Assembly: GCA_000296795.1 (NCBI GenBank)
Contig: BAFH01000004.1
Location: 248,001 to 312,000, forward strand
Origin: Candidatus Jettenia caeni
GTDB lineage: Bacteria > Planctomycetota > Brocadiia > Brocadiales > Brocadiaceae
DNA: 64,000 nt
Reading direction: 5' to 3'
The notes under the pieces are model-generated. The model was not told where the DNA came from. It was given only the letters and a program-made list of their open reading frames with translations, and did not search any database. The position numbers and the translations under genes are program-made. This document shows, one piece after another, positions 1 through 64,000 of the stretch (position 1 is its first letter; each line of letters opens with the position of its first letter).

Positions 1-186
1 AAAATCTACTATTACCGCAGAGGACGCAAAGGACGCAGAGAATTAAGTTAAAAGAAAAAAGCCCCATCTTTTATTTAACGCTTTATCATAGTAAAACAGT
101 CGTCTTGCCTGTTCTAACCACTAGTTTATTAAGTCTTTCATCTTCACCCACCTCCGCGCTCTCTGCGCCCTCTGTGGTGAATATTT
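1..186. repeat. intergenic stretch with inverted copies of a CACAGAGG-type dispersed repeat
   Basis: No gene is seen. Positions 12-40 carry an accgcagaggacgc-type motif, and positions 151-180 carry the same kind of motif in the opposite orientation (ctctgcgccctctgtggtga). Similar pieces recur near 39330-39365 and 16280-16400, so this is a dispersed intergenic repeat. Its role is unknown. Confidence 0.45.
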
Positions 187-2115
187 TTATGAAACCTTCA
201 ATTCCTCTACTACTGATGGAAATTTTTCGATGTCGGTATGAGGTAAAAAGTTTGCCGATATATATTCTTCCATATATTTATTGTTATTCATAAGATCGAA
301 ATACGTCATCTTTGATGCAATCGCCCTTGATACTTCATAAGCATCTTTGGAGAAGAGAGACATTTTAGCACCGATTACAGAGGTATTTCCAACAAACTGA
401 ACTTTCGAGATAGAGATATCAGGCAGCATTCCAATGGTGATTGCGCTTCGCACATCCAAATAGTTACCAAACCCCCCGGCAAGGTAGAGCTGCTCGATAT
501 TATTTATATCCATGCCCATAGATTCAATTAATGTAGAAATTGCCGAATAGATAGCAGCCTTAGATCGTATAAGATTTTGAATATCGGCTTGCATAATGAC
601 TATATCCTTTTTTGTGGCAGTTTCGCTTTTATCTGCCAGAATAAACTCATATCCATTATCTGTTTTTCTTAACCGGTCTGTATCTATCCCTTTCTGGAAA
701 TTTCCCGTCCTGTCAATAACACCGCTTCTTACAAGAGTGGCCAAACAATCCAGCAATCCTGAGCCGCATATCCCACTCGGAGGAGTATCACCAATTGTCT
801 TGTAATTAACATCAAAATTCTTTGTTATGTTTATCTTTTCTATAGCGCCTTTCGCTGCACGCATGCCACATGAAATACCACTACCCTCAAAGGAAGGTCC
901 CGCCGACGCTGAACAGCATACCATCCAATCTTTATTACCCAGTACAATTTCGCCATTAGTACCTATATCAATAAGGAGTGACAATGCCTCAGCCTTATCT
1001 AACCGTATAGCAAGAACACCGGATGTAATATCACCACCCACATATGCCCCAACACAGGGCAGTGTATACAGCAAACCCTGATTATTAGTTTTTATACCTA
1101 CTTCAGCAGCCCGGAGAGAAGGTATAAAACTGACGGATGGAAGATATGGTTCTTTTCTGATATTCGTAGGGTCTAAACCTACCAGGAAGTGAGTCATTAC
1201 CGTATTTCCAGCACAAACAACAGCGCCGATATCATGAATACTTAATTTATTCCTTTTAACAAGCGTGGATATCAGATGATTTATGTCTTCTATGAGAACC
1301 TCTTGCATAATGTCCATTGCATCATGCTGCTCAGCATGGATAATTCTCTGGATGTAGTCATCTCCGTACTTGATTTGAGAATTATAGGTAGCTTCAATAT
1401 CAATAGTCTCTGCGCGACAAAGGTCAAGAAGATGAGCTACCACGGTAGTTGTACCAACGTCTACAGCAACACCGTAGTTATTTGCGCTCACATCCCCTGC
1501 CTGTACCTCAAGGACCTCAACAGAAGGTCCCCGATATCCAAGGGTAGCTGTAACCTTCCATTTACTATTCCTCAAAATAGCAGGCAAATGTTTCAGGACG
1601 GTGAAATTTGTTGTCAAATTCTCTAACGGGATATCTGTCTTAACCATAATATCCTGACAGAGTCTTTCATAATCTGCCATACTATCATCCAGGCTGGGAG
1701 GGGATAACTCCAGATATAGCTTGCTCACCAGAGGATTTTGCTTAAATTGTTCTGCTCCCAGACTGACCGCCGCAAGTGAACCCGGAAATTGCGGATAATC
1801 ACTAACAAGAATTTGACTTTTATCAAGCCTTGATTCCTCTGGTATTAAAACCTCCAGGTCATCAACTACTTTTGTCCTGCAGGCCAGGACATATCCTTGC
1901 TTTACCTCTGCTGCAGAAATATGAGTGGTCGGCATACTATCTATCTTGCCACTTTTCAGGATTACTTTACATTTACCGCAGGTGCCATCACCACCACAGA
2001 GGGCATTGATAAATAAATCACCCTTGTAGGATGCATCAAGAATGGTTTTCCCTTCTTCAATATCTACCGTAACTTCACTGGGAAGAAAATTTATTTTATA
2101 ATGTGAATTTTTCAA
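187..2115 (-). CDS. acsV: reductive activator of corrinoid/iron-sulfur protein (RACo-type, ASKHA fold)
   Basis: The 642-residue protein starts with a plant-type [2Fe-2S] ferredoxin domain: the cysteine pattern ALCGGDGTCGKC lies at about residues 39-50, with a fourth Cys in VLACRTK near residue 78. A long C-terminal ASKHA/DUF4445 ATPase region follows, with phosphate-loop-like segments VAVDVGTTTV, DIGTNGEIVLG and LAGGFGNYL. Length and order match RACo/AcsV, which uses ATP and low-potential electrons to return inactive Co(II) corrinoid protein to Co(I). It is the last gene of the minus-strand acetyl-CoA synthase cluster, 132 nt after acsC, whose product is its expected substrate. Family and role are well supported; specificity for this corrinoid protein is inferred from the neighbourhood. 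Confidence 0.9.
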   Translation of the reverse strand: MKNSHYKINFLPSEVTVDIEEGKTILDASYKGDLFINALCGGDGTCGKCKVILKSGKIDSMPTTHISAAEVKQGYVLACRTKVVDDLEVLIPEESRLDKSQILVSDYPQFPGSLAAVSLGAEQFKQNPLVSKLYLELSPPSLDDSMADYERLCQDIMVKTDIPLENLTTNFTVLKHLPAILRNSKWKVTATLGYRGPSVEVLEVQAGDVSANNYGVAVDVGTTTVVAHLLDLCRAETIDIEATYNSQIKYGDDYIQRIIHAEQHDAMDIMQEVLIEDINHLISTLVKRNKLSIHDIGAVVCAGNTVMTHFLVGLDPTNIRKEPYLPSVSFIPSLRAAEVGIKTNNQGLLYTLPCVGAYVGGDITSGVLAIRLDKAEALSLLIDIGTNGEIVLGNKDWMVCCSASAGPSFEGSGISCGMRAAKGAIEKINITKNFDVNYKTIGDTPPSGICGSGLLDCLATLVRSGVIDRTGNFQKGIDTDRLRKTDNGYEFILADKSETATKKDIVIMQADIQNLIRSKAAIYSAISTLIESMGMDINNIEQLYLAGGFGNYLDVRSAITIGMLPDISISKVQFVGNTSVIGAKMSLFSKDAYEVSRAIASKMTYFDLMNNNKYMEEYISANFLPHTDIEKFPSVVEELKVS

Positions 2116-2247
2116 TAGTATTATTTAGCATAGATAAAATTTTAAATGAGGATAACGGCTTTCACTGATAAACACAGGCAATTTCTTTCTTCTTATTAAA
2201 ATCCACACAATCTGTACCCAATATCAATATTCTATAAAAATATATTT

Positions 2248-3588
2248 TTAAGGCTTCCACACGGTTTTTAGATACGAGGCGAGCCCTGATGCCTCCCGCG
2301 GCCCAACCATTATCTCCCAACCGAGTGTCTCTTGCAATTTTCCAGACATCACAGCTACCAGCCCCGGAATGATAAGTTTTCTGTGCTTTACTTTCGTCTC
2401 CACCTGAGCATCTGCCATAGCCTTTGCAACAACTTTATCATTCAGTTTGTCGCCAGAATATGCCGTCAATACCGAGGTACCACCGGTATCTACGGATAAT
2501 ATGAACGCAGGAATACGACTTCCCTCAACCTCACCTTCTACCGTATAATAAGTAAGCGAGAAATTTGTTGTGAATAAGACCGGAGAATCTTCCTTTGCAT
2601 CCCCCACGGCATATAATTTTGGTTCAACCTGAATTGGTTTTTGTGGATCAGTAAATATATTTGTCCTGACAGTAAGCAATGGCATAATTCCCCAGGACTC
2701 ACAAGTATTGACCACAACAATACCGGCGTACTTCACCAGATAGGTACTGGCCATTGAAATTTCCTGAAATGCATCATCATCACAGGCAAAGGTAATCATA
2801 GGAAATCCAAGAGCGCGGAAATTTTTCTTTAATGCAGCTCTTCTTATCCTGGTTAGTTTCTGAAGTACCTCTTTCGGTTTGTCACCGCTCACATCTAATA
2901 CAATCTCCTCAACGCCAACCTTTTTTACCCGTTCAGCCAGATCGGCAAGCTCTTCAAGCGTTGGAGCAGTTACCGTCATAGGGCAATTCTTTTCCTTCGC
3001 TAACGCAGCCATAGATTCACAATTGCCCGCATTTGCACCGTGGATCAGGGGTCTCTTCTCAGCGCAGTTTGCCAGAGCCGCTTTCATATTATCAACGGAG
3101 GTACTACTCAAAATAATATTCAAATGAGAGCCATCGCTTACTTTCTTTGCCGCATCAGCAAATTTTTCTGCGCTAGCACTCTTGTTGATGATTGCCACAA
3201 GATCGATCTCTATCTCTGTGCCAACACGGGACATTTTTAAATTGTTAATCTTCTTTAAACGATTATCAAAAGCAGCATCATCCAGATCGTCATGAATAGT
3301 AACAGCTATGCCTGTAGGATGATAAAATTTTTCTTCATGCCTGAATAATACATTTTCTTCACCAATCTCCACCTTCCTGGCACCTGTACCGACAGTTACA
3401 AGTTTAATTGGAGGCGCAGAGGCAGCTCCCAAAACTCTCTTAGCCTCTTCACTCACATCAGGACAATCCGACAGGTTTGCCTTTTTTTGCGCCAATTGCA
3501 TAGCAAATGCCAGACATGTGGGTCTTCCACACTTTTTACAATTTGTTTTGGGAAGTAATTTGTAAATGTCTAATCCAGTTAGTGCCAT
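2248..3588 (-). CDS. acsC: corrinoid/iron-sulfur protein large (gamma) subunit
   Basis: The 446-residue protein opens with the [4Fe-4S] signature TNCKKCGRPTCLAFAMQ followed by DCP, the four-cysteine pattern that starts AcsC/CdhE. A TIM-barrel middle follows, and the C-terminal third (VLTAYSGDKLNDKVVAKAMADAQ) is typical of the B12-binding part. With its small subunit AcsD, the protein carries the methyl group from methyl-H4folate to the A-cluster of acetyl-CoA synthase. It has its own transcription unit after the hairpin at 3698-3742 and is followed by the RACo gene. The small-subunit gene acsD, often adjacent, is absent from the window. Confidence 0.93.
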   Translation of the reverse strand: MALTGLDIYKLLPKTNCKKCGRPTCLAFAMQLAQKKANLSDCPDVSEEAKRVLGAASAPPIKLVTVGTGARKVEIGEENVLFRHEEKFYHPTGIAVTIHDDLDDAAFDNRLKKINNLKMSRVGTEIEIDLVAIINKSASAEKFADAAKKVSDGSHLNIILSSTSVDNMKAALANCAEKRPLIHGANAGNCESMAALAKEKNCPMTVTAPTLEELADLAERVKKVGVEEIVLDVSGDKPKEVLQKLTRIRRAALKKNFRALGFPMITFACDDDAFQEISMASTYLVKYAGIVVVNTCESWGIMPLLTVRTNIFTDPQKPIQVEPKLYAVGDAKEDSPVLFTTNFSLTYYTVEGEVEGSRIPAFILSVDTGGTSVLTAYSGDKLNDKVVAKAMADAQVETKVKHRKLIIPGLVAVMSGKLQETLGWEIMVGPREASGLASYLKTVWKP

Positions 3589-3697
3589 TCTTTACTATCC
3601 TTTCGCATAAATAACTATTGCCAAAACCTGACCACAGAAAAAATCTTTATCGTTTCACTATGGTCTCTGTATTTCGTCTTTCACTTATCAAATGAAA

Positions 3698-3742
3698 AAC
3701 CACCCATTTATCCTCTTTGAACGAAGAGGATAAAGGGTGGTT
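3698..3742 (-). terminator. Rho-independent terminator after clpP
   Basis: Read on the minus strand, a stem AACCACCC-TTTATCCTCTT pairs with AAGAGGATAAA-GGGTGGTT around a short loop and is followed by a run of T. It separates clpP from acsC, so acsC-acsV are probably transcribed separately from cooS-acsB-clpP. Confidence 0.8.
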
Positions 3743-3787
3743 ATACAATAATGAATCTTCCATTGGTATTGGGGCAATTATCATACA

Positions 3788-4402
3788 TTACACTTTTAAA
3801 TCATCACTCTTCTGTATGATTTTACTGACCAACCCATACTTGAGAGCCTCTTCTGCAGACATCCAAAAATTTCTCTTAGTATCTGTCTCTACCTTTTCTA
3901 CGGATTGCCCCGTTTCTGCTGAAATTAACCGATTAATCTTTTCCCGGCATTTGAGTATTTCATTCGCTTCAATTTGAATATCAGAAGCCGTTCCATGAAT
4001 ACCGGTAGAAGGCTGATGAATCAGAATACGCGCACTGGGCAAGCTAAACCGGTTTTCTTTTTTTGCTCCGAGAAGGATAATTACAGCAGCGCTGGCAACA
4101 ACTCCTGTACAGATAGCGTTTATCCTTGGTTTGATAAACCGCATCATATCGTAAATTGCAAAACCAGCATCCGCATCGCCGCCGGGGGAGTTAATGAACA
4201 TTTTAATATGATCATCACTTTCCGCTTCAAGAAGTAAGAGTTGCGTCATGATCTGTTGCGCCATTTTCTTACTCACCTCATCCGTTACCATAACAGTGCG
4301 AGTTTTTAATAATTTTGAAACAAAATCTCCGCCTCGCAGCTTTTCCTTTTCTTCTCCGGCATCTTCATCTTTATTTTCTAATAATGGCATAGTAAAAATC
4401 AT
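3788..4402 (-). CDS. clpP: ClpP-type protease subunit with Asp-to-Asn change in the catalytic triad
   Basis: The 204-residue protein has the ClpP fold: oxyanion segment INSPGGDADAG (about 70-80), nucleophile Ser104 in GVVASAAV, and His129 in LIHQPSTG. An ungapped alignment with E. coli ClpP between His and the C-terminal MSAEEA motif places Asn178 (TKRNFWMS) where the catalytic Asp171 (TERDRFLS) sits. The stretch around the Ser also differs from the usual AASMG. It lies between acsB and acsC in the CODH/ACS cluster and ends at a terminator. It could be a weakly active or partner-activated ClpP1-like paralogue, since Listeria ClpP1 also has Asn there. Start at MIFTM or MPLLE is uncertain. Family membership is secure; why it sits here is unknown. 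Confidence 0.85.
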   Translation of the reverse strand: MIFTMPLLENKDEDAGEEKEKLRGGDFVSKLLKTRTVMVTDEVSKKMAQQIMTQLLLLEAESDDHIKMFINSPGGDADAGFAIYDMMRFIKPRINAICTGVVASAAVIILLGAKKENRFSLPSARILIHQPSTGIHGTASDIQIEANEILKCREKINRLISAETGQSVEKVETDTKRNFWMSAEEALKYGLVSKIIQKSDDLKV

Positions 4403-4510
4403 GAATAAACTCCACAGGCAAAAACAAAAAATATTACCAGCACAATACTCATTTTATCAAGATACTATAAAGCTGGTTATCATTAATGTAATATTGTTTA
4501 AGATACATTT

Positions 4511-6694
4511 TTAGAACATTGGCGCCAGAACTAATGCAGGGTGATTAACCTTTTGCATGTAATTTAAAACCTCTTCCTCTGTCTGTGCAACGGTCTCATC
4601 GGCTATTTTATTGAGAAAATCTTCAAGACCCAGTTCTTCTGCCGTCTTAATAAGAGTTTCTGCTAACTCTTCCTTCAAGGCTTTAGGCATCCAAACAACA
4701 CGCGCAAGACCTCCGTCCGCAGAAATAAATTTTCTGCTGCCCAAATAAAACTTGCTATGCCCCATAAAACCAGGGGTTTGCAATCCACCGCCTACCGTTC
4801 CGGCAAGCGTGGAAAATTTCATACCACAAGGGGTCATTTCAGCAAAGTCACGATCTACCACCATGATTCCATTGGTCATAGGTAACATGGCAGAAATACA
4901 TTCAAAACATCCACAACTCGTCATCGGGTCTGTCATAATGCTGTACAAACTTACCTTCTCAAGCGATCTGTTCGAACCGTTGAATATAAACGAATTGGTA
5001 CCTTCCCACTGCCCCAGTCTTTCATCAACAGTTTTTCCTCTTTCTATTGGTTGGTTTGGACCGGTGGGATTAATTTCATATCCAGCCTTCCCGTCTAACC
5101 AGCTAACAGAACCACACAAACCAGAACGTTCCGGAGTAACAACACAAATGTGAGTAGGCGCAAAACTCTGGCAGAGTGTACAACTATAAAACATACTAAC
5201 CGAATCATCGGTCATACCTTTTAACCTTGCATCACGTTCTGTGTATGCGGCACGCACATCTTTCAGGAGTCTTTCTACATCTTCTTTTTTCGTATATAAA
5301 GTCACCTGTACCTTATCCAGAATGGCACCAAATTCACCATGGAATTTAGCATGAATGATATTCCCTATATGCCTGATCCTAAAACCTGCTTTAAAGGCTT
5401 CTTTACTGATACGGTGACGAATAATATCCCTCTGGCCCATATGGAATAAACCCTGAGCTTCACCAAGGAATCGATGCATTTGCCGTTCAAAAATAGGTTC
5501 AAAATCTGGCTGCATTTTTCGACCAGACACCTCAACCATGATACCCAAAGACACACCGGGGCCGGCGGGAATCTCGTCTAAATCCGGACCTATAACCTGT
5601 ATCTTACCATCCTCAACCTCATCGATTTCTTTGGTGCACACATATTCAAAAGCAGGTACTCCAGGACCGCCAATCTCAATTTGCATATCCTCTTTCCGTA
5701 TGCGTTCACCCTCAAAGGCAGGACCATACGGGACAGGGATATCCAACTTATGAATTGATATCTTTAAGCCACGTACCTCAACACATTTATCAACAATCTT
5801 ATCAACAGGCACCTTAGAAACCACATGCTCATAGGTACAAACACCGGTAGGTAATATTTCAGGAATATCGATATTGGTAATCGTTGGAAAGCCATAGTTA
5901 ATGGCACCAGCAGCATTTGCATATTGTTCATCAGTAACTTTAGTACCCAATGCAAGGACAAAAGCAAAGATACGGTTCTTATTATACAGAAGATTCCTTT
6001 TAAAATCCCCCGGCGGGACATTACCAAACGAGAGAGCTGCCCTATTGGCAAAACCTAAGGAATATACTGCAGCGGAGGTCTCTTTTCCAAAAGGCACAAG
6101 ACGAGTATCCCAACCCATTTGGACACCTTTTTCAGCTAACTGTTCGGCAAAAGACACACCAAAGTTATCAGATTGTATAAACACATAGAGGTTTTTTTGC
6201 TGAAGCTCTCTTGCAATCTTGACGGCTGTATCTGCATCAGGAGCACACCCTACTATGGCAGCAAACCCTGGTGCCGTACCATCGACAAATTCAATACCCC
6301 GTTCACGCATAATAACATCATCTGCTGCCCCCAACCATATCCCGTCTACCGGGTGAGGCCCGATTAAATATTTACAGGCCTCATAGATCTCTTCTGCAAA
6401 AAGTGTTGCCATACCCGCATCTAAGGTGTGACCCAGGTATGGAACCCAGTGTTTTTCAGCAGGCAATGGAGGTAACATACTCCTTGCCAAACCTATCACA
6501 TGTACACAATCCTCTAAGGTTTTTACCGGAATACCCGTCATGGAATAAATGATAGGCAAATAATAGGCTGTATTGGGAAATTCCACTTTACAGCCAGCTC
6601 CCTTTTGTGCAATTGCTTCAGCAAGCTTTTTATCAGCTTTATCTACAATTTGGTATGCACCGCGAATAGCGGCGGAACAGATGATTTTTGACAT
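4511..6694 (-). CDS. acsB: acetyl-CoA synthase, CODH/ACS beta subunit
   Basis: The 727-residue protein is full length for bacterial AcsB. It carries the A-cluster ligands in SCTLCQSFAPTHIC and SGLCG (about residues 503-528) and the nickel-binding SCGCFEC motif (about residue 594), matching the Moorella positions. It condenses CO from CooS, a methyl group from the corrinoid protein and CoA into acetyl-CoA. It starts 27 nt after the cooS stop and has an AAAGGGG ribosome binding site, so the two are co-transcribed. All cluster ligands are visible, so the enzyme should be functional. Confidence 0.97.
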   Translation of the reverse strand: MSKIICSAAIRGAYQIVDKADKKLAEAIAQKGAGCKVEFPNTAYYLPIIYSMTGIPVKTLEDCVHVIGLARSMLPPLPAEKHWVPYLGHTLDAGMATLFAEEIYEACKYLIGPHPVDGIWLGAADDVIMRERGIEFVDGTAPGFAAIVGCAPDADTAVKIARELQQKNLYVFIQSDNFGVSFAEQLAEKGVQMGWDTRLVPFGKETSAAVYSLGFANRAALSFGNVPPGDFKRNLLYNKNRIFAFVLALGTKVTDEQYANAAGAINYGFPTITNIDIPEILPTGVCTYEHVVSKVPVDKIVDKCVEVRGLKISIHKLDIPVPYGPAFEGERIRKEDMQIEIGGPGVPAFEYVCTKEIDEVEDGKIQVIGPDLDEIPAGPGVSLGIMVEVSGRKMQPDFEPIFERQMHRFLGEAQGLFHMGQRDIIRHRISKEAFKAGFRIRHIGNIIHAKFHGEFGAILDKVQVTLYTKKEDVERLLKDVRAAYTERDARLKGMTDDSVSMFYSCTLCQSFAPTHICVVTPERSGLCGSVSWLDGKAGYEINPTGPNQPIERGKTVDERLGQWEGTNSFIFNGSNRSLEKVSLYSIMTDPMTSCGCFECISAMLPMTNGIMVVDRDFAEMTPCGMKFSTLAGTVGGGLQTPGFMGHSKFYLGSRKFISADGGLARVVWMPKALKEELAETLIKTAEELGLEDFLNKIADETVAQTEEEVLNYMQKVNHPALVLAPMF

Positions 6695-6721
6695 AAAAAA
6701 TACCCCTTTAAATCTTTTTTC

Positions 6722-8686
6722 TTAATGATGTCCAGGAACAGGTTTACATTCCCTTTCCAATGCTCTTCGCTCTGCCATATCATAGAGTTTTCTCTCTTTT
6801 GCTGTATTTATGCCCAGCGCATCTCTCTTTTTCTCTATGTGATCCATCATCATTTTACCTATTTTCTTCAGATCACGCTCAAAATCCCATCGTGCACCAA
6901 CCAGATCTTCCATCTCTTTGGTTAATAACCTTTGCATATCAGGCGCACCAGCCACCGGCGAATTCATGCCAAAGACGATATAAATACCAGATGCTACAAA
7001 AAACTGACCAATAGCAATTGCCTTTTCGCTCATCCATTCCAAACATGCACCGGCAACCGGTAAATCACTAATATCGTTTCCCAAACCGCCTTCTTTTGCC
7101 ATTTCGGAACATGCTATCAAAATACGGCTATTATCAACACAGGCGCCAGAATGAAGGACAGGTGGTATACCTACCGCTTCACAAACTTCCCGGAGCCCTT
7201 TACCGCATTCATCTTTTAATTCAGGGATCATCAATCCACCGGAAGCGCATTGCCCCGCAGCACAACCTGTCGCCACTACTAATATGTTGTTGGCTATGAG
7301 TTCTCTTACCAGATTTACGTAATTCTGGTCACATGCGCCTGCCCTGGGACTTGTACAACCGGCAATTCCCACAACACCGCGAATCCTTCCGTTTATGATA
7401 TTATCGTTCAAAGGACGGTAACTTGCACGGAACCTGCCGCCTAACATATATTTAATTGTCTCATGGCTAAAACCAGCAATAAGGTTCGGCTCGGCACTGC
7501 TCGGAATAAACACCTTATTATTATCGCGGTTTTTATAGTTATCGATAGCCATCATAATAATCTTCTTTGCTGCTTCGAGGGCATGCTCATCGCTAAATTC
7601 TACATGCTCCGCCCCGTCGATCTTTGCCTTTGATAAGGTTGTTACAATTTTCGTATGGAAGTGCTTTGCCGTTTCAGCTAAAGCCTGCATCACGCATTGT
7701 ATATCAACAACCATCAACTCAACCACACCAGTCGCTATAGCCCCCTCCTGTATAGTCATATGGCCGGCCATAGGAATTCCATGCCGAACAAGAAGCTCAT
7801 TTGCAGTACAACACAGACCAGCAATCACAAGACCTTTTGCCCCCGTTGCATGTGTCGCTTTTATGACATCCGGATCACCCGAAGCAAGTACGATGGCTTC
7901 GGCAAGCTGAGGTTCATGCCCGTGAACAACGATATTTATATGGTCTTTTTTCATAACACCTAAGTTTGACCTTCCCTGCACAGGCTTCGGCGTACCGAAC
8001 ATAATATCCTGCAGTTCGGTTGCTATCATACAACCACCCCAACCATCTGCTAACGCCACGCGCATGGACTGCTTGGTAAGGTTCCGATAGTCCTGATCAC
8101 CACCCATCCCTGTTCGGTGCAAACTCTCAGTAACCTCACGGTCAATTGCTCTGGGCGCAATGCCTAATTTTTCCCATATCTTTTGACGCGCTTCCGGCGC
8201 CCTTTTAAGGAACAACAAAGTACCATAGGGTTTTCCAAACTCCATTAATGCCATCTCGCCAACTTCTTCAGCGATTTCATTTATCTTGCGGTCCTTTGTC
8301 TTCACGCCAAAACACTCAGCAACCATCATAAGTTTATCCACATCTTTAATACGGTAACCTGGTGCTTCACCCCTTGCGGTAGCAACTAAGAGGTGAGCTG
8401 CGGCACGCGCATGGTCAGAGTGGCATGCAGTGCCGGCACCATTCATACGAAGATAATGCCGGGCTGCAAAGGTATTGGCATCAGCTCCGCAAACACCTTT
8501 CTTTGGTCCGTTTCCAAAAGGATCGATATTGCATGGTCCATAGTTACAATGACGACAACACAATGCAAGACTACCATATCCACACTGAGGAAGCTGGGCC
8601 TGGTATCTGTCATACATGGTTTCTACTTTAATTTCTTTCATCCGATCAAGCATTACCTGATCCACTGTTTTTTGTTTTTCTTCCAT
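6722..8686 (-). CDS. cooS: carbon monoxide dehydrogenase catalytic (alpha) subunit
   Basis: The 654-residue Ni-Fe-S enzyme has the N-terminal Cys-rich region binding the D- and B-clusters (QCGYGSLALCCRHCNYGPC, then GVCGAD). C-cluster motifs include VIAGLCCTANEL, VGIAGCTSPRAG, ATGCAAGQCAS and HSGACVDNSR. It reduces CO2 to CO and passes it through the internal tunnel to AcsB, encoded directly downstream. The sequence type is the ACS-linked CODH. It lies 162 nt after cooC, with its own ribosome binding site (GGAGG). Confidence 0.97.
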   Translation of the reverse strand: MEEKQKTVDQVMLDRMKEIKVETMYDRYQAQLPQCGYGSLALCCRHCNYGPCNIDPFGNGPKKGVCGADANTFAARHYLRMNGAGTACHSDHARAAAHLLVATARGEAPGYRIKDVDKLMMVAECFGVKTKDRKINEIAEEVGEMALMEFGKPYGTLLFLKRAPEARQKIWEKLGIAPRAIDREVTESLHRTGMGGDQDYRNLTKQSMRVALADGWGGCMIATELQDIMFGTPKPVQGRSNLGVMKKDHINIVVHGHEPQLAEAIVLASGDPDVIKATHATGAKGLVIAGLCCTANELLVRHGIPMAGHMTIQEGAIATGVVELMVVDIQCVMQALAETAKHFHTKIVTTLSKAKIDGAEHVEFSDEHALEAAKKIIMMAIDNYKNRDNNKVFIPSSAEPNLIAGFSHETIKYMLGGRFRASYRPLNDNIINGRIRGVVGIAGCTSPRAGACDQNYVNLVRELIANNILVVATGCAAGQCASGGLMIPELKDECGKGLREVCEAVGIPPVLHSGACVDNSRILIACSEMAKEGGLGNDISDLPVAGACLEWMSEKAIAIGQFFVASGIYIVFGMNSPVAGAPDMQRLLTKEMEDLVGARWDFERDLKKIGKMMMDHIEKKRDALGINTAKERKLYDMAERRALERECKPVPGHH

Positions 8687-8848
8687 ACAAAAATCCTCCG
8701 TTATTGTTTTTAATGAATATCAGTATAACCCCAAGTTAGCTTATACAGCTATACTGAATATTCACTCCATTTCTCTATTTCCTAATGATAAATGGAATGA
8801 TACATTATAATTGTAAATGCATTATAAAATCAAGGGAAAATACAAACT

Positions 8849-9625
8849 CTAGCTACCTTTTATACAATCTTCCAGCTTATCTTTTATTTGCTCAACTTCT
8901 GATAGCAATTGCTTATTTTCGGCGAAAGCTGCCCGCCCGTCAATATCCGATTCAAGAATCCTATCGCTATAGGAAATAAATCCCAAGACAGGCACACCGT
9001 TCAATCCTTTTTCGATCAATACTTTATGCTCTTTCGATGCCACCTTATTGCCCACCGCATAAATCGACTTAAGACCTATATCATCTGCTAATTTTTTGAC
9101 TTGAAAAGCTGTTTGTATACTCTTCGAGCCAGGTTCTACTATTATAATTAAGGCATTTACGGCCCTTACCGTGGCACGACCAAGATGTTCTACTCCAGCT
9201 TCCATGTCCACAATCACAACCTCATCCCGTTGCAAGATTAAATGACTCAATAATGTCCTTAAGAAGGCGCTTTCCGGACACGCGCAGCCACCTCCGCCCC
9301 TCTTTACTGCCCCCAGCACCATAAGCTTTATACCATCTTGTTCCAGCGAAAATTTATCAGGCAAATCGGAAACTGTTGGATTTAACTGAAAAAACTTTCC
9401 GTATTCTTCGGAAGTAGCACCTGTACGCTCCTTTATCAAGTCCTTCATCTGACTGATCGGTATTATTTCTGTTACATTTTTAACCCCCAGAGTTGCTGCT
9501 AAATTTGACACTGGGTCTGCATCTATTGCTATAACCCTTTTCCCACACTCTGTAAAAACCTTTGCCAATGCAGCCACGAAGGTTGTTTTTCCAACGCCGC
9601 CCTTGCCTGAGACCGCTATTTTCAT
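8849..9625 (-). CDS. cooC: CODH nickel-insertion ATPase CooC
   Basis: The 258-residue P-loop ATPase of the MinD/CooC type begins MKIAVSGKGGVGKTT (deviant Walker A). It continues with AIDADPVSNLAATLG and the CooC-typical pair of cysteines in RGGGGCACPESAF (about residue 111), the metal-binding CxC motif at the dimer interface. The family loads nickel into the C-cluster of CooS. It is first of the minus-strand cluster, upstream of cooS, consistent with co-regulation. Confidence 0.94.
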   Translation of the reverse strand: MKIAVSGKGGVGKTTFVAALAKVFTECGKRVIAIDADPVSNLAATLGVKNVTEIIPISQMKDLIKERTGATSEEYGKFFQLNPTVSDLPDKFSLEQDGIKLMVLGAVKRGGGGCACPESAFLRTLLSHLILQRDEVVIVDMEAGVEHLGRATVRAVNALIIIVEPGSKSIQTAFQVKKLADDIGLKSIYAVGNKVASKEHKVLIEKGLNGVPVLGFISYSDRILESDIDGRAAFAENKQLLSEVEQIKDKLEDCIKGS

Positions 9626-9820
9626 ATCAATTACCCTTTTCGTTCAAACCAATATTTTAATGAATACTATGCCAGCTATTTGTATTATGTAATCATTATT
9701 ATTTACCAATAATATTATGTATAAAGTTTAGCAAATAACTAAATGATAACCAAGAAAATTTCAAAAATAACTATTCATTATTTGATCTATTTTTCTTTTT
9801 ATACACTTCCATAAATTAAA

Positions 9821-10276
9821 TTAATTCTTTGAGAGCATTGATAAAATAGCCTTTTTACAATCTATAAGATTAGAAAGAGTCAAACCAAAAATACGTTGCC
9901 CAAAATTAGGAGTCCATGCCCTTGCAGATAATCGGCAATGCCTCTGTTTGTTTTCCTTTGGAAGAGATGGGTAAATCGCAATATCGTACCCCGATGCCTT
10001 CCGTAAAATATTCTCATGCTCTTGATGCCAAATTTGCTCATCAATCTCCAGCTCCAGCCCAAACCTAATAAAATGCTCACCAAGTGGCACCTCACAATAC
10101 AGCCTGTCTTCTTTCAGATTATCTCTGAACCTTATCAGAAATACCCCGTTCCAATTTCCGTCAAAGGGAAAATCCTCTGATTCCAGCTTAAAATCATGCC
10201 TGGCACAGGCAAAATCAAGGAGTTGATTTCGCATGGCCTCTAAATCCGATCTATCCGGCCTTCTTTTTTCTTTCAT
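9821..10276 (-). CDS. conserved hypothetical protein, function not recognised
   Basis: The protein has about 151 residues, is soluble and has no signal peptide or membrane segment. It is rich in charged and aromatic residues (WNGVFLIRFRD, FIRFGLELEIDEQIWHQEH). I do not recognise a family. The start at MKEKRRP is chosen because the GGGG at -7 suits it; MGNVM 12 nt upstream abuts GGAGGA and is the alternative. It follows the diguanylate cyclase region on the minus strand and precedes a gap before cooC. Confidence 0.6.
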   Translation of the reverse strand: MKEKRRPDRSDLEAMRNQLLDFACARHDFKLESEDFPFDGNWNGVFLIRFRDNLKEDRLYCEVPLGEHFIRFGLELEIDEQIWHQEHENILRKASGYDIAIYPSLPKENKQRHCRLSARAWTPNFGQRIFGLTLSNLIDCKKAILSMLSKN

Positions 10277-10346
10277 AACGTTCCCCATTCCTCCAAAAAC
10301 AAAAGAGAACCAATACTTTTATTTTACCCGAATATATTGGTTTTCT

Positions 10347-12689
10347 TTATCCTTTTTGCTTCCCCCTTTTCTGCTCATACATTCGCTTATCTGCTTGCAC
10401 AAGCAATTCATCAATAGAGCATGGACGTTCCGGATTATAGTAAGTTATACCCACACTAATCGATATAGCAAAGGAACGATTTCTTTTTTTATTGTGCAGA
10501 TCGATTTTTTCCTGCAAACGGTCATGAACAATATTACCGTCAGTATCGGTATTTTCCATCATGAGAACCACAAACTCATCCCCACCAATACGGGCACTAA
10601 TATCCGATTCACGAAAGGTTTCTTTCAGTATATTTGCTACATCAATCAATGCAAAGTCTCCTTCCTGATGACCCAGCGTATCATTAATCCTTTTCAGTCC
10701 GTCTAAATCGATAAAAATCAACCACATTCCTCTTTTAATCCTGTTAGCAGTTTTTAACTGTTGTCCGGCAAGGGTTAAAAATCCACGACGGTTATTAAGG
10801 CCGGTAAGCTCATCAACAAGTGATAAGACACGGAGTTCTTCCTCCATTCGCTTACGCACAGTAATATCGCGAATAATTGCTGTATAAAATGTCCCCTTTC
10901 CCGTCTTCCAATCGCTGATGGAAAGCTCCATTGGAAATTCACTGCCGTCTTTCCTCAGTCCGTGTACCTCAATGGTTTTACCAATAATCTTTTTTTTGCC
11001 CGTTAAGTGCATACGCTCTATTCCCTTGATATGGGCATCCCGGTACCGTTCGGGCATCAGGGGAGTTATTGACTTGCCAGATACTTTTTCTTCTGAATAG
11101 CCAAAGATGCTCTGAGCTCCTTTATTCCAGGATATAATATTCCCGCTGCTCTCTGCTAAAATGATTGCATCTGTTGCTGTTTGCACTACGGTACGGAACC
11201 GCTCTTCACTCTCCCGCAGCAATTTCTCTGTATGCTTTTGCTGTATGCCGAGAGCAATAGTATCCGCTACGGAGCCTAATGCTTCTAAAGTCGATTCCTT
11301 AAGCTGTTTTTTACTGAACATCGCCATAACTCCTACAACACTACCTTCAATAATGAGCGGATAGCCAGCGAAAGCAACTATTCCTTCCCGCTTCACCCAT
11401 TCCTGATCATGGATATGAGAATCGCCGATGATAGCATTCGTCAAATATGGCTTGTGGTTTTTGGCAACAAGTCCAATTTTAAACTTACCAACAGGCACAC
11501 GGCTATGGGTTCCGTCAATATGGGCATACATCCCTGCACTAGCCCGTAATTCCAGATTTGCATCCTCTTTATTAAGGGTCCAGATACGAGCAAGCGCCGC
11601 ATCCAGATGTTTAACCATAGACGTGGCACAGCCTTGTAATACATTCTGCAAGGTTTTACCTTGTGTAACAACAATACCCACATCAGCAATGAAGGCTGCC
11701 AGGCGCATTCGTTCCGTAAGCTCATCATTCACACGCTTATGCTCAGTTATTTCATGCATCAATTCACGGTTAACCAAATTGATTCCCTTTGCACGCGTTT
11801 GAGCTGTCTGGACAAAATAAACGAGCATGGCAAGCAAAATGCTTATAAAAATGCCGGAAATTAAAAAATATTCTGGAATATAAGAGCGTATTTGTGCAAA
11901 TCGCTCCGATCCGGGCCAAACACGTACAAGCCAGGTAATTCCATAAAGGTTAACGCTTACTTCCCGGCCCCATTTCATTTCATGCAAGTTGTTGTACACT
12001 TCCCGCCTGTATATTTCTTCATTATCCTCAAAAATTGCAAGTGAATAGCCAGGGGTAATATTTTTTAATTCGGCATCAAAGAGCGTTTTGAAACGAAATA
12101 CACCCACAATAAACCCATCAAAATCCTTGCCCTTAAATACCGGCACATAACCCAGAAATCCCTTCCCACCCTGAGCAAAATCTATAGCAGGCGTTATCGT
12201 AATTTCTCCTGTAGCACGAGCCTTCTCAAGCGCAATACTTCTTTTCTTCTCATGTAAAAGGTTAAGGTCCAGAGTAACTTCATTTCCTCCAAGCGGCACA
12301 ATCCACCGTACCAGCGACGAACGGTCTACCCATTCAATAGACTGAAAACCCCTGAGATGTTTAAGATAAAACAGTGCATCCGACTCCCACGCCTCTTTTG
12401 GTGTGCCACCCTGTATCTCCCAGCGTTTAGCCATACGCAGGAGTGATGACATTTTATAATCAATACGAGCTAATAACTCATTTTTCGCAATAAGTAATTG
12501 CGACTCAGTAAGTTGCTCAATTTGAGAATTCTCATGTCTTAATACTATATGCCATGTAAAAAGCGTTCCTATTATAGCACTTAGGCCGATAATAATAGGG
12601 AGTAGTACTTGTACAACTTTCCCTTTCACTTTATTCTTTGTCAATACTTTAGCTACTTCCATTTCGAAAAAATTTATTTTCTCAACCAT
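10347..12689 (-). CDS. membrane sensor diguanylate cyclase (periplasmic sensor-GAF-PAS-GGDEF)
   Basis: The 780-residue protein is organised as follows: a cytoplasmic N-terminus, TM1 at about 25-48, a CHASE-like periplasmic domain to about 270, TM2 at about 273-296, a GAF domain (about 330-480), a PAS domain (about 490-610, with [11 protein letters not shown] at its end) and a GGDEF domain (about 615-780). The active site reads [11 protein letters not shown] and is preceded by an intact RxxD inhibitory site (RESD). It should make c-di-GMP from two GTP in response to an unknown signal and be product-inhibited. Its ATG lies 16 nt inside the hemB coding region, so expression is probably coupled to hemB. 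MEVAK at residue 10 is an alternative start. Confidence 0.9.
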
Positions 12690-13666
12690 TGAGCAGCATC
12701 TTTTGCCCAGTACGTTAAGATGATATCAGCGCCGGCACGTTTGATGCTTGTCAAAATTTCCAACGCTACACGTTTTTCATCGATCCAGCCCTTCTCCGAT
12801 GCAGCCTTCACAACAGAAAATTCACCGCTCACATTGTAAGCTGCAACAGGATACTTGAATTTATCTTTTATTATACGGATAATATCAAGATAGGCCAACG
12901 CTGGCTTTACCATTACAATATCAGCCCCCTCTTCTATATCCAGCGACACTTCACGAAGCGCCTCAGCGGCGTTGTGAGGGTCCATTTGATATGATGAGCG
13001 GTCGCCAAATCCGGGTGTAGACTCAGCGGCCTCCCGGAAAGGACCGTAGAAACCTGATGCGTATTTGGCAGAATATGCCATAACGGGAATGTGCTCAAAA
13101 CCATTCTCGTCGAGTCCCTGTCGAATCGCTCCTACACGGCCATCCATCATATCACTCGGAGCTATAATGTCTGCGCCTGCCTTCGCATGGGAAACTGATT
13201 CTTTTACCAGCAGTTCCAGAGTCATATCGTTATCTACTTCAAAATGACCTGTCCTGTCATCCGTTCTAACAAAACCACAGTGGCCGTGATTAGTATATTC
13301 ACACATGCAAACATCGGTAATCACAAGGATATTTTTTACTTCTCTCTTAAGAGCAATAATTGCTTTCTGAATAATACCTTCATCTGCATAGGCATCAGAA
13401 CCCATTTCATCTTTTTTCTCGGGGATCCCGAATAGGATAATGCCGGGAATGCCAAGTCCCTCCAAAATTTTCACCTCTTCAACCAGCTTGTCAACAGACA
13501 TCTGAAAATTTCCAGGCATAGAAGGTATCGGCTGCTTAATACCTTTTCCTGGACGGACAAAAAGGGGCATAATCAAGTCATCTATCGATATCTGTGTTTC
13601 TCGTACCAGCCGCCTTATATTTTCATTGCTGCGCAATCTGCGTAAACGTCGTTCTGGGAATCCCAT
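12674..13666 (-). CDS. hemB: delta-aminolevulinic acid dehydratase (porphobilinogen synthase)
   Basis: The protein has 330 residues from [12 protein letters not shown]; the start is chosen for the upstream GAGAGA and because family members begin this way. It contains the metal-binding [14 protein letters not shown] motif (cysteines, so zinc type), the Schiff-base lysine regions [15 protein letters not shown] and [10 protein letters not shown], and FFVRPG-like LFVRPGKG near the start. It condenses two 5-aminolevulinate molecules to porphobilinogen in tetrapyrrole synthesis, feeding both haem and the corrinoid needed by the neighbouring CODH/ACS cluster. Its 3' end overlaps the diguanylate cyclase gene. 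Confidence 0.96.
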
Positions 13667-13861
13667 AATATTTTCTCTCATAAAAGTTTGAAGAATCATG
13701 TTCCCGAACCTCATCAGGAACAGGTTTTAAAATACGTTAATATATTATCATCTGGATGTTTGACTTCAATAAAAATAATTGCTAAAATCCGGTATTACAT
13801 TTGTGAGAAGGTACACCACAAAGAGTCATTACGAAAAATTTTATATACGGGTATAGTATCA

Positions 13862-14668
13862 ATGAACACACCTGAAGTTAAACCCATTTCCTTATTACAA
13901 GATTTGATTGAGCTGACGCAGAAATTACGCGGTAAAGATGGATGTCCGTGGGATAAAGAACAGAGCCACATATCCCTAAAGCCACATTTAATAGAAGAGG
14001 CATATGAGGTAATAGATGCAATAGATTCCGGAGACCCGTCTAAACTGAAGGAAGAACTTGCTGATCTCTTTTTTCATATTATCTTTCATTGTCAAATTGC
14101 CAGGGAAAAAGGACAATTTGATATAGGCGGTGTAATAACACTATGCCTTGACAAGATGACACGTCGCCATCCGCACGTCTTTGGAGATGCCACAGCAACC
14201 ACTCCGGACGAGGTAATTCATCAATGGGAGGAGATCAAAAAAAAGGAGAAGGGATATGAAGAAAGAAAATCTGTTGTAGATGGCTTGCCGAAATATCTCC
14301 CGGCACTTCAAAAGGCTCAGAAAGTACAAAAGAAAGTTGCAAAAGTAGGTTTTGATTGGACAAATATCAACGATGTAATCGCCAAGGTGGATGAAGAACT
14401 TGCGGAGGTTAAAGAGGCAATTCGTGAAAAAAAACCGGAACATATAGAAGAAGAGGTTGGAGATCTCCTGTTTTCCATGGTAAATCTTTCCCGTTTTTTG
14501 AAGCTCGATACGGAAAATGTACTCCACAAAACAATCTATAAATTCGTTGATCGCTTTAAAAAAGTTGAAGCAGAACTTGCTTCGATGGGAAAAGATATTG
14601 AAGCATGTACCTTAGAGGAAATGGATGCTGTTTGGAATAAGATAAAGGTAAAAGATAAAAAAACTTAA
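13862..14668 (+). CDS. mazG: nucleoside triphosphate pyrophosphohydrolase MazG
   Basis: The 268-residue protein has two MazG domains in tandem. The N-terminal one contains LRGKDGCPWDKEQSH and EEAYEVIDAI...KEELADLFFHIIFH; the C-terminal one contains KVGFDWTNINDVIAKVDEELAEVKEAI and EEVGDLLFSMVNL. The EExxE/ExxD magnesium-binding helices are complete. It hydrolyses NTPs to NMP and PPi as house-cleaning. The start is MNTPEV, where homology begins; the frame is open upstream to 13688 but that part is not protein-like. It is divergent from hemB. Confidence 0.94.
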   Translation: MNTPEVKPISLLQDLIELTQKLRGKDGCPWDKEQSHISLKPHLIEEAYEVIDAIDSGDPSKLKEELADLFFHIIFHCQIAREKGQFDIGGVITLCLDKMTRRHPHVFGDATATTPDEVIHQWEEIKKKEKGYEERKSVVDGLPKYLPALQKAQKVQKKVAKVGFDWTNINDVIAKVDEELAEVKEAIREKKPEHIEEEVGDLLFSMVNLSRFLKLDTENVLHKTIYKFVDRFKKVEAELASMGKDIEACTLEEMDAVWNKIKVKDKKT

Positions 14669-15144
14669 ATCTATAACGAAAAGACACGGAAATATTACGG
14701 GCAGATTATAGCTTTGGCATCTTTTATACTGCAAGCTACAAAGCCTTCGGCAAACATTCAAGCTGGTGGTGGTAGAACGGGATTAGTCAATATATTTACG
14801 ATTTTCTTTCCTCTTTTATCTTTGCTATTTTACCCCTTAATAAACACGTACACTCTTTTTTCTGTATTCTCTCATAATTTATAATATCCAGGTGACAAGA
14901 CATATTCCTTGATTTTAAACTCGAATTCTGATATTTTCATAAAGTTCCAATTTATAGAGGTTTTTGCTGCCTTTGGCAGTAGCTTCGCAGGTTCAATCGC
15001 CCTCGATTAAACCATACGTGTGAATTCAGCCAGGGAACTTGAGCTGTGCTCACAGTGGTCATCACCATACCGAATGTTTCAGTTCAATCGAGGACAATTG
15101 AATCAGCATTATGGAGTTATTTTGCATTTGTTATCCTACACAAG
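14669..15144. other. intergenic region with short inverted repeats
   Basis: No credible gene is seen. The stretch holds short imperfect inverted repeats such as GGTTCAATCG/CGATTAAACC at about 14992-15015 and CAGTTCAATCG near 15079. Related GGTTCAAT pieces occur near 27760-27800 and 31320-31345. This is probably dispersed intergenic repeat DNA. Confidence 0.4.
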
Positions 15145-16266
15145 ATGGAAAAACTACTGAAACAATCATCAATATATGACATCCTCAAAAAGGCGGGAAG
15201 TGGTGAACGGCTCACTTTTGATGATGGAGTGCGGCTTTTCAGGTCCAATGATATTCTCCATATTGGTCATACAGCAAATAGTATCCGTGAACGAAAAAAT
15301 GGTAATGTGGCATATTACATTATCAATCGCCACATTAACTATTCCAATATTTGTGAGAATCGGTGCAGGTTCTGCGCATTCAGCCGAGATAAAGAAGAAG
15401 CGGGCTCATATGTCATGGATACGGAAGAAATTCTGGAAAAGGCTGTAGCTGCTACAGAGGAAGGCGCAACAGAATTACATATTGTAGGCGGATTACACCC
15501 AGACCTCCCCTTCGATTTTTACAGAAAGATGATTCACGAAATTCATGAAAGATGTCCTGAAGTACACATCAAGGCATTTACCGCTGTAGAGATAGAACAT
15601 TTGTCCCGACTGGCAAAACTCCCGGTGCACCAAACGTTGAAAATACTCAAAGAGGCAGGACTTGGTTCCTTACCGGGAGGCGGCGCTGAGGTATTTTCTC
15701 CAAAGGTACGTGAGCAGTTGTGTCCGGAAAAACTCAGTGGCGAAGGTTGGCTACAGGTAATGCGTGAGGCCCATAATTTGGGATTACAGAGCAATGCGAC
15801 TATGCTTTATGGTCACATCGAAACACCCGAAGAAAGGGTTAATCATCTTATAAAGTTGCGAGAGCTTCAGGATGAGACAGGCGGCTTTATGGCCTTTATT
15901 CCACTAGCGTTTCATCCCAAAAATACTGAATTATCGAATCATTTCAGTACCACAGCAATGCTGGACTTGAAGGTCATCTCAATCAGCCGATTAATGCTGG
16001 ATAATTTTGATCATATAAAAGCGTATTGGATCATGCTGGGAATTAAACTATCCCAGATATCTCTGAGCTTTGGAGTGGATGATATTGATGGAACGATACA
16101 AGAAGAAAAAATTACCCATGCTGCCGGTGCTGAAACCCCGGAGGCATTGTCTGTTCATGAGATTACTACGTTAATCAAAGAAGCCGGTCGTGTTCCCGCA
16201 GAACGCGATACCCTTTATAATCTGGTAAAAAGAAAACAACAAAATATCATACTTCAAAAAGCATAG
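15145..16266 (+). CDS. mqnE: aminodeoxyfutalosine synthase (menaquinone synthesis)
   Basis: The 373-residue radical SAM enzyme has the cluster motif CENRCRFCAF (CX3CX2C). Family motifs follow: YYIINRHINYSNIC, ELHIVGGLHPDLPF, GLGSLPGGGAEVFSP, MLYGHIETPEERV and GVDDIDGTI. It joins SAM-derived adenosyl to 3-enolpyruvyl-benzoate, giving aminofutalosine in the alternative menaquinone route, so this organism makes menaquinone without chorismate-MenF/D enzymes. The start is MEKLLKQ; upstream in-frame sequence is low-complexity and not conserved-looking. MqnC is the related alternative, but the MqnE-type motifs fit better. Confidence 0.9.
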   Translation: MEKLLKQSSIYDILKKAGSGERLTFDDGVRLFRSNDILHIGHTANSIRERKNGNVAYYIINRHINYSNICENRCRFCAFSRDKEEAGSYVMDTEEILEKAVAATEEGATELHIVGGLHPDLPFDFYRKMIHEIHERCPEVHIKAFTAVEIEHLSRLAKLPVHQTLKILKEAGLGSLPGGGAEVFSPKVREQLCPEKLSGEGWLQVMREAHNLGLQSNATMLYGHIETPEERVNHLIKLRELQDETGGFMAFIPLAFHPKNTELSNHFSTTAMLDLKVISISRLMLDNFDHIKAYWIMLGIKLSQISLSFGVDDIDGTIQEEKITHAAGAETPEALSVHEITTLIKEAGRVPAERDTLYNLVKRKQQNIILQKA

Positions 16267-16436
16267 GTTACTATTCGTAGTATTCACCACAGAATTTCAC
16301 GGAATAATATCGAAGCATAGAAAAACTAATAAATTTTAATATTTCTCTTATTCAAAATTTTTATCATTTTCTGTACCATTCTGTGTCTTTCCGTGGTAAA
16401 CCCTTATACATTTGAATGAGGAGGTCTTTCAAATCA

Positions 16437-18362
16437 ATGACTATATTTCCAAAACTCTTTAGTCCTTTCAAGATCGGTTCTCTTGCTATAAAGAACCGCA
16501 TGGTAATGTCGCCAATGGAAACTCATTTGTGCGATAAAGAAGGTTTTGTAACAGAAGAGATTATCGCCTATTACAAAGAGCGTATATTGGGAGGAGTAGG
16601 TTATATTACTCTGGAAAACACCGCTGTAGAACCAGCCGGCAGAGTTAATGACGGCATGCTGTGCATACATAATGACAAATTCATTCCGGGATTAAAAAGG
16701 CTGACGGATTCTCTACATACTATAGATGGAAAGATTGTTATACAATTGAGTCATGCAGGAAAGGAGGCCTTACCTTATTTTACTAATTTAGAGCCTGTGG
16801 CCCCTTCCGCTATTCCCAGTCCTTTAACGAAACAAATGCCCAGGGAATTATCCGCCGCGGAGGTCAGATCCATGGTCAATACCTTTGCCGAGGCTGCTGC
16901 CCGTGCCGTTAAGGCCGGGTTCGATGGTGTTGAAATCCATATGGCACACGGCTATCTGGTTAACCAGTTCCTTTCTCCTGAATCCAATATACGAACTGAT
17001 GATTATGGAGGGGACACACATCGCCGTTCACGTTTTGCAAAGGAAATCGTTAAAAGTATCAGAAAATGCGTCCCCGGAGATTATCCTATCATCTGCCGTA
17101 TTAGTGCGGACGAATATACCGATACAGGACTCAAATTAGAGGAAAGCAAAGAGATTGCAAAGGTATTAGAAAGGGCAGGCGCTAGTGCTATTCATGTTTC
17201 TGCATGTAATTACGCATCCGCTTTCTATAACATACCGTGCTACTATCTGGAAGAAGGATGCTTTATTCATCTTGCAGAAAGCATTAAGTCTGTTGTAAAA
17301 ATACCCGTGCTGGCAGTAGGCAGGATCATAGACCCTGCTATGGCTGAAAATACGCTACAAGAAAATAAGGCTGACCTTATTGTATTCGGCCGTACCCTTA
17401 TTGCAGACCCACACCTTCCTAATAAGGTGAGAGAAGGCCAGATGGCTGATATAAGGACTTGTCTGAGTTGTAACCGATGCATTGAGAGTATTTCTGATAA
17501 AAGGCTTGTATGCACTGTTAATCCTTATCTCGGAAAAGAAGGGGTCTCTCATTTACAAAAAACTGCACGCCCCAAAAAGATATTGGTTGTTGGTGGCGGA
17601 CCAGCGGGGTTATCTGCTGCGCACCTATTATCTACCCGTGGACACGATGTTACGTTATGGGAAAAGGAATCGCAACTGGGAGGAAGTTTTCGTTACGCCT
17701 CTATGGCGCCCAAGAAAGACCCTATGAGGAAGTTTCTCGATTATTTAATAAATCAGGTGAAAAAAACAGATACGGCGGTGCATCTTAATAGAGAAGCTAC
17801 TGAAATGTCTATTAAGCAATTTGCGGCTGACGCAGTCGTCCTCGCTCATGGTGCCAGTAACATTCCTGTAGAAATCAATGGCACAAAGAATAATGGCGTA
17901 CTCAATGTTAAACAGGCATTTTCAACAGCTCATTCATTGGGGAATACTATTGCAATTGTTGGAGGAGGACCTGAAGGTTGTGAACTTGCAGACTTCCTTG
18001 CATCCCAGGGTAAAAAGATTACCCTTATAGAAATGAGGCGCGTTCTTGGATTAGAGTTAGTCGCACATCCCCGCTATCATATTGGTGAACGTCTTAAAAA
18101 GATGGGCGCTCAGCTCCATCTGAATACAAAGGTAACTGAGGTTGGGCAGAACTACATAATCATCAGCCGCCGAAGGGAATCAGATCAAAAACTCGAAGGT
18201 TTTGATACTATTATCATTCCTACACTCCACCAACCCAATAACACCCTTGCAGCATCTCTTCAAGGCTCTGTGCAAGAAGTGTATACCATTGGTGATGCAG
18301 TAGGAGGCCGTACTGCACTTGAAGCTGTCGCAGAAGGGGTAGAGATTGGAATGAAATTGTAA
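16437..18362 (+). CDS. old yellow enzyme family NADH:flavin oxidoreductase (2,4-dienoyl-CoA reductase-like)
   Basis: The 641-residue protein has an FMN TIM barrel (about 1-340, with KNRMVMSPMETH, DGVEIHMAHGYLVNQFLSP and DDYGG). A [4Fe-4S] motif follows (CLSCNRCIES and CTVNP, about 348-370), then FAD and NAD(P) Rossmann domains (ILVVGGGPAGLSAA, IAIVGGGPEGCELADFLA). This is the layout of FadH, trimethylamine dehydrogenase and BaiCD-type reductases. The substrate is not determinable from sequence. The start MTIFPKL lies 11 nt after GAGGAGGT. It heads a tight plus-strand gene set; the next gene starts 12 nt later. Confidence 0.88.
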   Translation: MTIFPKLFSPFKIGSLAIKNRMVMSPMETHLCDKEGFVTEEIIAYYKERILGGVGYITLENTAVEPAGRVNDGMLCIHNDKFIPGLKRLTDSLHTIDGKIVIQLSHAGKEALPYFTNLEPVAPSAIPSPLTKQMPRELSAAEVRSMVNTFAEAAARAVKAGFDGVEIHMAHGYLVNQFLSPESNIRTDDYGGDTHRRSRFAKEIVKSIRKCVPGDYPIICRISADEYTDTGLKLEESKEIAKVLERAGASAIHVSACNYASAFYNIPCYYLEEGCFIHLAESIKSVVKIPVLAVGRIIDPAMAENTLQENKADLIVFGRTLIADPHLPNKVREGQMADIRTCLSCNRCIESISDKRLVCTVNPYLGKEGVSHLQKTARPKKILVVGGGPAGLSAAHLLSTRGHDVTLWEKESQLGGSFRYASMAPKKDPMRKFLDYLINQVKKTDTAVHLNREATEMSIKQFAADAVVLAHGASNIPVEINGTKNNGVLNVKQAFSTAHSLGNTIAIVGGGPEGCELADFLASQGKKITLIEMRRVLGLELVAHPRYHIGERLKKMGAQLHLNTKVTEVGQNYIIISRRRESDQKLEGFDTIIIPTLHQPNNTLAASLQGSVQEVYTIGDAVGGRTALEAVAEGVEIGMKL

Positions 18363-18374
18363 CAGATATTCCAG

Positions 18375-19715
18375 ATGAATAATCATGCAAGGAAAAAGAC
18401 AATTGTAATCGGATTGGACGGCACCCCTTATAGCCTCATCTGTAAATTAATACAACAAGGTGTATGTCCAAATTTATCCAGCTTGATATCTACCGGCTCA
18501 TTACGGGAAATAAAATCTACGCACCCTCCCATATCCTCTGTGGCATGGACATCTTTTATGACAGGTATGAATCCGGCTAAACATGGGATTTTTGGCTTTG
18601 TAGATAGGATTCCCCATACGTATGATGTGTATTATCCAAATTCCCGTCACGTAAAGAGTGAACCAATTTGGAACATCCTTCGCAAACACAACATGCGATC
18701 TGTTCTCATTAATATACCATCGACATATCCGGCGTCAGAGATATATGGCATACTTATTGCTGGTTTTGTAGCTATAGATCTTGCACGTGCAACGTTCCCC
18801 AATTCAATTGTCCCTGTTTTAAAAGAAATGGGATACAAAATTGATGTTGATACACAACTCATCAATGAATCTGAAGACCAGTTAATTCAAGACTTATACC
18901 TGACATTAGAAAAAAGAATACAAGCAATCCTTCACTTCATGAAGAGTGAGGCCTTTAGTCTTTTTGTTGCAATTTTTACCGAGACAGACAGATTACACCA
19001 TTTTTTCTGGGAGTCTACTATAAGAAATAATATAAAATACCGTTCCTTATTTTTGGATTATTACAAGACAATTGATCTCTTTCTTGGTAAGGTTATGGAA
19101 AACATTGATGGCAATACGACTCTCATAATTTTATCAGACCACGGATTTTGTGAATTAAAACAAGAGGTATATATAAATTACTGGTTACAAGAAGAGGGAT
19201 ATTTACATTTTAAAATAACTCCTCCTAAATCTCTCCACAATATAGGAGAAGGTTCGATGGCTTATTGTCTGGATCCGGGGAGACTGTATATCAATTTAAG
19301 AGGCAGAGAGCCCAATGGATGTGTAGAGGCCGGCTATCATTACGAGCAATTGAGAGAGATGATTATCTCCAAACTTACAGAAATAAGAGATCCCACTACA
19401 AATATACCTATCATAGATAGGGTCTATAAACGGGAAGAGATTTACCATGGAATATACTTTGATAAAGCACCCGATCTTGTCATCAAGCCCAGACAAGGCT
19501 ACGATTTAAAAGGCGCCATGTATCATACAACACTATTCGACAAAGGTATCTTTCGCGGCATGCATACGTATGATGATGCCTTTGTATATATTAATAAAAA
19601 AAATATTATCAAGCACTCGTTGGAGATTATTGATGTTACCGCAACTATTTTAGCATCACTGGATATTCCAATACCCGGCGATATGGACGGTATCAATTTT
19701 ATAAAATGGAATTAA
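18375..19715 (+). CDS. type I phosphodiesterase/nucleotide pyrophosphatase-like (alkaline phosphatase superfamily)
   Basis: The 446-residue protein has the metal-binding IGLDGTPYSLICKLIQQG start, the nucleophile region HPPISSVAWTSFMTGMNPAKHGIFGF, TETDRLHHFFW, and ILSDHGFCELKQ with the conserved DH. These are signatures of the AP-superfamily phosphodiesterase group. There is no signal peptide, so it is cytoplasmic. The substrate is unknown. It overlaps the next gene by 10 nt, indicating translational coupling. Confidence 0.85.
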   Translation: MNNHARKKTIVIGLDGTPYSLICKLIQQGVCPNLSSLISTGSLREIKSTHPPISSVAWTSFMTGMNPAKHGIFGFVDRIPHTYDVYYPNSRHVKSEPIWNILRKHNMRSVLINIPSTYPASEIYGILIAGFVAIDLARATFPNSIVPVLKEMGYKIDVDTQLINESEDQLIQDLYLTLEKRIQAILHFMKSEAFSLFVAIFTETDRLHHFFWESTIRNNIKYRSLFLDYYKTIDLFLGKVMENIDGNTTLIILSDHGFCELKQEVYINYWLQEEGYLHFKITPPKSLHNIGEGSMAYCLDPGRLYINLRGREPNGCVEAGYHYEQLREMIISKLTEIRDPTTNIPIIDRVYKREEIYHGIYFDKAPDLVIKPRQGYDLKGAMYHTTLFDKGIFRGMHTYDDAFVYINKKNIIKHSLEIIDVTATILASLDIPIPGDMDGINFIKWN

Positions 19716-20473
19716 CGATTATTGGTTCTGGCACAGGAATGCCTTCTAAAACAAGGGCATATCCTTGTATATATCTCAAGATAAAAGATAAACACCTTGT
19801 TTTTGATACAGGCCCTGGCTCTCTGCGTCAACTATTCCTCATTGATGTTACCTATTTGGATATCAATCATCTGTATTATACCCATTTTCACCTGGACCAC
19901 TCATTAGACCTTGCATCTATTCTCTTTACTATGCGGTATAATCAACCTGTAAGAACCCAACCTCTTTATATTACAGGCCCTATCGGTTTAAAGGCATTCT
20001 ATGAGAAATTATTATCGGCCTTTGGGGAAACAATAAAACCAAAAGATTTTCATGTATATCTTAAGGAGATCGATAAAGGGGAACTGGTCTATGATGAATG
20101 GAAGATCATTGCAGAGCCCTTACAACATTCAATGCAAAGTATTGGCTTCCGGATAGAGTCACCTCATGGTAAAGCAATGGTGTATTCCGGAGATACTGAT
20201 TATTGCGATGGCATTCTTCGTTTAGCCAAAAGAGTTAATACCCTGGTTCTTGAATGCTCTTTTCCTGATGACCAAAAGATTCAAGGGCACCTTACGCCCC
20301 GATTGTGTGCCCAGATTGCGCATGAATCACAATGCGATAGATTAATACTTACCCACCTTTATCCAACCTGTGATAGAATCATAAAAGAAAATGAAAATTT
20401 GTTGAAAGAACTAAAAAAAATTTATAATGGCAAAATTGCCTTCGCAGAAGATTTTGATAAATTTACTCTTTAG
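19706..20473 (+). CDS. metallo-beta-lactamase fold hydrolase (RNase Z/phosphodiesterase-like)
   Basis: The 255-residue MBL-fold protein has THFHLDHSLD (HxHxDH zinc site), GSGTGMPSKTRAYPC near the start, a second ligand set in PLQHSMQSIGFRIE and YSGDTDYCDG, and the late His in ILTHLYP. It resembles RNase Z-like phosphodiesterases but is short and lacks a visible exosite arm. The exact substrate is uncertain. It is coupled to the gene before it and followed 12 nt later by the isochorismatase-type gene. Confidence 0.83.
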   Translation: MELTIIGSGTGMPSKTRAYPCIYLKIKDKHLVFDTGPGSLRQLFLIDVTYLDINHLYYTHFHLDHSLDLASILFTMRYNQPVRTQPLYITGPIGLKAFYEKLLSAFGETIKPKDFHVYLKEIDKGELVYDEWKIIAEPLQHSMQSIGFRIESPHGKAMVYSGDTDYCDGILRLAKRVNTLVLECSFPDDQKIQGHLTPRLCAQIAHESQCDRLILTHLYPTCDRIIKENENLLKELKKIYNGKIAFAEDFDKFTL

Positions 20474-20485
20474 TAAGGATGAAAT

Positions 20486-21025
20486 ATGGGCGCATTAAAC
20501 AAGCCAGAAGAATCATATGCCATTATCATAGCCGATATGTTGAATGATTTCGTGAATGAACAGGCCCCTCTTGAAGTACCCAAATCAAGAATGATAATTG
20601 ATCCTATTAAGGGTGAGATAAAAAAGGCGAGAAAGAAACGGACCCCTATAATTTACTGTTGTGATGCGCATAAAAATAATGATCGGGAATTTCAATTATG
20701 GCCAAGGCATGCCGTGAAAGGAACGAAGGGCGCACAAGTCATTCAGCAGCTTGAGCCTCGGAAAGAAGATTATATGATAGCAAAAACGAGCTATTCTTGT
20801 TTCTATAAAACATCGTTGGATACATTACTAAAGAAATTGGGGATAACCGGGGTAATAATTACTGGTGTTGTAACGAATATTTGTGTTTTATACACAGCGG
20901 CAGAGGCTTATATGAGAGGCTATAAGATTGTGATACCTCAAAATTGCGTTACGGCGCTTACCCAAAGTGAGCATCAATTCGCTTTGCAACAAATGAAGCG
21001 TATTTTCCATGCAAAGATAGTATAA
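20486..21025 (+). CDS. isochorismatase-family cysteine hydrolase (nicotinamidase-like)
   Basis: The 179-residue protein has a D-K-C triad in place: Asp in IIADMLNDF, Lys in IAKTSYSCFY, and Cys in GVVTNICVLYTA preceded by the usual cis-peptide region. This is the family of nicotinamidase, isochorismatase and N-carbamoyl hydrolases. The substrate is not decided by sequence. It is last in the plus-strand set starting at 16437 and is followed by a bidirectional terminator. Confidence 0.85.
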   Translation: MGALNKPEESYAIIIADMLNDFVNEQAPLEVPKSRMIIDPIKGEIKKARKKRTPIIYCCDAHKNNDREFQLWPRHAVKGTKGAQVIQQLEPRKEDYMIAKTSYSCFYKTSLDTLLKKLGITGVIITGVVTNICVLYTAAEAYMRGYKIVIPQNCVTALTQSEHQFALQQMKRIFHAKIV

Positions 21026-21076
21026 TTTTCTAAATAACAAAAAAATATCTACATAAAAATACTAAAATACAAAACG

Positions 21077-21120
21077 AAGAGGGCATGTAAAACGTGCATT
21101 TCACATACCCTCTTATTTTT
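21077..21120. terminator. bidirectional hairpin terminator
   Basis: AAGAGGG(C)ATGT pairs with ACAT(A)CCCTCTT around a 13-nt loop, followed on the plus strand by ATTTTTT. It lies between the converging isochorismatase-type gene and the cytochrome gene. Confidence 0.8.
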
Positions 21121-21162
21121 TGCCGCTATGGATATTGAATTACCAATATATTTTTCAGCAAA

Positions 21163-21543
21163 TTATTTTGTTGCAAAATTTCTTACAACCATTGCCATCT
21201 TTTCAATCATTTCAGGTGACATCTTTCCCTGATAACCGGGGCATTTTCCCTTCCCCTGATTGATATGCTTTACGAGTGCTTCATCAGTCCAGGCAGACTG
21301 GAAGCCAGCATCAGTAAAATCAGGTACGCCGTATTCATGTCCTTTAGCAGTCCCCTTACCACCGTTTCCGTGGCAGTAATAACAGCTCTCTTGAACTGCA
21401 AAGCCCAAACCTGCGAAGATCGTATATGGGCTCTTCGTAGTATCACCAGCCTTGTGCTCTGTTAAGGCCCAGGTGGAACTAGCTAAAGACAATCCCAATC
21501 CTGCAACGATGGGTACGATATACGATAGGCGAAACATTTTCAT
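21163..21543 (-). CDS. small mono-haem cytochrome c
   Basis: The 126-residue protein has a Sec signal peptide (KMFRLSYIVPIVAGLGLSLASSTWA, cleavage about residue 26). One class I haem motif CYYCHG follows in ESCYYCHGNGGKGTAKGHEYGVPDF, with a likely axial Met in GKMSPEM. It is an electron carrier of the periplasm or, in anammox bacteria, possibly the anammoxosome lumen. It is first of three small haem proteins in this block. Confidence 0.9.
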   Translation of the reverse strand: MKMFRLSYIVPIVAGLGLSLASSTWALTEHKAGDTTKSPYTIFAGLGFAVQESCYYCHGNGGKGTAKGHEYGVPDFTDAGFQSAWTDEALVKHINQGKGKCPGYQGKMSPEMIEKMAMVVRNFATK

Positions 21544-21588
21544 AATTCAACTCCTCTCATTTATGATTATTAGTAAACACTTAAGATA

Positions 21589-22005
21589 TTACGGAACGAG
21601 CTTTAGTTCTGATTTATAAATCTTATGGCAATTTCTGCAGGCGATGGTAAGCCTTCTAAACTGCACCTGAATTTCTTCCAGATCCTTATTGGAAGCTGCT
21701 TTTTCAATCTCATTTGCATGATAGATAGCTTCTTCATTTAAAACTTTGTAATTCTTATCTGGTGAAATGCTGTCCATGGAAGTCTTTGAATCTGAAGAGA
21801 TTGACTTTGCATGTTCAGTGAATTTTGCAAATTGAGCATCATCTGCGGCTGAAAGTCCTGTCATTGCCCTCATTCCCTGAAAGTTATCCCACATCTTTTT
21901 GCATAATTCGCTCTGGGTCTGTCCATAACTAACTGATGCCATTGCAGTAACAAATAAAGCAACTGTCCCGGCGAAAATACTTTTTTTTAGCCTCATTTTT
22001 CCCAT
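21589..22005 (-). CDS. cytochrome c'-like mono-haem protein
   Basis: The 138-residue protein from MGKMRLKKSIF has a signal peptide ending near SYGQ, a helical, Met- and Lys-rich body, and a single C-terminal haem site CRNCHK. A haem site at the end of a four-helix protein is the plan of cytochrome c'/c556. The start is chosen because AGGAAAG lies just upstream; the frame is open further up, but that part is not signal-peptide-like. Confidence 0.85.
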   Translation of the reverse strand: MGKMRLKKSIFAGTVALFVTAMASVSYGQTQSELCKKMWDNFQGMRAMTGLSAADDAQFAKFTEHAKSISSDSKTSMDSISPDKNYKVLNEEAIYHANEIEKAASNKDLEEIQVQFRRLTIACRNCHKIYKSELKLVP

Positions 22006-22089
22006 CCTCACTTTCCTTTTAAAATAACTTATATGCTTAGCACTATTTCTACAATTATTAAACTTTTCTATAACTATTTTTTGGAACAA

Positions 22090-22728
22090 GACTATTTAAA
22101 CTGCAGATAGGGCACCTATTCTTCAGTTAGCATCTCTAAAATTTAGTTATAAGCCCCCGTCTTCAGACCTTCCACTTCACCTCCCTTCATACCAAAAATA
22201 TATGGAATAGCATTGAGCAGTATAAAACAACTTAGCACTCCGCAAACAATCTAAATAATCAAGCTAATTTGTTATATTCAAGGATCCTCAATAATCAAGT
22301 ATAATGAAACAAGTACTGCGACTATTTTGTTTAACCTATCTGCTATGAAATTTCTACAGATTTAGGTATTAAGGTGGAAATAGACTTCTGCGCTACAAGA
22401 TTATTTGATTATTTTGATAAACCCTCACTAATCTAGAATCACAAAGAAGCACATAAATGCGAAGAACAAAGTAGTCAGAAGCTAACTCGTAATTGTAATG
22501 ATTTTCCCTGAATTAGCCCTACTACAACATCAAAGGATTGCCATGCGGGATTTTTGAAACAATACTTTTGGACTAATTTTAAAAACAAAATTTTTGACAA
22601 TATATCATTGAACACAAGATGAGTCAAGCAAAAATTTTGTTTGCACACCTGCTGAAAGAATTTCAAAAATCCATTTTCCTTATTTAATAAATTTGATCAA
22701 TAAATCTGAAGTTTTCCACAAATATCCG
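22090..22728. other. AT-rich intergenic region, no gene seen
   Basis: 640 bp without a credible coding frame; the short ORF at 22475-22666 lacks family features and a ribosome binding site. The stretch separates two cytochrome c'-like genes and probably holds the promoter of the 21589 gene. Confidence 0.5.
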
Positions 22729-23268
22729 TTACCAATCTTTTGGAACACTCGGCTCCTTTGGAGCAGGAATCTCTTCCTGTCCGGGTTGTAACTCATTCTT
22801 CTTACCTGGATATAATTGTGGATAAATATGAATCCCCAGATGCTTATGACATAAGGCGCACGTTTGCCGCAACCGCCGGACCTGCCATTGAGAATCCTCC
22901 AGGGAACCTTGTTCATCCTTATGCTTTACAACTTCAAGCATTTTTTCAGCTTCTGTTAGCATTGTCTTATTAAGGTCCTGATACTTTTTATCATCAGGCC
23001 GGGAAAACTTACTAATGATTATTTTTGTTTGCTGTACAATATTAGCACTTGCTTCAGCGATAAGATTCCAATCATTATTCGTATATTTATAATATCCTGA
23101 TATTTGTTCTACAGCCTTGTAACTTTTGTCTATTTCACCCATAATCTTGGCTAATTCGCTCTTTTCTTTATCGCTTTTAGCAGATGATTCTTCAGCAAAC
23201 GTGCAAATCGCCATACCACAAGTACCAACAACAATTACCAATGCCGCTAAAAAACCTTTTCTAACCAA
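22729..23268 (-). CDS. cytochrome c'-like protein with Pro-rich tail
   Basis: The 179-residue protein has a signal peptide (MVRKGFLAALVIVVGTCGMAICTFAEE), a helical domain and a CALCHK haem site near residue 141. A Pro/Glu/Lys-rich tail (QPGQEEIPAPKEPSVPKDW) follows. It has the same general plan as the gene at 21589 but is clearly diverged. It is a likely electron carrier; no partner is visible except the NapH/CcoG-like gene upstream on the same strand. Confidence 0.82.
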   Translation of the reverse strand: MVRKGFLAALVIVVGTCGMAICTFAEESSAKSDKEKSELAKIMGEIDKSYKAVEQISGYYKYTNNDWNLIAEASANIVQQTKIIISKFSRPDDKKYQDLNKTMLTEAEKMLEVVKHKDEQGSLEDSQWQVRRLRQTCALCHKHLGIHIYPQLYPGKKNELQPGQEEIPAPKEPSVPKDW

Positions 23269-23569
23269 CGTCCTTTACCTCCGTCAAAGAATAAAATCAA
23301 TCTCTTACGAAATCAAAGCATTCATAAATAGCTTTAATTTTTATCCCAACTAGCACATGCCGTACCAAAATAAGTAAAAGAACCAACATGTTTCGCACCA
23401 ATAGTTTAACGCTACTAGTTTAAAGCGAGCTATGTAATGTATAAAAAAATGGCTTAAATTAACCACACAAATAGAGATATATACCAAAATCAATTATGCA
23501 AAATAACAAAATGGTCATTATAAAAAAATTTTAGTATATGTCAAATATTTAATTTAACTGGAAAGCTTG

Positions 23570-24838
23570 TTATTCTGTCTCGAATTGACCCGCTTTGTGA
23601 AGATATTTTGGCTGATCAAGTTCTGATATCCTGAGTATATATTCTGCATCTGAAATCTTGGTATACCAATGTCCAGTAATACGGGCTACATTTGTTAAAG
23701 CAACGTAAAACCCGATTAACATAAGGGCATAAAGTCCATAATGAATTTTCTTTCGGTCCCTAACGAGTTTCATATCTAATGCTCCATTTACCGGACAAGC
23801 ATTAACACAATCATAACACGCTACACACTCATGAGTCAGAACATGCCTCTTTTTCTCTACAACAATATGTGACGGACATGCTTTGGTACATTTACCACAG
23901 TCAATACACTTTTTCGCATCTCGTGCAATCCTGAAAGGACTCGCATAAGCAATAACACCTAACAAAGCGCCGTAAGGGCAGAAAAAACGGCACCAAAAGT
24001 TTTTATTAACAAGTGAAATGACCAGCATTGCCAGTATAACCGATAACGCCATGCCAGACATATTCGTGAAGAATTTCAGCATTTTAACATCCGCTACACG
24101 AATAAAAGGTACACGCGTGTACATCATTTCCAATTGTGCAATAGGCATTTTGATAATAATGACCTGGATAAAAAAGGCAAGAATTGCGTATTTCCATGCC
24201 CGGGCAATTATATCATTAACTTTATCTGACCAGAATCTTCTGGGTACGGCAAATGGCAATACTATCGCCAAAGCATAGGCGGGAATGAGATGCCTGAAAA
24301 TAGGTAATTTGAAAGATTCCATGGTCAACATTTCTAAAATCAGCAAGGCAATAATGGGTACGAAAATAAGGCTCAAACCCGCTGTGAATCTTGTGGGCAC
24401 ATTCCGCATTATATGAGAAACTCGTTGCGGAAGTTTTTTTAAAAACCAATCCCCCAATCGCCATTCCCATTCAGAAATAGTGCCGATAGGGCAAATCCAA
24501 CCACAGAAACCTCTCCGGAAAAACAGGGCTGTTAAAAGTAATGTCCCAAAAATAACAAATCCTGCCGGATGAATGGAACTAATCCTCCCTGTACCAAAGA
24601 AGTATTTTGTGCCCATAAGTGCACTAATTGGCAAAAAGGACTCTACCCCTGGTGGTCTCGGCATATAGAATCCCTTTCCACCTGACTCACAATAGCTAAC
24701 GAAGGTATAAAACTGCCAGCCAATAATACATACTACAACAAGAAATGCTAGTTGTGTATACCATCGAACTCTTTGGGAATTCAACTTTTTCTTTTTATTT
24801 TTAACAGCCTTTTTGGTATTTGACTTTTTAATTTCCAT
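23570..24838 (-). CDS. NapH/CcoG-like membrane iron-sulfur protein
   Basis: From MEIKKSNTKK the protein has about 422 residues: a Lys-rich N-terminus, then several membrane segments with the paired motif FFRRGFCGWICPIGTISE and a later FWCRFFCPYGALLG. Two [4Fe-4S] ferredoxin motifs follow (CIDCGKCTKACP, CVACYDCVNACP) and a last membrane helix (about 400). This is the plan of NapH/RdxA/CcoG polyferredoxins that take electrons from quinol toward periplasmic cytochromes. It lies upstream of three haem c genes on the same strand, suggesting a small quinol-to-cytochrome module. MIPKQKY at 24925 (GTG) is an alternative start; AGGATC supports the chosen one. Confidence 0.82.
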   Translation of the reverse strand: MEIKKSNTKKAVKNKKKKLNSQRVRWYTQLAFLVVVCIIGWQFYTFVSYCESGGKGFYMPRPPGVESFLPISALMGTKYFFGTGRISSIHPAGFVIFGTLLLTALFFRRGFCGWICPIGTISEWEWRLGDWFLKKLPQRVSHIMRNVPTRFTAGLSLIFVPIIALLILEMLTMESFKLPIFRHLIPAYALAIVLPFAVPRRFWSDKVNDIIARAWKYAILAFFIQVIIIKMPIAQLEMMYTRVPFIRVADVKMLKFFTNMSGMALSVILAMLVISLVNKNFWCRFFCPYGALLGVIAYASPFRIARDAKKCIDCGKCTKACPSHIVVEKKRHVLTHECVACYDCVNACPVNGALDMKLVRDRKKIHYGLYALMLIGFYVALTNVARITGHWYTKISDAEYILRISELDQPKYLHKAGQFETE

Positions 24839-25044
24839 AGAAAGATCCTGAACTAGCACAGACGTAGAATATTGTTGTTTCACTTCTTCCAAGTAACATC
24901 CTCCATATTTTTGTTTAGGTATCACTAAAGTGCTTGATTCACAGCAATCGAAAGTTTAGAATGCTAAGTAGCAGTTAATTATGTAAAATATTATATTAAT
25001 CAAAATTAACCTATGTATGCAAGTAATTTTGGCGCAGATACGGT

Positions 25045-25944
25045 ATGGAATTAAATAAAAAAAATTTCAAGTCAGGTTATGTGGCTATTATAGGCAAACC
25101 CAATGTAGGCAAATCAACTCTTATTAACGACCTTTTGGGATGTAAATTATCTATCGTCACCCCGAAACCACAAACAACGAGAAAAAAGATCATGGGTGTA
25201 TTAACCAAGGAAGATTATCAGATTATCTTTTATGATACACCAGGTATTATTGAACCAAGATATGAGTTACAAACATATATGGTAAAAACAGCTTACAGTG
25301 TAATAGAAGATGTGGATGTAATTTTGTTGATGGTAGAACCATGTAAGCCATCTACCGATAAAGACAGAGAAGTTCTCAAAAAATTATCTCAGGTAAATGC
25401 ACCTGTTATTTTAGCTGTTAATAAAGTAGATCTGGTAGAAAAAGATAGTCTTATACCCATTATCTCGGCATATGATGCCCAATTAAAATTTGCAGAAATC
25501 GTACCTATCTCAGCCCTAAAAGGAGTCAATATAGATCTGATGCTCTCCCTTATTGTAAAATATCTGCCCGAAGGAGAGCCTTTCTATCCAGAGGACTATA
25601 TGACTGACTACAATGAAAGATTTCTTGCTTCTGAAATCGTCAGAGAAAAAATCTTCGAATTTTACGGTGAAGAAATCCCATACTCCACAACTGTGGAAAT
25701 TGAAGAATTTAAGGAACGGGAAGCAGGCAAGGACTTTATCAGAGCTATTATTTATGTGGAACGTAACTCTCAAAAGGGAATTATTATCGGGGAAAACGGT
25801 AAGGCTATTAAGCATGTTGGCGTTATTGCCAGAGAAGAGATAGAGAAGCAAATAGGCAGGAAAGTATATCTTGAGCTCCAAGTCAAAGTTATGGAAAAAT
25901 GGCGGAAAGATAAAAGCAAACTTCAGAAGTTAGGATACAAATAA
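25045..25944 (+). CDS. era: GTPase Era
   Basis: The 299-residue protein has GTPase motifs G1 GKPNVGKSTLI, the G2 threonine in PQTTRKK, G3 DTPG and G4 NKVD. A C-terminal KH domain follows with GIIIGENGKAIKHVG. Era binds the 3' end of 16S rRNA during 30S assembly. Length and order are normal. It is transcribed divergently from the NapH/CcoG-like gene. Confidence 0.97.
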   Translation: MELNKKNFKSGYVAIIGKPNVGKSTLINDLLGCKLSIVTPKPQTTRKKIMGVLTKEDYQIIFYDTPGIIEPRYELQTYMVKTAYSVIEDVDVILLMVEPCKPSTDKDREVLKKLSQVNAPVILAVNKVDLVEKDSLIPIISAYDAQLKFAEIVPISALKGVNIDLMLSLIVKYLPEGEPFYPEDYMTDYNERFLASEIVREKIFEFYGEEIPYSTTVEIEEFKEREAGKDFIRAIIYVERNSQKGIIIGENGKAIKHVGVIAREEIEKQIGRKVYLELQVKVMEKWRKDKSKLQKLGYK

Positions 25945-26103
25945 CAAGGTTAAATAAAGACTCCCGTTTTTAGGTAAAATTTACCGGATAAAATTCAGGT
26001 ATAAAAGAATTTTAAAGTTTCCGTATCCTACCAAAATCTTTACTCATGGCCATTCAATAACTCATGTAACTCATGCATTACTATAAGTCATACACAAGTA
26101 TTT

Positions 26104-27675
26104 ATGCTTAACCTCAATAAATATCCTACAAATTGTTTTTCATATACCTATCGACAACTTATAAGCTCATTACACAACAACGTAAATGTAGATATAAATA
26201 ACCATTCATCCTTATTGGTTCTCGAGGGTACGGAAAAACTCATCAAGGAAGAATTGGTTCGATGTATCTGGTTTGGACAGCATTTTAAAAAAGATAAACT
26301 CTATACCGACGATGGCCTACGCCTGGAAGTTTTATCACCAGGGTGGTGGAATTCCGAAGGAGGACCAGATTTCAAACATGCGGAAATTCTTCTTGAAGGT
26401 AAGGGACTTATAAAGGGTAATATTGAAATTCATGTCTTTGCATCTGATTGGATGAAACATCAACATGATAAACAAGAAACCTATGATAGTATATGCTTAC
26501 ATGTCACAATGTGGAATGATAATGAAGGAAAATACATTAAAAATTCTTTGGGACAAATAGTTACGCAATTGACCCTGTCCCAATACTTAGATGCAGAGCT
26601 CGACGATATAATCGATGTAGTTGATATTGAATCTTATCTAAAAGGTCGAAAGGTACACGCCGGGCACTGCCATAGAGAAATAGGAAATCAGAAGATAGAT
26701 GAACAATGGGTAGGTCATTTCCTTGATTATGCCGGAGATGAACGTATTCTTCAAAAGGCAAAAAGGTATGAGGAGTGGCTAAAGAAAAAACCCTTTGAGC
26801 AAACAATCTATGAAGCAATTATGGAATCACTGGGATATAAGGAAAATAAAGAATCATTCCTAAGATTAGCCTCTCTCGTATCCCTGAAAGATTTTCACTC
26901 CTTAATTCCCGAGGACGTCCCTGTCCAAATGAAGAAACTACATACCCAATCTTTATTACTAGGCATAGCAGGTTTGCTGCCTCACCAGAGAAATTCAGAG
27001 AAATCATATAATGATGAGACAACAAAATATATAAACGATCTCGAAGACGCATGGAAGGTGATTCAAGCAAAAATTAATAAAACCTCTATGATAAAAGACG
27101 ATTGGTCTTATGCAAAGATAAGACCTGCAAACTTTCCGGAAAGAAGGATTGCGGCTATTGCCAATATCCTCTCTGAATGTGCACCAAACGGTATCTTCCA
27201 TCGCATCTTATGGATATTTCAAACAAAAGAAGATTACACAAGAGAACATATCAATACATTAATCAATACTACTCAGTCCCTTTTTCTCAATATTCACGAC
27301 CTCTATTGGTCGTACCATTATACCATAGGCGGCATAAGGCTTAAGAATCCACAAAAATTACTTGGGAAGGAGAGAACTTCCAACATCTTCATTAATGTTA
27401 TCATCCCTATCCTGCTTATCTATGCCAGAAAACATAACGATGTCAGACTAGAGAAAGTACTGCATCTTTTGTACAGAAATTATCCACCACTTCCCATGAC
27501 GAGTACACTACGGTTCATGGAAAATCGTATCTTTGGACAATCAAAGGTAGCAAAGAAAATTATAAACTCTATCAGACGACAGCAAGGATTATATCAGATC
27601 TTTAAGGATTTCTGCGAGAACGACAATATTAGCTGTAATAAATGCGTTTTGTATCTGTCCATGGTTGAAAGCTAA
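26104..27675 (+). CDS. DUF2851 family protein
   Basis: The 523-residue protein has the DUF2851 core near the N-terminus (GTEKLIKEELVRCIWFGQHF, LSPGWWNSEGGPDFKHAEI, IEIHVFASDWMKHQHD, ICLHVTMWND). A C-terminal Cys pattern follows (CENDNISCNKCVLY). The family is common in Bacteroidetes and related phyla and has no known function. No partner gene is evident; it stands between era and a lipid acyltransferase. Confidence 0.85.
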   Translation: MLNLNKYPTNCFSYTYRQLISSLHNNVNVDINNHSSLLVLEGTEKLIKEELVRCIWFGQHFKKDKLYTDDGLRLEVLSPGWWNSEGGPDFKHAEILLEGKGLIKGNIEIHVFASDWMKHQHDKQETYDSICLHVTMWNDNEGKYIKNSLGQIVTQLTLSQYLDAELDDIIDVVDIESYLKGRKVHAGHCHREIGNQKIDEQWVGHFLDYAGDERILQKAKRYEEWLKKKPFEQTIYEAIMESLGYKENKESFLRLASLVSLKDFHSLIPEDVPVQMKKLHTQSLLLGIAGLLPHQRNSEKSYNDETTKYINDLEDAWKVIQAKINKTSMIKDDWSYAKIRPANFPERRIAAIANILSECAPNGIFHRILWIFQTKEDYTREHINTLINTTQSLFLNIHDLYWSYHYTIGGIRLKNPQKLLGKERTSNIFINVIIPILLIYARKHNDVRLEKVLHLLYRNYPPLPMTSTLRFMENRIFGQSKVAKKIINSIRRQQGLYQIFKDFCENDNISCNKCVLYLSMVES

Positions 27676-27957
27676 ATTCACTATTTCTATTTGGGGCGCG
27701 GATAAACACAGATTATCAGGATATTAAAAACAATATTTTAATACTGGTTCATTGAACCGAAGTCGCGCCCGATTAACCGTTATGGTTCAATCTGCAAGAT
27801 TGAATCAGACGTCCCCGTCATGGCTTTGTTTATGAGATATCTTAGTACGATCTCGTAGAAAACATTATAGTGAAATGGTACTAGATGAGAAGGTTTTTGC
27901 TAATCTTAGGGAATAAGTCTGTGTATATCTGTGTAAATCCGCGTCCTAACTTCTAAA
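27676..27957. other. intergenic region with inverted repeat
   Basis: No gene is seen. It contains GGTTCAATCT-GCA-AGATTGAATC (about 27784-27806), related to repeats near 14992 and 31320. Confidence 0.45.
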
Positions 27958-28608
27958 ATGAAAAAGGTAAAATTTTTAATTATAGGATTTCTGGGTTCCT
28001 GGTTAATAAGGTTATTAGCCTTTACCATTCGGATTGAAGACATTCCCAAAGGATTTAATAAGAAAACCAAAAATCTCCCTGCCATCTATGCCTTCTGGCA
28101 TTGCATGATGCTCATTCCAGCTTACGTAGGCCGTAAAAGCAAGATACAGGTACTCATCAGTCAGCACTCTGATGGTGAATACATCGCACGGGTAATTAAG
28201 AAGCTGGGGTTTGGTGTTATTCGGGGATCGACTACGAGAGGTGGTATGCGGGCTGTAAAGGCACTGGTTGATAAGGCACGAGAAGGATATCCTCTGGCAA
28301 TTACTCCGGACGGTCCGAGAGGACCTCGATACGTAGTCCAATCCGGCAGCATTTATCTTAGTAAAAAGACACAATTACCTATCATTCCAACCGTTGTCGG
28401 ATTATCCAGCTATTGGGAACTTCCCAGTTGGGATAAATTTCGTATCCCAAAACCATTTTCCCAAGCACTAATGATGTACGGAGACCCCATTTATATCCCA
28501 CAAAATCTCCGTGAGGAAGAAATGGAATACTATCGATATCTCTTAGAAAAAACCATGAAAGAAATGGCAGAAAAGGTGGATAATTTAGTACGGCAAAAAG
28601 GTACGTAA
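27958..28608 (+). CDS. lysophospholipid/lipid A acyltransferase-like protein (DUF374)
   Basis: The 216-residue protein has an N-terminal hydrophobic segment (FLIIGFLGSWLIRLLAFTI), then PAIYAFWHCMMLIP, SQHSDGEYIARVIKKLGFGVIRGSTTRGGMRA and ITPDGPRGPRYVVQSG. These are DUF374 motifs, where His-Ser-Asp-Gly replaces the usual HxxxxD. The family is thought to act in lipid A or phospholipid acyl transfer at the inner membrane. Function is inferred from family only. Confidence 0.85.
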   Translation: MKKVKFLIIGFLGSWLIRLLAFTIRIEDIPKGFNKKTKNLPAIYAFWHCMMLIPAYVGRKSKIQVLISQHSDGEYIARVIKKLGFGVIRGSTTRGGMRAVKALVDKAREGYPLAITPDGPRGPRYVVQSGSIYLSKKTQLPIIPTVVGLSSYWELPSWDKFRIPKPFSQALMMYGDPIYIPQNLREEEMEYYRYLLEKTMKEMAEKVDNLVRQKGT

Positions 28609-28609
28609 A

Positions 28610-28756
28610 CGATTTCTTGTTATTGAAGGATTAATTGAGAGTTTAGATCAACCAGATAAGAAGATTCATGAGATAGCAGAAAAAAGGCTTAAGGCAGACA
28701 GAGAAGCTAAATTTGATAGTATTCCAATGGAAGAGATCTTTAGTAAAAAAGTTTGA
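28610..28756 (+). pseudogene. remnant of an addiction-module antitoxin (TIGR02574-type)
   Basis: A 48-codon open frame right after the acyltransferase reads IEGLIESLDQPDKKIHEIAE then KRLKADREAKFDSIPMEEIF, which matches the whole-length pattern of short addiction-module component proteins. There is no start codon or ribosome binding site in place, so the 5' end is lost. Confidence 0.6.
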
Positions 28757-28784
28757 AAGATTCACCTTTTTACCTATTTTATCC

Positions 28785-28970
28785 TTAATGCGAAACTTGG
28801 GCTAACGTTGTTGACTTGTAGTGTTCTTCCTCAGTACGGTCAGTTCTTTCAATTGCGAAGCCCAAAAGCCCTTTACAGGCATCTTCTTTCATGTTGATCC
28901 CCAACAGTACAACATACGTTCCAGCAATCGCATTTACGGAGATGGAACCTTGCTGATTTCTTTCTCTCAT
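28785..28970 (-). pseudogene. short open frame resembling the N-terminus of a phospholipase-D-like protein
   Basis: The 61-codon frame reads SISVNAIAGTYVVLLGINMK then KGLLGFAIERTDRTEEE. I associate this pattern with the N-terminal domain of some large PLD-domain proteins. Only the first domain is present and the frame then stops, so this is probably a truncated remnant; it could also be a real small gene. Confidence 0.4.
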
Positions 28971-29031
28971 AAAATTACCTATTTAATAATTAGTTACGTA
29001 ATCAATTATTCATCTATTTAAAACAGCAAAC

Positions 29032-29213
29032 ACTGGGGAAGGCAGTATAAAACTGCCTTCCCCAGTTTCATTAAAGAAACAATTACCAACCCACAAGACT
29101 ACCAGCCAGTATCTTCTCTTGTCCCTTTAATTTTTTGATCTTAACCTTCATTTCACTCACTCCCTTTCATATATGTAATATCCTTTCGCTAATCTGCCGC
29201 TGGACGCCAGCGG
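29032..29213 (-). repeat. peptide cassette 1 (hairpin + tiny gene + inverted repeat)
   Basis: On the minus strand: an inverted repeat CCGCTGG-CGT-CCAGCGG (29197-29213, perfect), 45 nt to the ATG of the tiny gene, then a hairpin at 29032-29066 with a perfect 15-bp stem (ACTGGGGAAGGCAGT) and a 5-nt loop. No T tract follows, so the hairpin is not a textbook terminator. Confidence 0.85.
29083..29151 (-). CDS. tiny leader-core peptide, copy 1 (22 aa)
   Basis: The peptide is leader MKVKIKKLKGQEK followed by core ILAGSLVGW. The start is fixed by a strong ribosome binding site (GGGAGTGAG) directly upstream. Five of the six copies in the window keep this leader exactly and differ there only at third codon positions, all silent, which shows selection on the peptide. 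The core is variable and ends in Trp immediately before TAA. I read it as a precursor of a ribosomally made, modified peptide; the product is unknown. I do not recognise it as any named family. Confidence 0.75.
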   Translation of the reverse strand: MKVKIKKLKGQEKILAGSLVGW

Positions 29214-29364
29214 CCAAATACTATTTGACCGCTTTTTAACTACTTGTTCCCAAACCATGTGCTGAACCTGTTGAAGCATCCGTTTGGAAACACACTTGCC
29301 TCGAAACTCTGTTTCGAGTACAGATCATACCTTTCTTTACCCTTAATATTCTTCATATTCTTCA

Positions 29365-29394
29365 TTGACATTAATATTTTTCTACATTTATAAT
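29365..29394 (+). promoter_or_regulatory. sigma-70 type promoter for the PemK module
   Basis: TTGACA (29365-29370), an 18-bp spacer and TATAAT (29389-29394), 31 nt before the antitoxin start. Confidence 0.75.
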
Positions 29395-29425
29395 ATTAAT
29401 GTACTTCATTATAGGGGAATAGATT

Positions 29426-29620
29426 ATGGCTATAGAACTTTCTTTAAAAGACTTAACAGATGCGATTGAACACCTGAATCAACAGGAACAAAAAATACTT
29501 TTGTCTAAATTATTATCTCTGCAAAAACTCTCATTAGACGATTTATCACTCCTTAAGGTGGCCGAACCCTCTTTCGACTTCTGGGACAATCCAGAGGACT
29601 CGATATATGACAATCTTTAA
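29426..29620 (+). CDS. antitoxin of a PemK/MazF-type module
   Basis: The 64-residue acidic protein (AIELSLKDLTDAIEHLNQ ... FWDNPEDSIYDNL) overlaps the toxin gene by 14 nt. This is the usual antitoxin position, with an acidic C-terminal tail to bind the toxin. No DNA-binding fold is clear by eye. The promoter is at 29365-29394. Confidence 0.75.
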   Translation: MAIELSLKDLTDAIEHLNQQEQKILLSKLLSLQKLSLDDLSLLKVAEPSFDFWDNPEDSIYDNL

Positions 29621-29969
29621 TAAAGGTGATGTAATATTAATACCTTTCCCCTTTACTGATCTTTCGGCTACAAAACAACGTCCAGCTTTAATAATTTCCT
29701 CCGATCAATTTAATAACAACCATAAGGATGTCATTGTTATGGCTATCAGTTCGCAGGTACCTTCTCAGGTTCCAGAAGATGAATATCTCCTTTCCTCCAC
29801 AGATCTGAAGACTTCGGGTTTACCAAAAAAGTCTATAATTAAATTGGGCAAAGTAGTTACCATTAATCAAAGTCTGATTATAAAGAAATTGGGAAAAATA
29901 CCAAATCAAACAATAGCATCAATTTTGAATCAATTTAATACATCAATCGTCAGTAATACCAATGTATAA
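29607..29969 (+). CDS. PemK/MazF-family mRNA interferase toxin
   Basis: The 120-residue protein has FNKGDVILIPFPFTDLSATKQRPALIIS, the N-terminal beta-strand and catalytic Arg region of MazF/PemK, then VIVMAISSQ and KSIIKLGKVVTIN. It is full length and presumably an intact endoribonuclease. A deletion remnant of a near-identical gene lies at 39091-39187. Confidence 0.88.
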   Translation: MTIFNKGDVILIPFPFTDLSATKQRPALIISSDQFNNNHKDVIVMAISSQVPSQVPEDEYLLSSTDLKTSGLPKKSIIKLGKVVTINQSLIIKKLGKIPNQTIASILNQFNTSIVSNTNV

Positions 29970-30084
29970 TATATCTCACGAGTTATAATTTCTTACCTTC
30001 TCATTGACTGATTTCAAGAAACAACGTTTGGAAACATGCAATACAATAAACATTACAATACAATCAAGTAGATATTCATAGATA

Positions 30085-30258
30085 GGGGTAGCAGTTTTTC
30101 AACTGCTACCCCATGCTCATTAAAGAAACAATTACCACGTCACCACACTACCTTGTGGCTTCTCTTGTCCCTTTAATTTCTTGATCTTAACCTTCATTTT
30201 CCTCACCCCCTTTCAATTATTTAATGCTCTTCTACTAAACACCTCTGGACGCCAGCAG
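30085..30258 (-). repeat. peptide cassette 2
   Basis: Hairpin 30085-30112 (minus: GGGGTAGCAGTT, GAAA loop, AACTGCTACCCC, perfect), tiny gene 30132-30197, and upstream imperfect inverted repeat CTGCTGG-CGT-CCAGAGG (30242-30258). Confidence 0.85.
30132..30197 (-). CDS. tiny leader-core peptide, copy 2 (21 aa)
   Basis: The peptide is leader MKVKIKKLKGQEK followed by core PQGSVVTW. It has the same ribosome binding site pattern (GGGGGTGAGG) and the same TGG-TAA ending as copy 1. The core is one residue shorter and starts with Pro, as in copies 5 and 6. Confidence 0.75.
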   Translation of the reverse strand: MKVKIKKLKGQEKPQGSVVTW

Positions 30259-30303
30259 CCAAATATGGTTTGACTGATTTTTTACTGCTTGTTCCTAAAC
30301 TCC

Positions 30304-30332
30304 TTGACAATACTAGTCTTACCATGTAATAT
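30304..30332 (+). promoter_or_regulatory. promoter for DUF433-DUF5615 module
   Basis: TTGACA (30304-30309), a 17-bp spacer and TAATAT (30327-30332), 36 nt before the antitoxin ATG. Confidence 0.65.
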
Positions 30333-30367
30333 ATTGTCATACAACGTAATCTAGATAAGGAGATAGT

Positions 30368-30787
30368 ATGCCAACAGTTCAGAAAAGTATAAGGATTCAG
30401 GAAAAAACACTGAAAGAAATTGAACAAATAGCCAGAGATACCGGCAAAGAGTTTTCTGTTGTTGCAAATGAACTGCTTGATGAGGCAGTGAGGATGCAGC
30501 GGTGCCCGGGTATCGTCTTTACCGAAGGCACAACAGGACGAAGGGCCCGGATTGCAGGCACAGGCATTGAGGTCTGGGAGGTTATTGCAACATACAAAGG
30601 TGTTGATGAAAACCTTAATCGCTTGCAAAAGGCTTACCACTGGCTCACAGAACAGCAGTTGAGGTCTGCCATAGGTTACTACAGAACCTATCCTGAAGGG
30701 ATCGACCTTCTTATAAAGCAGAATGCAGGGTTGACTGAAGAGCAGGTTCATAAAAAATACCCATTCCTTATCAGAGAGGACCGTTGA
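30368..30787 (+). CDS. RHH-DUF433 antitoxin
   Basis: The 139-residue protein has an N-terminal ribbon-helix-helix-like segment (VQKSIRIQEKTLKEIEQIARDTGKEFSVVANELLDEAV). A DUF433 domain follows (ARIAGTGIEVWEVIATYKGV ... LRSAIGYYRTYPEGI). It is a DNA-binding antitoxin partner for the DUF5615 gene, whose TTG start overlaps its stop (TTGA). A remnant of a second copy is at 44323-44378. Confidence 0.85.
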   Translation: MPTVQKSIRIQEKTLKEIEQIARDTGKEFSVVANELLDEAVRMQRCPGIVFTEGTTGRRARIAGTGIEVWEVIATYKGVDENLNRLQKAYHWLTEQQLRSAIGYYRTYPEGIDLLIKQNAGLTEEQVHKKYPFLIREDR

Positions 30788-31134
30788 AATATTATCTTGA
30801 TGAAGATCTGAGCCCAAAGATTGCAGAAATACTCAGAAAGCACGGCATAGATGCCGTCAGCGCCCATGAAATCGGCATGGCGCAGACTGAAGATAAAGAA
30901 CATCTTAACCTGGCAGCCTCTGAAAAGAGATGCCTTGTAACACGCAACAGGAACGATTTTATCCGCCTGACCGTTCAATTCTTTCACGAGCATCGTTCTC
31001 ATAGTGGAGTCCTCATAATTCCTCATACCTTACCAAGTGATAATTTCTCACTAATAGCAAGAGCTATTATGAAATATGATTCAAAACACTCTCATGATGT
31101 AAAATCCTATGGTATCGATTTCCTGAAATCTTAA
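30784..31134 (+). CDS. DUF5615 PIN-like toxin
   Basis: The 116-residue protein begins MKYYLDEDLSPKIAEILRKHGID (TTG start overlapping the antitoxin stop) and contains CLVTRNRNDFIRL. The acidic residues D6, E7/D8 and the later ND form the PIN-like site. It is nearly identical to the protein at 44375-44725, so the module was duplicated in the island. Confidence 0.85.
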   Translation: MKYYLDEDLSPKIAEILRKHGIDAVSAHEIGMAQTEDKEHLNLAASEKRCLVTRNRNDFIRLTVQFFHEHRSHSGVLIIPHTLPSDNFSLIARAIMKYDSKHSHDVKSYGIDFLKS

Positions 31135-31361
31135 TCATACGTAGGGTGGATTAAGGCGTTGGTTTTTACGCCGAATCCGCCAATACTGTTTCTTATTGCG
31201 GATTCAGGCTTTACCGTGAACTCAGCCGAACGGTTTATAACCTGAACCCAAAATTTCGCATCTTTCTATTACGCTTCGAATTTGTGAACGATGTCAACCA
31301 ATAACCGTGCAAATATACGGGTTCAATTTACAAAATTGAACCTGCAAGGGAAAATAAAGCA
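31135..31361. repeat. intergenic dispersed repeats
   Basis: Contains the cgtagggtggattaaggcg-type element (31138-31185) and an inverted repeat GGTTCAATTT-ACA-AAATTGAACC (31319-31341). Similar elements flank other toxin modules (40038, 41385, 44725). Confidence 0.5.
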
Positions 31362-32645
31362 CTAACCTTCGTAACTTGATTTAATTTGATCATTCACCAG
31401 AGGGAGAGTTCTCATCCGTATAGCCATCCTTACTCCAAGCCCTGCACCAACAAATAACAAAATTGACATAATTACAAAACTTGCCCTGGTATTGTAAAAT
31501 TTTATTAACACGCCAATACCCAGTACTAATGACAAGGTAAGGATAGAATTTGACCAATCCAGGAAGCTCAGAAATCTGCCCAGAAAATTGTTGTTTACCT
31601 GTCGTTGAATAGAGGTTATGTAAAAAATATGGGTCATTGAGCCTGATAAGCCAACAAGAAAGCTTGCTGGAACCGCCTCAAATAACCCCCCTGCCAGGGC
31701 AAAGAGGAGATAGCCCATTCCCATTCCAACCGGTCCAATCCAGAAAAAAATATTTTCTCCCCAAAAACGGATCAAGGCGACAAGAACGAGTGATCCAACG
31801 ATTGCTCCTGTTCCAAATACTGCATCGATCGTGCCCAGGGCCGATGGGCCTCGTCTTAATACCTCTGACACATAGGGGACTTGTAGAACAGAGAGGAGAT
31901 ATTCCGTCATCTGTGGAAGCAGAAAAATTACGGAAATACCCAAAATCACGGGAGTTACTTTTATATAGTGTATACAGGCAGTAAAATTCTTCCATGTCTC
32001 CACCTTTGCTCTCATAGCTGCTTTTTTGGATGATACAAGGGGGAACCGGAGCATAAAGAAAAGGCATAGGGCGCCAAAAATATATGTGGATGCATCTATG
32101 AGGAGTACCCTTTCAATGGAAAAGTATTCCAGGATAACCCCTGTAAGGCCACTCCCGATAATCCTTCCCGTTTGTACCGAAGAGCCTACAAGGGCATTGG
32201 CTGCGACAAGTCCCTCTTCAGGGACGATTTCTGGTAACAGGCTAACCACGGACAGGTTAAAAAAGACATTGCTAATCGAGATCAGGATACAGAGTGTGAA
32301 TAGTAAAGCTATACCGAGAAGATTTAATTTACAAAAAAGCACACCACACAAGATTATAGCTGCATTCAACAGGATAAGTATTAGGGCGATACGTCTGCGG
32401 TCCCATCGGTCTACTATAGTTCCGGCGAGCGGGGCAAAGAGGATCGTGGGCGCTATTGATACCGCAATTATTCCACTCAGTGATATGGGAGATCCCGTAA
32501 GTTTGAAAATGGACCATAAGACGGTCATTAAAAAGATGTTATTGCCAAAGGTATCGACCAATGCACCGCTAAAATAGAGTGCAAATGCAGGCCTGCGGAG
32601 TACGTCAAGGTATCCAAGGGTTTTTGGTGTATGAGAAGGTTCCAT
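31362..32645 (-). CDS. major facilitator superfamily exporter
   Basis: The 427-residue protein has about 12 membrane helices. The motif GTIVDRWDRRRIALI lies between TM2 and TM3 (MFS motif A variant), and LYFSGALVDTFGNNIFLMTVLWSIFKLTGSP at the start is typical of the EntS/MefA-like drug or siderophore exporter group. The ribosome binding site is AGGAC. It lies on the minus strand between peptide cassettes 3 (upstream) and 2 (downstream), so export of the peptide product is possible but only an inference from position. Confidence 0.85.
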   Translation of the reverse strand: MEPSHTPKTLGYLDVLRRPAFALYFSGALVDTFGNNIFLMTVLWSIFKLTGSPISLSGIIAVSIAPTILFAPLAGTIVDRWDRRRIALILILLNAAIILCGVLFCKLNLLGIALLFTLCILISISNVFFNLSVVSLLPEIVPEEGLVAANALVGSSVQTGRIIGSGLTGVILEYFSIERVLLIDASTYIFGALCLFFMLRFPLVSSKKAAMRAKVETWKNFTACIHYIKVTPVILGISVIFLLPQMTEYLLSVLQVPYVSEVLRRGPSALGTIDAVFGTGAIVGSLVLVALIRFWGENIFFWIGPVGMGMGYLLFALAGGLFEAVPASFLVGLSGSMTHIFYITSIQRQVNNNFLGRFLSFLDWSNSILTLSLVLGIGVLIKFYNTRASFVIMSILLFVGAGLGVRMAIRMRTLPLVNDQIKSSYEG

Positions 32646-32846
32646 AATTAAGTCCTAGTCCAAAAGAGTTGGAAGAAACAAAATCATAATATGGCTGATG
32701 GTTGGATGGTTGATCAATTAACCATATAACCATCTATCCATATAATCATTCAGCCGCATATTTTGCAAAAAATGTAAAAGTTGATACGAAAGAGCAAGGC
32801 ACAAGCAATACAACAAAAATCCAATCAAGTTAGATATTCATTACAT

Positions 32847-33025
32847 GGGGAAAGCCGTTTTTCAACTGCTTTCCCCAGTTTCATTAAAGAAACAATTACC
32901 ACCCCTAAGTACTACCAGCCAGTATCTTCTCGGGTTTCTTTAATTTCTTGATCTTAACCCTCATTTTCCTCATCCCCTTTCATATACGTAATTTTTTTCG
33001 TTAATCTGCCGCTGGACGCCAGCGG
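32847..33025 (-). repeat. peptide cassette 3 (degraded core)
   Basis: Hairpin 32847-32876 (GGGGAAAGCAGTT, GAAA, AACGGCTTTCCCC; one mismatch), tiny gene 32905-32964, perfect inverted repeat CCGCTGG-CGT-CCAGCGG at 33009-33025. Stem bases differ from cassettes 1, 2 and 4 with pairing kept. Confidence 0.8.
32905..32964 (-). CDS. tiny peptide, copy 3, truncated before the Trp (19 aa)
   Basis: The peptide reads leader MRVKIKKLKKPEK, core ILAGST, then TAG; the next codons would be Gly-Trp-TAA (ending at 32896). This is the only copy with replacement changes in the leader (K2R and GQ to KP) and the only one with an early stop, so it is probably decaying. Its core otherwise matches copy 1. Confidence 0.6.
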   Translation of the reverse strand: MRVKIKKLKKPEKILAGST

Positions 33026-33103
33026 CCAAATAGAGTTTAACTGCTTGTTCCTAATCCAAACGAGTTGGAAAAGACAAAATCCGAAGCACAAAGTTTACGA
33101 GTC

Positions 33104-33137
33104 AACCCTGTCAGGGTTTTAAACCCTGACAGGGTTA
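33104..33137. repeat. perfect 16-bp-arm inverted repeat
   Basis: AACCCTGTCAGGGTTT pairs with AAACCCTGACAGGGTT around two bases. This is a dispersed hairpin of the AACCCTGACAGGG kind in an otherwise geneless 33026-33443 stretch. Part of that stretch (33215-33275) resembles the region upstream of cassette 1 (29250-29310). Confidence 0.65.
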
Positions 33138-33443
33138 GTTTTGCGGATATTTTTGTTAAAAAATATCAAAATATTTTTGTAAGCGCCTAAACTTTACCCC
33201 AGCCCACATCTTGTTTCCAAACCCTGTGCTAAACCTATTGAAGCATCTGTTTGAAAACACACTTGCCTGAAATTCCTGTAAAAGTTTATATTTTTTAAGA
33301 TACAACCCCTTTGATCCTCGCAACAGGATACTATATATCCTTATTGACTATTTCCTACCATCAGAGTAAAATTCAAATGATCTTATGAAAAATCATTATG
33401 ACAATATTAAATTTCAATCTGTTAAATTTTAAGGACAACCGTT

Positions 33444-33641
33444 ATGCATAACTCAACCTTATTAAACGAAATCAAATTGATAGAATTAAAGCTACAAGCT
33501 CTTAAAACTCAGGTGAAATCTAAAAAACATAAAGTTAAGACTCATACCTCAGCGGCTCTTTACGGCTTACTAAAAGGAAGCCAGGATATTACGCCCGAAG
33601 ATATAGAAGCCGTTAAGATAAAACTAAAGGAACCTATTTAG
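33444..33641 (+). CDS. VapB-like antitoxin
   Basis: The 65-residue protein (ILxEIKLIELKLQALKTQV-type coiled start; C-terminal YGLLKGSQDITPEDIEAVK) overlaps the PIN toxin start by one base. The C-terminal pattern is also present in the antitoxin at 43309-43524 (LRGILKGVDITDEDV), so these two modules are related. AAGGA precedes the ATG. Confidence 0.78.
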   Translation: MHNSTLLNEIKLIELKLQALKTQVKSKKHKVKTHTSAALYGLLKGSQDITPEDIEAVKIKLKEPI

Positions 33642-34030
33642 TGTATATAGTGACTGATACACACCCATGGGTGTGGTTTCTCACAGCAAGTTCTCGACTA
33701 AGTTCAAAGGCTAAATCAGCATTATCAAACCCTTCCAATATTATTATCATTCCATCAATAGTAACGATGGAAATAAAATACCTTTACCACCGTAAGCGCA
33801 TACCACTATCCTTTGAAGAGGTCTTACAACAAGTCGAAACTGCTGAAAATATCCTTTTCCATCCAATGGATCTTTCGATTGTATCTATTGCACCCACCGG
33901 CTTTGACATCCACGATGCTATCATTATCGGTACAGTAATCCAGTCTGCTGAAGAGTTTGGACAAGTAGTGTCACTTGTTACAGCAGACAGGACAATAACC
34001 GATTCTCATCTTGTTCCAGCAATATGGTAA
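33641..34030 (+). CDS. PIN-domain (VapC-like) toxin
   Basis: The 129-residue protein starts with GTG: YIVTDTHPWVWFLT (first catalytic Asp), then IPSIVTMEIKYLYHRKRI, DIHDAIIIGTVIQ (second acidic pair) and LVTADRTI. It is a full-length putative RNase toxin. Confidence 0.87.
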   Translation: MYIVTDTHPWVWFLTASSRLSSKAKSALSNPSNIIIIPSIVTMEIKYLYHRKRIPLSFEEVLQQVETAENILFHPMDLSIVSIAPTGFDIHDAIIIGTVIQSAEEFGQVVSLVTADRTITDSHLVPAIW

Positions 34031-34262
34031 ATATTTCGGGGCTTCCGGTAAAAATTAACCTGGTAGTTTTGGATACCTAATAAACAACTGGACAAATTCA
34101 AGTCGTGATTAATATAAAATCACTGCACTAACTTTTGTATTGTGTAGAGTAAAACACTGGCGTAGTGGCTACAGGCTGAGGTTTGTCTTCCCCGTTTCTC
34201 TCCGTTTCCTCTGAGAGTGTCACACGATCACAACCATACCCTATTTCCAGCATCTTCTCGTC

Positions 34263-34296
34263 AAACCGTACGTGAGGTTTTCCCTCATACGGCTTT
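34263..34296 (-). ncRNA. group II intron domain V
   Basis: Conserved hairpin AGCCGTATGAGGG-AAAA-CCTCACGTACGGTTT on the minus strand, typical of catalytic domain V. Confidence 0.8.
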
Positions 34297-34326
34297 CCTG
34301 TGCTCTTCACAACAAGGCATATACAC

Positions 34327-34992
34327 CTATCGGCTTGGATTTGCTTTCAGGGGAACATATCGAATTTGGTAGTCATTGAACAGACCCCGTTTCCCATATA
34401 TCTCTTCCCTACTCCACATCTTCCAGCCAAAGCCTTTCAGTTTCTTTCTGCGCATGACAAACCTTCGCACCTTCATCTCCAGGTAATTCCTGACCTTGTT
34501 GAAGGTACTAGTACTATTGCCTATCCTGAAGTAATTTACCCAGCCCCTGACTATTGCATTGACTGTTTGTATCACTTCTCTGAATGGCTTGTTCCAGTTT
34601 GCCTTAAGCGCAGCCTTTACCTTCTTACCGATTTCCTGTCGTTTCTTCTTCCGTGGCGTCTTGCTGACATAGGCCTTGCCTTCACGGTTTCTGGTGAGTC
34701 TAAAGTCAAACCCCAGGAAACTGAAACATCCTCCTTCTTTGAGATTCACTACCTTCGTCTTCTCCCGGTTCATTTGTACCTGCAATGTGTCCAGCTCCTC
34801 TTTGAGTCGCTTCTGAACTTTCTGGAGTAACCAGTTCTCTTTCGGATGTCCGTGTATCAGTATGACCATGTCATCTGCGCTCCGAATATATTCAAGATTG
34901 TAGTATCCATTGCGGCGGGTTACCTCCCGTGCCCGCTCCATCATCTCATCCACTTCGTTGAGGTAAAGGTTCGCCTGCTTTACCTCCGTAGA
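34327..34992 (-). pseudogene. group II intron reverse transcriptase/maturase, 5' part deleted
   Basis: The open frame resumes at NLYLNEVDEMMERAREVTRR, followed by the YADD-equivalent RSADDMVILIHGHP (family members usually have RFADD), FLGFDFRLTRNREGK, and the maturase part PILRGWVNYF-like AIVRGWVNYFRIGNS and GFGWKMWSREE. Everything before RT domain 4/5 is missing; the sequence upstream (from about 34993) is intron RNA-coding DNA, so an internal deletion joined the two. It is non-functional. Confidence 0.8.
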
Positions 34993-35531
34993 AAGATTTA
35001 AGACACAGCAGAGCCCCTTCGCTCCGGTAAAGTTCTGTTGTCCTTGCCATCCTCACTACTACGGACTCATCCGCCACCCTCTTGTCTGTCAGCCCATTTC
35101 GCCGTGGGACTTATAAGGCTTACCTTCGTTCCTGATATTTCTATCAGGGTCAAGGAGGGTTTCCCCAGTTGCTACTGCTCCTTTCTCTCCGTGTCGCCGC
35201 TGATACCCCGCCACCGTTCTTTTCCCTATTAGCCAGTTTAGGTTAGTGAATTCCGCCTTCGCCTAAAATTGACAGGCTCGGCCAGTGGTTCTTAATTTTC
35301 ACGAGGCTACGTCTGCGTTCACTTTCGTTACGACCCGGATATTCGCTCACCGGCCTTACGCCGACTTTGTCAATGGGGCTTCAGAAGGCAACGTTTCCAT
35401 CGCCCCCTGCCATCCAAGCTACATGGCTCCGGCTTTTACCATGACGGGACTTTCACCCGTTAGAAAGCAGTACCCTTCTCTGGGCACGCCATTTTGAAAG
35501 TTTAACCCCTCTAAGTTGTTATTCATAAATA

Positions 35532-35705
35532 GGGTTAGCAGTTTTTCAACTGCTAACCCCCTTATTAAAGAAACAATTACCACATACAACCACTACCAGC
35601 CTGTATCTTCTCTTGCCCCTTTAACTTTTTGATCTTGACCTTCATTTCACTCACCCTCTTTCGTAAATAATATTCCTCCACTAATCTGCCGCTGGACGCC
35701 AGCAG
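35532..35705 (-). repeat. peptide cassette 4
   Basis: Hairpin 35532-35559 (GGGTTAGCAGTT, GAAA, AACTGCTAACCC, perfect), tiny gene 35577-35645, and inverted repeat CTGCTGG-CGT-CCAGCGG (35689-35705; one G-U wobble in RNA). The hairpin's TTA/TAA pair replaces the GTA/TAC of cassettes 2, 5 and 6. Confidence 0.85.
35577..35645 (-). CDS. tiny leader-core peptide, copy 4 (22 aa), downstream of the radical SAM gene
   Basis: The peptide is leader MKVKIKKLKGQEK and core IQAGSGCMW. It has three silent changes relative to copy 1 in the leader (GTC, AAG and GGG) and no replacement. It lies 269 nt downstream of the radical SAM-RRE gene on the same strand, the closest physical link between a copy and a possible modifying enzyme. 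It is the only core with Cys. Confidence 0.78.
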   Translation of the reverse strand: MKVKIKKLKGQEKIQAGSGCMW

Positions 35706-35769
35706 CCAAATATGGTTTAACCGCTTGTTTCCAGACTCTGTTTGGAAACGAGCAGAATAAACACACCCC

Positions 35770-35835
35770 TTGCCCCTCTCAAGAGGGGAATTTGAAAAGT
35801 CCCCTCTTGGGAGGGGATTGAGGGGTGGGTAAAAG
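35770..35835. repeat. CCCCTCTTGGGAGGGG-type inverted repeat
   Basis: Contains GCCCCTCTCAAGAGGGG and CCCCTCTTGGGAGGGG arms followed by aggggtgggt. The same element occurs at 61243-61310. It is a dispersed palindromic repeat between the radical SAM gene and peptide copy 4. Confidence 0.65.
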
Positions 35836-35914
35836 TGCCCATAATACATCCCCGGCCCCTCCCGGTATCGAGTACGGGACAAGCCTTTTTAGAGGTGAGA
35901 TAAAAGTCTTATTT

Positions 35915-38083
35915 TCATACAAATTCAATAATTTTAAGCCCCAACGCCTCTTTGAAAAAATCACTACATACCTGCTGCGATTCGTCCATTGAAATGTTGA
36001 ATATATTACTTGCCTGTTCGATGATAGAACGAATCGTGGTTTTGCCATCACTCGAAGCAAGCAGAAAGGCGGCATCTTTCTCCATCTGCCACCTTTCACC
36101 GGTTTCTATATTGTACACAAGAAGCACCTCTTGTGGCGTAAGTGGATCGGTTATAGCCTCCTTATTGGACGCATTGGGCGCTTTATCCCGTGCTTGTTGC
36201 TGCTCATCAATGAAATCATAATTGTAATGAATCGTCCCGTAAAGGATCCATGAAGGCACCTTCGGCCTCCATTCCAAGAATTCCCCTTCAATTGCTGGCT
36301 CCTCTTCTTCTTTCGATACCGCATCAGTAAAACCTGCTCCGTAATGCTCCATATAGAGATAACGATGGGTAGGAATTAAGAAATGTGATGGGAAGTACTT
36401 TTTCAACTCAGAAGCAATGTCCTGGGATACCTGTTGTATCTCATCTGGCGACATCCCGCTTGAGGTCGTATAGTCAAGATAATACGCTAACATCCCCTCA
36501 TCCGGGTAATTGAGCGTAGTAATGCCATAGTGAGCAGGATTCTTTGCCATATCGGATTGCCGGAAGAGAATAAACGGGGTGTAACTAAAATCCTCAATCT
36601 GCTTATGATGCCGGATAAGGAAATCCCGCGTCTCATGGGCTTCTTGTTCTGTTTCTGTAGGTAATCCCACAATGGTCAGGAGGCGTGCCTTTATGCCTGC
36701 TTGAACACAATTCTCTAACACCTTTTCGATGGTCTCACGTTTTGTGCCCTTCTTCACGAGGTTCAGTAATCGTTCCGAAAAACTCTCCAGGCCAAACCAT
36801 ATCGCTATACACCCTGCCTGCCGTAATTTCCTGAGCAGTTCTACCGTAAAACCCGACTCAAACCGGGCACGACACGTCCATCTAATATTGAGCTTTCGGT
36901 CTAGAATACCCTGTGCAAATTGTGATAAATAGGAAGGGGAAAGAATCTGGTCACGGAAGCGGAAGAACCGTGCCTGTGTCTGGGTTTGTATAGACGCCAG
37001 GTCATCAAGCACATTATTCACCTTCCGGCAACGGTAGCTGCGGCGCGGGGCGCCAATGGAACAGAAAGAACAATGCCCCCAATAGCAACTCCGGGAGATC
37101 AAATAGTCAATAACCCTTTCTGGAAAGAAATATTTTTCAAGAGGAAAATCCTTATAACTCGGTGCCGGTAATGCCTGGATATCTTCTGGCTCGCAAATGG
37201 GGTTCACGTGCATCTTCCCATTATTCCAGTATGCCAGATTAGGTACATCATCGAGGTTCTTTCCTGAGGCAAGAACCTCTGCAAGCCTCGTAAAAGGACG
37301 CTCGCATTCATACACAATTATGCTATCTATCAGGGAAAAAAGTGGTGAGGCATCCCCTGTCTCTAAACAGTCCAGGATGTGGGTAAAGCTGAATTGGTCT
37401 TCCAGACACCCAAAGACGGTAATATGTGCCTTTGACCCTTCTTTCTTCAATACATGGGCAAGGGTAAGGGCAGGGATTATCTGGTCCGGGTGTGTCACAT
37501 TGAGGCCTATGAGATCAAATTCTTTTTCAAGAATATCAGGCAGCCACCGGGAGTAAAGAATGCTGAGGAACGGATGTTCCTTCGTTGCCTGGATCGCTTG
37601 TAAAACTTGCCGGAAAGAACGCTCATCGTACTGCATTTGGTAGTTAAAGAGCGTAATACGTGTTGGTGCAAAGGCTGTGGAGATCAGTGTACAGGCCTGT
37701 TCTAAAACCTGACGCGCATGCCAGTAGGAGCGATAATTATAGAAACACGCGGGGTCGCGCATAACGTTCTTCGCCCGGTTGACCTCTTCTACGACATATT
37801 TGCCCGTAATGGCAACCGGGGTCAGGGCATGGTATCGGGCCTGTTCCTGTTGCGAAAGATGATTCTTTGCATCTAAAGATTGCCACTCTTGCAACAAGCG
37901 ATGGTAAATATTCTTGAGCCAGTCATCATCTAAAATAAGGTCGAACATTTCGATACTGAGATCCCGTACGTAAGGTTCAATGCCTTTCGTACGCAGATAA
38001 GCCGCCAGGTAAGCCACCTCTGCCGGTGTATTCGGATAATACCATACAGGGGGAAAAAGTAGTGCCGTTTGAAACGAATTCAT
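35915..38083 (-). CDS. radical SAM RiPP-maturase-like protein with C-terminal PqqD/RRE domain
   Basis: The 722-residue protein has an N-terminal Rossmann region of the B12-binding type (about 1-270; ALLFPPVWYYPNTPAEVAYLAAYLR, DLIGLNVTHPDQIIPALTLA). No DxHxxG cobalamin ligand motif is seen. The radical SAM core has CYWGHCSFC (CX3CX2C-like, about residue 329), FRFRDQILSPSYL and CIAIWFGLESFSERLL. The C-terminus (about 640-722; LLVYNIETGERWQMEKDAAFLLASSDGKTTI, IIEQASNIFNISMDES) has the PqqD-like RRE pattern that binds peptide leaders. This domain set is typical of RiPP-modifying enzymes. It is preceded by GGAAGG and followed on the same strand by peptide copy 4. The substrate link is inferred. 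Confidence 0.82.
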   Translation of the reverse strand: MNSFQTALLFPPVWYYPNTPAEVAYLAAYLRTKGIEPYVRDLSIEMFDLILDDDWLKNIYHRLLQEWQSLDAKNHLSQQEQARYHALTPVAITGKYVVEEVNRAKNVMRDPACFYNYRSYWHARQVLEQACTLISTAFAPTRITLFNYQMQYDERSFRQVLQAIQATKEHPFLSILYSRWLPDILEKEFDLIGLNVTHPDQIIPALTLAHVLKKEGSKAHITVFGCLEDQFSFTHILDCLETGDASPLFSLIDSIIVYECERPFTRLAEVLASGKNLDDVPNLAYWNNGKMHVNPICEPEDIQALPAPSYKDFPLEKYFFPERVIDYLISRSCYWGHCSFCSIGAPRRSYRCRKVNNVLDDLASIQTQTQARFFRFRDQILSPSYLSQFAQGILDRKLNIRWTCRARFESGFTVELLRKLRQAGCIAIWFGLESFSERLLNLVKKGTKRETIEKVLENCVQAGIKARLLTIVGLPTETEQEAHETRDFLIRHHKQIEDFSYTPFILFRQSDMAKNPAHYGITTLNYPDEGMLAYYLDYTTSSGMSPDEIQQVSQDIASELKKYFPSHFLIPTHRYLYMEHYGAGFTDAVSKEEEEPAIEGEFLEWRPKVPSWILYGTIHYNYDFIDEQQQARDKAPNASNKEAITDPLTPQEVLLVYNIETGERWQMEKDAAFLLASSDGKTTIRSIIEQASNIFNISMDESQQVCSDFFKEALGLKIIEFV

Positions 38084-38243
38084 AAATATAGTTTCCTTCC
38101 AAATTGATTGAGATGCAATGATAAATACATTGACAAATTATTTACCTTACGTTATTGTATTATTGTAAGGAGATCAGTATGGCGTATAGTATTAAATAGC
38201 GTGTATCATTATTATAAACGAATTAAATAACCATATATCCAAA

Positions 38244-38311
38244 TGTCATTGCGAGAGCAATAGCCCGAAGCAATCCCGGAGGTTTAGATTGTTTCGCTTC
38301 TCTCGCAATGA
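38244..38311. repeat. TCATTGCGAGAG dispersed inverted repeat
   Basis: gtCATTGCGAGAG ... GAAGCAATC ... GATTGTTTCGCTTC ... CTCTCGCAATGac forms a long imperfect palindrome of the common intergenic kind. Just before it (38166-38202) an RBS plus ATGGCGTATAGTATTAAATAG suggests the 5' stub of another toxin-antitoxin operon. Confidence 0.65.
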
Positions 38312-38353
38312 CAACTTACTTTTGACGTTTACTATAATGCGTGGAGAATACGT

Positions 38354-38587
38354 ATGAAATCTAAAATTACCTCAAAATTCCAAGTTACCATTCCGAGAGA
38401 AATCCGAGAGAAACTTCATTTAAGTGTTTCAGATTCAATCGAATGGAAAATTGAAGAAAACAGAATATTCGTTGAACCTGCCGATAAACCATTTCTTAAG
38501 TATAAAGGATCCATTAAAGTCGAAGCCGGCAATATCAAAGAGGATATCCTGGAGGCTAGAAAAATGTGGATATTGAAGAACAAATGA
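38354..38587 (+). CDS. AbrB/MazE-type antitoxin
   Basis: The 77-residue swapped-hairpin AbrB protein reads MKSKITSKFQVTIPREIREKLHLSVSDSIEWKIEENRIFVEP. This is the DNA-binding antitoxin of the PIN toxin that follows with an ATGA overlap. Confidence 0.88.
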   Translation: MKSKITSKFQVTIPREIREKLHLSVSDSIEWKIEENRIFVEPADKPFLKYKGSIKVEAGNIKEDILEARKMWILKNK

Positions 38588-38997
38588 ACTCCTTTCTTAT
38601 AGATACCAATTGCCTGATTTCGTATACCACAACCAGAAGCAAGACTCAAACTGAAAAGATCTCCGGATATATAGAAGATGCATCAAACTTTCAGGCTGAG
38701 ATAATCATAATTTCAAACACCATTACCGAATTCGTTTACACTTTGCAATCTATTTACAAAGTTGATTCATTATTCATAAACCACATGCTTCTCGATCTGT
38801 TTAAAAATCCAGGGATAAAACATCAACAAGGGTATTTTATAAGCACTATTTTATCCTTGTGGCCCGATACAATAAAAGATTATGGGGATGCAGTGTTAGC
38901 CGCTGCTGCATCCGAACTCAAAATTCCCATATTAACATTCGATAAACCCTTTTCTAAACAGCTATCGCTTATAAACATTCCACACAAACTCTTGTGA
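38584..38997 (+). CDS. PIN-domain toxin
   Basis: The 137-residue protein starts at MNSFLIDTNCLISYTT, whose ATG overlaps the antitoxin TGA (ATGA). Catalytic acids are seen in LIDTNCL, SNTITEFVYTL, DYGDAVLAAAA and TFDKPF. It is an intact VapC-like RNase toxin. Confidence 0.86.
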   Translation: MNSFLIDTNCLISYTTTRSKTQTEKISGYIEDASNFQAEIIIISNTITEFVYTLQSIYKVDSLFINHMLLDLFKNPGIKHQQGYFISTILSLWPDTIKDYGDAVLAAAASELKIPILTFDKPFSKQLSLINIPHKLL

Positions 38998-39090
38998 TAA
39001 TTTTCAGGATTTGTGAAATTTTTAAAAATATTACCGCGCCTACGCCAACCCTATCTTGAATAATTTACCCGTCATCCTGATATTCATTAT

Positions 39091-39187
39091 CAGAGGACTC
39101 TCTATATAACAACCTTTAATAAAGGTGATGTAATATGAATACCTTTCCCCTTTACTGATTTGAATTGTCAGTAATACCAATTTATAA
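39091..39187 (+). pseudogene. internal-deletion remnant of the PemK module at 29426-29969
   Basis: Bases 39091-39160 match the toxin start region (antitoxin tail, AATAAAGGTGATGTAATAT, CCTTTCCCCTTTACTGAT). They jump directly to bases matching the toxin end (GTCAGTAATACCAAT), so about 0.3 kb of the middle is missing. Confidence 0.75.
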
Positions 39188-39220
39188 CCTCAATCCAGCG
39201 ACAATTTTAAATTTATTACC

Positions 39221-39303
39221 TTGAAACACACATCTTTAAATGGCACTATCGATATACTCCATAAGATTGAAACTATTGAGAAAGAAATTGTTGATTTAAA
39301 ATT
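39221..39303 (+). pseudogene. remnant of the antitoxin at 43309-43524
   Basis: The frame reads LNGTIDILHKIETIEKEIVD then LKL, matching residues 5-28 of the downstream antitoxin nearly base for base, then diverges. Confidence 0.7.
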
Positions 39304-39434
39304 ATGCAATAGTTTCTCCTTTTCCCTTTATCACTCTGCGTTCTCAGCGCCCTCGACGGTAAACTGATACAAAATTAAAATTGAAAACCTTTGTATACAT
39401 GATATACTTGTAGACAAATATATGGAGGATTATT

Positions 39435-39701
39435 ATGAAAACGACAACTCTAAGAGTGCTTAAGACAACACAGGCAAGACTTAAAAAAATTTCCACGGCT
39501 GAACATATCAGCATTATGGAATTAGTTGACAAACTTGTGGATGAGCATGAAAGGTCTTTTTGGAAAGGATTTGAAGAGGACTCTATATCTTTTCTCGATA
39601 AGGAAGATATAAAAACACGGAAGACCTTTGAAAATGCATTAGGAGACGGTATTGGCATACGAAAAACCCTTTCCAAAAAGAGGAGAAATCTGGCTCGTTG
39701 A
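39435..39701 (+). CDS. antitoxin of a MazF module
   Basis: The 88-residue protein (MKTTTLRVLKTTQARLKKISTAEHISIMELVDKLVDEHE) has a ribbon-helix-helix-like start and an acidic middle. It overlaps the broken toxin at 39652. GGAGG precedes the ATG. A second, truncated copy is at 43939. Confidence 0.72.
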   Translation: MKTTTLRVLKTTQARLKKISTAEHISIMELVDKLVDEHERSFWKGFEEDSISFLDKEDIKTRKTFENALGDGIGIRKTLSKKRRNLAR

Positions 39702-40010
39702 TTTCAGCCCATCTATCGGTTTAGAAATACAAGACCTGCATCCCGCCCTTGTTGTTTCCGTTGATGAACTCAACAAGAGTACATGGGGATTGATTGTTGT
39801 TTGCCCTATTACAACTTTCAGAAAGAATAAACCCTTTCGGCTCCACGTCCCTCATATCACCTCCTGAAGGTGGTATTCGTCAAACTTCCATATACGAGCG
39901 ACCAGGTGAAATCTCTTTCTATCCAATGGTTTTCAGAACGATGGGGAGCAGTAAATGCAGATGTTCTGAAGAACGTGGATTTTATACTGAAAAAGGTATT
40001 GGGACTTTAA
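39652..40010 (+). pseudogene. MazF-like toxin with two frameshifts
   Basis: Frame 1 reads AYEKPFPKRGEIWLVDFSPS then ALVVSVDELN and PITTF up to HIT. Frame 2 continues SPPEGGIRQTSIYERPG. Frame 3 completes QVKSLSIQWFSERWGAVNA then VLKNVDFILKKVLGL. The three pieces make one MazF-length protein, so the gene is inactivated by two indels near 39865 and 39900, or there are sequencing errors. Confidence 0.78.
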
Positions 40011-40222
40011 ACAAATCATTCGAAAATAGCTGTGTAGAATGGGTGAAGCGACAGCGCACCTATCAAATAATGACTAAATAGAACGAATACCAAGACCCAT
40101 GTGTCCCTTTAATTGCGCTTGATTCCCTGAATAATTAGTCATAAAATATGATTATTACCCTTTTGATTTTTGCAATTCTACTGGTACTTCTGCACTTACG
40201 ATACTTTAGCAAGGGAAATAAT

Positions 40223-40450
40223 ATGTCTAAAATCATTGAAGCTATCTATGAAAATGGGGTATTAAAACCCACGAAAGTCCTTAAATTAGGAGAACATCAA
40301 GTTGTTAAAATCGCTATTGTTTCTCCTGAAGCACATAGGAAACAAAAGATTCCTCCGGCTGTGAAAAAAATAATCCGTCACCTCAAAAGTACTCTTCCTA
40401 CGCGTACGTCTAAGGAACTTATCAAAGATACTCAGATAGATGTTGACTAA
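40223..40450 (+). CDS. DUF104-type antitoxin
   Basis: The 75-residue protein begins MSKIIEAIYENGVLKPTKVLKLGEHQ, the classic DUF104 start. It overlaps the PIN gene by 11 nt. The upstream in-frame extension to 40148 is hydrophobic and not part of the family. Confidence 0.8.
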   Translation: MSKIIEAIYENGVLKPTKVLKLGEHQVVKIAIVSPEAHRKQKIPPAVKKIIRHLKSTLPTRTSKELIKDTQIDVD

Positions 40451-40918
40451 TTTCATATTCATTGATACCAACATCTGGTATTATGCTTACGTAATTCCCA
40501 AAAGACTGGAATTCGTAAAGATTCATAATCGGGCGGTTCAGTTCCTAACTGAAAAACTAGAAGATGCCAACCTTATCATAGCAATAACTACTCACCAAAT
40601 TGCCGAAATCCTTGATGTATTACGCAAAAGCAACCTTTCCGTTAATATAAGAAAAGATATCCTGGAGAGTTTTAAAACCCCTAAGTTCCATATAGTAAAT
40701 CTTACAATAGAGTTAATCGAAGCCTCTTTCTATAAAAGCCTTTCCTCGGATATTCACATCTATGATTATTTATGTGCTTACCTCTGGCAGATATTGTTAC
40801 AGAAATTTTTTCTGCTGATGACCACTTCCAACATGAACACTTCAAGGCTATTGCCAGAGTAACCAACCCACTTGCCCCATGGATATTGAGGGAGGGAAAT
40901 ATCCCGAAAAAAGCATAA
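40440..40918 (+). pseudogene. PIN-domain toxin with one frameshift
   Basis: The first frame gives FIFIDTNIWYYAYVIPKR ... DIHIYDYLCAYL to 40862. A second frame from about 40780 continues LPLADIVTEIFSADDHFQHE then HFKAIARVTNPLAPW to 40918. Together they form a normal PIN protein; a single-base change near 40780 breaks it. Confidence 0.75.
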
Positions 40919-41133
40919 CCGAATCTCCTTTTGCTGGTTCAAGAACTTCGGGTATATAAAAAAAATTGAGTTTTGTCTCTTAACCTTATCTACTTGGAAA
41001 AACAGTTCTATGGCTAAATGGTTATATGGTCAATTGATCAGCCATACGATCATTCAATTGTGCAATCTCCCCAACCATGGACCAAATTTTGATTTTATCT
41101 TTTCAACTAGTTCAGTTAAATCTTCATTAAATA

Positions 41134-41326
41134 GGGGTAGCAGTTTTTCAACTGCTACCCCTTATTAAAGAAACAATCAATTACCAACCCTTGAGCGTCC
41201 ATTCTGGCTTCTCTTGTCCCTTTAATTTCTTGATTTTAACCTTCATTTCACTCACCCCCTTTCATATATGTAAAATGTCCTTCAGCAAATAAGATTGCTG
41301 CTGATCTGTCGCTGGACGCCCAGTGA
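41134..41326 (-). repeat. peptide cassette 5
   Basis: Hairpin 41134-41161 (GGGGTAGCAGTT, GAAA, AACTGCTACCCC, perfect), tiny gene 41181-41246, and a diverged inverted repeat TCACTGG-GCGT-CCAGCGA (41309-41326). About 35 bp beyond the hairpin (from 41099) is nearly identical to the same flank of cassette 6. Confidence 0.82.
41181..41246 (-). CDS. tiny leader-core peptide, copy 5 (21 aa)
   Basis: The peptide is leader MKVKIKKLKGQEK and core PEWTLKGW, with one silent change in the leader (AAA for K4). The strong site GGGGGTGAG precedes it. Confidence 0.75.
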   Translation of the reverse strand: MKVKIKKLKGQEKPEWTLKGW

Positions 41327-41481
41327 TCAATTAGAGCATTACTTTGTTAAAAAATGCTTGTAAAAAATACTTTTAAGCCATGTAGGATGGGTGAAGCGAC
41401 AACGCACCCATCAAATAATAACATTCAACGGGATCGATGGGTCCGCTCCGCTTGACCCATCCTACACAACTCATTTAATAC

Positions 41482-41510
41482 TTGACAAAGATTTCATGTA
41501 CTTTAATAAT
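41482..41510 (+). promoter_or_regulatory. promoter overlapping the antitoxin start
   Basis: TTGACA (41482-41487), a 17-bp spacer and AATAAT (41505-41510). Transcription would begin near 41517, where an in-frame ATG lies, suggesting a leaderless or very short-leader message. Confidence 0.55.
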
Positions 41511-41804
41511 ATGCTTATGAATATCTTTCATAAAACATATAGGTTCAAAGGAAAAGTCCTTCCCGATGGACATCTCTCCATTCCGGATGAATTAGCAACA
41601 TCTGCCGTTGGTAAAGAATTTGAAGTAGTAATGACCTCCATAGACGATATTCAACATTCTGTATCTCTTTATCTCGATGGAAAGCTTAAGAAAAAAGGTA
41701 AACTAAAAGATCTGATACTAGATTCAGCAAGCATTGAGGAAGCTGTTAAAACCACCTTTGGTTCAACAGATATCAGCAACGTAATAGAAATTGTTCGAAA
41801 ATGA
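41496..41804 (+). CDS. antitoxin of a PIN module
   Basis: The protein has about 102 residues; the recognisable part starts at YRFKGKVLPDGHLSIPDELA, an antitoxin pattern seen with PIN toxins. The promoter at 41482-41510 overlaps the first ATG, so the true start may be ATG 41511 or 41517. Its TGA overlaps the toxin ATG. Confidence 0.72.
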   Translation: MYFNNMLMNIFHKTYRFKGKVLPDGHLSIPDELATSAVGKEFEVVMTSIDDIQHSVSLYLDGKLKKKGKLKDLILDSASIEEAVKTTFGSTDISNVIEIVRK

Positions 41805-42250
41805 CTATCGATATGATTGCACTTGATACGGATGTTCTTGCCATTTATCATATCTTCCATAATGACCAAAGGTATAATGCCACGAGAGGATTTTTCGACA
41901 AGATTGGCGATCAAATCAAGGCCATTACCATCTTCAATCTTCTTGAATTGTGCGGAATACTTACCACTGCTATAAGAAAAGAAGACTCCATGACGCTCTT
42001 TCATAAGTACCTCACAGCCGAAGATACACAAATACTCTTTCCACGTTTCACAGCAAACGAAGAAAAGGACTTCTGGGCCACGCTCGTTTCGGAATGTCTG
42101 TCCAGAATACAGAGAGGACTCCGACTCGGCGACTCCGTCATTTTATGGACGTTAGAGACAAACAACATAGATACAATCATTACATGGAACACCAAACACT
42201 TTACCGGAAAGACGTCTGTCAAAGTTTTAACCCCTTCAGAATTCCTATAA
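41801..42250 (+). CDS. PIN-domain toxin
   Basis: The 149-residue protein (IALDTDVLAIYHIFHN, ITIFNLLELCGIL, LGDSVILWTLE, IITWNTKHF) is a full-length VapC-like RNase. C-terminal remnants of near-identical genes are at 44155-44242 and, more diverged, 49041-49174. Confidence 0.85.
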   Translation: MTIDMIALDTDVLAIYHIFHNDQRYNATRGFFDKIGDQIKAITIFNLLELCGILTTAIRKEDSMTLFHKYLTAEDTQILFPRFTANEEKDFWATLVSECLSRIQRGLRLGDSVILWTLETNNIDTIITWNTKHFTGKTSVKVLTPSEFL

Positions 42251-42318
42251 CTTTCGTTCAGCTCCGCTTGTCCTATCCTTCTTGCCTATTTTCCGGTTGG
42301 CACTGCCCACCCTACTAG

Positions 42319-43194
42319 AGCGTGTTATGCACTTTGAAATATCACCTTAGCAAATCTTCTGAGCATGAGTATGGCAAAAGCAAGGAAATGAAGACCAGTC
42401 CAGCGCTTCAGGCATTCGCTCATAATCCCTTACGAGTCTTCTGAACCTGCTCTTCCAGGCAAAGGATCTCTCAACGACCCATCTTCTGGGGAGAAGTACA
42501 AATCCTTTCTTTGCCTGAGGGAGCTTCACCACCTGAAGCTCTATTCCATGCTCTTTGGCATCCTCTTTTGCCTGATCACCTGTATAGCCTTGATCCACAA
42601 AGGCTATCAAGGCGGATTCTCCCGTTACTTCCTGAATCTCTTGACAAAGCTTCTTCACCTGAGCTCGTTCCTGCTCATGGGCAGGAGTTACCTGCAAAGC
42701 CAGAAGATGTCCGAGAGTATCGACAGCCATATGGATCTTGCTTCCTTTCTTCTTCTTCTTGTGTCCATCATATCCGGCTCTTCCTCCACTCTCAGGGGTA
42801 GACTGAATAGTCTGGCTATCGATAATCGCCGCAGAAGGCTCCTTTTTCCTTCCTTCAGCCAGCCGCAAGATCTCTCGAAGATCACGAACAATGGCCTCAA
42901 AGACTCCAGCTCTTATCCATCTCATAGCTTGCTGGTAGATGGTATACCAGGAAGGAAGATCATGGGGGATCATCCTCCAGGTGGTTCCCCCTCTGACCAT
43001 CCATCTCAGCCCATTGAAGACTTCTCTCAAAAAATGCTCTCTTTGAGGAGCTTCCTCTTTCATCAAGGCCAGGCAAGGGGCGACAAATGCCCATTCAGCA
43101 TCAGTGACATCACTTGGGTATGGTTTTCTTTTGTTTTTATTTGGTTCCATACCCAAATTATAACAGTTTTATCCACAAAAGCGCATAACACGCT
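42319..43194 (-). mobile_element. IS5-family insertion sequence with CTAG target duplication
   Basis: The 876-bp element has ends AGCGTGTTATGC / GCATAACACGCT (inverted) and flanking CTAG duplications at 42315-42318 and 43195-43198. The transposase is inside on the minus strand. YTAR target duplications are typical of the IS5 group. Confidence 0.88.
42347..43156 (-). CDS. IS5-family transposase, C-terminus frameshifted
   Basis: The DDE transposase has PYPSDVTDAEWAFVAP, EVFNGLRWMVRGGTTWRMIPHDLP, IIDSQTIQST (first Asp), DGHKKKKKGSKIH, FVDQGYTG (second Asp) and LPRRWVVERSFAW (Glu). After EALDW the frame departs; the expected tail (TGLHFLAFAILMLRRFAKV) is present in the next frame down to about 42326. 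So either one base is wrong or the copy is defective. Confidence 0.85.
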   Translation of the reverse strand: MGMEPNKNKRKPYPSDVTDAEWAFVAPCLALMKEEAPQREHFLREVFNGLRWMVRGGTTWRMIPHDLPSWYTIYQQAMRWIRAGVFEAIVRDLREILRLAEGRKKEPSAAIIDSQTIQSTPESGGRAGYDGHKKKKKGSKIHMAVDTLGHLLALQVTPAHEQERAQVKKLCQEIQEVTGESALIAFVDQGYTGDQAKEDAKEHGIELQVVKLPQAKKGFVLLPRRWVVERSFAWKSRFRRLVRDYERMPEALDWSSFPCFCHTHAQKIC

Positions 43195-43223
43195 CTAGGC
43201 TTAATAAATATCTCAGTAATATC

Positions 43224-43252
43224 TTGACAAAGAGCAGTATTTACATTAAAAC
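43224..43252 (+). promoter_or_regulatory. promoter of the 43309 module
   Basis: TTGACA (43224-43229), 17 bp, TAAAAC (43247-43252), 56 nt before the antitoxin ATG. Confidence 0.5.
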
Positions 43253-43308
43253 TAACCTCACACAAAGATTAATATTTAATAAATATTCTTAAAAAAGGAA
43301 CAACTCCC

Positions 43309-43524
43309 ATGAAACAGATAGCTTTAAACGGCGCTATTGATATACTCCATAAGATTGAAACTATTGAGAAAGAGATTGTTGATTTAAAATTAACCGTTCT
43401 CAAGAAACTCGCTCCAACAGGTAAAAAAATCATATCGCTCAGGGGCATTCTCAAAGGGGTGGATATTACCGATGAAGATGTAACTTCCGCGAAAAAGTCC
43501 CTCTCTAGCAAAATAGTGATATAA
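43309..43524 (+). CDS. VapB-like antitoxin
   Basis: The 71-residue protein (ALNGAIDILHKIETIEKEIV ... LRGILKGVDITDEDV) has an AAGGA site upstream. It is related to the antitoxin at 33444 by its C-terminal LKGxxDIT-DED/PED segment, and a 5' remnant of another copy lies at 39221. Confidence 0.78.
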   Translation: MKQIALNGAIDILHKIETIEKEIVDLKLTVLKKLAPTGKKIISLRGILKGVDITDEDVTSAKKSLSSKIVI

Positions 43525-43531
43525 AGCTTTT

Positions 43532-43921
43532 ATGAACTTTGTAACGGACACACACGCCCTTCTCTGGTGGTTTACAGACAGTCCTAAAATAAGTCCAAAG
43601 GCATCAGCAATCTTTGAGAAATGTGAAAAAGGAGAAAATGTAATCTTTGTGCCTTCAATTGTCATTGCAGAAGCATTAAGCATTTTTGATAAAAAACGCA
43701 TATCCTTTAACTTTAAGAAATTATTTAAAGAAATACGTGAAAGTGAAAATTTTGTGATCAGCGCACTCGATTACCCCATTCTCCAGAAAATGATTACCCT
43801 AAAAGACATCCCTGAACTTCACGATAAGATCATTGTCTCAACTGCAAGATATCTCAACCTCCCCATAATCACAAAAGACGAAACCCTTCAAAACCTTCCC
43901 AATATAAAAACCATCTGGTAA
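43532..43921 (+). CDS. PIN-domain toxin
   Basis: The 129-residue protein (NFVTDTHALLWWFTDSPKIS, VPSIVIAEALSIFDKKRI, ELHDKIIVSTARYL, IITKDETL) has all acidic residues of a VapC-like PIN site. It starts 8 nt after the antitoxin stop. Confidence 0.86.
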   Translation: MNFVTDTHALLWWFTDSPKISPKASAIFEKCEKGENVIFVPSIVIAEALSIFDKKRISFNFKKLFKEIRESENFVISALDYPILQKMITLKDIPELHDKIIVSTARYLNLPIITKDETLQNLPNIKTIW

Positions 43922-43938
43922 CTCCGTGGGAATTCAAT

Positions 43939-44131
43939 ATGAGCATGAAAGGCCTTTTTGGAAAGGATTTGAAGAGGAATCTATCTCTTTTCTCGATAAG
44001 GAAGAGATAAAAACTCGGAAGGCCTTTGAAAATACAGTAGGAGACGGTATTGGCATACGAAAAACCCTTTCCAAAATGCGGACGTTCTGAAGGACGTAGA
44101 TTTTATACTGAAAAAAGTATTGGGACTTTAA
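43939..44131 (+). pseudogene. internal-deletion remnant of the MazF module at 39435-40010
   Basis: The antitoxin 3' half (EHERPFWKGFEEESISFLDK) and the toxin start (AYEKPFPK) are followed directly by the toxin end (VLKDVDFILKKVLGL). The middle of the toxin, about 250 bp, is missing. Confidence 0.78.
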
Positions 44132-44154
44132 ACAAATCATTCGAAAATAGCTAT

Positions 44155-44242
44155 CGGTATAGAAACAATCATTCTATGGAATACCAAACACTTTACCGGA
44201 AAGACGTCTATCAATGTTTTAACCCCTTCAGAATTCCTGTAA
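44155..44242 (+). pseudogene. C-terminal remnant of a PIN toxin
   Basis: The frame reads GIETIILWNTKHFTGKTSIN then VLTPSEFL, nearly identical to the end of the 41801 toxin. Confidence 0.78.
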
Positions 44243-44322
44243 CTTTCGTTCAGTTGGATGGGTACGCTCCGCTTGACCCGTCCTGCATTGCTGATTTTTT
44301 GGTGGGCACTGCCAACCCTACC

Positions 44323-44378
44323 AGGCTGAAGAGCACATTCATAAAAGATTCCCATTCCTTATCAGAGACAACCGTTGA
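44323..44378 (+). pseudogene. C-terminal remnant of a DUF433 antitoxin
   Basis: The frame reads AEEHIHKRFPFLIRDNR, matching the end of the 30368 antitoxin; the rest is absent. Its TGA still overlaps the TTG start of the toxin that follows. Confidence 0.78.
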
Positions 44379-44725
44379 AATATTATCTTGATGAAGATTT
44401 GAGCCCAAAGATTGCAGAAATACTCAGAAAACACAGCATAGATGCCGTCAGCGCCCATGAAACTGGCATGGTGCAGGCGGAAGATAGAGAACACCTTAAA
44501 CTGGTTGCCTCTGAAAAGAGATGCCTTGTAACACGCAACAGGAATGATTTTATCCGCCTGACCGTTCAATTCTTTCATGAGCATCGTTCTCATAGTGGAG
44601 TCCTCATAATTCCCCATACATTACCAGATGATAATTTTTCACTGATAGCCAGAGCTATTTTAAAGTATGATTCAAAACATTCTCATGATGTAAAATCTTA
44701 TGGCATTGATTTCCTGAAATCTTAG
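44375..44725 (+). CDS. DUF5615 PIN-like toxin without an intact antitoxin
   Basis: The 116-residue protein is almost identical to the one at 30784-31134 (DEDLSPKIAEILRKHSIDAV, CLVTRNRNDFIRL). Its own antitoxin is reduced to 17 codons and no promoter is evident, so it is probably silent or neutralised by the distant intact antitoxin. Confidence 0.8.
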   Translation: MKYYLDEDLSPKIAEILRKHSIDAVSAHETGMVQAEDREHLKLVASEKRCLVTRNRNDFIRLTVQFFHEHRSHSGVLIIPHTLPDDNFSLIARAILKYDSKHSHDVKSYGIDFLKS

Positions 44726-44863
44726 CCATGCAGGATGGATGAAGCCTGTCCTGAGCTTGCCGAATGGACGACAGCGCATCCATCAAATAATAACATTCAA
44801 CGAAATCGATGAGACCGCTCCGATTGACCCATCCTACGCAACTAGTTCAAGTTGATGCGGTTG

Positions 44864-46174
44864 TTAGGTGATATTTAAAGAATACTCGATACCATCATGG
44901 TTGCTATCTGTTGCTAATTCATGGATTTCTGTGGCCATAACCAACCATTCAATCGCGCAGGCCATCGTCGGCGACATGCGTTTTTTATCAAGTGATCTAC
45001 TCACACCTACCAATACAGCCGCAAAGTCCTGATATGTAAGACCATACCCAATTAGCAAGTCTGGATATGCATGTGATAGCATACCATCACCGAGGACTGA
45101 TACAAGCTTTTCTGTTACCCTGCGTCCCAAGACATTCTCTAATAACGCAGAAGCTGACATAAACTTGTGATGAAACCTTTCGTTCTTATCAAAATTGAAT
45201 TTTGACAACACGGAGGAACATTTGGCAGACAACGCTTCAAAAGAGGCTGACGAAACGAGTAATGGCATCGCTTCTCTATCATAATCCATCTTATGCTTCA
45301 TAAGTTCGCTGGATAAAAGTGCGGCAACAATATTAGCATGATAAATACCATAGAAAATTCCACTAGATGTGAGTTCTGAAGCACTAAGCTCTCTATCTGG
45401 TACAAAACCATTAACATCCCAAGTCAAAAATAGCGCACTCAGCCCAATGTAAAAGATGGGTGTATACGGCATTCGACAATAGAACGCTGTCAATAGAAAC
45501 TCACCTAAGAGGTCAAAGTCAAATCGTAATAGACTCCACATAATTCCAGATTCTATTGTCTCCCAAATATCATTCGGGACAGTCGTTAGTGGCAATGGAT
45601 GGCAGCCAAAATCCGTGGTGTAGAATACGGAATGCGTAAAAGCGTAACCATCATCAGCATTCATCATCAGCGGAGAAGACTTGCGATGTAATAAGCTATC
45701 ATCTGGAATATTAAGTGGAATATTTACCCCTAGGATTTGAGAACTCCATTTGACTTCAAGCAATTGAAATGGACTTCTTTCGGATGAATCTAAGAATAGT
45801 TTCCTCCATGCGGCGCGTGCTATGTTATCAAATTTAGTGTTATGTCTTCCAAGCTTATTTAGCAATGCTGTACCCATACACAGCATAAAAGCGCGCGACG
45901 GTTTCCAAAGCAACCCTTGAATTATTGCATTCGACCTAAGGCGCTGCTCGATTAGATTCAGAAGGCTTTGAATTACGGTATTAGACTCAACGGAGAAATA
46001 CCCATGTCGATTTAGCCCCCAGAATAGCAGAGCGATTTCGCAAGCCGCCTTGTCAGCCCGCGCATCCCCAGCTGTAGCCTTTTGGATGTTACTTGCGCCA
46101 TTGTGCAGTAGCCGTATAGTGCTGTGCATCCTAGACTGCAAGGCTTGCCTTGATATTAACTCAGAAAAGTTCAT
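44864..46174 (-). CDS. unknown 436-residue protein next to a candidate precursor (possibly DUF6895-like)
   Basis: The protein is mostly helical, with no signal peptide. It contains YAFTHSVFYTTDFGCHPLPL near the middle, a segment I associate tentatively with DUF6895, a family of unknown function. It lies 111 nt downstream of the 82-residue small gene at 46286, with a good AGGGAGA site, and the pair looks like a two-gene unit. No catalytic motif was recognised. Confidence 0.6.
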   Translation of the reverse strand: MNFSELISRQALQSRMHSTIRLLHNGASNIQKATAGDARADKAACEIALLFWGLNRHGYFSVESNTVIQSLLNLIEQRLRSNAIIQGLLWKPSRAFMLCMGTALLNKLGRHNTKFDNIARAAWRKLFLDSSERSPFQLLEVKWSSQILGVNIPLNIPDDSLLHRKSSPLMMNADDGYAFTHSVFYTTDFGCHPLPLTTVPNDIWETIESGIMWSLLRFDFDLLGEFLLTAFYCRMPYTPIFYIGLSALFLTWDVNGFVPDRELSASELTSSGIFYGIYHANIVAALLSSELMKHKMDYDREAMPLLVSSASFEALSAKCSSVLSKFNFDKNERFHHKFMSASALLENVLGRRVTEKLVSVLGDGMLSHAYPDLLIGYGLTYQDFAAVLVGVSRSLDKKRMSPTMACAIEWLVMATEIHELATDSNHDGIEYSLNIT

Positions 46175-46285
46175 TTATGTATCTCCCTAAAAACTTATCT
46201 ACTCTTCCCCTCAGCAAATACAGGCTGAGGGGAAGAATATTTCTTGGGTTGCAGAAAACATCAATCTTTAGCAAGACCCTTATAC

Positions 46286-46534
46286 TTATCCTCCAGCTTT
46301 CAAACGGAGTTCGTGTTGGATAAGGTTCCTGATATTGTCAAGTTCATTGATGCCAATCGGTCGAGGCCCTGGCCACTTGCGTAATATCCAACCGTTTCCA
46401 CACCAGATATCCCAAGGGTCGAGCCCAGAAATAGCGCCACCCTTTACCAGTGATGACAGCGACACATCGAGATTCAAGACCTTGGTTTCTACTAGGTTTT
46501 GCACATTTGCTTCGAGATCATTTACCTTTGGCAT
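46286..46534 (-). CDS. 82-residue small protein, candidate precursor peptide
   Basis: The N-terminal half (MPKVNDLEANVQNLVETKVL, NLDVSLSSLVKGG) is leader-like. A Trp/Gly/Pro-rich middle follows (GLDPWDIWCGNGWILRKWPG), then a charged tail (ELDNIRNLIQHELRLKAGG). The start is fixed by AAAGGAG. It lies just downstream of peptide cassette 6. Structural resemblance to a leader-core peptide is an inference. Confidence 0.6.
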   Translation of the reverse strand: MPKVNDLEANVQNLVETKVLNLDVSLSSLVKGGAISGLDPWDIWCGNGWILRKWPGPRPIGINELDNIRNLIQHELRLKAGG

Positions 46535-46665
46535 TTTGTTTCTCCTTTCAATATAAAAATATTGGTTTACTTTTAGATAAATTAATAGATATTCCAAGCT
46601 CGCAAAATGTCATCCCACAATCTCTATTATCTTTTCAACTAGTTCGGTTAAATCTTCATTAAATA

Positions 46666-46842
46666 GGGGGTAGCAGTTTTTCAACTGCTACCCCCAGTTT
46701 CATTAAAGAAACAATTACCAGAAAGTCCACGACCATTCTGGCTTCTCTTGTCCCTTTAATTTCTTGATCTTAACCTTCATTTCACTCACCCCCTTTCATA
46801 AATATAATGTCCTTCCGCTAATCTGCCGCTGGACGCCAGCAG
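46666..46842 (-). repeat. peptide cassette 6
   Basis: Hairpin 46666-46695 (GGGGGTAGCAGTT, GAAA, AACTGCTACCCCC, perfect 13 bp), tiny gene 46715-46780, inverted repeat CTGCTGG-CGT-CCAGCGG (46826-46842; one G-U pair). Confidence 0.85.
46715..46780 (-). CDS. tiny leader-core peptide, copy 6 (21 aa)
   Basis: The peptide is leader MKVKIKKLKGQEK and core PEWSWTFW. Three of the eight core residues are Trp, and PEW is shared with copy 5. The strong site GGGGGTGAG precedes the ATG. Confidence 0.77.
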   Translation of the reverse strand: MKVKIKKLKGQEKPEWSWTFW

Positions 46843-47143
46843 CCAAATAGAGCACTATTTTGTTAAAAAACAAAGAACTACTGCATCCGTCAATGATGGG
46901 ATTCTTGCCATTGATGATATAAGGTATCTCGATCTATTTGCAAAGAACGTAAGATAAAAAGAACAATTTTGCGAATCACTCAGAAGAAGCAGGTAAGGTG
47001 AGTGGGTATTTAATCTTATAATTTAGATCAGTCCTTTTTTGCCCTGTTTATTGTTGGGTAATGTAGTCCATGATAATCGGCAATTTTCTTCTGATTAATC
47101 AGGTAAAGGAATAAAAGTTCGTGGTCGATGGATTTTTACTTAA
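46843..47143. other. intergenic stretch, possible gene tail on plus strand
   Basis: A 31-codon plus-strand open frame ending TAA near 46959 reads ASVNDGILAIDDIRYLDLFA; I do not recognise it. It may be the end of a lost gene. No other feature is seen. Confidence 0.3.
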
Positions 47144-48184
47144 TTAATAAACTTCAGCCATTTTAGTCTCATTCAGATAATACGCCCTCGCAAATGCAAC
47201 CTTTCGATTAAATTCAAAATCATTTGCTAAATTGGTAAGAAACTCCACAATTTTATTATTAGACATAAGCTTATAACAAGCATCACAAATTCCATTCTTT
47301 ATGTATCTTTCGGGGAGATATTCTCTTAATCCTGCTTCTTTGATTATAGAAATTAACTTTTTTGGACCCCATATTCTTATTGCATGTAAGATTGGATTCG
47401 ATTCTGCCTCTTCGAAGATTTCATTTATTGAATTTTTCCTTAAATTTCCTAATAGTAGAGGATGTGAAGATTGCAAATCAATTAGCGGTCCTATACAAGC
47501 TATTACTTTTCCATCAGGAAAGATTATAGGTGAACCAGCAGCTATACAAGCTGAAACAGGCGGGTCTTCTGACATTTCATATGTTGGAGTATAAAGCTTC
47601 TTTGAAGCTCTCCCTACTAAAAAAGTACAAACTGTATTAATATTGTCCTTTTCTGTAATTTTCTGTAATTTATTTAATATCTCTTTATACTCTCTATCAT
47701 CTTTATTTTCCGTACATACAGTTATATTGTAAGGTATGTTACACTCGGTTGCAGCTAGAACGGCATTTTTCACTCTTTCAAAAGGTATAAATTTTTGATG
47801 ATATACATCCGTACTGATAGCAATCATTTTAATTTCAGGAACTTCTCGAAGTATCTTACTTGCTTTTTCTCTTGTAGTTGCCCAAAAGGCATTGGTTACA
47901 GCCGTAATTACCAAACCACAATCTTCCGCAAAATTGGCGATCCTTTTCAATTTACCAATATCATAAAAAGGTTCACCACCAGTTAGTGAAAGTGCTGTGA
48001 TATACCCATTCCTATAATTAGCTAATTGTTGGATCCAATCAAATGCATCGTTAATTAATAACTCTTCTTTTCTGTCAGGACTAGCCTCAATTATGCAATG
48101 AGGACACATAACCTGGCATTTATATGTTAGAATACATCCAATATTTTTTAGAAAAGATGTCCATCCTGATCCATCAAGTGACAT
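47144..48184 (-). CDS. radical SAM protein (peptide-modifying type, substrate unknown)
   Basis: The 346-residue protein has the [4Fe-4S]-SAM motif CQVMCPHC (Cys 23, 27, 30), ALSLTGGEPFYD (GGE motif) and AISTDVYHQKF. C-terminal cysteines follow in VSACIAAGSPIIFPDGKVIACIGP and NGICDACYKL, which look like a SPASM/twitch-type auxiliary cluster. GGAGGAG precedes the ATG. It is downstream of the 79-residue gene and the Cys-rich protein gene on the same strand, suggesting it modifies one of them. Confidence 0.83.
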   Translation of the reverse strand: MSLDGSGWTSFLKNIGCILTYKCQVMCPHCIIEASPDRKEELLINDAFDWIQQLANYRNGYITALSLTGGEPFYDIGKLKRIANFAEDCGLVITAVTNAFWATTREKASKILREVPEIKMIAISTDVYHQKFIPFERVKNAVLAATECNIPYNITVCTENKDDREYKEILNKLQKITEKDNINTVCTFLVGRASKKLYTPTYEMSEDPPVSACIAAGSPIIFPDGKVIACIGPLIDLQSSHPLLLGNLRKNSINEIFEEAESNPILHAIRIWGPKKLISIIKEAGLREYLPERYIKNGICDACYKLMSNNKIVEFLTNLANDFEFNRKVAFARAYYLNETKMAEVY

Positions 48185-48266
48185 TATTACTCCTCCAATA
48201 TATCCTATTTATTCAAGAGAACCATCATAATGACGGTTCCCTTGAATAATCTTCTTATTTTATTTT

Positions 48267-48506
48267 CTATCTCTCTTCCACCTCTTGCAATTTTGGTACA
48301 AGCACCACGTCATACTCATCTCTTAATTTTGACAATAATTCAAAATTGCGTAAGATATTGTCAGGCAGAATAAGTATACCATTCGACCCTACATCTCGCA
48401 CAATACGCATAGGTTCCGTCTTGAATTCTCTGAGAAGTTCTGGTGGAATACGAACTGAACGCATTGGAATCGGATCCTGTGGTAGTTTTACTTTTTCAGC
48501 ATTCAT
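48267..48506 (-). CDS. 79-residue protein of unknown function
   Basis: The sequence reads MNAEKVKLPQDPIPMRSVRI, PPELLREFKTEPMRIVRDVG, then a C-terminal half ending VVLVPKLQEVEER. It has no Cys and no membrane segment. The ribosome binding site is AAGGGAGG. It lies between the Cys-rich small protein and the radical SAM enzyme; it may be a precursor, a leader-binding partner or a scaffold. Confidence 0.65.
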   Translation of the reverse strand: MNAEKVKLPQDPIPMRSVRIPPELLREFKTEPMRIVRDVGSNGILILPDNILRNFELLSKLRDEYDVVLVPKLQEVEER

Positions 48507-48583
48507 AGCTAACCTCCCTTTAAAAATATTTGTTTACTTTTAGATAAAATTAATAAATTGTCCAAGCTCGGAAAATGTCATTC

Positions 48584-48979
48584 TCAACAAGGCTCAACGC
48601 CACAAAATCTCTGATCCGGCGATTGATAGTAACAGCATGTTCGCGTACACTCGTTCCAACAAAACCAATTAAAAGGCGGAGGAAGGCATCGTCTTTCATA
48701 TTCCTCCCTGCAAACTGGTTTTGTGGGATATTGTTTTGGCGGAGGGGATTCTCCACCATTATCACCTGGAAGCTCGGGCTCGCAATCCTTGCACTCATCA
48801 CAAATACCACACTGTTTACCGAATGCTTCACAGTAATAGCATGCGCTATTACATTTCCTTTTATCGGGACACCACTGTAACGCTACCCGGATTTCTGGAA
48901 TAGTATAAGATGCAACAGTTCGGTATTGTCCTTTTGTCTTATAAAGTGATGCTTCTGCAATAAATCCTGGTATTTTCAT
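48584..48979 (-). CDS. Cys-rich small protein with FIAEASLYK-type leader (131 aa, 16 Cys)
   Basis: The N-terminus MKIPGFIAEASLYKTKGQYR is closely similar to that of the 60-residue protein at 51518 (MKMPEFIAEVSLYKMNGNYQ). After residue 36 there are 16 cysteines (CNSACYYCEAFGKQCGICDE, CWNECTRTCCYY) and a Pro/Gly linker. GGAGGTG precedes the ATG. A shared leader with different Cys-rich bodies suggests a secreted or post-translationally processed product. I recall the leader pattern from other unannotated small proteins but know no function. Confidence 0.75.
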   Translation of the reverse strand: MKIPGFIAEASLYKTKGQYRTVASYTIPEIRVALQWCPDKRKCNSACYYCEAFGKQCGICDECKDCEPELPGDNGGESPPPKQYPTKPVCREEYERRCLPPPFNWFCWNECTRTCCYYQSPDQRFCGVEPC

Positions 48980-49040
48980 TTTATTTCACCTCCTTTCAAA
49001 TTTTTAAATTCTACAATACGAAAAAATAGGTACAGAAAAG

Positions 49041-49174
49041 GGTCTTCATATCGGAGAGGCAGCTATTCTTGAGCACTAGAAACAAATCGCGATATAGACT
49101 TTCTCATTACCTGGAATAACAAGCATTTTATTGATAAAACATATATCAAGGTTTTAACTCTCATTGAATTCTAA
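49041..49174 (+). pseudogene. C-terminal remnant of a PIN toxin inside the protease cluster
   Basis: The frames read GLHIGEAAILEH then LETNRDIDFLITWNNKHFID, TYIKVLTLIEF, with an in-frame break. This matches the end of the 41801 type of VapC. The rest of 48980-49413 holds no gene that I can see. Confidence 0.65.
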
Positions 49175-49413
49175 ACTATACCTTACCTGGTGTAGGATGG
49201 GTTTCATACTTCAACCTACCTTTATCCCATCTGTCTTTCCCGGTCTGAAGGGTTCACAAAAGAATGATAGAAATCTTCAAAAGTATGTATGGTGTCCAGG
49301 TAATTCGTAAGTGTTGTGTCCCTAGACTTACATTTTTTTGTTCCTCCGAAAATCAATAATCAACGGCATGTCAAGTCTGACCCGCAGCCCATGAAAAAAG
49401 TCGATGGAATCCC

Positions 49414-51033
49414 TTAAACTATTATTGCACCTGCATGCCAACCATTGCTATCACGCCAATAGTGCTGATATCGGCCGTCATTCCTCTCTGCGATCAATTC
49501 TAAATTGAAACCGAAACTCCCCTCCAAAAGTCCTACCACGCGCCGTACATCGGCGCCAAAAACCGCACTTCGATTCCAAGTTTGACCAGGTAGCTGTCTA
49601 TGCCACCAGTGCTCGATTTGCCCATTCGCAGCAACGCATAGCTCAAAGTTCCCAGGAGCCAGTTCGTCCTTAGCATCAAATTGTCCCTCGATCATGCACG
49701 GTGCGCTTGTTATATTTGAACCGAATTTTAAGAAAGGTTTCCATCTGCCACCAGTGAGGCGAATGAAATGATGCATAAAACCATCTCCGCCAGTGCATAC
49801 ATAATGCAAGTCGCCTTTATCTGCTTCCAGTTCACTAGCTATCCCAGCGTGGCTTTGAACAAGTGCAGGACCGGCGAATCGAATCTCCGCGCCAAATTGC
49901 TCCCGGGAATACCATGTTCCAGGACGCTGGGTCCAAGGCGCACTGTTATGCTTCGTCCAATGTTCAAGTTCGCCATTGAGTTTGAGAACGACTACCTCAA
50001 AATCTCCCGGCGCTCCCCGTGTGCTTTGAATGAATCCCGGTATGCCGACAGGGTTGCTCGGGCCAAAAGTTTGGTCATTTGTGGCATCAAACCACCATCC
50101 GGCATTCTGATCATAGTAAACATGACGAAGTCGACCAGAACTTGATCTATAAATCACCTCATAATTGCGATTAAACGTGCTTTGTATGACCGCCGGGCAA
50201 TCAAGTGCATCATCATGAAAAGTGTCTCGCCACCGATCAGATGAACGAACGATTCCGACCTTATTCCAGGGGAAATTTGCAGTTCCATGGTCGCGCCACC
50301 AGTGTTCCAACGTCATTCCTTGCTTGATAAAGAGTTCAAAATTGTTGTGCCAGCGTCCGTTTCCACTCTCAACCAGCACCCCGTTGCGCAAGCGCCTTTT
50401 TGTCCAAGGGTCTGGATTAGTATTATGTATGCCCCAGAATTCCGCCGAAGCAAGTTGATCCCATGCCATTTGGCCAAAACCGTTTTGCCCCCAGCCGGTT
50501 CCGTATGAGTTTTTAAAAATCCAGTACTTTTTCTTAGGGTCAGGATCGTCATCGTTAAAACCTACGACTAATATAGCATGTCCTCTGGGCATTGTCGCCA
50601 TCGGTCCTTTCCTGTCAATCCAGTTCTTCTTTTCTGTGACGTCTGTAATCGCTACATGCCGCTCGCTGAGCTTGACAATACGTCCTATACGGTCAGGCGT
50701 TGGAGATAAAGGTAAGGGTTTCATATCGGAGCCATGAGGTTTTGAGACGTATAATGAGGCGGGCACACTCCATGGAAAACAGTCCGGATCGGCAATACCG
50801 AAATTCTCCGCAAAAAAGGCAGCCTCTCCCGGATTTCCGATGTCCCATGATTGCTTTCCAGCTCCACGGGCTAAATCTCCTTCGGACCGACGACACCAAA
50901 CACAATGCTCGATCCGCACCATGGCCTCGTACAGTGCAGTCATTGCAAATGCCCAGCAATTAACAGAGCCCACTTGGTCGCGGACAGAGCTGATCCAGTT
51001 CCAGCCAAATCGGTTGCGCCAATCAATATTCAT
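49414..51033 (-). CDS. papain-like (C1) protease with C-terminal lectin-like repeat domain
   Basis: The 539-residue protein has a C1A domain (about 1-215): Gln in VRDQVGSVNCWAFAMTALYE, Cys26 nucleophile, His in MPRGHAILVVGFND, and Asn in YWIFKNSYGTGWGQNGFGQM. From about 225 to the end there are roughly six repeats of a beta-propeller type (NFELFIKQGMTLEHWWRD, NYEVIYRSSSGRLRHVYYD, DFEVVVLKLNGELEHWTKH, NFELCVAANGQIEHWWHR, NLELIAERNDGRYQHYWRD), Trp-rich like sugar-binding lectins. No signal peptide or propeptide is seen. Its ATG overlaps the stop of the 136-residue gene upstream, so the two are made together. Confidence 0.85.
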   Translation of the reverse strand: MNIDWRNRFGWNWISSVRDQVGSVNCWAFAMTALYEAMVRIEHCVWCRRSEGDLARGAGKQSWDIGNPGEAAFFAENFGIADPDCFPWSVPASLYVSKPHGSDMKPLPLSPTPDRIGRIVKLSERHVAITDVTEKKNWIDRKGPMATMPRGHAILVVGFNDDDPDPKKKYWIFKNSYGTGWGQNGFGQMAWDQLASAEFWGIHNTNPDPWTKRRLRNGVLVESGNGRWHNNFELFIKQGMTLEHWWRDHGTANFPWNKVGIVRSSDRWRDTFHDDALDCPAVIQSTFNRNYEVIYRSSSGRLRHVYYDQNAGWWFDATNDQTFGPSNPVGIPGFIQSTRGAPGDFEVVVLKLNGELEHWTKHNSAPWTQRPGTWYSREQFGAEIRFAGPALVQSHAGIASELEADKGDLHYVCTGGDGFMHHFIRLTGGRWKPFLKFGSNITSAPCMIEGQFDAKDELAPGNFELCVAANGQIEHWWHRQLPGQTWNRSAVFGADVRRVVGLLEGSFGFNLELIAERNDGRYQHYWRDSNGWHAGAIIV

Positions 51034-51440
51034 TTGTCCTCCTTTGATGTACTATGGCATTGTCCAGATTCGTCCCTCGGTATCTGAGAGGTGCCCTCGT
51101 GAATGCCAGGATCATCAGATGATAATAGGCCAAGCTCGATCCAGCGAAGCCGCAGGAACGGATTGCCCGGCGGGTGCTGCTTTAAGATTCTATCAAAATC
51201 CTCGTGTGTTGGTTTGTAACTACGTATTTCCGTAGGAATTTCCTCAATTGCCTGAGTACCCATAGGGTATTCAGGGAGAGGGTCATCATCACCGAGACGC
51301 TCATCTACGAACCAGGGATTGCCTAACTCAGCCAAGCGTCGCCGGAGTTCCCCCACAGTACGTGGTTGAAAAGTGGGCGACACAATAGGTGTATATATTC
51401 CCCCGCCATATGCAAAAAAATCCGTCAATCGTTTTGTCAT
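51030..51440 (-). CDS. 136-residue protein coupled to the papain-like protease, function unknown
   Basis: The protein starts MTKRLTDFFAYGGGIYTPIV, is Pro-rich and contains THEDFDRILKQHPPGNPFLR. Its TGA overlaps the protease ATG (ATGA). The coupling suggests a protease partner such as a detached propeptide/inhibitor or substrate, but nothing in the sequence proves it. GGAGGG is the ribosome binding site. Confidence 0.65.
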   Translation of the reverse strand: MTKRLTDFFAYGGGIYTPIVSPTFQPRTVGELRRRLAELGNPWFVDERLGDDDPLPEYPMGTQAIEEIPTEIRSYKPTHEDFDRILKQHPPGNPFLRLRWIELGLLSSDDPGIHEGTSQIPRDESGQCHSTSKEDK

Positions 51441-51517
51441 TTAAGTTACCCTCCTATCTTCATATAGACCTGTTCGATAACATTATTATCCTTCACTTAT
51501 TAACCACTTTTTTTAGA

Positions 51518-51700
51518 TTAGCACCACTTACATTTACAACCGCCGTCACCCTCACATACACAGCATAGCGGTGGTAAATTTATTGGTCTAGCAGGAGTAA
51601 CAGATTGTTCACTGGTATTGTAAGACAAATCGGCTATTGATTGATAATTCCCGTTCATCTTGTATAATGACACTTCTGCAATAAATTCTGGCATTTTCAT
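51518..51700 (-). CDS. 60-residue Cys-rich peptide with FIAEVSLYK-type leader
   Basis: MKMPEFIAEVSLYKMNGNYQ is followed by SIADLSYN, a short linker and a Cys-rich end (LPPLCCVCEGDGGCKCKWC; six Cys in 16 residues). It is a smaller relative of the protein at 48584 by its leader. AAAGGGGGTG precedes the ATG. It lies between the PatG-C-like gene and the papain cluster, and is a good candidate for a processed peptide. Confidence 0.75.
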   Translation of the reverse strand: MKMPEFIAEVSLYKMNGNYQSIADLSYNTSEQSVTPARPINLPPLCCVCEGDGGCKCKWC

Positions 51701-51737
51701 TCTTATTCACCCCCTTTTATTTTTTTATTTTTCCAGT

Positions 51738-52685
51738 TTAACGATCGTAGTATGATGATAACTTAGTAACAAGGAATGGAAATTCCTCCGTCACATCCAC
51801 CCGCACAAAGTACTTTTCGGTAACATCGGTGTTACGGTTAGTGTACGAAAAGATCACATCGAAAATCTTCCGAGTGCCACTCAGACGCGAGGGACGAACT
51901 TCTATCCCAGCTAACGAACAATTGCGCAGATGACATTCGGCTGTATTTGCATAGATTGCATCATATTGAACTGCCAGATAGTTCAAGGCGCGATGTTCGT
52001 CTGTTGCACCGGCATTGTCAGCCATTTGCATAATCCTATCAAACACTTCCTCAGCGGTATTTGTAAATACATCTGCAGCAATCGCCTCCGGTCTTTTTTC
52101 TTTAAGGGCCGATAAAAATGATGTTCGATCGAAGGTATAAATCTGATCGAACATCACGATAGGAACCATTAGCCCATTGCACATCTCTGGCGGGGCAATT
52201 GGTCCTTTTATTCCGATGGCTACATCAATGTCCATGGGACTGGGAGCTGGACGGACAGCTTCGATCAACAGATCAAAATCTGCAGGATCACGCGGCTGCA
52301 AGATATATGTCTCCATGCCTTCGATGGTCAGTATCCAGCACAGTTTCCGTGCTAAATAACGGTTCTGCCGTTCTGATAAAACTGCATGGAATGCCTGTTG
52401 GTTTGTAAGCCCGGATGTCTTTGTTCGTGCCATAGCCTGGGCAAATTCTTTTTCTGTTCCCAGGCTGGGAAAACGTGTTTCGATCCTGCCCAACGCATAC
52501 ACGTTGGAATAGGTCATAGCGCCTCCTCCACAACTGTTTCTCGCACATGGGGATTCACCGGATGTTGAGCCTTTAGGTTGTGGAGGTAACGTCACACCCT
52601 CACGGTCTTCCGGAGATTGTGCTGTTGTTACATTTGTCTCACTGGGTTTGTCTCCTAACTGTTTTCTATCTTCTGTTTGTTCCAT
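51738..52685 (-). CDS. PatG C-terminal-like protein
   Basis: The 315-residue protein has a low-complexity N-terminus (about 1-55, with SPCARNSCGGG). A domain then follows (YSNVYALGRIETRFPSLGTE, QNRYLARKLCWILTIEGMET, YILQPRDPADFDLLIEAV) that resembles the PatG C-terminal domain of cyanobactin gene clusters. There it is fused to a subtilase; here the subtilase is a separate gene at 53126. The function of this domain is unknown. GGAGGG is the ribosome binding site. Confidence 0.75.
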   Translation of the reverse strand: MEQTEDRKQLGDKPSETNVTTAQSPEDREGVTLPPQPKGSTSGESPCARNSCGGGAMTYSNVYALGRIETRFPSLGTEKEFAQAMARTKTSGLTNQQAFHAVLSERQNRYLARKLCWILTIEGMETYILQPRDPADFDLLIEAVRPAPSPMDIDVAIGIKGPIAPPEMCNGLMVPIVMFDQIYTFDRTSFLSALKEKRPEAIAADVFTNTAEEVFDRIMQMADNAGATDEHRALNYLAVQYDAIYANTAECHLRNCSLAGIEVRPSRLSGTRKIFDVIFSYTNRNTDVTEKYFVRVDVTEEFPFLVTKLSSYYDR

Positions 52686-52740
52686 AAAATTCCCTCCTTT
52701 TTAAATGGATAAGTTATAAAAAACGTCGTGCAAGTTCTAC

Positions 52741-52764
52741 ACGGACAAACGAAGTTTGTCCGTG
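52741..52764. terminator. hairpin between the 72-residue and PatG-C-like genes
   Basis: ACGGACAAAC-GAA-GTTTGTCCGT is a perfect inverted repeat in the 216-bp gap. There is no T tract, so it may be a processing or attenuation hairpin rather than a terminator. Confidence 0.5.
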
Positions 52765-52901
52765 CCACCCTGTATATCAATTTAAATATTCACTGATTAT
52801 GAACCCTCTGAATATAAGACAAATCAGGTTTTATTTTATTTGTGGCGTTTTAGACTAATGGGTAAACTGTTGTCTCAATAAGATACCTTCTTGATGATCC
52901 T

Positions 52902-53120
52902 CTACTTCGAATGCCAGCCTGTAAAAACAAACCATTGATTAAGCGCCGCAGCACGGCGTTCGCAACCACCACATGGCTTAATTCCTGCTGCTGAGGTTAC
53001 TCGCTTAACAACATCACCAAGACCAATATCCTCGTCGGCAACGAAACCTGGAAGACGCACACGGAAAGGACGGTTTTCACTCTTTTCCTCGTGGTTGTCC
53101 GTCGCCTCATCTTTTTCCAT
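52902..53120 (-). CDS. 72-residue small protein with CGGC motif
   Basis: The protein contains RPFRVRLPGFVADEDIGLGD, VVKRVTSAAGIKPCGGCERR and AAALNQWFVFTG. The LPGF-A start after a charged tail and the GIKPCGGCxxRAAALN block look like a conserved small-protein family found beside such proteases; its function is unknown. It starts 5 nt after the subtilase stop with GGAGG in the overlap, so it is co-translated. Confidence 0.75.
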   Translation of the reverse strand: MEKDEATDNHEEKSENRPFRVRLPGFVADEDIGLGDVVKRVTSAAGIKPCGGCERRAAALNQWFVFTGWHSK

Positions 53121-53125
53121 AGCAT

Positions 53126-54004
53126 TTACCTCCTTTCTAAATTATTTGTCATGATTTGATATGCCATCCATGCATCAAGCAAAGGAGGTACGATTGTATT
53201 TCTTCTGCGCATACCTGCTTGGGTTATAGCAAACTTTACATCAGCAGCAGTAGCGGCAGGAAATTCCGACCTCAAGAGTGCAATCGCACCTGTCACAAAA
53301 GGTGTTGCTACGCTTGTTCCTCCCAATGTAAGAGGTTTCTCCTCAGTTCCAAGGCTGGTAACATCAACACCGGGAGCACATAGACCCTTCCGGCCGATAG
53401 AGCTTCCCAGATTCGATTCACTAATCGGTCTTCCCTGAAGATCACTCGCAACTACTGGAATAACCCAGGGATGTCGAGTAATGGCGGAGCTTCCAAGGGT
53501 TCCCTGGTTACCTGAAGCTGCGACAACGATAACACCGCGTTTCACTGCATAATCTAACGCTTCCTCTAATTCACGTTCACCTCTGGATGACGGTTGTGCA
53601 AGCGCAACGCTTAAGTTCAAAACGTGGGAACCTGCCTCAATGCACTCGATAATAGCTCCAGCTAGTTCTTGAGGTGTAGTGCTTGGCATACGTTCACTAA
53701 CGGAGGTTAATTCGGTAAAAATGGGACGCACCATTAAAGTGCAGTTAGGGCAGATCGCTGGAGCAACAGAACCTCTTTTCCCGCATAAAATACCCGCAAC
53801 AAAGGTTCCATGCAGACAAGCATCGCTACCCTTTTGAGTACATTCACCTGGGATTTTCCCGGAAACAGTACGGATATTTTTGGTCTCAAGGTCGGGATGG
53901 CTCATAACAACCGGTCCATCTATTAATCCGATTTTAATTCCAGGTTTACCGCTGGTGAGCTTCATCAATGAAGTCAATTTGACCAAGTCTAAAGGATTTG
54001 CCAT
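53126..54004 (-). CDS. PatA-like subtilisin-family (S8) serine protease
   Basis: The 292-residue protein from MANPLDLVKL (good GGAGAAG site; 54067 is the longer alternative) has a full catalytic triad: Asp in IGLIDGPVVMSHPDL, His in CLHGTFVAGIL, and Ser in GGTSVATPFVTGA. VIVVAASGNQG supplies the oxyanion Asn. It has no signal peptide and a compact length like the PatA protease domain, which cuts leaders from cyanobactin precursors. It is first gene of the minus-strand cluster, so maturation of the small proteins encoded downstream is a plausible job. Confidence 0.85.
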   Translation of the reverse strand: MANPLDLVKLTSLMKLTSGKPGIKIGLIDGPVVMSHPDLETKNIRTVSGKIPGECTQKGSDACLHGTFVAGILCGKRGSVAPAICPNCTLMVRPIFTELTSVSERMPSTTPQELAGAIIECIEAGSHVLNLSVALAQPSSRGERELEEALDYAVKRGVIVVAASGNQGTLGSSAITRHPWVIPVVASDLQGRPISESNLGSSIGRKGLCAPGVDVTSLGTEEKPLTLGGTSVATPFVTGAIALLRSEFPAATAADVKFAITQAGMRRRNTIVPPLLDAWMAYQIMTNNLERR

Positions 54005-54112
54005 ACATTCTTCTCCAACAGCCAGTACGATAACGTCGATAGTGAGTACTGATTTTAATAATGACAAGAACTTTTTTTCTTATCCATCTGTTTTTCAAAC
54101 CTGATTAAACAA

Positions 54113-54150
54113 AAAACGCCTTTTCTGGCGAAATCCAGAAAAGGCGTTTT
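54113..54150. terminator. perfect 16-bp hairpin upstream of the subtilase
   Basis: AAAACGCCTTTTCTGG pairs with CCAGAAAAGGCGTTTT around a 6-nt loop, with T tracts on both sides. It lies upstream of the subtilase gene on the minus strand and could be a bidirectional terminator insulating the cluster. Confidence 0.7.
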
Positions 54151-54183
54151 AGAAAATATCGAAACTAAAATAGGGTTATTTAT

Positions 54184-54218
54184 TTGGCTTGGCTTGGCTT
54201 GGCTTGGCTTGGCTTGGC
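54184..54218. repeat. TTGGC x 7 tandem pentanucleotide repeat
   Basis: Seven perfect copies of TTGGC. Five-base units shift the frame with each gain or loss. A plus-strand frame through it (54194-54418) has no recognisable homology. Confidence 0.9.
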
Positions 54219-54418
54219 TGCAAGAAATATACCATCGGTTTACTCCCTACAATTTATTTGAAATATCAAAACTTTTTACTACAAATGCTGACGTAGAGGA
54301 AATGAATGAATTGTTACGCCGTATCTTTACAAGGAAATCTTCACAATTCATTTCTATCTTAGATGTTACGATGTTTCTACCAAAAACAAGATATATCTGT
54401 CAAGTCTTTTTGATATAG

Positions 54419-55261
54419 ACTATTCAACACATGGTTGTCTTGTTCCGTTATTTAATTATGCTCACGCAGATGGGATTTATCTCCCAATTTTGTTTATAGG
54501 AGGCTATTTCTGTACCATTGGAAGGGATTTTCAATTTTATATCATAAATCTTATATCAATAAAAATTTACAACAATAAGCGAAAAAAATGGAATTATTGT
54601 ATTCGGTATGAAAAGTGTCTCATGAGACATATATGTCCTGAGACACTTCTGTCTCGTAAGACACTTTTGGGACATGATTACAGGACATTGACAAGATTTT
54701 GCCGGTCATGAAGCGCTAAGCGCCTGGACCAAATCTTTAATTCATGGCAATGTCACAAGACATTATTAGAAGCTTGGAGTTATCCAAAAAGTATTTACCA
54801 GTGTAATACATAAGGGCGAATACAAGATTCGCCCTTACCTACGGTATGCGTAAATGTTGATTTTTAGGACTTTTTGGGCAACCCCACAATTGATTCGAAA
54901 TTCTGTTTCGAGCAGGGGCAAGTTTCAAACTTGCCCCTACAGGAATTATACGTAGTATCTCTTTATTCGTGAAACAGAGTTTCCGTACAAGCGTTTTCCC
55001 AAACTATGTCCTCGTGAAAACGGGGAACGGGAAAGATATTGCGAACAAGATGGAGGAACACTTAGATTGACAACTACCCTTTAACAGGCTCAGAATGAAT
55101 GGTAGATAGGCAACTCTTCATTTAGCTAAATAGCTGCGGGAAACACATTGTTTTAATACTTCCTTTTTGTTGAAAAAGGGTCTTTATTCGGTTATAGTTA
55201 GTGTCAATCTGTCATTATAGTTAACCTTTTAAATACTTTATTTAGGATTCTCTAATTTAAG
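54419..55261. other. geneless region with short palindromes
   Basis: No convincing gene. It contains three near-palindromic TGTCTC-type motifs at 54616-54663 (described in the findings). It also contains an inverted repeat TAAGGGCGAAT-ACAAG-ATTCGCCCTTA (54811-54837), a ggggcaagtttcaaacttgcccc repeat near 54913-54938, and DNA similar to the region upstream of cassette 1. Confidence 0.5.
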
Positions 55262-55480
55262 ATGAAATATCAAGAGATAATAACAATTGAACCCGGTAAA
55301 CGCTGTGGTAAGCCTTGTATTCGTGGTATGCGCATTACAGTATATGATATATTGTCATATTTGGCTGCTGGCATGGCTCCAGAGGAAATCCTAAAAGATT
55401 TCCCCTATCTGACAAAGGAAGACATCCAGGCGTGTTTGAGCTATGCTGCAGACCGTGAACGCCAGCTTCTGATAACGTAA
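55262..55480 (+). CDS. DUF433 antitoxin
   Basis: The 72-residue DUF433 protein (IITIEPGKRCGKPCIRGMRI, DILSYLAAGMAPEEILKDFP, ACLSYAADRERQL) is complete. It belongs with the broken DUF5615 gene 2 nt downstream. Confidence 0.85.
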   Translation: MKYQEIITIEPGKRCGKPCIRGMRITVYDILSYLAAGMAPEEILKDFPYLTKEDIQACLSYAADRERQLLIT

Positions 55481-55482
55481 TA

Positions 55483-56107
55483 ATGAAACTCCTCTTTGAT
55501 CAGAATTTGTCACCGAAATTAGTTGACAGACATCGCAGATGTATTCCCTGATTCAACACATGTTTCCTTAAAAGGACTTGATCGCGCTACAGATGATGAG
55601 GTCTGGAAATGGGCGCTTGAACGCGGATTTATTATTGTAACTAGAGACGCTGATTTCAACGAATTATAGTGCTCCATATATGAAACCGAACATACCGCGT
55701 ATCTCAAAACACAGTGAAAACCTACGGATACATAACCCCGAAGGGGCGACATGGTTATAGATAAGAAAGTATCATGAAATCAAATCCTGAAGGGATGACA
55801 CCGGAACGCAGGTTCCTCATGTCACCCCTTCGGGGTTGAAAACCTTTTTTCTGTTCTTGCTATCATCATGACATCCCTTCGGGATTGAAAAAGAAAGATA
55901 CCTTATACCATAATCATGATATCTCTTCCTGTCCGGTTTCAGGCGTTGATCACTATAAGTACATTGCGAGGTTTCCCTCCCAAGATAATCTGGATCAGAG
56001 TAGGTAATTGTACTACTAGCCAAATCGAGAAATTGATACGAGCACATTATGAAACCATACAACAGATGCAAGAAAACCCAACAGCCGGAATTCTTTTATT
56101 GCGATAG
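55483..56107 (+). pseudogene. DUF5615 toxin broken by a frameshift and a 289-bp insert
   Basis: The start MKLLFDQNLSPKLVDR runs to about 55530, where one base is lost or gained. The next frame reads ADVFPDSTHVSLKGLDRATD then GFIIVTRDADFNEL and stops in the insert at 55667-55955. After the insert the frame resumes STLRGFPPKIIWIRVGNCTT and runs to TAG 56105-56107. Removing the insert and one TA restores FNEL-STLRGFPPK exactly. Confidence 0.85.
55667..55955. mobile_element. 289-bp MITE-like insert with TA duplication
   Basis: Ends TAGTGCTC and GATCACTA (inverted, one mismatch) are flanked by TA on both sides (55665-55666 and 55956-55957), the target duplication of IS630/Tc1-mariner elements. 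It has no transposase. The inside holds inverted copies of ACCCCGAAGGGG..GACATG / CATGTCACCCCTTCGGGGT and related CCCTTCGGGATTGAAAA units. Confidence 0.82.
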
Positions 56108-56333
56108 GATCACTGTATGAGGTCACCTATGGCAAGAATCAAACAGAAGGATATGTTAAGTGAGTATACTAATATGCCCTTGATTTTTAATTTGAAGTAA
56201 GAGAATTGCTAATGCTTCATTTGGCTTATATTACCAGATGTAGTAAATCTAACCAGGAATTCTGGGAATGCAAATTTAAGATTTACAGGCTACTGAGTAG
56301 ATAATACCTTTATTTCACAGGAGTTGTGTTTTG
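56108..56333. other. intergenic, nothing recognised
   Basis: AT-rich DNA with no gene, repeat or promoter that I can support. Confidence 0.4.
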
Positions 56334-56530
56334 TTATTTAATTCGTAAAATATAATCCATTACTTCTTCAAAAATATTGTTTAATTCGGGCACACCAGAT
56401 TGAACTATTTCGCCCGATGAGAGGTGTTTATGAGAATTGAAGTTTAACCGAGGTTTATGGTCAGCATTATCATACCTGAATATTCCTCAATACCCTTTAC
56501 AAGTCTGGCGAAATATTCAGTGAGCAACAT
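56334..56530 (-). pseudogene. TumE-like (DUF6516) toxin with internal deletion
   Basis: The start LLTEYFARLVKGIEEYS overlaps the upstream gene's end. It is joined out of frame to a C-terminal piece RYDNADHKPRLNFNSHKHLS then EIVQSGVPELNNIFEEVMDY. I recognise this as the ends of a DUF6516/TumE-type toxin, with the middle missing. Confidence 0.65.
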
Positions 56531-56813
56531 ATTCTATTTCTTTGAGTTTTCTCAGGTCTTCCATTACCTTTTCCCTGATCTTCAATTCGCCTGCCCACTC
56601 TATATATTCCTGGTCTCCATTTTTCAGGTTTTCGGCTGAAAACTCTTTCTGAAATACTTCTGATGTTACCTTATACTCAGTTTCAAACTTTTTAATATGC
56701 ATGTTTGTTTTACTCAAGCCAATCTCGAGCCTTTTGATTTCAGCAGAAATGGCAGCCCGAATAACATCAATAATTCCATCCTCTGTGTCAGATTGAATTT
56801 GTAATTTTATCAT
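56517..56813 (-). CDS. probable antitoxin partner of the TumE-like toxin
   Basis: The 98-residue charged helical protein (AAISAEIKRLEIGLSKTNMH, ELKIREKVMEDLRKLKEIEY) overlaps the toxin start. It looks intact while the toxin is deleted. The family is not certain. Confidence 0.6.
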   Translation of the reverse strand: MIKLQIQSDTEDGIIDVIRAAISAEIKRLEIGLSKTNMHIKKFETEYKVTSEVFQKEFSAENLKNGDQEYIEWAGELKIREKVMEDLRKLKEIEYVAH

Positions 56814-57015
56814 TATAAAACCGCCTTACCATGTAAATCATGTACTACCTGGATGCATTTGTTTCTGAGTTTTGTATGAAATATCGATATTCTTTGCGCT
56901 ATCTTCCAATAGCCTGCTTTTTCCAGGACTTTCACTGCCCGATAGTAAAATCTTTCAATATCTCTGTTAATCAGGCAATTTTACTGTCATATTCAATGCA
57001 AATATCCCCATATTC
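56814..57015. other. small intergenic region, possible gene tail on minus strand
   Basis: A minus-strand frame reads FYYRAVKVLEKAGYWKIAQR before the 56813 gene. It may be an eroded coding piece; no start or family is clear. Confidence 0.3.
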
Positions 57016-57486
57016 CTATATTATATCCCCTGTCGACATATCATAAACCCATTGAATATCCGTTAGGTTGTACTCAAAGAGTTCTTCTTTCTTAAAGAAG
57101 ATACCGATTTCTTTTTCGGCAGAAGCAGGAGAGTCGGAGCCGTGGATCAGGTTGAAACGGTTACTGACAGCATAGTCGCCACGGATCGTGCCGGGTTCAG
57201 CCTTAGAGCCAAAGGTGGCTCCCATCATCTTTCGGACGATTTCTATGGCATTCTTGCCTTTAAGCGCCATAACCACTACTGGCGCTGAGGTTGTGTATCT
57301 AATCAATGGTTCAAAAAAGTCCTTACCCTCATGCGGGGCATAGTGTTTTCTCGCTAAGGATTCTGAAATCTGCGTCATTTTCATCCCAAGTATTTGAAAT
57401 CCCTTTTCTTCAAATCGAGCAATGATCTTTCCTAATAAACGGCGTTGAACAGCATCTGGCTTTAATATAATTAAGGTCTTTTCCAT
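57016..57486 (-). CDS. ndk: nucleoside diphosphate kinase
   Basis: The 156-residue protein starts MEKTLIILKPDAVQRRLLGKI and has the active-site His in NRFNLIHGSDSPASAEKEIG, plus GTIRGDYA. It equilibrates NTP pools. The start at MEKTL is the family start; the longer frame is not needed. It is slightly longer than the E. coli enzyme at the C-terminus. Confidence 0.96.
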   Translation of the reverse strand: MEKTLIILKPDAVQRRLLGKIIARFEEKGFQILGMKMTQISESLARKHYAPHEGKDFFEPLIRYTTSAPVVVMALKGKNAIEIVRKMMGATFGSKAEPGTIRGDYAVSNRFNLIHGSDSPASAEKEIGIFFKKEELFEYNLTDIQWVYDMSTGDII

Positions 57487-57608
57487 AAGAGATTTATTCC
57501 TTTTGTTAAAAAATTTAATCACAGAGAACATAGAGAAAACAGGAGTAATTACATAAACATCTTTTAAATTGACCACGGATTAACACAGATAAACACTGAT
57601 AAAATATT

Positions 57609-58157
57609 CTAATAGTGTTCTTTTCCCTTGAGCTTCTTCACATAAACTTCTCTTGCCTTGAGAAAAAAGTTTTGATAATCAGCGCTCTTGTAGTCTGGAA
57701 ATGTCCAGGGAAAGGATTCATGTCTTCCACCACGATAGTTGAGGGTTACTTCGGCATATATTCCATCTCGTAGATAAATACGATGGGAAAAATCTTTCGT
57801 AGAGGCAAGGATGAGCCTACTTTCATTCATGTAGCCGGGATCAATATTGATGGGTCGCTGTACAGGATATTTCTTTGATGAAGCAATGGTTTCCTCCAGT
57901 GTATTGGTCTGTACTTTAATGGGCGCTATCTCGTCTGGCATTATCAGCTTTTCGAAACTGTAGAACTGCCTTTGGATACCTGTACCCATTTCTTCGTTAT
58001 AATACTCAGTAAAGGTAAAGGGTAGGATATCACTTCGAAGGTCTATAGGACCGAAATATACTTCCAGTGTCTTATCTATTTGGAATAAAAGCTCAGGAAT
58101 GCTTGTTAGTATACCGATAATTAAATTTGCAGGTTTTGGTAAAGAGATTTGTCCCAT
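57609..58157 (-). CDS. DUF4416 family protein
   Basis: The 182-residue protein has KPANLIIGILTSIPELL, FTFTEYYNEEMGTGIQRQFY, INIDPGYMNESRLILASTKD and YLRDGIYAEVTLNYRGGRHE, the conserved blocks of DUF4416, a family of unknown function found in deep-branching bacteria. It sits between proS and ndk. Confidence 0.88.
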   Translation of the reverse strand: MGQISLPKPANLIIGILTSIPELLFQIDKTLEVYFGPIDLRSDILPFTFTEYYNEEMGTGIQRQFYSFEKLIMPDEIAPIKVQTNTLEETIASSKKYPVQRPINIDPGYMNESRLILASTKDFSHRIYLRDGIYAEVTLNYRGGRHESFPWTFPDYKSADYQNFFLKAREVYVKKLKGKEHY

Positions 58158-58453
58158 AGAAGTTTAGCCACGAATTAACACGAATGGACACGAATGAAAA
58201 TCGGCTTAAATGAGGTCTTCAGCATCTTTATCTTTGTTTTGCTATCGAATATACGAGTGAAACTCTGTCTCATATCAACACATCTCTGAATTTTCTCTAA
58301 AAAAAGAAACTGACGATGTTAATAGTACAACTAAGGAATTTGTATTTCCTAACATGTTCAAATTAAAGCACTCTTTAAATATCTTTATCAGTGTTTATTC
58401 GTGTTAATCTGTGGTTAATTTATTTTTCATTTCATGTTAATTCGTGGCTAATT
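58158..58453. other. intergenic, AATTCGTG-type repeats
   Basis: Geneless; both ends carry ttcgtgttaat/attaacacgaa repeats in opposite orientation (58165-58195, 58396-58453), a dispersed intergenic element. Confidence 0.45.
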
Positions 58454-60169
58454 TTAAGGTTTTGATAATATTTCAAATAGAGATTTTAATCTTGATCTAA
58501 CTTCTTCAGGTGGTGTCAGGAATGTTTCGCCGGTTTTCCTTAATTTTATCTCAAGCTCTTTTGTCTCTGTAAACTTCTTACCAATAATAATTTTTATAGG
58601 GATACCGATCAAATCTGCATCCTTAAACTTCACTCCTGGCCTTTGGTCCCGGTCATCCAACAACACTTCAAGACCTGCATTCTTGGTAAGATCATCATAC
58701 AGTTGATTCGCCATCTGCATACTCGGTACATCATTAACATTAACAGGTATGATAATGACATGATACGGAGCCAATGACAATGGCCATATAATACCATTTT
58801 CGTCATGTGATATCTCGATAAGGGATGCAATGATGCGGTTAACTCCAATCCCGTAACACCCCATGATCATAGATTTTTCCTTACCATTCGGGTCAAGGAA
58901 TTTGGCCTTAAGTGCATCACTATATTTCGTACCTAGCTTGAAGACGTGTCCAATTTCAATACCTTGCGAGATATCGATTTCATGGTAACATTTTGGACAC
59001 CTATCTCCTTTGGCTACATACCGAATATCGGCAACCCGATCAATCGTAAAATCCCTTTCAGGATTCACATTTAACAAGTGATTGTCTGGCCTGTTAGCGC
59101 CCGTAACAAAGTTATTAAGAACGGACACTGCCTGATCAGCAATGATTTTTACCGGCAATCTTACAGGACCAGCAAAACCTACTGGTGCACCCGTGATATG
59201 TTCAATCGTGGTATGGTCTGCAAGTGCAAGAGTCTCTTGTCCCAGAACCTTAGCAAGCTTTGTCTCATTGGCCTCATGATCACCCCGCAAGAGAATGGCA
59301 ATAGGCTGCCCGTTCGAAATGTAAATCATCGTTTTAACCATCCGGTTTGGCTTTACATTCAAAAAGTCACTCACCTCCTGAATTGTTCGCTTATTAGGAG
59401 TAGAAATTTCTTTCAATGCTTGAGGAATTGCATTGTTCTCCGAAGGAATGGGTGCGGCCTCAGCACGTTCGCGATTGGCACTGTAGCCACATTTTAAGCA
59501 CCGGATCAGGATATCTTCACCCACGTTACTGGGAACCATAAATTCATGGGAGACATCACCACCCATAGCACCAGAGTCTGCTTCAACAATGATATACTCA
59601 AGACCACACCGGTCAAATATACGGCAATATGCATCGTACATGGATTTATAGCTCTTATTGAGTCCTTCATAATCCACATCAAAGCTATAGGCATCCTTCA
59701 TAATAAACTCCTTACTCCGCAGGACACCAAACCTTGGCCTTGTTTCATCACGAAACTTGGTTTGAATTTGATACAGGGTAACAGGAAGCTGTCTATAGGA
59801 ATTAATCTCATTCCTTACGATATCCGTAATAATTTCCTCATGAGTAGGACCTAATGCAGTTACCTTGCCGTGCCGGTCTTCAAAGGTAATTAAATCATCA
59901 CCAAATATGTTTAAACGTCCGCTCTCCTGCAGAAGGTCAAGCGGTTGGAGCGCAGGAAGAAACACCTCAACAGCCTCTGCCCGGTTCATTTCCTCTCTCA
60001 CCATATTGATAACTTTATTCAAAACCAGTATTCCAAGTGGCAAATAGGCATAAGCGCCTGCCGTGATTCTTCTGATAAGACCCGCCCGAATCATAAGTTT
60101 ATGACTATCAATTTCAGCCTCTGAAGGGCTCTCCTTCAAGGTAGGAATTAGTGTTTGGGACCATTTCAT
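58454..60169 (-). CDS. proS: prolyl-tRNA synthetase (bacterial type)
   Basis: The 571-residue protein has class II motifs: motif 1 in ITAGAYAYLPLGILVLNKVI, motif 2 in TKFRDETRPRFGVLRSKEFI, and motif 3 near GCYGIGVNRIIASLIE. The editing insertion (about 230-380, MVKTMIYISNGQPIAILLRG) is present, as in bacterial ProS. A C-terminal anticodon-binding domain follows. Confidence 0.97.
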   Translation of the reverse strand: MKWSQTLIPTLKESPSEAEIDSHKLMIRAGLIRRITAGAYAYLPLGILVLNKVINMVREEMNRAEAVEVFLPALQPLDLLQESGRLNIFGDDLITFEDRHGKVTALGPTHEEIITDIVRNEINSYRQLPVTLYQIQTKFRDETRPRFGVLRSKEFIMKDAYSFDVDYEGLNKSYKSMYDAYCRIFDRCGLEYIIVEADSGAMGGDVSHEFMVPSNVGEDILIRCLKCGYSANRERAEAAPIPSENNAIPQALKEISTPNKRTIQEVSDFLNVKPNRMVKTMIYISNGQPIAILLRGDHEANETKLAKVLGQETLALADHTTIEHITGAPVGFAGPVRLPVKIIADQAVSVLNNFVTGANRPDNHLLNVNPERDFTIDRVADIRYVAKGDRCPKCYHEIDISQGIEIGHVFKLGTKYSDALKAKFLDPNGKEKSMIMGCYGIGVNRIIASLIEISHDENGIIWPLSLAPYHVIIIPVNVNDVPSMQMANQLYDDLTKNAGLEVLLDDRDQRPGVKFKDADLIGIPIKIIIGKKFTETKELEIKLRKTGETFLTPPEEVRSRLKSLFEILSKP

Positions 60170-60385
60170 GAATTATTTATTCCTTAAAAGAATTACTATG
60201 TATTCTCTTTATTATAAAGTTAACGTGCAAGCACTAGATTATAGTTTTTTATTTTTCTCTTTCAAGAATTAAAATGATTGATCCGGAAATAGCTCATCTG
60301 CCTTAGGAATTTCTTGCTTTCTGCGCCTATTTGATGGTATTATTTTACCCTTAGAATAAATCATTTGAATTTCCTAAACATACAT

Positions 60386-61171
60386 ATGGAAAAACTCTCC
60401 GTCACCATCATAACACTTAACGAGGAAAGAAATATCCGTGATGCCTTAGAAAGCCTTACATGGGCTGACGAGATAATCATTGTAGATTCTGGGAGCAGTG
60501 ACAAAACAATCAGCATTTGTAAGGAGTACACGGAAAAGATATTTTATAACCCGTGGCCAGGCATAAATACCCAAAAGACCTTTGCTAAAAAGCTTGCTAC
60601 GTATGACTGGATTCTCAATATCGATGCTGATGAGAAGGTTTCTCCAGAACTGGCAGCAGAGATTCAAAGCATCTTAGGGCAAGGAGGTCATTATGATGGT
60701 TACTTTATACCTCGTAAGGTCTATTATTTAGGCCGATGGATAGAGCACAGCGGTTGGTATCCTGATTACAAACTCAGGTTCTTTAGGACGGAAAAAGGAA
60801 AATGGAACGGGGTTGACCCCCACGATGAAGTTATGGTTGATGGGAAGATTGGCTATCTGAAGGGCAATATATATCACTTTACCTATGAAAATATTGAAGA
60901 CCATGTGAAGACCATGAATAACCTTACCAGTGTGGCGGCTAAAGAATACAAAAAAAGAGGTAAAAGAGATGGCCTCCTGAGCCTCATGGTAAGGCCTCCG
61001 TTAACATTTCTTAAAAAATATATCCTGAAACAAGGCTTTAGGGATGGGCTTCCAGGTTTTATCATAGCTATATCTTCGGCTTATTATGTATTTTTAAAAT
61101 ACGCAAAACTCTGGGAGTTAATCAATATAATCGACTATCAGGGCGCAAAGAAAGGTACAGAGAAAAGATAA
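60386..61171 (+). CDS. family 2 glycosyltransferase (WaaE/KdtX-like)
   Basis: The 261-residue protein starts MEKLSVTIITLNEERNIRDA and has IIIVDSGSSDKT and ILNIDADEKVS (DxD). The C-terminal part has KLRFFRTEKGKWNGVDPHDE and a hydrophobic end (GFIIAISSAYYVFLKYA). It resembles LPS core beta-1,4-glucosyltransferases. It is first of the plus-strand envelope sugar cluster. Confidence 0.88.
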   Translation: MEKLSVTIITLNEERNIRDALESLTWADEIIIVDSGSSDKTISICKEYTEKIFYNPWPGINTQKTFAKKLATYDWILNIDADEKVSPELAAEIQSILGQGGHYDGYFIPRKVYYLGRWIEHSGWYPDYKLRFFRTEKGKWNGVDPHDEVMVDGKIGYLKGNIYHFTYENIEDHVKTMNNLTSVAAKEYKKRGKRDGLLSLMVRPPLTFLKKYILKQGFRDGLPGFIIAISSAYYVFLKYAKLWELINIIDYQGAKKGTEKR

Positions 61172-61242
61172 ATAACGATAAAAGACTTTGCTTTTAAATT
61201 AGTTTGGTCTTAAAAGGCAAAACCCAACGACTTTTCTTTTTT

Positions 61243-61310
61243 ACCCACCCCTAAATCCCCTCCCAAGAGGGGACTTTTTATTCCCCTCTTGGGAGGGGTT
61301 AGGGGTGGGT
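61243..61310. repeat. CCCCTCCCAAGAGGGG inverted repeat
   Basis: ACCCACCCCTAAATCCCCTC..AAGAGGGG pairs with CCCCTCTTGGGAGGGG..AGGGGTGGGT. It is the same element as at 35770-35835. Confidence 0.7.
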
Positions 61311-61442
61311 TCGTTCCCCTGGAGAGACGCAAAATCCCGTGTCTCTACAATTGGATTAGGGGTGTGTTAACAGCATAATGGAAAACTCTGAAATTTCTAA
61401 ATATTAAATTAGGCCTTCAGCTATTTTGTTTTTTATGAAACC

Positions 61443-61514
61443 GTAGGGCAAGGCTTTAGCCTTGCTTCCCGCATGAACGTGCGCGGGAAAGAGCAACCCT
61501 AAAGGGTTGCCCTA
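61443..61514. repeat. GTAGGGCAAGG/GGTTGCCCTAC palindromic repeat
   Basis: GTAGGGCAAGGCTTTAGCC and GGCTAAAG-like halves with GCAACCCTAAAGGGTTGCCC-TAC form a nested inverted repeat directly before the GT4 gene. It is a REP-like dispersed element. Confidence 0.65.
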
Positions 61515-61539
61515 CAGAATTGAAATTCTTTTACATAAA

Positions 61540-62589
61540 TTGAAAATCCTCCACATAAATACTGAAAAGACCTGGCGCGGTGGAGAACAACAAGTTCTTT
61601 ACCTGGTTAAGGGATTGAGAGACCGGGGATATGAATCAGGCGTCATATGCCAGCCTAATAGTCCTCTGGCGGAAAGAGCAAAGGTAGAGAAACTATGGGT
61701 TGATGAAGTAAGGATGAGAGGCGGTGTCGACCCTTGTGCCATCTTCTCTGTCGCTAAATTATTGAGAAGAGGCTATGATATTTTACACCTCCATACATCC
61801 AATGCCCATACCCTGGGACTTCTGGCGTCCATGCTAACGAAAGGCCATAAAACAGTAGTCTCAAGGAGGGTCAGTTTTCCTATCAAACATTCTTTGAGAA
61901 GGCTTAAATACATGGGTGTTGATAAGGTAATTGCCGTATCTGAAGATATAAGAGAGAGTCTCATACATTACGGCATCCCTCCTCAATTAGTAGTAACAAT
62001 ACACAGCGCCATAGACCTTAATCGTTACAAGAAAAGAAATTGTGAGCCATCAGAACCCGTAGTAGGAATTATTGCCCATCTTGCCGAACATAAAGGACAT
62101 AGATACTTTTTGGAAGCGGCAAAAGAAGTCTCAGCCATTATTCCTACTGCACGTTTTTTGGTGATCGGTGATGGAGAGAAAAGAGAAGAGTTAGAGCGAT
62201 ATGCAAAGAATTTGGATATTGCTGAGAGGGTATCATTTCTTGGTTTTCAAAAGGATATTCCTCAGGCAGTTTCCCTGTGCACAATTACTGTCTTATCTTC
62301 CATCAGTGGTGAAGGCTCGCCAGGTGTGCTTAAGGAATCAATGGCTACAGGCGTGCCGGTTATTACAACGGATGTTGGAGGAAGTGTGGAGATTGTGGAA
62401 GATGGTATTACCGGTCTCGTAGTTCCTCCTATGAACTCAAAAGCTCTGGCATTGGCCATGATAAAGCTCTTAACCGATGATAAATTAAGGAAGAACCTGG
62501 CGCGTAAAGGTCTCAGGAAAGTAAATGAATTCTCCGTAGATAGAATGGTTGAAAAGACCGAAGCCGTGTATAAAAGCCTTTTAACATAA
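61540..62589 (+). CDS. family 4 glycosyltransferase
   Basis: The protein has about 349 residues from LKILHINTEKTWRGGEQQVL (TTG start; no strong ribosome binding site, so the start is uncertain between 61507 and 61540). GT-B features are VVGIIAHLAEHKGHRYFLEA, FLVIGDGEKREELERYA and SSISGEGSPGVLKESMATGV with the ExxxxxxE-type nucleotide-sugar site. It is probably an LPS core sugar transferase. Confidence 0.88.
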   Translation: MKILHINTEKTWRGGEQQVLYLVKGLRDRGYESGVICQPNSPLAERAKVEKLWVDEVRMRGGVDPCAIFSVAKLLRRGYDILHLHTSNAHTLGLLASMLTKGHKTVVSRRVSFPIKHSLRRLKYMGVDKVIAVSEDIRESLIHYGIPPQLVVTIHSAIDLNRYKKRNCEPSEPVVGIIAHLAEHKGHRYFLEAAKEVSAIIPTARFLVIGDGEKREELERYAKNLDIAERVSFLGFQKDIPQAVSLCTITVLSSISGEGSPGVLKESMATGVPVITTDVGGSVEIVEDGITGLVVPPMNSKALALAMIKLLTDDKLRKNLARKGLRKVNEFSVDRMVEKTEAVYKSLLT

Positions 62590-62709
62590 CCATGAAAATA
62601 TTTCTTACATGGAGCAAATAATGATACATAATTGGCGTAGACGAGGAGTAAGAAAAACTTTATCTCACCGCCTACCATACATCAATCCATTTTGCGCCGG
62701 AGTGTAACT

Positions 62710-63531
62710 ATGGGTTTTGTTAAATTTTACCAGGGTGGATATAAGCTTTCTATTGACGAACGGTTTCAAGGTATTACAAAATGGCTTCTGGAAAATATTT
62801 GTAAAAAAGAGTCACATCCTTTTCATACATCCCGCCATTCCATAGTCTGGAAGACTTATTATCCTGCACTTGGTGAATTGTTTATAAAAACCTTCCAGTC
62901 TGCGGGCTTTTTATTTAAGATAAAAGACCTTTTTAGAGGATCCAGGGCCTATCGGGCATGGAAAGCAGGGGAAATGTTAGAGAGTAAAGGCTTCCGTGCT
63001 CCTGAGGTAGTAGCTATTGGAGAAAAAAGGAGTTTTGGGTTATTACAGGAATCTTTTTTGGTTACACTTCCAGTCAAAGGGTCTTCCCTCATGGAGGTGT
63101 TTCCATCACTTACCAGCCTTAAGGCAAAACGTGAAATGGTATATCAGTTAGGAAGGGAAATAGGAAAGTTACATAAGTTTAGCATTATCCATGGAGATCT
63201 CCTCCCGGTAAATATATTTATTGTAATGGCTGAAGGAAGATGTCTTGTCTATCTCCTCGATAACGAAAGAACAAAACAGGTCTCTATCATTACAGCAAAA
63301 CATCGGATTAAAAATCTGGTGCAACTCAATAGAATGGTAGTCCCCGGGATAACTGCTTCTGACAGGATAAGATTTTTCGATGCTTATTTGGAAGAAAATC
63401 AGTCCCTTAAACCTGATAGAAATCGGATGCTGAAAAGAATAGGAGAAATTACGGTCAAAAGGGTTATGAAGCATAGAAAAATACCCTTAGAGAAGAGGAA
63501 TGGGATAACTTTCAGAGCGCTTATGGCCTGA
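62710..63531 (+). CDS. WaaP/Kdo-kinase-like lipopolysaccharide kinase
   Basis: The 273-residue protein starts at MGFVKFYQGGYKLS with GGAG upstream. It has the protein-kinase-like fold of RfaP/WaaP/InaA: Lys in ELFIKTFQ, IIHGDLLPVNIFI (catalytic Asp), and LLDNERTK (DxE in place of DFD/DFG). It is a likely sugar kinase of the LPS core. Confidence 0.83.
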   Translation: MGFVKFYQGGYKLSIDERFQGITKWLLENICKKESHPFHTSRHSIVWKTYYPALGELFIKTFQSAGFLFKIKDLFRGSRAYRAWKAGEMLESKGFRAPEVVAIGEKRSFGLLQESFLVTLPVKGSSLMEVFPSLTSLKAKREMVYQLGREIGKLHKFSIIHGDLLPVNIFIVMAEGRCLVYLLDNERTKQVSIITAKHRIKNLVQLNRMVVPGITASDRIRFFDAYLEENQSLKPDRNRMLKRIGEITVKRVMKHRKIPLEKRNGITFRALMA

Positions 63532-63579
63532 AAGTAAAGTAATATGAAGAATTTAACATCAAGGACCTTATAATAAAAT

Positions 63580-64000
63580 ATGCGAGTTGCGGTAATAGGA
63601 TATGGCGCTGAAAATACGGCAAGCACGGTTTTCCGATACCGCGCTTGTCAGAAGATGTGGGCTGAAGATGGCCATCTGCTCGATATTTATTATATCAAAA
63701 AAGTTACTAAAGATTTCTGGTCACGAATAAAATCTTACGATGCTATCATAAATCAAAAAGCGCTTTTAAGGCCGTCATTTGGACGAAAACTATTCGCCAT
63801 CGGTATACCCGTGTTCTTCGATTTTGATGACGCTCTATGGACTCGGCCGAAAAAACCTTATTCGTGGTTTACCCAACTCAAAGTAAATGGTAGAATCAGA
63901 TATTGGTTTAAGCACGTTGATGGAATAATCACAGCCAATCGAGTTCTGGCGGATTTTGCCAATACATTTACCGACCGTGTTTATGTTGTGCCGATGGCCC
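63580..64000 (+). CDS. glycosyltransferase, partial (runs off the window)
   Basis: The frame from ATG 63580 reads MRVAVIGYGAENTASTVFRY, PVFFDFDDALWTRPKKPYSW and HVDGIITANRVLADFANTFT, then VYVVPMA at the window end. The order (Rossmann start, FDFDDALW, ITANRVLADF, YVVP) fits the N-terminal domain of a GT-B glycosyltransferase. The C-terminal half is outside. Confidence 0.8.
   Translation, partial: MRVAVIGYGAENTASTVFRYRACQKMWAEDGHLLDIYYIKKVTKDFWSRIKSYDAIINQKALLRPSFGRKLFAIGIPVFFDFDDALWTRPKKPYSWFTQLKVNGRIRYWFKHVDGIITANRVLADFANTFTDRVYVVPMA

Follow-up and report, generated by a model that had tools for sequence, protein, structure and literature searches.

Organization of the locus

The window, that is, the whole analyzed stretch of 64,000 nucleotides from the Candidatus Jettenia caeni genome, carries on its minus strand between 54 and 29 kb an island of RiPP-type genes, with plus-strand toxin-antitoxin modules in between. 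From 54 to 46 kb the island consists of genes for an S8 peptidase, a PatG C-terminal-type protein, a papain-type peptidase, two peptides with an F-I-A-E-x-S-L-Y-K leader, a YydG/EpeE-like radical SAM protein and a short peptide (copy 6). Past copy 6 follow an 82-residue Trp-rich ORF, a DUF6895 protein, peptide copy 5, the B12 enzyme that is the subject of this analysis, copies 4 and 3, an MFS transporter, and copies 2 and 1. The features discussed below are:

29083..29151 (-), peptide copy 1, MKVKIKKLKGQEKILAGSLVGW
30132..30197 (-), peptide copy 2, MKVKIKKLKGQEKPQGSVVTW
31362..32645 (-), MFS transporter between copies 2 and 3, a possible exporter
32896..32964 (-), peptide copy 3, decayed, MRVKIKKLKKPEKILAGST-stop-GW
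35577..35645 (-), peptide copy 4, MKVKIKKLKGQEKIQAGSGCMW
35915..38083 (-), 722-residue cobalamin-type radical SAM protein with a C-terminal PqqD-like RRE (from the ORF, Pfam and AlphaFold)
41181..41246 (-), peptide copy 5, MKVKIKKLKGQEKPEWTLKGW
44864..46174 (-), DUF6895 protein between copies 5 and 6
46666..46695 (-), terminator-like hairpin 3' of copy 6; the other copies have it too, with compensating changes
46715..46780 (-), peptide copy 6, MKVKIKKLKGQEKPEWSWTFW
47144..48184 (-), radical SAM/SPASM-like protein, a rival or partner of the 722-residue protein; best NCBIfam match TIGR04078 (YydG epimerase), 96 bits against a cut-off of 300

No RiPP-type modifying enzyme other than the 722-residue protein was recognised between copies 1 and 5. 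The genes at 44864-48184 (minus strand), namely the YydG/EpeE-like gene, copy 6, the 82-residue Trp-rich ORF (WDIWCGNGWILRKWPG) and the DUF6895 gene, make up another RiPP-like module. At 48584-54067 (minus strand), two peptides with related starts (MKIPGFIAEASLYKT and MKMPEFIAEVSLYKM) accompany the papain-type, PatG-type and S8 peptidase genes, possibly as a third peptide system. Plus-strand toxin-antitoxin genes (MazF/PemK, PIN, MazE) are found at 29607-43921 among the minus-strand cassettes, most of which adjoin these or other genes. A group II intron with a maturase ORF (34144-35462, minus strand; Rfam D1-D4 and catalytic matches) begins just beyond the terminator-like hairpin of copy 4, and Rfam had no matches in this stretch other than the intron.

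Peptide cassettes with a constant leader and a variable core

The six cassettes, at 29.1, 30.2, 32.9, 35.6, 41.2 and 46.7 kb, occupy one 18-kb stretch, all on the strand of the 722-residue protein (minus), and no further ones were found in the rest of the 4.09-Mb genome. Five of the six are intact, each a peptide of 21-22 residues, while copy 3 is dead, having an in-frame TAG and the leader changes K2R, G10K and Q11P. Each peptide consists of a basic 13-residue leader (MKVKIKKLKGQEK; charge +5), in which hydrophobic residues alternate, and a core of 8-9 residues. A degenerate leader pattern had six matches in the genome and its reversed control none; judged by this search, the common leader is far beyond chance.

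The mean pairwise DNA identity among the cassettes is 91% in the leader, 74% in the 3' UTR, 66% in the 5' UTR, 48% in the core and about 30% in the outer flanks. In the alignment of the five intact copies we saw five leader differences, all five of them synonymous transitions; since only 13 of the 39 possible leader transitions are synonymous, the probability of this outcome by chance is approximately 0.004. At the level of the aligned sequences this shows purifying selection on the leader. The cores, in turn, vary in length by whole codons with an invariant terminal Trp and stop, this Trp being the sole residue common to all of them. The ORFs have a strong Shine-Dalgarno-like sequence, and every cassette has its own conserved 5' UTR with a hairpin and a terminator-like 3' hairpin. 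The constant leader and variable core match the pattern of RiPP precursors, and the synonymous changes and the ribosome-binding site suggest that the ORFs are translated.

A search of 62 genomes of the order gave no intact cassette outside this genome. Strong BLAST matches to the cassette, with the best 10 candidates per genome scored, occurred only at the six copies and at one decayed cassette in a genome of another genus (G020, C1:2449335, L047). On the same matches, the 5' hairpin was rejected as a genome-wide repeat. The relic in G020, which has no ortholog of the 722-residue protein, has TAG in place of the last Trp codon (TGG), its upstream part is not homologous, and it adjoins a transposase gene. 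When the degenerate leader pattern was run against 85,000 species genomes and viral contigs, it returned just unrelated genes or chance micro-ORFs, and a TBLASTN search of plasmids gave no match to the cassette peptides.

The hairpin and the terminator-like element that flank each ORF, the dispersal of the cassettes amid toxin-antitoxin genes and the transposase gene next to the G020 relic could also suggest that the ORFs of 21-22 codons belong to a regulatory or mobile repeat, made up of hairpin, leader peptide and terminator, and are not precursors. We consider this improbable, as the leader is more conserved than the UTRs and changes only synonymously, the core varies by whole codons with Trp and stop fixed, and the Shine-Dalgarno-like sequence is strong.

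Domain structure and fold of the 722-residue enzyme

The enzyme ORF (722 codons with an ATG start, 35915-38083, minus strand) is laid out as a B12-type domain (residues ~3-300), a radical SAM domain (323-593) and an RRE (~605-722). The Radical_SAM domain scores above the Pfam cut-off (E 9e-14, 52.4 bits versus 29.5). Its cluster motif CYWGHCSFC (residues 333-341) is CX4CX2C and not the canonical CX3CX2C, and it is the same in 45 of 45 homologs. As the Cx4Cx2C variant has been described for GenD1 (PMC4340712), the motif is a variant in spacing and does not exclude the protein from the radical SAM superfamily. By Pfam, the PqqD match is weak (E 0.0016; 19.2 bits, below the gathering cut-off of 23.4), and so is the B12-binding domain of the enzyme itself (E 0.11, below the cut-off); the latter domain was matched in 42 of the 45 homologs.

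The AlphaFold model, built from the alignment of the 45 homologs, has a mean pLDDT of 91.5. In structure comparison, residues 2-593 align with OxsB, AprD4, TsrM and MgmA (Z 22-24, sequence identity 16-20%), all of which leave the C-terminal domain uncovered. TsrM methylates Trp. The last 123 residues, folded separately (pLDDT 86), resemble a leader-bound lasso RRE (6jx3; Z 12.7, 1.8 A over 85 residues), TbiB1 (Z 12.5) and PqqD (5sxy; Z 11.0) at about 10% identity; unlike PqqD and TbiB1, this RRE is fused to an enzyme. The C-terminal domain is thus, according to the model, a winged-helix RRE fold, weak by sequence and firm by structure, and the N-terminal part is, by its predicted fold and by its homologs, of the cobalamin-binding type, the cofactor itself being a prediction. 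The net charge of the RRE is -7. The initial annotation had read the protein as a B12-like N-terminal domain, the CYWGHCSFC motif and a C-terminal PqqD-like domain, and had placed copy 4 downstream on the same strand; the fold comparisons (Z 22-24 for the core and 11.0-12.7 for the RRE) agree with the former, and copy 4 does lie exactly 269 nt past the enzyme stop.

The best NCBIfam matches of the enzyme were rSAM_ocin_1 (TIGR03975; 96.6 bits, against a cut-off of 281.85) and ApyD (NF050148; 88.2 bits), both scores being far under the cut-offs. These two families and PbsB of a biphenomycin-like pathway (PMC12257519) share with it the cobalamin-type radical SAM core and a RiPP role, whereas the CX4CX2C motif and the RRE fused at the C-terminus set it apart; the RRE of the pbs pathway is a protein of its own that partners the MNIO (PMC12257519). 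An argG-linked homolog that is conserved in the order (the copy in this genome is at C3:341816) is 32% identical to residues 6-581, but has 584 residues, no RRE and no recognised adjacent peptide.

No ortholog of the enzyme was found in the other genomes searched (best identity 35%). It is a lone long branch in a tree of 55 homologs, with weak support (82/34), and for this reason we claim no orthology. Searches of viral contigs gave no match and those of plasmids only distant homologs, the best-covered of which is 26% identical. Enzyme and intact peptides co-occur in this genome only among the 62 genomes of the order, and the literature searched held no description of this enzyme-cassette system.

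Homologs with an RRE and an adjacent peptide in other Planctomycetota

The RRE-bearing homologs of other Planctomycetota are about 30% identical to the enzyme with the same layout, and mostly have directly 3', on the same strand, an ORF of 55-67 residues ending in [ED]D[VI]ADK. A profile of this ADK-tail peptide, built from twelve peptides already found beside enzyme genes, matched in 16 of 392 genomes of the phylum (loci L131, L132, L134-L138, L140, L141, L144 and others), and in all 16 the peptide shares contig and strand with an enzyme match, which lies 84-1298 nt upstream of it. The unbiased part of this survey consists of four further genomes (G232, G295, G388 and G404) not represented in the alignment used as query; they showed the same arrangement, and no ADK-tail peptide was found away from an enzyme. 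This supports the reading of a B12 radical SAM-RRE gene with a peptide directly 3' as the layout of a maturase-substrate pair, and copy 4 occupies the same 3' same-strand position relative to the 722-residue enzyme. The peptides themselves differ: the ADK-tail peptide is present in one copy, ends in EDVADK or EDIADK and has no sequence in common with the cassette peptides, and the profile search found no match to it in the Candidatus Jettenia caeni genome.

None of the ADK-tail peptides tested against Pfam and NCBIfam matched a model. With its B12 radical SAM-RRE gene, this peptide looks like an undescribed RiPP-type pair, a by-product of the present analysis that would provide a second testable RiPP-type family. 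The charge of the RRE was dropped as a general predictor of the leader charge, many RREs of the ADK group being acidic too.

Candidate maturases of the cassette peptides

Given the architecture and fold of the enzyme, the conservation of the leader, the adjacency of copy 4 and the precedent in the family, we estimate a probability of about 60% that the 722-residue enzyme acts in trans to modify the peptides of the cassettes. It is a credible candidate for the maker of a family of small modified peptides, but not the sole candidate at the locus. The initial annotation had called it the candidate maturase; the layout and the family precedent with the peptide 3' agree with its being a candidate, while the definite article is too strong, since copy 6 has a second radical SAM gene (47144-48184) on its 5' side, arranged as the enzyme is to copy 4, and the DUF6895 gene lies between copies 5 and 6. 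The adjacency of copy 4 is weak evidence alone, because each cassette brings its own UTR and hairpin and most lie among toxin-antitoxin genes. Its position beside the enzyme may be incidental, and the YydG-like gene beside copy 6 has a standing equal to that of the enzyme beside copy 4.

The cassette peptides could be matured chiefly by the YydG/EpeE-like protein through epimerization, with or without the DUF6895 protein, leaving the B12 enzyme a secondary or unrelated role. The YydG/EpeE-like gene lies about 360 nt 5' of copy 6 and shares its strand, its product has YydG-type similarity, and DUF6895 has been linked with peptide epimerization, one member being reported as a lasso-peptide epimerase in the title of a reference. 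Neither the YydG-like nor the DUF6895 gene was found in 116 relatives; the former is, like the cassette peptides, restricted to this genome. We nevertheless regard this as unlikely: the YydG/EpeE-like gene adjoins candidate precursors of its own, the Trp-rich ORF of 82 residues (46289-46534) and one of 79 residues (48267-48506), Pfam and NCBIfam recognised no RRE in its product, and the score of 96 bits is far under the YydG cut-off of 300.

We give a similarly low weight to the B12 enzyme being a RiPP maturase for some other substrate, such as the 82-residue ORF, the two FIAE-type peptides (48584 and 51518) or one encoded elsewhere, with copy 4 adjacent by chance. The island does hold more peptide-like ORFs, the cassettes are self-contained units, and the genome has two discrete PqqD-like RREs elsewhere. 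However, those ORFs are 8-16 kb away beside enzymes of their own, the candidate substrates of the homologs are directly 3' of the enzyme, and the ADK-tail peptide was not found in this genome. The discrete RREs are at G000:C3:513879 (L150) and G000:C4:905475 (L151); one of them is accompanied by an HprK-like protein and a radical SAM/SPASM-like protein.

Proposed maturation of the cassette peptides

For the preferred reading, modification of the cassette peptides by the 722-residue enzyme, we propose the following course of leader binding, chemistry and export. The protein would act as a RiPP maturase of the cobalamin-dependent radical SAM type that itself carries a leader-binding domain. This domain, the acidic RRE at the C-terminus, would most likely dock the basic 13-residue leader as an added strand and present the core of 8-9 residues to the radical SAM/cobalamin active site. 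There a carbon-centred change would be made at the invariant C-terminal Trp or close to it, most likely a C-methylation and possibly a cross-link. Any particular chemistry is less probable than the modification as such. One enzyme could serve all intact copies in trans, because the five have one common leader. The leader might be trimmed by the papain-type and S8 peptidases of the island, and the product exported by the MFS protein.

Rather more tentatively, the system may represent a new RiPP class, in which solo cassettes of 21-22 residues with one basic 13-residue leader and fast-changing, Trp-ended cores lie amid toxin-antitoxin genes and are modified in trans by one fused CX4CX2C B12-radical-SAM-RRE enzyme. 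If the enzyme does modify these peptides, their leader and core would be among the shortest that a B12 radical SAM enzyme acts on, and the copies would offer natural core variants for substrate-scope work.

Other arrangements of B12 radical SAM-RRE genes were also seen. In two relatives of the same family (L054, 12885-7607, and L055, 5354-10795), such a gene follows two more radical SAM-like ORFs and is also preceded by a gene for a 116-residue repeat protein (repeats such as AGTIEDVAKKYKAA). At L052 (8028-10761) and L053 (7748-10481), it is preceded by an ORF of 158 residues with an Asn-rich stretch ending in AVYWPDQFAEIEPV.
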